The notes under the pieces were generated by a model, which saw nothing but the letters and a program-made list of their open reading frames with translations, was not told the origin of the DNA and made no database searches. DNA of 23,809 bases from a virus, in IMG/VR virus record IMGVR_UViG_3300033571_008891, positions 1-23,809 of that record; one strand, 5' to 3'. Position numbers and translations under genes: made by a program. This document shows positions 1-23,809 of the stretch, one piece after another (position 1 is the first letter of the stretch; each line of letters starts with the position of its first letter).

Positions 1-458
1 CCGTCGTGACTTCTGTGAATTGCACTTTCGGCTGCTGGAATGTCAAAAATATTAACTGCAAATTTTCTCATCTCGTCATCAGGAGGATTGCGTGTTAGAC
101 CGGTAAAGTAACAGTCTATTTCTTTTTCAGCTAATAGTTTACTGCATAAGTCTGCTTGCATTTTGCCAGATATTCTCTGATCTTCTATTAAATGAGTGAA
201 ATGATTTTTAAATTTAATATCAAATTCGTTTTCGATAAAGTTCATTACTTTTTTTGCAACAGCAACTTGATAAGCCTTGCCCTGAACATCTAAACTAATA
301 GCAACCAAAGATATATCAGGTCGTTCTTCTTTTACATACTTACCCAACAAATATCCGATAATTGCACTGTCGCAGCCGCCTGACAATCGAATACCTACAT
401 TTTTAAAATTTGATGGCAAGTTAAATTCTAAATTACCTTGAGATATGTTTATTATCAT
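1..458 (-). CDS. QueC/ExsB-like PP-loop ATPase, third tandem copy (partial, C terminus off the window)
   Basis: I translated this reading frame by hand: it starts with ATG at 458 and stays open to the left edge, giving about 152 residues and lacking the C terminus. It has the PP-loop ATP-pyrophosphatase signature SGGCDSA at residues 26-32, then KEERPD, NEFDIKF and TRNPPDD segments that match the two genes upstream of it. The PP-loop binds ATP and adenylates a carboxyl or carbonyl group in QueC, TilS, GuaA and asparagine synthetase relatives. The start is supported by AAAGGA at 464-469, five bases upstream. The gap to the preceding stop is nine bases, so it belongs to the same transcript. The Cys cluster that would support a QueC-like assignment lies beyond the window. 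This copy has Cys where the other two have Ala after SGG, and it is the most diverged of the three. Substrate unknown. Confidence 0.85.
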   Translation of the reverse strand, partial: MIINISQGNLEFNLPSNFKNVGIRLSGGCDSAIIGYLLGKYVKEERPDISLVAISLDVQGKAYQVAVAKKVMNFIENEFDIKFKNHFTHLIEDQRISGKMQADLCSKLLAEKEIDCYFTGLTRNPPDDEMRKFAVNIFDIPAAESAIHRSHD

Positions 459-467
459 ACTAATCCT

Positions 468-1133
468 TTATTCGTACCTATTAAATCCCCAGTAGCGTTC
501 ATGACACCACCAGCATTCTTCGCAATGTTTACTAAAATCAGTTGTCCATGCTTCGCAGCTTCTTGTTAATGGAAATAATGTATCCATTAGTTCAAACTGT
601 TCGTATAACTCTCTGACTCCTTGTTTATCTATATTAATCAACGGAGTATAACACCACCAACTTAGATCTGTAACGGGCTTATTTTTATCGCCCGGAGTTC
701 TGTTATCTTTAGGTCCAAACTTTTTACTGTCAGGAAAAGACTCTAAAGCAGTCTCTGGTGGATTTTTTGTAACTCCATAATACAACGCATTTATTTCTTT
801 ATTATTAACTATAGCGCCCATGAATTCTTTTTGGTAATTATCAAATTCTTCCACACTTGGGCAAAATCCAATCTTATGATCGCCAAACTTTATATCAAAT
901 TCTTTTTCGATAAATGCAATAACTTTTTTAGAAAATTCTTCTTGATACGCTCTGCCATTAAAATTAATTGTAATAGGAATAATAGTCACTTCAGGACGTT
1001 CTTCTTTAATATACTTTGCTAACATATATGCAACAATAGCACTGTCGGCTCCGCCTGATATTTTAATGCCAACATTTTTTACGCCGGGCCGTAGATATAT
1101 TGATATGTGCTGTTGACTATTTTTTACTAGCAT
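468..1133 (-). CDS. QueC/ExsB-like PP-loop ATPase, second tandem copy
   Basis: The protein has 221 residues, the usual size of QueC. Residues 26-31 are the PP-loop SGGADS, which binds the ATP phosphates in N-type ATP pyrophosphatases. The C terminus carries four cysteines (C193, C204, C207, C210) followed by HERYWGF. This closely resembles the zinc-binding tail of QueC, where Cys-x8/9-Cys-x2-Cys-x2-Cys is followed by an R-x-x-G/A-F pattern. QueC makes preQ0 from 7-carboxy-7-deazaguanine. No other preQ0 gene (FolE, QueD, QueE) is visible, so a preQ0 role is not shown and another carboxylate substrate is possible. The gene lies 19 bases after its close paralogue at 1153-1818 and is probably cotranscribed with it. 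The stretch around the PP-loop is nearly identical to that gene at DNA level, pointing to a recent duplication. Family call fairly sure, function unknown. Confidence 0.85.
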   Translation of the reverse strand: MLVKNSQQHISIYLRPGVKNVGIKISGGADSAIVAYMLAKYIKEERPEVTIIPITINFNGRAYQEEFSKKVIAFIEKEFDIKFGDHKIGFCPSVEEFDNYQKEFMGAIVNNKEINALYYGVTKNPPETALESFPDSKKFGPKDNRTPGDKNKPVTDLSWWCYTPLINIDKQGVRELYEQFELMDTLFPLTRSCEAWTTDFSKHCEECWWCHERYWGFNRYE

Positions 1134-1152
1134 CTTTTATTTATAATTGCTA

Positions 1153-1818
1153 TTATTCATATCTACCAAAACCCCAAAAACGTTCGTGACAATGGAAACA
1201 TTTTACTTTACAATGCTCAGTAAAATCAGTAACGAAATCCTCGCAGCTTCTAGTTAACGGAAATAATCTGTCTAATAGATTAAATTGTTTATACAACTCT
1301 GCTATTTCTTGTTTATCCATATTAATTAAAGGTGCATACCTGCTGGTGCTAATTCTTTGACTTTTTGGTTTAGTGTGATTCCTGTCAGGCAAGCCAGCAT
1401 CGATAACCATTTGAGCAAACGTCATCATGACTTCCATGGGAGGATTATGTGTTAGTCCTATGTATAAGCAATCTATTACGCCATCCTCAAATACTTTATT
1501 AACTAATTTTACCTGTGTATCTGTATAATCGTCTTCGCCTGCTGCCATAGCAGTATACTGCTGTCCGAACTTAATATCAAATTCTTTTTCAATAAAACTT
1601 ATAACTTTATTAGAAAATTCAACTTGGTAATTCTTCAAAGCATGTGAGACTGTTATTGGAATGATAGTTAAATCGGGACGCTCTTCTTTAATATACTTTG
1701 CCAACATATATGCAACTATAGCACTGTCGGCTCCGCCTGAAATCTTTAGTCCGATATTCTTAAAATGCTTGGGCAAATCAAATTCAATAGTTTTTTCATT
1801 AACGCAATTAATAATCAT
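1153..1818 (-). CDS. QueC/ExsB-like PP-loop ATPase, first tandem copy
   Basis: The 221-residue protein has the PP-loop SGGADS at residues 27-32 and a QueC-like C-terminal cysteine cluster at C192, C203, C207 and C210, followed by HERFWGF. The Cys spacing is x10, x3, x2, one residue longer in the second interval than in the copy at 468-1133. The segment LFPLTRSCE just before the cluster is shared with that copy. A THNPP segment in the middle is common to all three paralogues. The family activates a carboxyl or carbonyl with ATP. The start overlaps the stop of the radical SAM gene at 1815-3188 by four bases (ATGA), with AAGGA at 1827-1831 as ribosome site. It is therefore translationally coupled to the radical SAM block, which suggests the two enzyme types work together. 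Substrate unknown. Confidence 0.85.
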   Translation of the reverse strand: MIINCVNEKTIEFDLPKHFKNIGLKISGGADSAIVAYMLAKYIKEERPDLTIIPITVSHALKNYQVEFSNKVISFIEKEFDIKFGQQYTAMAAGEDDYTDTQVKLVNKVFEDGVIDCLYIGLTHNPPMEVMMTFAQMVIDAGLPDRNHTKPKSQRISTSRYAPLINMDKQEIAELYKQFNLLDRLFPLTRSCEDFVTDFTEHCKVKCFHCHERFWGFGRYE

Positions 1819-3188
1819 GGTTCTGTTCCTTTGATTAATTCATATAGTTCAGGAATATAATCTTCTATACTATGCCCGCGAATCTTGTCTAACTTTCTTG
1901 TTGCGTGCCAAAATGCTGGAACGTGTTCACTGAAGTCCTGGGCGTACATATAATCAACATATTGATCCAGTAAAGAAACTACTTCTTTTCTACTACTAGT
2001 TTTACGTTCTTCAGTGAAATTACTTTCATCTATAATCTTTAACAGCTTGGGCTTGTATGCTTCGTACTTTGCTTTAACTGCGTCTTTGGCAAACTTAGGC
2101 AACATACGTACATTATAAAACTTTGGACCATGTAGCGGGTGCGGAGTGATAACAGGACGCCATTCATCATCGTTAATGCGTGGCATCTTGTTAAGCAGTA
2201 TCCATTCCATAAATTCTGGAAAATGTAATACGTTAAACACATTAATAGTTGCAGCGATCCAAACTTTAAAGTTGCCTTCTGCTTGACTTAATTTTAATAA
2301 GTTTTTGTGGATTGTGTTAAAGTCTGCAGGATAACGCATATAATGATTAATGTCACCTACGCCATCGACACTGGCTCCGATGTTAACTTGTTTGAAATGC
2401 TTCCATACTTCCCATGCTCTTGGAGGAATGTTTGTTAAGTTTGTATTGTATTCAACAATCATTTTTTTAGCTTGACCGGCGTCGACACATTTTTGTAAGA
2501 ACTCGTAGTGTCTGTCGATCATCAATGGCTCTCCGCCTACAATGTACAGTTTAGTAATTTGTGGAATGTTAGCGTCCATCTGTTCCCAGTAATGGTCGCT
2601 TTCGTGCCAATTGTATACGTTGACTTCTGGCTCGTATTTGTCTTTGTCGTTTAGAATCAGTTTGACTTTGCCATGGCTGTCTTTATATGTATCGCTCCAC
2701 AGTGCTACTTGGTCATCGTACCATTGACTGCTGTCTGTAGGTCCGCACATGCGACATTTTAAATTACACAAGTTACCAAAACGTAAATCATAGAATGTGC
2801 AGTCAATTGCTTCAGTATCAATAGTTCCGTCTGCTTGTGTCTTAGATAAAAGGTCGTCCCAGTCAAATCTTCCACGCTCGACCCAAATTTCGTTTTCATA
2901 TTCTAAACGGCTACGCATACCTGAATCTGTTTCAGTTTTACATCTAACACACTCGGCGTGCCATTTGCCTTCCATCATGTCTTTTCTGATTTCTTTAGCC
3001 AATGGACTGTTTCTTGCAGCCACTAATTCCGAAGTTTTTGCATTTAGAACTTTACCATTTTCATCTTTTAGGATACCGCCGGTCGGTCCGTGCTGTGCTT
3101 GACAGCAGATACGCATATCGCCATTAGCTCTTAAACTTTGACTCATCCATGGAACTGGACACAGTGTTGCTTTTTTATCTACGCTCAT
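1815..3188 (-). CDS. twitch-domain radical SAM protein
   Basis: The 457-residue protein has the classic radical SAM motif CNLKCRMC at residues 141-148 (C141, C145, C148), which binds the 4Fe-4S cluster that cleaves S-adenosylmethionine. GGEP at 218-221 is the SAM-binding motif and SVDG lies in the second half of the barrel. The N terminus has C10, C28-C29 and C80/C83, an arrangement seen in the N-terminal twitch subfamily, where it is expected to hold an auxiliary iron-sulfur cluster. Radical SAM proteins with auxiliary clusters often modify peptides or proteins, but this subfamily in phages has no proven substrate. The start overlaps the preceding radical SAM gene by four bases (ATGA), with AGGAA at 3196-3200. 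It is the last of three consecutive twitch radical SAM genes and leads directly into the PP-loop trio. Confidence 0.93.
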   Translation of the reverse strand: MSVDKKATLCPVPWMSQSLRANGDMRICCQAQHGPTGGILKDENGKVLNAKTSELVAARNSPLAKEIRKDMMEGKWHAECVRCKTETDSGMRSRLEYENEIWVERGRFDWDDLLSKTQADGTIDTEAIDCTFYDLRFGNLCNLKCRMCGPTDSSQWYDDQVALWSDTYKDSHGKVKLILNDKDKYEPEVNVYNWHESDHYWEQMDANIPQITKLYIVGGEPLMIDRHYEFLQKCVDAGQAKKMIVEYNTNLTNIPPRAWEVWKHFKQVNIGASVDGVGDINHYMRYPADFNTIHKNLLKLSQAEGNFKVWIAATINVFNVLHFPEFMEWILLNKMPRINDDEWRPVITPHPLHGPKFYNVRMLPKFAKDAVKAKYEAYKPKLLKIIDESNFTEERKTSSRKEVVSLLDQYVDYMYAQDFSEHVPAFWHATRKLDKIRGHSIEDYIPELYELIKGTEP

Positions 3189-4510
3189 TTATTTGTTCCT
3201 AAAAATTTTAAATGTGGGAATACTTCCCAATAATCAACATTTCTTAATTCGTTTAGTTTAAGATAATATTCTCTAGCTTTGTCGTTAAGACTTTGATCTT
3301 TAATCTCTTCTGTACGCAACGCAAGGATTAGTCCTTGTACTGCTTTAATTTCTCTTTTCTTGTGCGGACTTTTATTGCACAACCAACTTGTTGCTATAAA
3401 TTCTTGCAACTTTGCAACTTCTTCTAATCGCATCTCTAAAGGAACAAGTTCATGACGAAGCCATTCTTTTCCTCTAACACTGGTAACTCCTAAATGGAAT
3501 CTAGTGTTATTTGTAGTTTCGCAATAATTATCAAAAAACTTCATCAAGTCTGTTATTCCAATGCAATTTAATGTTTGCAAACAGGTCTGAGTAACAGTTT
3601 CCCATTCGCTGTGTAAGTTAGTAGAGTTGTTGATACTGGTGATCACGTGATCCCAATTGGTATGTGGTCGAATTAATTCATCTGCATCCTTGTATGCATC
3701 TATACTAAAACGTAGCAGACCGCCTTTGAATCTATTCAGTAGCTCTATAATTTCGCCGTCTATTAATGTGGCATTTGTACTGATATCTAACGATATATTT
3801 TTAGCATACTCGGTCAGTGAAATTTCTTTCATAAAGTCGATACTGTGACGATCTGCGAATACTTCGCCGCCTCTAAACTCCATGTAAAGAACATTTTTTA
3901 AATTGTCTATAACTTGATCTTTAAAGAATTGGCTTTCACTTAAATATTCTTCGCCAAACGAACGTGCAATATCTAAACTACCTTTCATCTGTTTAGTTAG
4001 GCTCGGCTCCCACTTGGTATATTCTTTATACATCATACTAGACAAGTTTGGGCTACACATAATACAAGACAAGTTACATTTAGTACTTAAACGTATTTCC
4101 CACCATTGAGGCATTACATCTACATAACCATTAGCATCATAATAACTTTGTAACAAGGGCAATACTTTATCTAAGAAACGTTTGTTTTTACCAGTGCGCT
4201 TACTGCCCAATCCACTTTCTTCCATACGATAACAAAAACTACAGTTTGAAATAGTTTCGCCATTCAACATCTTCATACGAAAATCTTTCATGAACTTGCT
4301 GTTCCATAGATCGGCAATACTGTCGTTGAACAAGTTGAAGACTTCTGTATCGTTATTATAAGACTCGTTATTAATTTCGTCTATAGTAATGTGTTTAGGT
4401 ATGCCATTGTCTACGTTGGAAATGCTGCAACATACTCTGGCATCGCCTTTGCCACGAGTATTGAGCTGCACAAAAGGAACTATGCAAAATGTCTTTTGAT
4501 TTAATTGCAT
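3185..4510 (-). CDS. twitch-domain radical SAM protein, GGEV variant
   Basis: The 441-residue protein has the radical SAM cluster motif CNLSCIMC at residues 145-152. The N-terminal twitch-type cysteines are C9, C27-C28, C90 and C93. The usual GGEP motif appears here as RGGEVFADRH, with Val in place of Pro. Its neighbours keep GGEP, so the SAM pocket or substrate position may differ slightly. The middle and C-terminal parts are diverged from the flanking paralogues: this copy lacks the NWH segment and the PPHL-like stretch they share. Start ATG at 4510 has AAAGGA at 4518-4523, seven bases away, placed inside the end of the preceding gene. The stop overlaps the next start as ATGA. It probably acts with the adjacent radical SAM proteins. 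Family call secure, target unknown. Confidence 0.92.
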   Translation of the reverse strand: MQLNQKTFCIVPFVQLNTRGKGDARVCCSISNVDNGIPKHITIDEINNESYNNDTEVFNLFNDSIADLWNSKFMKDFRMKMLNGETISNCSFCYRMEESGLGSKRTGKNKRFLDKVLPLLQSYYDANGYVDVMPQWWEIRLSTKCNLSCIMCSPNLSSMMYKEYTKWEPSLTKQMKGSLDIARSFGEEYLSESQFFKDQVIDNLKNVLYMEFRGGEVFADRHSIDFMKEISLTEYAKNISLDISTNATLIDGEIIELLNRFKGGLLRFSIDAYKDADELIRPHTNWDHVITSINNSTNLHSEWETVTQTCLQTLNCIGITDLMKFFDNYCETTNNTRFHLGVTSVRGKEWLRHELVPLEMRLEEVAKLQEFIATSWLCNKSPHKKREIKAVQGLILALRTEEIKDQSLNDKAREYYLKLNELRNVDYWEVFPHLKFLGTNK

Positions 4511-4511
4511 A

Positions 4512-5912
4512 TTATAATCCTTTAAATATATCTTTCATTTCAGGAAAAGTTTTGTAGAAATCTGTACCGCGTTGCTTATCTAGTAGCTCTATATATTCTT
4601 TCATCTCGGGCAAGCGCACACTCCAGTCCTCGCTCTTGGCAAAATTAACCATGCCGCGAAGTCTACTGATGCCATAGTCTGCATTTAGCCACTGCTCTTC
4701 GGTAACCTTACCTTGATGCCACTTTGGCACACCTTTTTGCCAGTTTGCTTTCCACCAAGGAATAAACTCCTCGTACTTCTGCTCAATCTCATCCTTGAAC
4801 CATGCGGGTAATATCTTAACGTTGAGATGCGGCGGATGGTATACAAAGTGATAGTTAATACCGCCTGCTCCAAATGGCCACATATTGACTTTCTTAAAGC
4901 CATGTTCCAGCTTCCACTTTAGGAACTCAGGAATATAATAAATGTTTAACGCCTGCACTGCACAAGCAATAGTTACTTCTACATTGTCGCCTGTTTCTTC
5001 ATCTAGCTGTCTGAATGCTTCTAAATTTCTTTCCCACTTACTAGGATAACGAATATAATCATTTCGATCACCGACGGCATCAACACTATAATGATAACGA
5101 ACTAATTTAAAATGACTCCAAAGTTCAAATAGGTCTTCTCGCCATTCTACACCATTACTGTTGTAACGTATTTCCATGTCCTTTGCATAGCCACGCTTAA
5201 TACATTCTTCTAGAATCATGTAATGTTCTTCGATGATCAGCGGCTCGCCACCTGCAAAATAGAGCTGTTTCATGTTGGGGATCTGTTCCCATAGCTGTGT
5301 CCAAAACTCAGGATTATTCTTGTGCCAGTTGTAGCTAGCACCATTCTCTTGTCCTTTGTTGCCCCACTGCATACTATCTTTAAGTACAGGATTCTGTACT
5401 TCTGGATACATCTTCTGCCACTCAGGAATCCACAAACTGCTGTCATGCGGACTACACATTACGCAGGCCAAATTACATTTAGTACCAAAGCGCATGTCAA
5501 TATAAGCAATATGCGGAGGAACTGATCCATCTTCTTCAGTATCCGCTAACAGTTTGTCCAAGTCCACTCGTTGTTTCCAATAAGCAGTTTCCCACTGTCT
5601 TTTACTCTTATGTCCTTCACGTTCTTCTTTGTAGCATTTGGTGCAGCTGGCAGGTTCTTCGCCTGCTAACATTTTAAGTCTAGTGTTCTTCATGTAGTCG
5701 TTATTCCAACTACTGAGAAAATCTGTATGGTTCAAGTTTGCAGGTTTGCCGTCAGCATTTTTGAGAATGCCTACTTCGCCCCCGTGCACTTTGTCGTTGG
5801 TAGGGCCTACACTACTGGCGTTGGCAGTGCAGCATACTCTCATATGTCCATTAGGTCTAGTGCTAAGATGTACCCATGGTAGGATACAGAATGTTTTGCT
5901 TGGTTCTGCCAT
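4512..5912 (-). CDS. twitch-domain radical SAM protein
   Basis: The 466-residue protein starts with FCILPWVHLSTRPNG, the typical opening of N-terminal twitch radical SAM proteins, with C9, C27-C28 and C90/C93 as probable auxiliary-cluster ligands. The core motif CNLACVMC lies at residues 146-153, and AGGEPLIIEEHY supplies the SAM-binding GGEP. SVDAVGDRNDYIRYP closely parallels SVDGVGDINHYMRYP in the gene at 1815-3188, so the two are clear paralogues. The C terminus has the LRGMVNF and PEMKEYIELLDKQRGTDF pattern seen in the relative at 20100-21500. No clear Shine-Dalgarno site precedes the ATG: the 22-base gap to the preceding gene is only AT-rich. It is the first of the three-gene radical SAM run. 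Radical chemistry on a peptide, sugar or nucleotide is possible; the sequence does not decide. Confidence 0.93.
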   Translation of the reverse strand: MAEPSKTFCILPWVHLSTRPNGHMRVCCTANASSVGPTNDKVHGGEVGILKNADGKPANLNHTDFLSSWNNDYMKNTRLKMLAGEEPASCTKCYKEEREGHKSKRQWETAYWKQRVDLDKLLADTEEDGSVPPHIAYIDMRFGTKCNLACVMCSPHDSSLWIPEWQKMYPEVQNPVLKDSMQWGNKGQENGASYNWHKNNPEFWTQLWEQIPNMKQLYFAGGEPLIIEEHYMILEECIKRGYAKDMEIRYNSNGVEWREDLFELWSHFKLVRYHYSVDAVGDRNDYIRYPSKWERNLEAFRQLDEETGDNVEVTIACAVQALNIYYIPEFLKWKLEHGFKKVNMWPFGAGGINYHFVYHPPHLNVKILPAWFKDEIEQKYEEFIPWWKANWQKGVPKWHQGKVTEEQWLNADYGISRLRGMVNFAKSEDWSVRLPEMKEYIELLDKQRGTDFYKTFPEMKDIFKGL

Positions 5913-5934
5913 AATATTATTTAATTTTTAATGC

Positions 5935-7107
5935 CTATTTAAATTGTTCGCTAAATGCATCGTATTTAGCTCCGCACGTCTTGGCACATACAGCCAGCTT
6001 TCCTTCTGCACAGCTAGGTTTAGACCAGCTGTCAGGTATTACTTCCTGTATAAATTTACCATTGATTACATCCATAATGTTGTGTACACGAAGATCTAAA
6101 GAATCTAAACCTGCTAGGTCAATAGCGTCCCATATTTGTCCGCCACGCTGTTTCCAATACCATACATACATTTGCCCAGCAGTCCAGCAACAGGGCTGTA
6201 AGTATCCTTCTGCCGTGATGTAAATGCTTTTTTCTTCCGAGACTTTACATTTAACTTCTACCGTATCCCAGTATTTTTCCATATCCTTTTTCTTCTCAGG
6301 ATCTAGATTAAACTTTTGAGCGCCTATTTTACCTTCTAGTTCTGCTACAGTTGAAATAAAATCAATTTTAACTTCACCTTTGTCTTTGCTTAGACTTTCT
6401 AATTGTTTTAGAGCGGCATTTTGATATTCAGGATTCTTGGGCATACTCAACAATGTTGTTTCTGACCCTTTTCTATTACCAGCTTGATGCTCTGCCTTAA
6501 CTGAGCCGCGTGTATTGCTAAAGAATCTATTTGACTTCTTGACGTTGAACTTTTCAAAGCCCATCTTTTCAGCTAATGCTCTAGCTTCTTCTACTTGATG
6601 TTCGTTGTGCCCAAATACAATATAATCCCAACGTGCTCGACCACCTGCCTGAATAAAAGCTTCTGCGTTTTCCATTATCTTTTTCCACACAGTACCCTGC
6701 CTGTACAAATGATTAGTATCTTCTAGGCCGTCTACGCTGAATACCACATAATGACTCTTTCCCATAGCCGCTGGTAATCGACTCCACCATTCAGGAGTCT
6801 TGGCGCTGGCATTTGTGTGAAAGCTAAGTTGCATAGTAGCATTGTTACTACGAATGTATTCGAATATTTCTAATGTATCCTTGGCACTAATAGGATCGCC
6901 ATAATTGCCGCACATGTACAAACGTTTTAATTGTTTAATGAAGTCAGGCTTTAGAATTGTTTTTACATCATCTAGCGTGAGTTCAGCATCATGTAATTGC
7001 GGATTTACTTCGCCGCCATTGATATTGCGAGCACATTGAGGGCAACTAGCATTACAACGTTCAGTAACTTCTAAATGCACTGTTGTAATTTCATGGGCTT
7101 TATACAC
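5935..7107 (-). CDS. SPASM-type radical SAM protein
   Basis: This 390-residue protein belongs to a different radical SAM branch from its neighbours. The cluster motif CNASCPQC is close to the N terminus (C18, C22, C25), with no N-terminal twitch domain. GNYGDP at residues 67-72 replaces the GGEP motif, and SVDG is at 124-127. The C-terminal part has C287, C306-C307, C366, C374 and C378, with the order expected for a SPASM or half-SPASM domain binding auxiliary 4Fe-4S clusters. SPASM enzymes include peptide-maturating enzymes such as AlbA and the sulfatase-maturating anSME. The start is GTG at 7107, chosen because AAGGAG at 7115-7120 sits seven bases upstream and HLEVTERC follows at the normal distance for this family. 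The start overlaps the end of the preceding gene by eight bases. Target unknown. Confidence 0.92.
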   Translation of the reverse strand: MYKAHEITTVHLEVTERCNASCPQCARNINGGEVNPQLHDAELTLDDVKTILKPDFIKQLKRLYMCGNYGDPISAKDTLEIFEYIRSNNATMQLSFHTNASAKTPEWWSRLPAAMGKSHYVVFSVDGLEDTNHLYRQGTVWKKIMENAEAFIQAGGRARWDYIVFGHNEHQVEEARALAEKMGFEKFNVKKSNRFFSNTRGSVKAEHQAGNRKGSETTLLSMPKNPEYQNAALKQLESLSKDKGEVKIDFISTVAELEGKIGAQKFNLDPEKKKDMEKYWDTVEVKCKVSEEKSIYITAEGYLQPCCWTAGQMYVWYWKQRGGQIWDAIDLAGLDSLDLRVHNIMDVINGKFIQEVIPDSWSKPSCAEGKLAVCAKTCGAKYDAFSEQFK

Positions 7108-7774
7108 CTATCCACTCCTTGAATTGCTGTTCTAACCAAACAAAGTTATTAACTAAAGTAAAATCAGCATTGCTAGATTGTGCGTAAGCAACACCCTGTC
7201 TAGCACCTTGTATGGCAAAGTAACCATATTGTGTTTCATTACCAGCTTCGCACCACATTGTCAAACGTTCTTTGGTTTCGGTATCGTTATTGTTTTTATT
7301 GATACCGGCACTAAGTTTAACTGCTTCACGGAATGCTGTTCGCCATGTAGCATAAGCACTATAATTAAATCTATGTTCGCTGGCTAGTATATTTAACTTA
7401 ATATAATGGTCGGCAAGAGTTGTAGTCATATCGGGTCTGTCTAGACGTTCTGCACTAAAGCAATCTTTGCTGAATAGTTTGATGCCGCCGTGTCCATATA
7501 CTAATCCGTTAATTGGGTTCTTTGCTCTAAACACTGCTACGCTTTTTGGTTTTAATTCAATTTGCTTATCAAAGTTAAAACTATCAACTATCCAGCAATC
7601 GGCATCTACTACATAGAACCTATCCGATTCGCACAAACTTGCAATATGTTTATGACTTTCGAATATTGTGCCTACTGCTTTTATTGCGTGACAATTAGTT
7701 GCGCGATCATTTAATCTTTTCCAATTTTCTGACCAGTTTGCTTCGTCATTATATAAAAAATAGATAGGTATCAT
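7100..7774 (-). CDS. glycosyltransferase-like protein (GT-A type), third tandem copy
   Basis: With the ATG at 7774 the protein has 224 residues. It opens with IPIYFLYNDE and carries VVDADC at residues 55-60, a DxD-like motif typical of GT-A glycosyltransferases that bind a nucleotide sugar through a metal. Further shared motifs are NPINGLVYGHGGIKLF, TWRTAFREAVKLS and FAIQGARQG, also found in the two genes upstream of it. I chose ATG 7774 over the in-frame TTG at 7801 because it begins one base after the preceding stop, has TAGG nearby, and aligns with the paralogues. The longer form would add nine residues inside the preceding gene. This is the shortest, domain-only version of the trio. The glycosyltransferase role comes from the DxD context and fold-like pattern, not from a recognised named family, and donor and acceptor are unknown. 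Confidence 0.75.
   Translation of the reverse strand: MIPIYFLYNDEANWSENWKRLNDRATNCHAIKAVGTIFESHKHIASLCESDRFYVVDADCWIVDSFNFDKQIELKPKSVAVFRAKNPINGLVYGHGGIKLFSKDCFSAERLDRPDMTTTLADHYIKLNILASEHRFNYSAYATWRTAFREAVKLSAGINKNNNDTETKERLTMWCEAGNETQYGYFAIQGARQGVAYAQSSNADFTLVNNFVWLEQQFKEWIGV
7115..7120 (-). promoter_or_regulatory. Ribosome binding site deciding a GTG start
   Basis: AAGGAG lies seven bases before the GTG at 7107. It is a near-perfect Shine-Dalgarno match and supports GTG initiation of the SPASM radical SAM gene. Confidence 0.75.
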
Positions 7775-7775
7775 A

Positions 7776-8771
7776 TTAATACCTAGGTAATGTAAAACCA
7801 AACAATGGTAATGCGCTGTGATTTAGCACAGACGGCCAGCCAAAGTTCTTTGGGGGATTAATATTAACATGCTTAAACCATAGACTTTGTTTAGCATCTA
7901 ATTCAACTAATGGTAAGTTTAATTTTTCAACTAATGCTTGCATAACTCTGTTACTGTCTTCTTCAGGACTAGTAGAATTTTCTTCAATATCTTTCCAGTA
8001 CTCATTGAACCAATCATAATCTGATATTAAACTTTGATCAAAGTTGTTAACATATAGATTATAAGCACCTAAACGTGCACCATAAATTGCCCAGTCTCCA
8101 TTTGCTACATCACGACCAACAGTCATCCAAGTTAGCCAACGTGCATAGTTACCCGGATACATTTTATGATTAAAGTCTTCTACTTTAACTTTATGTCCTT
8201 GATCAAGACCCATTTTAACACCTTCGCGGAAGCCTGCTCTAAATGCTTGTTTAGCACTGGCATTGTTCATAACAGTGCCATAAGTGTTATTCATTTGCTT
8301 ATAGTTCTTAAAGTCCCAGCAAAAGTCTACATTATTATTGTCGTCATTTTTATCTGCGGCTTCATGAGTACGCATAGCTTTTACATATGGAGCATACCAC
8401 AATTTAATACCGCCATTACCATAGACTAATCCATTGACAATATTTCTGCTACTCCAACTAAATGTTGAGGTTAAGTCAGCTTTGTCTATATCTAAATTTT
8501 GCTTCCATATAGCAGGATCTACTCGACAATCTGCATCGATAGTAAAGAATCTATCATTAACTGCAAATTCTGCACAGGCTTTATGTGCAGCATCAAAGCC
8601 TTTAACTCCGTGTACACGTTTAACTAATTCCGGTGTAGGATGATTTGCTCTAAGCAATTCAAAGTTCTCATCGGCGTTAGGTTCGTCGAAACTAAGAAAT
8701 ACTGCCGGTATTTCTTTTAGTTTTAAAGTAGTATTAGTATTGTTAATGTTTATAGAATTTATCAAACTCAT
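7776..8771 (-). CDS. glycosyltransferase-like protein (GT-A type), second tandem copy
   Basis: The 331-residue protein has the same core as its two neighbours: IPAVFLSFDEPNADEN at residues 21-36, VHGVKGFDAAHKA, FFTIDADC with the DxD at 79-81, NGLVYGNGGIKLW, and AFRAGFREGVKMG. The core is extended by an insertion rich in Asp and Asn after GGIKLW and by a C-terminal tail of about 70 residues ending in HSALPLFGFTLPRY. The DxD suggests metal-dependent nucleotide-sugar binding. The ATG at 8771 lies 29 bases inside the preceding gene and has only a weak GGATG site, so translational coupling is likely. No other in-frame ATG is available before the conserved core. It may glycosylate a virion protein or take part in glycan assembly (inference). 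Family assignment is moderate because this is mainly known as a conserved phage family. Confidence 0.75.
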   Translation of the reverse strand: MSLINSININNTNTTLKLKEIPAVFLSFDEPNADENFELLRANHPTPELVKRVHGVKGFDAAHKACAEFAVNDRFFTIDADCRVDPAIWKQNLDIDKADLTSTFSWSSRNIVNGLVYGNGGIKLWYAPYVKAMRTHEAADKNDDNNNVDFCWDFKNYKQMNNTYGTVMNNASAKQAFRAGFREGVKMGLDQGHKVKVEDFNHKMYPGNYARWLTWMTVGRDVANGDWAIYGARLGAYNLYVNNFDQSLISDYDWFNEYWKDIEENSTSPEEDSNRVMQALVEKLNLPLVELDAKQSLWFKHVNINPPKNFGWPSVLNHSALPLFGFTLPRY

Positions 8772-10317
8772 TTTTCATCCATTCATAGTTGTTAATCAAT
8801 TTCAATGCTTCCAATTTATTGAAATTATCTTTTCCGTATTGTTTACCTAATGCTGCACCATGCAAGGCATATTCGCCATATAGTCTGTCACTACCCACTG
8901 TAGTCCAAATTCGTAATCGTTCTTCTGTATCTGCTGGCGTAGTTGTTCCTTGATATAAGCTAGAACTTAACTTGGCGCATTCTCTAAAAGCACTGCGCCA
9001 TGTACCAAATGGATCAGAATTAAAACTTGTAATATTGCTGACTTTGTTGATATATTTCAGTTTGCCTAGACCCGTAGTTAAATCTACTCGCCATGTTTGT
9101 GCATCTAATAATAGTTGACGTGGGAATAATTTTATACCACCCCAGCCGTATTCTAAATCATTAATAGGATTAATACTAGTCCATAAATGTACGCAGTCCA
9201 TGTCAAAAACATTTGGCTTAAAATCAAATTTCCAATTATCAACAAGTTCGGCGTCACCGTCTACAACATAAAACATTTCTGTGGTAGCAATTTCAGCGGC
9301 ACGTTTGTGTGCTTCGAAAATACCTTTAACATTCTTAACACGTTTGGCATTAGGAAATATTTCTAACAATCTATACCAATTAGCTTCGGCATTAGGTTCT
9401 TTATAGCTGATAAAAACTACATCAAAGTCTTTAGATACTACACCAATATTGCCTACAATTTTAGTACCAAGGCTTTCTTTGTTAGGAACAATTTTAGCCG
9501 CCCAAATTTGCTCGTTGTCTGTGTGCAAACTATTATCCAGCATCCACACATGTTCGTAGCCTAAGTCATAATAAGGAATGTTGTCGTTGATGTAATAATC
9601 TAAATGACTAGGAACATCGGGATTAAATATAAACTTAGGGCTAGCATAGCCCATTTCAAGATATCCTGGATTTTCCCTCTTAGATAAACTCTTTATTGCC
9701 CATATCTCATCGTCAGTGGGATTAAACTTAGGATCTAAATACCATACTAAATCGTCTTTTAAATTGTAATATGGAATGTTATCGTCATAGACTAGATCCA
9801 CATCAGGAATGTCTGAATTAATAATTATATCTAATTTAGGACTAACATAGCCACGATCTTTAATACCTTGTATAGGTTGATCTTTAATCTTACATTTAGC
9901 TACCCAAATCTTATCATCAGTAGGATTATATTTTTTATCTAAGTAATAGATGTGTTCATAATAGATATCCTCGATGGTAATATTAAAGTCGATGTTGTAA
10001 TCTACAAAATCAACTTCAGGATTAATTGTTATTTCTTTTTCTAATTCTAATCGACAATCGACAAAATCCCAGCCCTTACTAACATTCCAGTCAGATTTAA
10101 ACTTTTTAACTAGCCATAAGTTATCTATTGACCATACGATGCATTTATTACTGTTAACCGAATCAACATCAATGTAATCTAGGATCCATTCGTATCCAGG
10201 ATTTACAATTACGAATTCGTTGTAGATGGATCCTAGAGCATGTAATCGCTGATCAAATGTATCTGGATCTTCTTCCCATGTAACTTTTTCTACTAAACTT
10301 TTATCTATTTTAATCAT
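8743..10317 (-). CDS. repeat-bearing glycosyltransferase-like protein, first tandem copy
   Basis: The 524-residue protein has two parts. Residues 298-524 match the glycosyltransferase-like core of the two following genes: DVVFISYKEPNAEANW, VVDGDAEL with the DxD at 353-355, NPINDLEYGWGGIKLF, TWRSAFRECAKLS and YALHGAALGKQYG. Residues 1-297 form an extension with repeated units of about 67 residues. Three clear copies begin near 120, 187 and 254, each containing a tract like LDPKFNPTDDEIWA followed by GYVSPK- or GYASPK-like text; a weaker fourth unit may lie before residue 110. The repeats are Asp, Tyr and Trp rich and could be a binding or spacer module (inference). The start overlaps the carbamoyltransferase stop as ATGA; no Shine-Dalgarno site is obvious. 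Donor and acceptor are unknown. Confidence 0.78.
   Translation of the reverse strand: MIKIDKSLVEKVTWEEDPDTFDQRLHALGSIYNEFVIVNPGYEWILDYIDVDSVNSNKCIVWSIDNLWLVKKFKSDWNVSKGWDFVDCRLELEKEITINPEVDFVDYNIDFNITIEDIYYEHIYYLDKKYNPTDDKIWVAKCKIKDQPIQGIKDRGYVSPKLDIIINSDIPDVDLVYDDNIPYYNLKDDLVWYLDPKFNPTDDEIWAIKSLSKRENPGYLEMGYASPKFIFNPDVPSHLDYYINDNIPYYDLGYEHVWMLDNSLHTDNEQIWAAKIVPNKESLGTKIVGNIGVVSKDFDVVFISYKEPNAEANWYRLLEIFPNAKRVKNVKGIFEAHKRAAEIATTEMFYVVDGDAELVDNWKFDFKPNVFDMDCVHLWTSINPINDLEYGWGGIKLFPRQLLLDAQTWRVDLTTGLGKLKYINKVSNITSFNSDPFGTWRSAFRECAKLSSSLYQGTTTPADTEERLRIWTTVGSDRLYGEYALHGAALGKQYGKDNFNKLEALKLINNYEWMKNEFDKFYKH
9520..9979 (-). repeat. Coding tandem repeats, about 67 codons per unit
   Basis: The N-terminal part of the gene at 8743-10317 contains at least three imperfect repeats about 200 bases apart. 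They encode LDKKYNPTDDKIWVAK, LDPKFNPTDDEIWAIK and the more decayed LDNSLHTDNEQIWAAK. Boundaries are approximate. The unit structure is visible at protein level and partly at DNA level. Confidence 0.75.
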
Positions 10318-11786
10318 GTTATTACAGGAACATTATACTTAGTATAAAATGCTTGTGCATCTGCTATATTATTAACCATTGGTTGACCTTTGATATTCAA
10401 GCTGGTGTTTAGTAACATAGGACAACCAGTAAGGCTGTGCCAATCTTCAAGTAGTTTTCTAAAACCAGGACTATCATTCTTGCTAACAGTTTGTACACGA
10501 CTTGTTCCGTCTTTGTGTATTATAGCAGGAAACTGGTCAGGTTGTCTACACTTTGCTACAAATTGCATGAAAGGACTAGCTGTTATGTTCGCTGGCATTT
10601 CAAAGTATTCGTGAACATATTCTTCTAGGATTGCGGGGGCAAAGGGTCTGAACTGTTGTCTTCGTTTGATTGCGTTGACTGTGTCTTTGATATCTGGGCC
10701 CCTTGGATCTCCCAGTAAACTGCGATGGCCCAAAGCTCTAGGTCCAAATTCTGCTCGACCTGATGCCACACCCACGATTTTATCTGTTTTAAGTATGCTA
10801 ATAGTTTCATCAACTGGATACTCCTTGCCCATGTTTGTACCAAGATATGCGCCAGGCCACTTAACTTGTTCACCAAAGAAAGCAGCAACTGCTCCAACAC
10901 TACTGCCAGCATCTCCTGGGTTTGGCATTATCCAAACATTGTTCCAGTCGCCGGTGATTTCGCTGTTGGCCACACAGTTAAGAGCACAGCCGCCCATTAG
11001 TACAATATTCTTACTGGGAAGATTTTCTCTTGCCCATCGACTGATACCTTGTAGTATTTCAGTATACACTTGTTGTGTTGCGGCTGCAATATCAAATGTG
11101 TCTTGTTCTTTTAATAAGTCCAAGCGCCAATCAGGACAGCCACGATGCAAATTACGTTTGAACTTAACTTCTGGACCATTAATCACACTGAAGAAATCTT
11201 CGTATATAGCTGCTTTGTATTTGTTTGGATCACCGTAAGCAGCCATGCCCATTAGAATATATTCTTCTTCATTGGGCTTTAATCCAATACGCTGTGTCAT
11301 CGAACTAAACCAAAGTCCTACACTGTCAGGATAGCTTTGTGTATAAACTTTTTTTAAGTCATTGCCTTGGCCTTGCCAAATTGTTAAAGTTTCAAATTCA
11401 CCGATACTATCGATAACTACAACTGTAGCGTCTGCAAAGCCACTAGTATAATAGCCAGCTGCTGCATGGCTCTTATGATGTTCACCTATGACTAATGGCT
11501 GCGTTAGATTATATTTGGCAAGATATGATTTAACATCATTCTCTTTAGTTCTATCTCCCTGTCCTGCTGTATATTGTCTAGCAGTTTTTAAGTCAGGATT
11601 TTCATACCAGACGATTATATCCGGCTTTCCGTATTGTTCTGCGTCTTGGATAATGCCAGGGCACAAGTCTCCGTCATTTTTAATGCCAGAATATCTTTCA
11701 CTGTGTGCTGCAAATTGTAATTGTTTATCATGCCAAACGCTGATGGCAGCATCATGACTGTTGGCACTAATTCCCCAAATGTTCAT
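10314..11786 (-). CDS. NodU/CmcH/TobZ-family carbamoyltransferase
   Basis: The 490-residue protein transfers a carbamoyl group from carbamoyl phosphate, through a carbamoyl-adenylate, to a hydroxyl of a sugar or natural product. The N-terminal Kae1-like domain starts with IWGISANSHDAAISVW and has HHKSHAAAGYY at residues 103-113; H103 and H107 fit the HxxxH metal site known from TobZ. An Asp in VVVIDSIGEFE follows. MGGCALNCVANSEI and GDAGSSVGAVAA are typical nucleotide-binding stretches. The C-terminal domain has GRAEFGPRALGHRSLLGDPR and NTSLNIKGQPMV, strong signatures of this family. Usual length is about 550-600, so this is a compact version, but all main motifs are present. The start overlaps the preceding gene by ATGA. 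With a nucleotidyltransferase and glycosyltransferase-like genes nearby, carbamoylation of a sugar is the likeliest role. Confidence 0.93.
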   Translation of the reverse strand: MNIWGISANSHDAAISVWHDKQLQFAAHSERYSGIKNDGDLCPGIIQDAEQYGKPDIIVWYENPDLKTARQYTAGQGDRTKENDVKSYLAKYNLTQPLVIGEHHKSHAAAGYYTSGFADATVVVIDSIGEFETLTIWQGQGNDLKKVYTQSYPDSVGLWFSSMTQRIGLKPNEEEYILMGMAAYGDPNKYKAAIYEDFFSVINGPEVKFKRNLHRGCPDWRLDLLKEQDTFDIAAATQQVYTEILQGISRWARENLPSKNIVLMGGCALNCVANSEITGDWNNVWIMPNPGDAGSSVGAVAAFFGEQVKWPGAYLGTNMGKEYPVDETISILKTDKIVGVASGRAEFGPRALGHRSLLGDPRGPDIKDTVNAIKRRQQFRPFAPAILEEYVHEYFEMPANITASPFMQFVAKCRQPDQFPAIIHKDGTSRVQTVSKNDSPGFRKLLEDWHSLTGCPMLLNTSLNIKGQPMVNNIADAQAFYTKYNVPVIT

Positions 11787-12850
11787 CGGTATATAAATGG
11801 GTCTCGTTTGCGTAGTTCTTCTAAGCGTTTTTTTAATTTAATCTGAAATTGTACTTCTGGATGTTCATGATCAAATGTTTTATAATGATCCAACAGTGTT
11901 GTAATCTTTATTTCTAAGTCTGATTTAAATTTGTTGTAGTCTATGCTTGCAATAATGTCTCGGTATTCTTCGCTGTTAAAACAGTAATGTCCACTGACAC
12001 TGACTGCAATGTCTTTATCAGTTACTCCTGGTTCTACCCAACGTTGCCAAAAGTTCAAGCCATAGACAAAGTCGGCAAATCTAGCCCACAAGTCAGCAGG
12101 AGCAAACTCTTTTAACAAGTCTGTTTGTATTTTACCCAACTGTGGCGCAATATTTAAACTGTCGACACCTGCGTCAATCCGTTGTTGAATATCTTCTGCG
12201 GTAAAATAATCAGCATTGTGTTCTTTAAACAAGAAGCCCTTTGCTCTAATTTGCTCGCCTATTACACGATTTCGTTCTACGTCAAAACTGCCAACTTGGC
12301 CGTCTTTGGTTAAACTGCCCGTTTGTGTTACAAAAAACTTAACATTATTTTTGTAAGGATTTAAAAATTCTAATTGAGTATCAATTCTACCTAAACTGCC
12401 GTTAATATCAATACCAGTATTGTCTTCGCTGCCAAATTCTAATATGATATCGGGATTCAAACTTATTGCATATTCAATCAACTGTTTTGCATAATGCAAT
12501 TGATTGTCTTTAATTCTACTTACATCAATATGAATTAAATCAAATCCAGCGGCAATGTCCGCGGCAATAGTTTTCATACAACGATCGATTGCATCTTCTA
12601 CACTTAGACCTCTATCTAAATCAGTAAAGTAAGGTCCACAATGGTCTCTGCACAGTAGTAAATTTGGATTTTTATATTGTTTTACTTGTTCTGCTAATTC
12701 AGTTGTAGTACAAACATAGCCTGTGACGTAGTCGACTTGATTGCGGCTGGCAATAATCATCAGAGGATAACTATTATCTTTTGTGTGTTTGGCAAGTATT
12801 TCTATAATTTCCTTGCTCATTGGGCCAAAGCCCAATTTAAATTGTTTCAT
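11783..12850 (-). CDS. GatZ/KbaZ-like TIM-barrel protein (tagatose-bisphosphate aldolase subunit family)
   Basis: The 355-residue protein resembles GatZ/KbaZ, the so-called non-catalytic subunit of class II tagatose-1,6-bisphosphate aldolase, normally about 420 residues. Visible parallels are IASRNQVDYVTGY (family: ATSNQVNQFGGYTG), LLCRDHCGPY (family: GGDHLGP), HIDVSR (family: HLDCS) and the Glu in ILEFGSEDNTG (family: a GTE stretch). NIAPQLGKIQTD further on fits a barrel strand and phosphate site. The family folds as a TIM barrel and has been linked to sugar-phosphate aldol chemistry or support of GatY. No GatY partner is in the window, so the protein may act alone on another keto-sugar phosphate. 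The start lies 14 bases inside the preceding AroE-like gene, suggesting coupled translation. The family call rests on motif resemblance and is moderate. Confidence 0.6.
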   Translation of the reverse strand: MKQFKLGFGPMSKEIIEILAKHTKDNSYPLMIIASRNQVDYVTGYVCTTTELAEQVKQYKNPNLLLCRDHCGPYFTDLDRGLSVEDAIDRCMKTIAADIAAGFDLIHIDVSRIKDNQLHYAKQLIEYAISLNPDIILEFGSEDNTGIDINGSLGRIDTQLEFLNPYKNNVKFFVTQTGSLTKDGQVGSFDVERNRVIGEQIRAKGFLFKEHNADYFTAEDIQQRIDAGVDSLNIAPQLGKIQTDLLKEFAPADLWARFADFVYGLNFWQRWVEPGVTDKDIAVSVSGHYCFNSEEYRDIIASIDYNKFKSDLEIKITTLLDHYKTFDHEHPEVQFQIKLKKRLEELRKRDPFIYR

Positions 12851-13577
12851 ATTGTCTGCTTTCGATTTCGTCGTAGAGTTCTTCGCTAGGTTTTATTCCA
12901 GTATAAATCTCAAATTGTTTTAAGAATTGACTGCGATAAAACTCACGCCCTGATACATATTTAATATTATAATTCTGGCATTGTCGTTTAAATTCGTTAT
13001 TTTTAATAGCTAAATCTATTACCAACCTTGTATTAGGAGGTATTTGTCCTAATTTATATGGACTTTCTTCTGTACTTGTTCCCAGTGCTGTGCAATTAAT
13101 TACAATGTCTGCGGGCTTATACCGTTCATTCCATGTATTCAAATTCCTAGCACAAATATTTAAGTTTCCATAATATTCTTCTTCTAGATATTTAACAACC
13201 ATACTGCCTATTGCTCCGGCACCCAAAATAGTTATTTTATCTGTTTTATCGATATACTTGCAAATGTGTTCGACGCCTGCTAGATCGGCATTATATCCGT
13301 GAGTTTGATTTTTGTTTATCTTAATAGTATTACAACTATTATAGAGTTCTACATAAGGATGTTTTTTATCTAAATATGATATAGTAGACTTTTTAAATGG
13401 CATGCTAACACTGATTCCACTAACTCCGTCTTGGATTGCTTGCATTATTGCTTTTTCAATGTCTGTACAGGCCATGGGCTCGTAAGTTGCATCTATCCCA
13501 TAATGTTTAAAAAACTCTGTATAAAAGTATTGCCCTGTCTTTCCAGGATATTTACTTAAACTTATATATCTTTTCAT
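12837..13577 (-). CDS. shikimate/quinate dehydrogenase-like oxidoreductase (AroE family)
   Basis: The 246-residue protein has the AroE layout. GISVSMPFKK at residues 54-63 corresponds to the family G-x-N-V-T-x-P-x-K segment, with K62 as the likely catalytic lysine. NSCNTIKI and GYNADLAG follow, with D98 as the paired catalytic aspartate (family GxNTDxxG). The nucleotide-binding loop ILGAGAIGS is at 117-125, and INCTALGTS and GREFYRSQFLKQFEIYTG complete the C-terminal signature. AroE proteins reduce 3-dehydroshikimate or similar cyclic ketones with NADPH. The N-terminal SxS substrate motif is altered here to SLSKYPGKTG and the protein is shorter than the usual 270-290, so the substrate may not be shikimate. 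A role in making a cyclic sugar-like unit with its GatZ-like and carbamoyltransferase neighbours is inference. The start overlaps the preceding stop as ATGA. Confidence 0.85.
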   Translation of the reverse strand: MKRYISLSKYPGKTGQYFYTEFFKHYGIDATYEPMACTDIEKAIMQAIQDGVSGISVSMPFKKSTISYLDKKHPYVELYNSCNTIKINKNQTHGYNADLAGVEHICKYIDKTDKITILGAGAIGSMVVKYLEEEYYGNLNICARNLNTWNERYKPADIVINCTALGTSTEESPYKLGQIPPNTRLVIDLAIKNNEFKRQCQNYNIKYVSGREFYRSQFLKQFEIYTGIKPSEELYDEIESRQYETI

Positions 13578-13912
13578 TGTTTGTACGCTCTTATTTCTTT
13601 TATTTTATTGTCTTGATCAAATTCCAATACATCTACGATAGAAGCTACTATTTTGTTATTAATTATAATTGTTAGTTCCGCCATAACTGTATCCATACCA
13701 ACTGCTACTCTATCTACGTCAATTCTAATAGTATCTACACTATTAAAAAATCGTTGATTAAAATTAAGAACATTTTGTTTTCCAACAATTTGAACATCCC
13801 AATCAGTTAATAAAATACTGTCACTGAACAATACTTCTAAACTAGCTGTGTCTTTTTTACAGAAGCTTTGAAAATACATTAATGCAATTTGACTTTGTGT
13901 TGGATTACTCAT
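13574..13912 (-). CDS. SnoaL/NTF2-like small protein
   Basis: The 112-residue protein has the NTF2/SnoaL pattern: an N-terminal helix (QIALMYFQSFCKKDTASLEV), LFSDSILLTDW as the first strand region, a second helix FNQRFF, then alternating strands ending in VDVLEFDQDNKIKEIRAYK. The VLEFD-x-x-x-KIKEIRAY ending is very common in this superfamily. Members are cone-shaped alpha+beta barrels that act as isomerases, cyclases, hydrolases or just binding proteins, and function cannot be read from the fold. The start has AGGAG at 13920-13924, seven bases before ATG. Its stop overlaps the AroE-like start as ATGA, so it is likely made together with that enzyme and may act on the same small molecule. Confidence 0.85.
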   Translation of the reverse strand: MSNPTQSQIALMYFQSFCKKDTASLEVLFSDSILLTDWDVQIVGKQNVLNFNQRFFNSVDTIRIDVDRVAVGMDTVMAELTIIINNKIVASIVDVLEFDQDNKIKEIRAYKQ

Positions 13913-13915
13913 TGT

Positions 13916-14752
13916 CTAACTCCTATAATTGTTTTTAAAATATTCATTAAAAAATAGTTCGCTGATTTTTTCATGCATAGTAGGCCCAGGATGTGTACTG
14001 TCTCTTGCAAAGTCAATATCATATTTCAAATCAGGATATTTGATATACTCGAAGTCGGGGAAGTTTTGTTGAATAATATTAACTTCATATTCTGTATCGA
14101 TTCCCGGAAAATCCCACATAGAATATATTACTTTGGCATTTAAACTTTTTGATATAGAATCTATCAATGCTAAATTTTTAATCGACTGATATTTAATAAA
14201 CTCTATGTCTATAAACAATTCATCTACTACTTTGCTATCAGCTGATAATCCCGGGGACTCCGGATGAAACCATGTTTTTATATCTTTGGTATTATAACAG
14301 TATTCTCTCCTGGAAAAAGGAGGAAATAATATTACAATATAGTCTAAATGTTTTTTAAATTTTGTAGAATACCAATAGAGGCCATTGGCAATAGAATCTA
14401 ATCCTGCTCCTGCTAATGCAAGATTATAATGAGGAATAGTTTTACCTGTTTTAGCTTTTAACCTACTTAATAAACGATTTGTCCACATTTTATTTGCCGG
14501 TAATCCGATGCCTTCTGTATAGCTACAGCCAGTAAACAAAATAGAAACATCTGAATCTATATCAAAGTCGTCGCTTCTAAATCCATAATTATTAAATTTA
14601 TATCTAATTTCATCGCAATCTTTGGGATATATGTTTGGACCTTTACTATTAACTTCTAAATAATTACGTTCTAAATCATAGGCATGCCAAGACAATTCTG
14701 TATTAGCTCTATTTGAAATTATACTATTGTAATAAGAATCTTTATTAAACAT
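13916..14752 (-). CDS. SGNH/GDSL-type hydrolase
   Basis: The 278-residue protein carries ILFTGCSYTEGIG, equivalent to the GDSL block I, with S77 as the probable nucleophile (Cys replaces Asp in the GDS position). LALAGAGLDS supplies the block II glycine, and the C-terminal RDSTHPGPTMHEKI gives the D251/H254 dyad in the DxxHPG form. SGNH enzymes hydrolyse or transfer acyl groups, often acetyl on polysaccharides. No signal peptide is visible, so action in the cytoplasm or in the virion is likelier than secretion. The start lies eight bases inside the nucleotidyltransferase-kinase gene. Two further SGNH genes lie upstream in the same transcript but are too diverged to look like recent copies. 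The substrate could be an acylated sugar intermediate or the host envelope. Confidence 0.85.
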   Translation of the reverse strand: MFNKDSYYNSIISNRANTELSWHAYDLERNYLEVNSKGPNIYPKDCDEIRYKFNNYGFRSDDFDIDSDVSILFTGCSYTEGIGLPANKMWTNRLLSRLKAKTGKTIPHYNLALAGAGLDSIANGLYWYSTKFKKHLDYIVILFPPFSRREYCYNTKDIKTWFHPESPGLSADSKVVDELFIDIEFIKYQSIKNLALIDSISKSLNAKVIYSMWDFPGIDTEYEVNIIQQNFPDFEYIKYPDLKYDIDFARDSTHPGPTMHEKISELFFNEYFKNNYRS

Positions 14753-16289
14753 TATTATGTTCTAACTCTGCAAATAATTTAATACCCAGATACCACAAGA
14801 ATAAATCGAAGGGTGCAGTGTGCAGCGGACTCATATTCCAGAAAATAACAGGTATTAACTGTTGAACCTTACGGTAATCTAGATTATTATCCAAAATATA
14901 TTTCTTTAGTCGCTGTTGATATACTGTAATATGATCTACATTTGGTATGCTCAGTGTTACTGTGCCGTTATCTATTTCAATATTAAAATTATGATTCTTA
15001 ATATTTGCATAGTTGATTATTAATCCGCCTGCCATTTTTGCCAAATCATAATAGATATCGCCATATTCTATCAGTCCTGCAAACTCATGACGCCAATCTA
15101 TAATCTTAAACTCGCCGCTGTCGCTGATAACAATATTATCAAATTGTAAGTCGCCGTGTAAAAATCCTGGGCGAGTTACAGTTGCAAAATATTCCCAATC
15201 TATTTTATCAAGATAGTAACTGTAGTCCTGAACGGCAACCCCGTCGATATTAGTAACCGGTGTTAAATTAGGATACTTCTCTAAAAACTTATTAATACGC
15301 GATAATGATTTGGTTTTATAAAACTCCATACTAGCTGCATAAATGTCCGTATCACTATCCAGCCAAACTGTTGTTTCTAACCAATTGAGTAATTCATTGA
15401 ATGCTACAGGGTTATTAAATTCGTACAGTGTTTTTCCCTGAAAGAAATCATAAGCCATATAGTTGCCGCTGTGTGTGCAATTACTAGGAAATACATGTGG
15501 ATTAGCCAACACTTTGTCGTATTTCTTTTTTGCTATGCTACTATCTAGCCACCATTTAACCACACGATTATTGCAGATATAAGTTACTTCATCTTTTTTA
15601 GTAAAGTCGAATTTTTGGCTTTTGCCCAGTTCAGTTTGATATATTATGGGACTACCAAAGTCTAACCAAGTGTTTAATGCAGCAGTGTCGCTGCCCAGTT
15701 TAATAATACCAATAAACTCGTTGCTGTTACTCTGCTCTAAGTCTGCAAAGAACGTAGCGTAATCATTGATATACATTAGACCAGTAAATGCACGCCAAGT
15801 TGGTGGCGTTGTTTCCTTAAACTTAATGTCGTGTATATAGAAACTATTATTTTGATCAAACATAGTATAAAGATGTGTATCTTGTTCGGGCACAGTTTTA
15901 ACAAAATAACAATCTTTATTTCTAACTAAATCCGTTACTGGCTGATTAAAGTACGTATCGCAAGGCACGTACCAAAATGGCTGATTAATTAAATCTTTAC
16001 ACTGTAACAGTGTGTAACCTGTGCCAGACTTTTCACTGGTCCAGTCATCTACATGCACAAACTCGATGTTTCTGTCACTATATGCTACACTGCAAAAGTC
16101 CATGATCTGTTCTTTTAAGTAGCCTACAGGTATAATAAATCTGCTGTCTTTCGGAAACTGATCTATGATCTGTCCCAGTACAGGTTTGTCCTTATAGGGC
16201 AATAATGCTTTGTTAAGGTTCTTAGTGTAATTGCCCATTCTGCTGCCCAGGCCAGCAGTAGGAATAACAACAACATTATTCGTGTTCAT
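14745..16289 (-). CDS. bifunctional sugar/choline nucleotidyltransferase - aminoglycoside-phosphotransferase-like kinase (LicC-LicA-like)
   Basis: This 514-residue protein is a two-domain fusion. Residues 1 to about 225 form a nucleotidyltransferase: VVVIPTAGLGSRMG at 6-19 is the NTP-binding loop, KALLPYKDKPVLGQI at 28-42 is typical, and D111 in VPCDTYF is the likely metal ligand. Residues from about 240 to 514 are an APH/choline-kinase-type domain: FLHGDLQFDNIVI has the catalytic D380 and N385, and KIIDW has the metal-binding D398. Such pairs phosphorylate a substrate and then activate it with CTP or another NTP; LicA and LicC do this for choline, and sugar-1-phosphate versions exist. Its place after a cupin of the sugar-isomerase type favours a sugar substrate (inference). 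The start lies 14 bases inside the cupin gene. Both domains look intact. Confidence 0.88.
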   Translation of the reverse strand: MNTNNVVVIPTAGLGSRMGNYTKNLNKALLPYKDKPVLGQIIDQFPKDSRFIIPVGYLKEQIMDFCSVAYSDRNIEFVHVDDWTSEKSGTGYTLLQCKDLINQPFWYVPCDTYFNQPVTDLVRNKDCYFVKTVPEQDTHLYTMFDQNNSFYIHDIKFKETTPPTWRAFTGLMYINDYATFFADLEQSNSNEFIGIIKLGSDTAALNTWLDFGSPIIYQTELGKSQKFDFTKKDEVTYICNNRVVKWWLDSSIAKKKYDKVLANPHVFPSNCTHSGNYMAYDFFQGKTLYEFNNPVAFNELLNWLETTVWLDSDTDIYAASMEFYKTKSLSRINKFLEKYPNLTPVTNIDGVAVQDYSYYLDKIDWEYFATVTRPGFLHGDLQFDNIVISDSGEFKIIDWRHEFAGLIEYGDIYYDLAKMAGGLIINYANIKNHNFNIEIDNGTVTLSIPNVDHITVYQQRLKKYILDNNLDYRKVQQLIPVIFWNMSPLHTAPFDLFLWYLGIKLFAELEHNNV

Positions 16290-16716
16290 AACTGATTCTA
16301 CCGTGTGTTCGGCCCTGATCGTCTTGCAATCTAATTACATCATCTAGTTCTGTTGTACTGGTTTCCATGAATTCTAAATCAGTCGTGGCAATTACTCTGT
16401 GCACATAACCTGGTTGAACATTGAATACCACGCCTGCACTTAATTCAATGCGTTCAAATGTGTATTCGTATTGCTCAACTTCACGCTCAGTCATGCCAGA
16501 TTCTAGGAATTGTTTAATATCTAAGGGTTCTCGACTACGATGTAATACACCAGTACCACTTAATACATAATTTGTTTCAATTTTGTGTTCATGTACTTGC
16601 AAGCTGGTTCTATTGCCAGCTTTAAATAAAATTCGCTTACTAGCGTAAGGAGTTTCGGTACCGTCTGCTATCCAGAGCTCATAGCCCCAATGTTTGTTTA
16701 CTTGTTTAATTGTCAT
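16276..16716 (-). CDS. cupin-domain protein resembling the type II mannose-6-phosphate isomerase domain
   Basis: Using the ATG at 16716, the protein has 146 residues. KQVNKHWGYELWI is the lead-in typical of sugar-isomerase cupins. VHEHKIETNYVLSGTG supplies two metal-binding histidines and a glutamate, and PGYVHRV gives a third histidine. It ends with ETSTTELDDVIRLQDDQGR, a signature of cupins encoded beside sugar activation genes. The barrel usually binds a metal and acts as an isomerase, epimerase or sensor. Two starts are possible: ATG 16722 (adding Met-Ala) and ATG 16716. I prefer the second because it forms the ATGA overlap with the upstream stop seen repeatedly in this operon. The gene overlaps the nucleotidyltransferase-kinase by 14 bases, which suggests a shared pathway. 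The exact reaction is not determined. Confidence 0.88.
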   Translation of the reverse strand: MTIKQVNKHWGYELWIADGTETPYASKRILFKAGNRTSLQVHEHKIETNYVLSGTGVLHRSREPLDIKQFLESGMTEREVEQYEYTFERIELSAGVVFNVQPGYVHRVIATTDLEFMETSTTELDDVIRLQDDQGRTHGRISYEHE

Positions 16717-17513
16717 AGCCATCCGTTTTGTTTAATTTTTTCCAGCACTGTTTTAAACGCCTCTTTGTGTCCCAATGGACCGGTATGCATTGATTTTATT
16801 TCATCGGGGTAGTCTACACTTAGTTTACCCCATGATAATTCTACTAAATTCTCTTCTTCCATGAATTTAGCATACTCTTTCGGTTCGTGTGTTAGAATCA
16901 AGTGTTTAATGTTGTTCTTTTTCAACAACTGATGTGCCATTGTCATTACACCAATACTGTGCAACCGATTAATCCTACTGTCATGAATAGTGGTGGCAAA
17001 ATCATATAATGTTTTCATTCTTTCCTTGGGTTCGTTAACGAACCTAGCATAGTATCCGCTTTCTTTATCGTCTTTTCTAAATGTTTCCCAAAAATCTATA
17101 ACACCCATAAAGTTTTCAGTGAACATACGACCATTATATCTGTTGTCATCTGCCATGGGATGCTTTTCTAATATCTGATGATAAGTGCATTCACCATAGG
17201 GCGGATACTGATGGTAATTTACATCGGTATTGGTTATTTGATTTTTGCTGTTGTCATCCCAAGGAAACCAATCTACTCTGTCATAGCTGGTATGGCTTAC
17301 CAACACGATATCATCTGCGGAAGCGATGTTGTCAACAGCATATTGTACCTGTAGATATATACTTAAATTTGTACTGGAACCTTTGGCTAGATTGACCAGT
17401 TCTCGATCCAGTTTATCTGCTAACATAGTTCCGTAGGGTTCTGTTTTCAAATCGATACAGCCTATTCCTATATTAAAGCTGTCGCCACATACTATTAATT
17501 TATTTGTATTCAT
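16713..17513 (-). CDS. SGNH/GDSL-type hydrolase
   Basis: The 266-residue protein starts with KLIVCGDSFNIGIG, a standard GDSx block I with S12 as nucleophile. LAKGSSTNLSI fits the block II region and VLVSHTSYDR the block III region, where the usual Asn is not obvious. The C-terminal SMHTGPLGHKEAF resembles the HPN-x-x-GH ending of the family, making H243 the likely catalytic histidine. No signal peptide or membrane segment is visible. It may remove or transfer an acetyl or other acyl group on a sugar. The start ATG is three bases after the stop of another SGNH gene at 17516-18445, giving a tandem pair of only distantly similar enzymes. The stop overlaps the cupin start. Superfamily call good, substrate unknown. 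Confidence 0.82.
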   Translation of the reverse strand: MNTNKLIVCGDSFNIGIGCIDLKTEPYGTMLADKLDRELVNLAKGSSTNLSIYLQVQYAVDNIASADDIVLVSHTSYDRVDWFPWDDNSKNQITNTDVNYHQYPPYGECTYHQILEKHPMADDNRYNGRMFTENFMGVIDFWETFRKDDKESGYYARFVNEPKERMKTLYDFATTIHDSRINRLHSIGVMTMAHQLLKKNNIKHLILTHEPKEYAKFMEEENLVELSWGKLSVDYPDEIKSMHTGPLGHKEAFKTVLEKIKQNGWL

Positions 17514-17515
17514 GT

Positions 17516-18445
17516 TTAATATAATTTATTTTCTTTAATATATCTAGCCAGTTCACTGGCCCAAGCAGCATGTGCTTCGGGACTGGGATGCCAGCCCGTT
17601 AATGGCACTGCAATATTATTAGCAGTGTCTTCTATATAACTTTTGAAAGTATTATTTGCATAGTCTTTTTTATAAAATCTCACAGGATCGATACTTGCCC
17701 ATAATGCAGAATAATCATTATTGTGTATTTTACGAGTTAACGGATCTGTGGATTGATGATATTCGTGCCCGCCTATCCGTCCGCTGATATTGGCAATTTC
17801 GTCTGCAATTTTTAAATCTTGCCAATTATCCGGATTAGCATTTGGTGTTTGATAAAAACTATTAAAACACATCCATTTGATATTATTGGCTTGACAAAAG
17901 TTTTGTAATTGTAAAACATTAAGTACATACCTAGGAATATACTCTTCTTCATTCCAAAGATATGCCACGTACAATTCCCAAAACTTTTCCTGTGCGGCTG
18001 CATCAAAATGTTTAACTTGAGGCCATAATCTAAATAGATGCGACAACTTGTCGTCTTTATACCAAAAACTATTACGTTCGGGACTTGTCCAGCCTACAAT
18101 AACAAATAAATTCTCTGTTGAAAGATTATTTGCAAGATATTTTTGAGAAATATAGTTAATAGTTCTGCGAAGTATAGTGCCATTATCATCCGCAGGCCAG
18201 CTGAGATTGGTCACCGGCCTGTTTAACAATTGGGACAATCGAGTAGAAAAGATTTTAGGCACTCTATAAGAATCATTGTCTGCCAGAAAGTCATATGCAC
18301 CTGGATGCGTGTCAGCAGGATATCGTTTGGCAATTTCAGGATCTGCAATTTCGCATCCAAACGTCCAGCTGTCGCCGTCGCAAATTATCTCAGGGGGTGT
18401 ATTATTGTCGAACTTATCAATCAATCTTTTAGATGTACCACTCAA
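17516..18445 (-). CDS. SGNH/GDSL-type hydrolase with TTG start
   Basis: The 309-residue protein has EIICDGDSWTFGCE with GDSW at residues 24-27 and S26 as nucleophile, LSWPADDNGTI as a possible block II, VIVGWTSPERNSFWY in the middle, and TGWHPSPEAHAAWA near the end with H286 as catalytic histidine. It is a serine hydrolase of the SGNH fold, probably an esterase or acyl transferase acting on a glycan or small molecule. The start is TTG at 18445: AGGAG at 18454-18458 is eight bases upstream, and no in-frame ATG comes before the catalytic serine. It overlaps the preceding glycosyltransferase-like gene by 17 bases. No signal peptide is seen, consistent with a cytoplasmic or virion-associated role. 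Confidence 0.82.
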   Translation of the reverse strand: MSGTSKRLIDKFDNNTPPEIICDGDSWTFGCEIADPEIAKRYPADTHPGAYDFLADNDSYRVPKIFSTRLSQLLNRPVTNLSWPADDNGTILRRTINYISQKYLANNLSTENLFVIVGWTSPERNSFWYKDDKLSHLFRLWPQVKHFDAAAQEKFWELYVAYLWNEEEYIPRYVLNVLQLQNFCQANNIKWMCFNSFYQTPNANPDNWQDLKIADEIANISGRIGGHEYHQSTDPLTRKIHNNDYSALWASIDPVRFYKKDYANNTFKSYIEDTANNIAVPLTGWHPSPEAHAAWASELARYIKENKLY

Positions 18446-19274
18446 ACCATTTTCTCCTAATTTCTTGATAATTGTAAATCGAATCTAAATTTGCTTCCAC
18501 TGCTGTGCTTCTCATTACTGCGTATTCAAAAGGATTCATACAGTCCGGATGAATTGACAAACCGGTCATGTACTTGTACAGCAAACAGCCTGGTCCGAGC
18601 CAAAGTGTTTTGTCAAGATTAAGCCCCTCTTGATTTTTGTATTGATACTCCATGGGATATGTTATCTTATGCGACATGTATAAATCCGACATCAAATCCA
18701 TTGTGGCACTGTCGCCGTAGAATAGTACATCATCGAAGTTGTTCGAATTGAATTCACCGGCGAATTTACTTATTGGTGTTGCAGAATAACATACTCCGGG
18801 CCATACTCTCTGTAAAGGGAATCGGTGTGCAGGATTATAAATTACATCGAGCCTCGCTTTGATTACCAAGTCATACTGAAAATCATTTTCTAGTTCATAA
18901 TTTCTTTTTAATAATAAGCTCTGTGCAAAACTATAAAACATAGGATCCCAGGCTCTCTTAAACTTATCTTTAATATATTCTTCTTGAATAAAGGCCTTAG
19001 GCTTGTACGCTTGAATAATATCGTCTCTATCGTTATGCTTGACGTCTTCATACACGGAATGGTCAGTTTTTGGCAATCTCCACGAATTCGTATCCCAAGT
19101 ATGGATAAAATAATCTGTTTCTACACCTAGTCCATTTTCAGGATGAGGGTGTTCATATTCAAAAAATCGCTTGATATTAGCAGCACTTTCACGCCAATAA
19201 CGTGCTTGTCCACTAAAGCAAACTGCTATTCTATACTTTCTCGCCGTGACGTTATTATATGAGTTCGTGTCCAC
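18429..19274 (-). CDS. glycosyltransferase-like protein of the SGQ-x-R family, second copy
   Basis: The 281-residue protein begins YRIAVCFSGQARYW and has FIHTWD, then LVIKARLDVIY with RLD at 141-143. The pattern of an N-terminal IAVCxSGQxR strand plus an R-x-D strand motif is found in conserved viral and bacterial proteins thought to be nucleotide-sugar transferases of the GT-A type. It is a paralogue of the gene immediately upstream (19255-20103), with the same order of motifs but low identity. The start is GTG at 19274, supported by AAGGAG at 19281-19286, six bases upstream. It overlaps the preceding gene by 20 bases. No membrane segment is visible. The function is inferred from resemblance only; donor and acceptor are unknown. 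Confidence 0.65.
   Translation of the reverse strand: MDTNSYNNVTARKYRIAVCFSGQARYWRESAANIKRFFEYEHPHPENGLGVETDYFIHTWDTNSWRLPKTDHSVYEDVKHNDRDDIIQAYKPKAFIQEEYIKDKFKRAWDPMFYSFAQSLLLKRNYELENDFQYDLVIKARLDVIYNPAHRFPLQRVWPGVCYSATPISKFAGEFNSNNFDDVLFYGDSATMDLMSDLYMSHKITYPMEYQYKNQEGLNLDKTLWLGPGCLLYKYMTGLSIHPDCMNPFEYAVMRSTAVEANLDSIYNYQEIRRKWFEWYI
18454..18458 (-). promoter_or_regulatory. Ribosome binding site deciding a TTG start
   Basis: AGGAG lies eight bases upstream of TTG 18445 and is the reason for choosing this non-ATG start for the SGNH hydrolase. It lies inside the preceding gene. Confidence 0.7.
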
Positions 19275-20103
19275 CTAACTCTCCTTCTAATCCTGATTTT
19301 ATTTTTCTGTCTAAATAGTCTGCACTCCTATAAATCTTAGGATCTACACTCAGTGGAGATATTTCCATGTTTAACATTTTAGCATAAAAATACAATGCAT
19401 GTTCAGTGCCAATTAAGTTGTTACTGTTAAAACTTCTTTTGCCGATCACTGGTAGCCATCTGTAGAATTCACAGATACGATTGAATGTAACAGTGTCTGC
19501 ATACCAGAATACATCACCTAGTCTATGAAAAGGAAATTGCACAGGATCTTTAGTTGTATGGCAACTGTAAAAGGTATTTACTTCGGGATATACCAGATCA
19601 TATTTAACAAAGTGATTGATTTGATGATCGTCTAGAAACAAGTCGCATCGCAGTCTGATACAGATATCGTATCTGATATCGTTAGCATACTCGTAGGTCT
19701 TTTTCAAATGCGCTGCTCGCATCACACTGTAAAATTGTCCTGCTGCCCAGTCTAGTTTGGTCACACCGTGTTCATTGATATGAGCAGCATTTTTATCTCT
19801 TATATCTTTAATTTTATTTTTATTCGAAACTTCATCTTCGAATATACAAGCCTTGGGCTGAAGAGCCTGTACCATTCTCTGCTTTTCATCCTCAGAAATT
19901 TTGACTCCGGGCACAGTGTTATAATCGTAACCTTCGTGCATTAGTAAGCGATGCGGCGGCGAATTGTAATCCCAGAAGTGGCAGAAAAAATCTACTTCTT
20001 CGGTCTCATAGGTCTGTTTAATTTTATCTATCAGCCGTAGCCACGTATGGTAACACTTTTCCCATGTTCTAGGCTGACCACTGATACAGACTGCAACTTT
20101 CAT
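19255..20103 (-). CDS. glycosyltransferase-like protein of the SGQ-x-R family, first copy
   Basis: With ATG 20103 the protein has 282 residues, starting MKVAVCISGQPRTWEKC. VDFFCHFWD and DICIRLRCDLFLDD follow, the latter matching the R-x-D strand of its paralogue downstream. The conserved SGQPRTW opening, the F-x-H-x-W-D strand and the R-x-D strand suggest a GT-A-like fold that binds a nucleotide sugar, but no enzyme of known function is recognised. Two starts are possible. ATG 20118 would add MEKRQ; I prefer 20103 because its ATGA overlaps the stop of the radical SAM gene, as in several other junctions here, and because the first beta strand then starts at once. Confidence is good for a real gene and moderate for its class. 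Confidence 0.65.
   Translation of the reverse strand: MKVAVCISGQPRTWEKCYHTWLRLIDKIKQTYETEEVDFFCHFWDYNSPPHRLLMHEGYDYNTVPGVKISEDEKQRMVQALQPKACIFEDEVSNKNKIKDIRDKNAAHINEHGVTKLDWAAGQFYSVMRAAHLKKTYEYANDIRYDICIRLRCDLFLDDHQINHFVKYDLVYPEVNTFYSCHTTKDPVQFPFHRLGDVFWYADTVTFNRICEFYRWLPVIGKRSFNSNNLIGTEHALYFYAKMLNMEISPLSVDPKIYRSADYLDRKIKSGLEGELGGHELI
19281..19286 (-). promoter_or_regulatory. Ribosome binding site deciding a GTG start
   Basis: AAGGAG lies six bases upstream of GTG 19274. It supports the non-ATG start of the glycosyltransferase-like gene and lies within the end of the preceding gene. Confidence 0.72.
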
Positions 20104-21500
20104 TTGGCGTTTTTCCATTTAGTATAATATGGCTCAAACTCTGGAAACGTAGCCAAGAAGTCTGTGCCCCTACGACGATCGTGTTCGTCCACGAACGCTA
20201 CAAAATCTTTTTGATATACTGTTACTTCAGCTGGATCCTGCTGATGCATAACAAGCTCATAGATGCGCTTGAACTTTTCAGCTTCCCATTTGAAGAAACC
20301 TCGATTTGCACTACCGTACCACTCGCCGTTTTCTAAATTACGATACATCATACTTACCTGATCAAATATAAATTCCTTTGCCCATGCAGCCGGCATTACA
20401 TGAAAGATACTTTGGTGTGCAGGATGACGCAGATACGGAGTATCGAGAATCAACGGAGCATGAACTTTGTTATGTCCGCCGAATTCATTTTTAATTGCTA
20501 ACATGTCTTCTTGAAACTTTAAGTAGCTGGGAATACTTAATACGTTGTAAGTGCTCATGATAGTAATAGTACATTGTGGGATTTCTGACAAAACTCGTCG
20601 AATGTTACTTAACCACAAGTCATAGTTCATACCATCTCTGATATATTCGGCTGCTTTACCGTGAGCATCGCAACTGGTAAAGATTTTAAACTTTTTAACT
20701 TTCTTTTCTTCGCAGATGATTTTAACTTTTTCGAGGAATCTGTCAAACAACTGCGGCGGTACGCAGAGATTACTGTTAATGCTTAAATGTATTTCTGTAT
20801 TAGGATTGTCGATAACATAGTCTAAAACTTTAAACGTATCTTTGCTTAACAAAGGTTCGCCTCCAGTTACCCTAAAATGCTGCAACTCTTTATAAACAGT
20901 GGGCCACCATTTCCAAAATGCATCCACATAAGGATTATATTGGTTATGCGGAATTGGCATCTGATCAATCTGTTTCAGGCCTTCGATGTCATTGAATCTG
21001 CCGTGTGTTGGATAAGGACCGTACTGTTTAATTTCATCCATCCATAAGCTGCTGACCTGCGGACTGCAATAGCTACATTTAAAGTTACACACACTACTGA
21101 AACTTACTTCCAAATAGCTGGGTGCAACGTCCTGGTCCCAGGGCATATTTTTGATTTCATTCAAATGAGGCTTAGCCCAAATGTCATAGCTTTTGTAAAT
21201 CCTATCACTGAGTGCGTTAGGAGCACTGTCTTCCACTTTCCAGCAGTAGTCGCATTCTTTAGGGCGTTCTCCTGTTAGCATCATTTTGCGCTGTTCTTTT
21301 TTGAAATTAGTATTATGCAACGCACTTGGATTAACTACTAACTCTTCTAAAGGAACTTTGTGTGTAGTAGGATGATGACAGCTATGATTATGACCCGTCT
21401 GCAAATGGAGAGTGACTTGTTTCCATTTGGCAATACAAAAGCTAGGACTCACGGCGTTGATCTCATCCTTATAAGATAAGATTGATTTGTTAATGTCCAT
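20100..21500 (-). CDS. twitch-type radical SAM protein, solitary copy without the Cys-Cys pair
   Basis: The 466-residue protein has the radical SAM motif CNFKCSYC at residues 138-145 and GGEP at 213-216. C22, C41, C83 and C86 are left of the N-terminal twitch cysteine set: the C-C pair seen in the three downstream relatives is reduced to a single Cys followed by His-His (SCHHPTTH, C41-H42-H43). The auxiliary cluster may therefore have a different ligand. The ending RRGTDFLATFPEF matches the QRGTDFYKTFPEM ending at 4512-5912, showing common ancestry. It stands more than 14 kb upstream of the other radical SAM genes, next to glycosyltransferase-like genes. Start ATG 21500 has only an AT-rich leader. 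Substrate unknown. Confidence 0.92.
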   Translation of the reverse strand: MDINKSILSYKDEINAVSPSFCIAKWKQVTLHLQTGHNHSCHHPTTHKVPLEELVVNPSALHNTNFKKEQRKMMLTGERPKECDYCWKVEDSAPNALSDRIYKSYDIWAKPHLNEIKNMPWDQDVAPSYLEVSFSSVCNFKCSYCSPQVSSLWMDEIKQYGPYPTHGRFNDIEGLKQIDQMPIPHNQYNPYVDAFWKWWPTVYKELQHFRVTGGEPLLSKDTFKVLDYVIDNPNTEIHLSINSNLCVPPQLFDRFLEKVKIICEEKKVKKFKIFTSCDAHGKAAEYIRDGMNYDLWLSNIRRVLSEIPQCTITIMSTYNVLSIPSYLKFQEDMLAIKNEFGGHNKVHAPLILDTPYLRHPAHQSIFHVMPAAWAKEFIFDQVSMMYRNLENGEWYGSANRGFFKWEAEKFKRIYELVMHQQDPAEVTVYQKDFVAFVDEHDRRRGTDFLATFPEFEPYYTKWKNAK

Positions 21501-21510
21501 ATATTTTTAA

Positions 21511-22074
21511 TTAAGCTGTTAAATTTTTATTACAAAACTCATCTCTAATTTGCCACAGTTTTGTTTCTTCTGTACATTCGTTTATTGCTTTCTGATACTG
21601 GAATTTTAATTCTTCAGTTCTTGCCATAACATGTGCAAATTTTCTATAGGCTGTAATGATTTCAGAACATACTGTAGCTAAATCTTTAAATTGACTATTT
21701 GCAATTTGCTCTATTAGAGGACCATTACCTTCTTGTGCTTCTTTTAGCTTTCGATCTCTTATGTAGTCTCCTCCAACAGCTTTGGAAAAGTAAGGACGTC
21801 TGGCGTCGTTGATTTTTTCAATCAACAAGTTTCTTACTTTATTTTTATTTTGTTCAAATAAAGATAGTGCAGGCGGTGCAGTATTGAGTTCAGTATTTTC
21901 TAATTTATTGCCTGCAATTCTCCAATTCCAGCAATTATTAAGTTTCATATCTGCAGGCAAGTCTTCTAACCAATCTCGCATAGTAACATGTTCATTTAAT
22001 GTAAATGTCTGTTCCATGTCTGTAGTAAAGTATGTTACTCTATTTGTTGCAATATCTATAATTAATCTTGGCAT
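21511..22074 (-). CDS. unrecognised 187-residue phage-type protein
   Basis: I do not recognise this protein with confidence. The N-terminal 70 residues look like a small beta-rich domain (PRLIIDIATNRVTYFTTD, then NCWNWRIAGNKLENTEL). The remaining part is charged and mostly helical, from NKVRNLLIEKINDARRPYF to the end, with possible coiled-coil character around FRKFAHV-like and EELKFQYQKAI segments. Small proteins with a beta head and a helical charged tail are sometimes tail-fibre assembly or structural accessory proteins in phages, but this is only a guess. There is no signal peptide, membrane segment or Cys cluster. The start is well supported: AGGAG at 22081-22085 is six bases before ATG 22074. 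It overlaps the end of the propeller gene by 13 bases. Confidence 0.8.
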   Translation of the reverse strand: MPRLIIDIATNRVTYFTTDMEQTFTLNEHVTMRDWLEDLPADMKLNNCWNWRIAGNKLENTELNTAPPALSLFEQNKNKVRNLLIEKINDARRPYFSKAVGGDYIRDRKLKEAQEGNGPLIEQIANSQFKDLATVCSEIITAYRKFAHVMARTEELKFQYQKAINECTEETKLWQIRDEFCNKNLTA

Positions 22075-23663
22075 GATGCTCTCCTGTAAGTTATTAGTCC
22101 TTTTCTTACTGAATGGACCACTACATAGTCTTTGTTAAAATCTGCAGGACTAGTTACATATAATCCTGTGTTATTCATTTGTTTCTTTTCTCCGGTCAAT
22201 GCATCTAATATTACAGAATATCCAGATTCGGTTATTACTAAGATCTCGTCTCCACGCAATCTCATATTCCATGCACAGACTCCTCGCAGTCTTCTTATCC
22301 ACTTTTGGTTGCCAAATTCGTCGTAAGCAAGTGCATATCCATCTTCATTGACTATATACGCTAATTTAAATTCGTCGTGGACTTGAACAAATTGATGTCT
22401 AGACGATGTTCCTGTTGTTCTTGTCCATAAAATTTGTCCGTACTCATTTAAACCATATAGCAGTCCGTTTTCGGTCGATGCAATCAAAGTAGAATTAATA
22501 GAATTAATTTTACCTTTAATCACACCTAGTTTAATTTTCCAGTTTAATACACCGTTAGTAATACTATACAAGTATCCGTCATTGCTTCCGCATAAAACTT
22601 GATCTTTATAAATGTACGGACTTGCGGGCACGACATCTTCAGTTGGCACTCTCCATTTAAGTGTACCTGACATTAAATCAAGTGCAACTATGTCACCTCG
22701 CTTGTTTTGTATGCCGCCTTCCGTGGCAATATATAGTTCTTGTTTTTCTTCGCTGATTGCAGGAGTGCTATGCAAAAACAAATCCAGTTTATGATTTATC
22801 AGCATCTTACCTGTAAATCGATCAAAGCAATAAAGTGCGCCGTCATAGCTAGCAACATAAATTCTATCTTTATACACTTGTATTTCAGCCGAAATGCCTT
22901 TGTCCTGTTTAGGTCTAGGGCCTTGCCATTGCCAAAGTATTTCTCCGGTTTCAAGTTTTTGTGCAAATACTTCATGTCTATCATTAGCCCAATAAACTAA
23001 ATCTTCATGTATTATAGGAGGATTTTTATACCAATAATACCATTGATTATATGCCATGTTTCTCCAAATTTCTTCTCCCATTACAGGCTTTTCTTTTGGA
23101 TCGATTCTGGTGATTCCTAGGTCGTGACGTGTAAAAATTCTTTCTACTGGAGTACCTAATAATTCTAATCTACGTGTACCTAGATAATTCCAAAAATCAA
23201 ATAATACAGCACATGCAACTGTATTAACTTTTATATTTTCATCTTCAAGAGCTTTCAACGTTGTGTTATACGTTGTACCAAAATTCATGGCATCATCTAT
23301 ATATACTGCTCGCAGATTATCCTGTGTCGGACGCGGACCTTCTACCAATCGTTGTCTGTTTCTATTTTTTCTAACATCTCTAACTAATAGAGTTAATAAT
23401 TTATGTCCTTGTTTTTCAGCGGCTATCTGCGTGGCAACTAACAGGTTTACTGATCCAAAACCTTTTCCATATATTACTTCTGGGTTATATTTTTTTATAA
23501 GGTCCCACATCAGTTCGCCGGCATCTGCTAATAACCCGCCAAGTTGTAATGCTTGTCTAGTATCCAAAAACCAAGAATATTTTTTTCCTGCAACAGTATC
23601 ACCGAAAATTAAACCGTGATTTATGAGATGTTCTTTTAGTTTATACCAAGTCGGAGTTTTCAT
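22062..23663 (-). CDS. phosphoribosyltransferase fused to a PQQ-like beta-propeller
   Basis: The 533-residue protein has two domains. Residues 1 to about 190 resemble a type I phosphoribosyltransferase of the orotate class: YSWFLDTRQALQ, then AVYIDDAMNFGTTYNTT at 119-135, the PRPP-binding loop with its paired acidic residues. From about 215 to the end lie at least six beta-propeller blades of the PQQ/Trp-docking kind, each with a strand pair and an ending such as TGEILWQWQG, TGKMLINHKL, SGTLKWRVP, GVLNWKIKLG, GQILWTRT and GNQKWIRRL. Such propellers bind ligands or proteins; a secreted quinoprotein is unlikely because there is no signal peptide. The fusion suggests a base- or nucleotide-handling enzyme with a binding platform. 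It is the first gene after the terminator and possible late promoter; no good Shine-Dalgarno site precedes ATG 23663. Confidence 0.85.
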   Translation of the reverse strand: MKTPTWYKLKEHLINHGLIFGDTVAGKKYSWFLDTRQALQLGGLLADAGELMWDLIKKYNPEVIYGKGFGSVNLLVATQIAAEKQGHKLLTLLVRDVRKNRNRQRLVEGPRPTQDNLRAVYIDDAMNFGTTYNTTLKALEDENIKVNTVACAVLFDFWNYLGTRRLELLGTPVERIFTRHDLGITRIDPKEKPVMGEEIWRNMAYNQWYYWYKNPPIIHEDLVYWANDRHEVFAQKLETGEILWQWQGPRPKQDKGISAEIQVYKDRIYVASYDGALYCFDRFTGKMLINHKLDLFLHSTPAISEEKQELYIATEGGIQNKRGDIVALDLMSGTLKWRVPTEDVVPASPYIYKDQVLCGSNDGYLYSITNGVLNWKIKLGVIKGKINSINSTLIASTENGLLYGLNEYGQILWTRTTGTSSRHQFVQVHDEFKLAYIVNEDGYALAYDEFGNQKWIRRLRGVCAWNMRLRGDEILVITESGYSVILDALTGEKKQMNNTGLYVTSPADFNKDYVVVHSVRKGLITYRRASCQD

Positions 23664-23671
23664 ATGTTGTC

Positions 23672-23679
23672 TATTTATT
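23672..23679 (-). promoter_or_regulatory. Possible T4-type late promoter element
   Basis: AATAAATA on the minus strand differs from the T4 late consensus TATAAATA at one position and sits between the terminator and the first gene of the operon. In T4 the start would fall about five bases after the element, leaving an almost leaderless message for ATG 23663. The match is short in AT-rich DNA, so this is only a candidate. Confidence 0.35.
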
Positions 23680-23701
23680 AGTAGGATACTGTTATTTTAG
23701 G

Positions 23702-23731
23702 CAAAAAAAGAGATGCTTTAAAAAGCATCTC
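23702..23731 (-). terminator. Rho-independent terminator of the upstream gene
   Basis: The inverted repeat GAGATGCTTT / AAAGCATCTC (arms 23710-23719 and 23722-23731) gives an 8-10 bp stem. Read on the minus strand it is followed by seven T residues (23703-23709). The orientation fits the gene that ends at 23783. On the plus strand the stem has no T tract after it. Confidence 0.9.
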
Positions 23732-23782
23732 TCCATTTAGACCAATTAATTTATTAAAAAATAATTAGCATTATGTGCTCGA

Positions 23783-23809
23783 TTATTCGCCTTCGCCTTC
23801 GCCGCCACC
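23783..23809 (-). CDS. C-terminal end of an upstream gene with a Gly/Glu tail (partial)
   Basis: The minus strand reads Gly-Gly-Gly-Glu-Gly-Glu-Gly-Glu and then TAA at 23783-23785. It enters from beyond the right edge. Only eight codons are visible, so the product cannot be named. A terminator 50 bases downstream supports a real gene end here. The acidic glycine-rich tail suggests a flexible terminus, as in some structural proteins (weak inference). Confidence 0.55.
   Translation of the reverse strand, partial: GGGEGEGE

Follow-up and report, generated by a model that had tools for sequence, protein, structure and literature searches.

Here we describe a viral gene cluster in which radical SAM genes kept in a fixed order run directly into genes for PP-loop enzymes of the QueC fold. 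The radical SAM and PP-loop genes very probably form one functional module, as their order and adjacency are conserved across viral contigs and the two enzyme types occur fused in single proteins. Its probable task is to make or modify an unusual sugar or protein at a surface. The reading that we favor, and to which we give an even chance of being correct, is that T4-like phages carry in their host-recognition island a virus-specific pathway that tailors a glycoconjugate.

The window, that is the entire IMG/VR record of 23,809 bases, is a linear fragment in which mechanical gene calling gave 24 close-packed genes, every one on the minus strand, with transcription from right to left. It encodes rSAM A (5935..7107, 390 aa, GTG start; PF04055 E 5e-10), a radical SAM protein with a SPASM-like C-terminus, followed by the N-terminal-twitch radical SAM proteins rSAM B (4512..5912, 466 aa), rSAM C (3185..4510, 441 aa), and rSAM D (1815..3188, 457 aa), and by the QueC-fold PP-loop proteins PP1 (1153..1818, 221 aa), PP2 (468..1133, 221 aa), and PP3 (3..458, 152 aa seen). 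The intergenic gaps along A-B-C-D-PP1-PP2-PP3 are 22, 1, -4, -4, 19, and 9 bases. An earlier note on this DNA had described four radical SAM genes, three of the twitch and one of the SPASM type, running into a PP-loop trio; all seven genes are confirmed, with gaps of -4 to 22 bases. As an inventory the description falls short, as PP3 runs off the contig at its 3' end and is incomplete, and the window has a fifth radical SAM gene, the twitch-type rSAM E (20100..21500, 466 aa), beyond the A-PP3 block. The note recognized the module correctly but overlooked the glycosyltransferase-like genes, no less constant than the radical SAM ones, and the surface-glycan setting of cellular relatives.

Upstream of rSAM A stand three paralogous genes of a glycosyltransferase-like family, named here GT0 (7100..7801, 7776..8771, and a long form at 8743..10317; the first and the long form have no match in Pfam). 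The flanking island genes encode a NodU-type carbamoyltransferase (10314..11786; PF16861 182 bits, PF02543 129 bits) and a sugar-1-phosphate nucleotidyltransferase-like and kinase-like protein (14745..16289; weak PF12804 and PF01636 matches, NF041313 57 bits). Two paralogous genes of unassigned family (18429..20118; no Pfam match) are syntenic in contigs G002 and G003 at 84-85% identity, and cupin, aldolase-like, and AroE-like genes also belong to the island in the window.

The CX3CX2C motif is intact in all five radical SAM proteins, which are predicted to bind a [4Fe-4S] cluster and cleave SAM. Scores above the curated NF033640 (N_Twi_rSAM) threshold of 170 bits, with alignment over the full model, assign rSAM B (434 bits), D (377 bits), E (336 bits), and C (271 bits) to this family. 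rSAM A stays below this cut-off, with 51 bits and an alignment starting only at model position 109, and carries a C-x13-G-x4-C motif and a Cys-rich, SPASM-like C-terminus. SPASM enzymes studied so far mostly act on peptides. Compared with their orthologs in G002, rSAM C and D show pN of 0.02-0.03 against pS of 0.63-0.74, with dN/dS of 0.011 for C and 0.015 for D. This strong purifying selection places the observation far beyond chance. rSAM E, 86% identical in G002 and G003, was found in two of 37 contigs.

The PP-loop proteins have QueC-like matches in PHROG, and PP1 (26.3 bits) and PP2 (32.8 bits) exceed the PF06508 QueC gathering score of 22 bits over their C-terminal part only. The SGG-x-S loop, SGGADS in PP1, and four cysteines are invariant across 22 viral members. 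PP1 and PP2 are about 51% identical; in G002, PP1 has a copy of 80% identity and PP3 a complete 227-aa copy of 91% identity, while PP2 is without counterpart. The trio is a tandem paralog set, which has two copies in G002. Aligned to Escherichia coli QueC, the PP-loop proteins keep the loop, one lysine, and the cysteines and lack YxQxHxxE, VPxRN, and YPDC, which have been defined as QueC substrate motifs (PMC13329287). Their scores with the QueC equivalog model are 24-27 bits against a cut-off of 150. Because the substrate motifs are gone, though the zinc cysteines are kept, and the scores are too low, we rejected a QueC (7-cyano-7-deazaguanine synthase) activity for the trio. Over the zinc region, Cap9 is the closest protein of solved structure, with a weak match (E 0.007), and the first zinc cysteine reads SCE, as in Cap9. 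Among 398 Pseudomonadota genomes, the PP-loop family gave one weak partial match. QueC-fold ligases activate carboxylates with ATP. It is thus a fair inference that the PP-loop proteins adenylate a carboxylate, but not that they synthesize 7-cyano-7-deazaguanine.

To evaluate the conservation of the neighborhood, viral contigs were scanned with individual members of the cluster; E-values from our own models refer to small sets. Scans with rSAM D and rSAM C yielded 36 and 27 viral contigs, respectively, and rSAM B, the most constant member, had at least 574 relatives in IMG/VR. Orthologs of A, B, C, and D were found in 27, 35, 25, and 29 of 37 viral contigs, in which the A-B-C-D order is unbroken wherever members occur, with other radical SAM genes sometimes interspersed. 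A scan for PP-loop genes that was blind to radical SAM genes gave 16 loci, including near-duplicates (about 11 are independent), and in 15 of them a radical SAM gene lies at most 200 bases away. As a yardstick, 21 NF033640 matches fall among the 269 called genes of the 179.6-kb contig G004, so that a random gene would touch one in about 15% of cases; up to 22 such matches occur in one contig (G010). Among the best 80 loci of the rSAM B scan, a selection biased toward close relatives, other radical SAM genes were present in 80, rSAM A in 72, GT0 in 72, PP-loop genes in 42, the small gene SMALL74 (see below) in 41, rSAM D in six, and rSAM C in two. The wide core is therefore GT0-A-B, with PP-loop genes common and C and D marking some lineages; being absent from about half of these loci, PP-loop genes are not essential to the core. 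Since most contigs are fragments, the absence of a gene means little.

Three contigs encode single proteins that combine a radical SAM domain with a C-terminal QueC-fold PP-loop domain: G012 (53194-55692, 832 aa), G011 (17355-19847, 830 aa), and L142 (18130-20217, partial). The radical SAM half was confirmed by Pfam, and the PP-loop half scores about 180 bits with its own family model in the two complete proteins and 80 bits in the partial one, with SGGADS and the cysteines visible. These fusions are the strongest evidence that both chemistries serve one pathway, and together with the constant A-B-C-D order, the 15 of 16 adjacent loci, and the strong purifying selection they underlie the module reading. 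The earlier note had proposed counting how often the two gene types adjoin in viral contigs and would have given up its idea had related phages shown no conserved neighborhood; the count now bears out a joint module, and the neighborhood is conserved. The note's interpretation is supported in part: the genes very likely act as one module, and its logic of radical chemistry combined with ATP-dependent carboxyl activation stands, as QueC-fold ligases activate carboxylates in this way, but the canonical QueC chemistry is unlikely given the missing motifs.

The GT0 genes, often accompanied by SMALL74, stand upstream of the radical SAM genes. The AF2 model of GT0 (pLDDT 90) has a GT-A fold with an Asp-rich motif, as expected of members of this fold, and Foldseek E-values reach 5e-5. 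The top Foldseek rows were peptide S-glycosyltransferases (SunS) and polypeptide GalNAc-transferases, although the fold match is generic, and the VIA Z of about 11 to GT-A enzymes is likewise obtained with nucleotidyltransferases. Because of this second resemblance, we infer transferase activity only from the predicted fold and treat GT0 as a putative glycosyltransferase family.

SMALL74, typically of 74 residues (73-79), had 392 relatives in the viral collection; it is absent from the window, whose end cuts the cluster short. The best 80 SMALL74 loci, again a selection weighted toward close relatives, all contain GT0, and 78 of them contain a radical SAM gene. Its usual position is directly after the last GT0 gene and before the radical SAM genes, and in G002 it is fused to a radical SAM protein as its C-terminal end. 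The predicted model has three helices (pLDDT 83) and found no structural match in PDB or BFVD. Across 73 distinct sequences, the invariant model columns are R8, E13, R16, F31, N32, H37, S39, W42, Y43, Y50, G55, P58, S59, and P63, and nearly all sequences start with MD or ME. A bacterial origin was rejected, as the three loci found in 84,980 cellular genomes were all viral-type contigs binned into MAGs, and an assignment as a PqqD-like RRE was dropped in view of the lack of Pfam, PHROG, PDB, and BFVD matches; Foldseek gave no match to an RRE. Sequence matches of SMALL74 in PDB were to helical designed proteins and antibody chains, which we take as artifacts.

The genomic setting is best seen in G002, where a baseplate wedge subunit gene (12829-16290) is followed by tail-like genes and then by the cluster. 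In pelagimyophages, the host recognition cluster is a hypervariable island in which glycosyltransferases and radical SAM cassettes have been noted (PMC7029224). By the baseplate-wedge border in G002 and the putative glycosyltransferases, we place the cluster in the host recognition island of T4-like marine phages. The published context of related phages and the cultured relatives suggest a marine and freshwater habitat, the contig names themselves carrying no habitat. Of the cultured relatives, Vibrio phage K566 carries four twitch radical SAM genes. Among 50,697 phage records, we found no DNA match to a close isolate and no tblastn match to the PP-loop, GT0, or SMALL74 proteins; a profile search found one distant GT0 relative in Pelagibacter phage Mosig. 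Two further ideas were abandoned: a Gly/Tyr-rich tract of a G002 tail-like protein as radical SAM substrate, seen in one contig only, and a defense system, for which PADLOC gave weak matches only (QueC, viperin).

Cellular relatives of the twitch radical SAM enzymes are rare, with NF033640 above its cut-off in only three of the 398 Pseudomonadota genomes, one of these a viral contig. In G096, four NF033640 genes are flanked on one side by WbsX, TylF, and methyltransferase genes and on the other by a gene for a Wzm permease with rfbD and rfbC; one of the four proteins is fused to Wzt (ABC_tran + Wzt_C + Radical_SAM), the O-antigen ABC exporter ATPase with a carbohydrate-binding domain. In G131, one NF033640 gene adjoins glycosyltransferase-like genes. 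In a further genome, G447, the gene for an FkbM methyltransferase fused to a radical SAM domain has GT2 and ABC exporter genes as neighbors, along with PqqD and HPr-kinase-like genes that recall peptide modification. Taken together, the gene contents of the three loci examined favor a glycan or glycoconjugate substrate.

Based on these data, we propose the following scenario. GT0 enzymes would attach sugars, supplied by the sugar-nucleotide enzymes of the island, to an acceptor. rSAM A and B, together with the lineage-dependent C, D, and other radical SAM enzymes, would act by hydrogen abstraction on the glycan or glycoconjugate as it grows, which might thereby be dehydrogenated, epimerized, deoxygenated, or cross-linked. 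The PP-loop enzymes, in direct cooperation with a radical SAM enzyme, could adenylate a carboxylate such as that of a uronic acid and convert it to an amide or link it to an amine, and SMALL74 may assist one radical SAM subfamily without being a catalyst itself. The product would coat or cap the virion adhesion apparatus or the infected-cell surface, altering recognition or excluding rival phages. The glycan reading draws on the presence of GT0 in all of the best 80 SMALL74 loci and in 72 of the best 80 rSAM B loci, on its GT-A fold, on the cellular glycan loci, on the position beside baseplate wedge genes as in pelagimyophages, and on a ligase precedent, WbpG. Against it stand the PqqD and HPr-kinase-like genes of G447, the generic nature of the GT-A match and its top rows of peptide- and polypeptide-modifying enzymes, the SPASM-like character of rSAM A, the small number of cellular loci, and the lack of PP-loop genes in about half of the rSAM B loci. 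We give a glycan or glycoconjugate substrate an even chance. A bolder version, which we put forward tentatively as one that may well prove wrong, is a pathway found only in viruses in which up to about 20 twitch radical SAM paralogs, some fused to QueC-fold ligases, successively rewrite a phage glycoconjugate into a diversified virion or cell coat, a radical-chemistry counterpart of O-antigen diversification without a cellular original.

Modification of a peptide or protein, the target being either SMALL74 as precursor or carrier or the neighboring tail-fiber proteins, is the most serious alternative, though in our view a less likely one. SMALL74 is the sole small conserved gene of the cluster, placed between the last GT0 and the radical SAM genes and fused to one of the latter in G002; the tail genes lie just upstream; and Cap9, to which the PP-loop proteins show their weak match, and QatC act on protein N-termini (PMC13279940, PMC13329287). 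However, SMALL74 is conserved over its full length and predicted to fold into three helices, without division into a leader and a variable core; and it has no N-terminal glycine motif, no glycine following the Met, unlike QatB. Moreover, it is missing from about half of the best 80 rSAM B loci, neither G004 nor G010 yielded it, and the cluster has no constant cleavage or export gene. The synthesis of a small molecule or cofactor, similar to PQQ or mycofactocin and used in the infected cell, would fit the many radical SAM genes and the 2OG-oxygenase-like, SDR-like, and nitroreductase-like genes that accompany the core, but we consider it improbable, since the most constant partner is GT0 and SMALL74 is neither PqqA-like nor PqqD-like by sequence or Foldseek. 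That the genes are unrelated auxiliaries of separate pathways would agree with the hypervariable nature of the island (PMC7029224) and with the varying number of radical SAM genes and presence of PP-loop, C, and D genes, yet this is largely refuted by the fixed A-B-C-D order and the fusions, with the strong purifying selection also against it, and is very improbable. Finally, the idea that the PP-loop proteins serve as QueC in modifying phage DNA or host tRNA with 7-deazaguanine or at another nucleobase is hardly credible: beyond the PF06508 and PHROG matches, it can point to a QueD-like gene and a QueE-like reading frame in G004, but these are distant from the cluster, which in G004 has no PP-loop gene, QueD exceeds its cut-off in one of 12 contigs, mostly fragments, the cluster has several PP-loop copies, unlike QueC, and the substrate motifs and equivalog scores speak against it as above.

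T4-like phages rich in radical SAM genes were reported in 2010 (PMC2853527) and 2020 (PMC7029224); in the literature searched, which leaves out most subscription journals and preprints, we found no description of the ordered module, its QueC-like partners, the fusions, or SMALL74. Viruses of aquatic bacteria spend tens of kilobases on one island, in which a single contig can have as many as 22 radical SAM genes. If its product is a radical-tailored glycan or protein adduct, viral surfaces would show a kind of chemistry new to them and linked to the recognition of hosts; the NF033640 family would gain a function, and the QueC superfamily a branch that serves neither as QueC nor in defense. Vibrio phage K566 and Pelagibacter phage Mosig, cultured phages with related genes, make the question testable.

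The cluster can be compared with known systems. The pelagimyophage host recognition cluster and that of Mosig share with ours the T4-like marine phage background, the baseplate/tail-fiber island, the glycosyltransferases, and the radical SAM genes, and Mosig in addition a carbamoyltransferase and one GT0 relative. However, the radical SAM cassettes are merely mentioned in the pelagimyophage report (PMC7029224), where neither an ordered A-B-C-D module nor a QueC-like partner is described, and the 40 kb of Mosig examined contain only a small number of radical SAM genes, with no match to the PP-loop proteins or SMALL74. Campylobacter phages CP220 and CPt10, which encode 11-12 radical SAM enzymes (PMC2853527), are likewise T4-like, with tandem radical SAM genes next to nucleotide-sugar-transferase-like genes and the baseplate region; in contrast, their radical SAM proteins align only from model position ~127 and so lack the N-terminal twitch, an amidinotransferase is encoded as well, and GT0, PP-loop, and SMALL74 are unmatched in the stretch examined. 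The QueC-family proteins Cap9 and QatC have the SGGxDS loop and zinc cysteines, and Cap9 the SCE motif, but the YxDC of Cap9 is not conserved in the phage proteins, and our cluster is phage-borne and combined with radical SAM genes, with no CD-NTase, QatB, or defense genes recognized among its annotated genes. The cellular O-antigen export locus L229, with the Wzt fusion, is chromosomal and without matches to GT0, PP-loop, or SMALL74, but resembles the phage cluster in its tandem NF033640 genes accompanied by glycosyltransferase and methyltransferase genes. WbpG, an N-sugar amidotransferase of the QueC family (PF06508 cluster 5), provides the precedent for ligase chemistry (PMC13329287); although the phage PP-loop proteins have a C-terminal Cys4 of the QueC type instead of the CxxC(x)6CxC motif reported for WbpG, it is a QueC-family ligase within a surface-glycan pathway, the setting that we favor for the phage enzymes.

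Single proteins that combine a radical SAM domain with a PP-loop domain of the QueC fold are encoded at L106:3394-5892 (832 aa), L103:17355-19847 (minus strand; 830 aa) and L142:18130-20217 (partial). The conserved 74-residue protein SMALL74, whose family is without assignment, is encoded between the genes for the glycosyltransferase-like GT0 and the radical SAM proteins at L046:5072-5296 (plus strand), and at L007:17770-19011 it forms part of one protein, being joined to a radical SAM C-terminus. A scan of the viral collection identified SMALL74 in 392 viral contigs.

A PP-loop relative with 45% identity lies outside any radical SAM cluster (L037:10001-10627), and adjoins a reading frame resembling SufB. 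The 179.6-kb viral contig G004 carries a QueE-like reading frame (51169-52065) and a QueD match (109539-109952), both distant from its radical SAM cluster.

Among the other genes of the window, consecutive genes for KbaZ/GatZ-like aldolase, AroE-like dehydrogenase and SnoaL-like proteins (11783-13912, minus strand) form a row kept in both viral contigs G002 and G003. A 533-aa protein (22062-23663, minus strand) has a BamB/PQQ-type beta-propeller as its C-terminal part; its N-terminal part was judged by eye to be phosphoribosyltransferase-like, an unusual pairing. Directly upstream of the cluster in G002 (L020) lies the gene of a tail-like protein (26171-27220) that contains an extended Gly-Tyr repeat and was found in this one contig only.

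A Rickettsiales MAG includes a cluster-bearing viral contig (L216, NZHE01000012.1), which has the same length as IMG/VR record 2823573081_000015 (G005) and encodes proteins 100% identical to those of that record. In cellular genome G096, the O-antigen exporter ATPase Wzt (ABC_tran and Wzt_C) is fused to a twitch radical SAM (L229:8579-11143, minus strand), with three further twitch radical SAM genes adjoining; in cellular genome G447, a twitch radical SAM is fused to an FkbM methyltransferase (L235:8238-10487), with genes for PqqD, HPr-kinase-like, GT2 and ABC exporter proteins in the vicinity.
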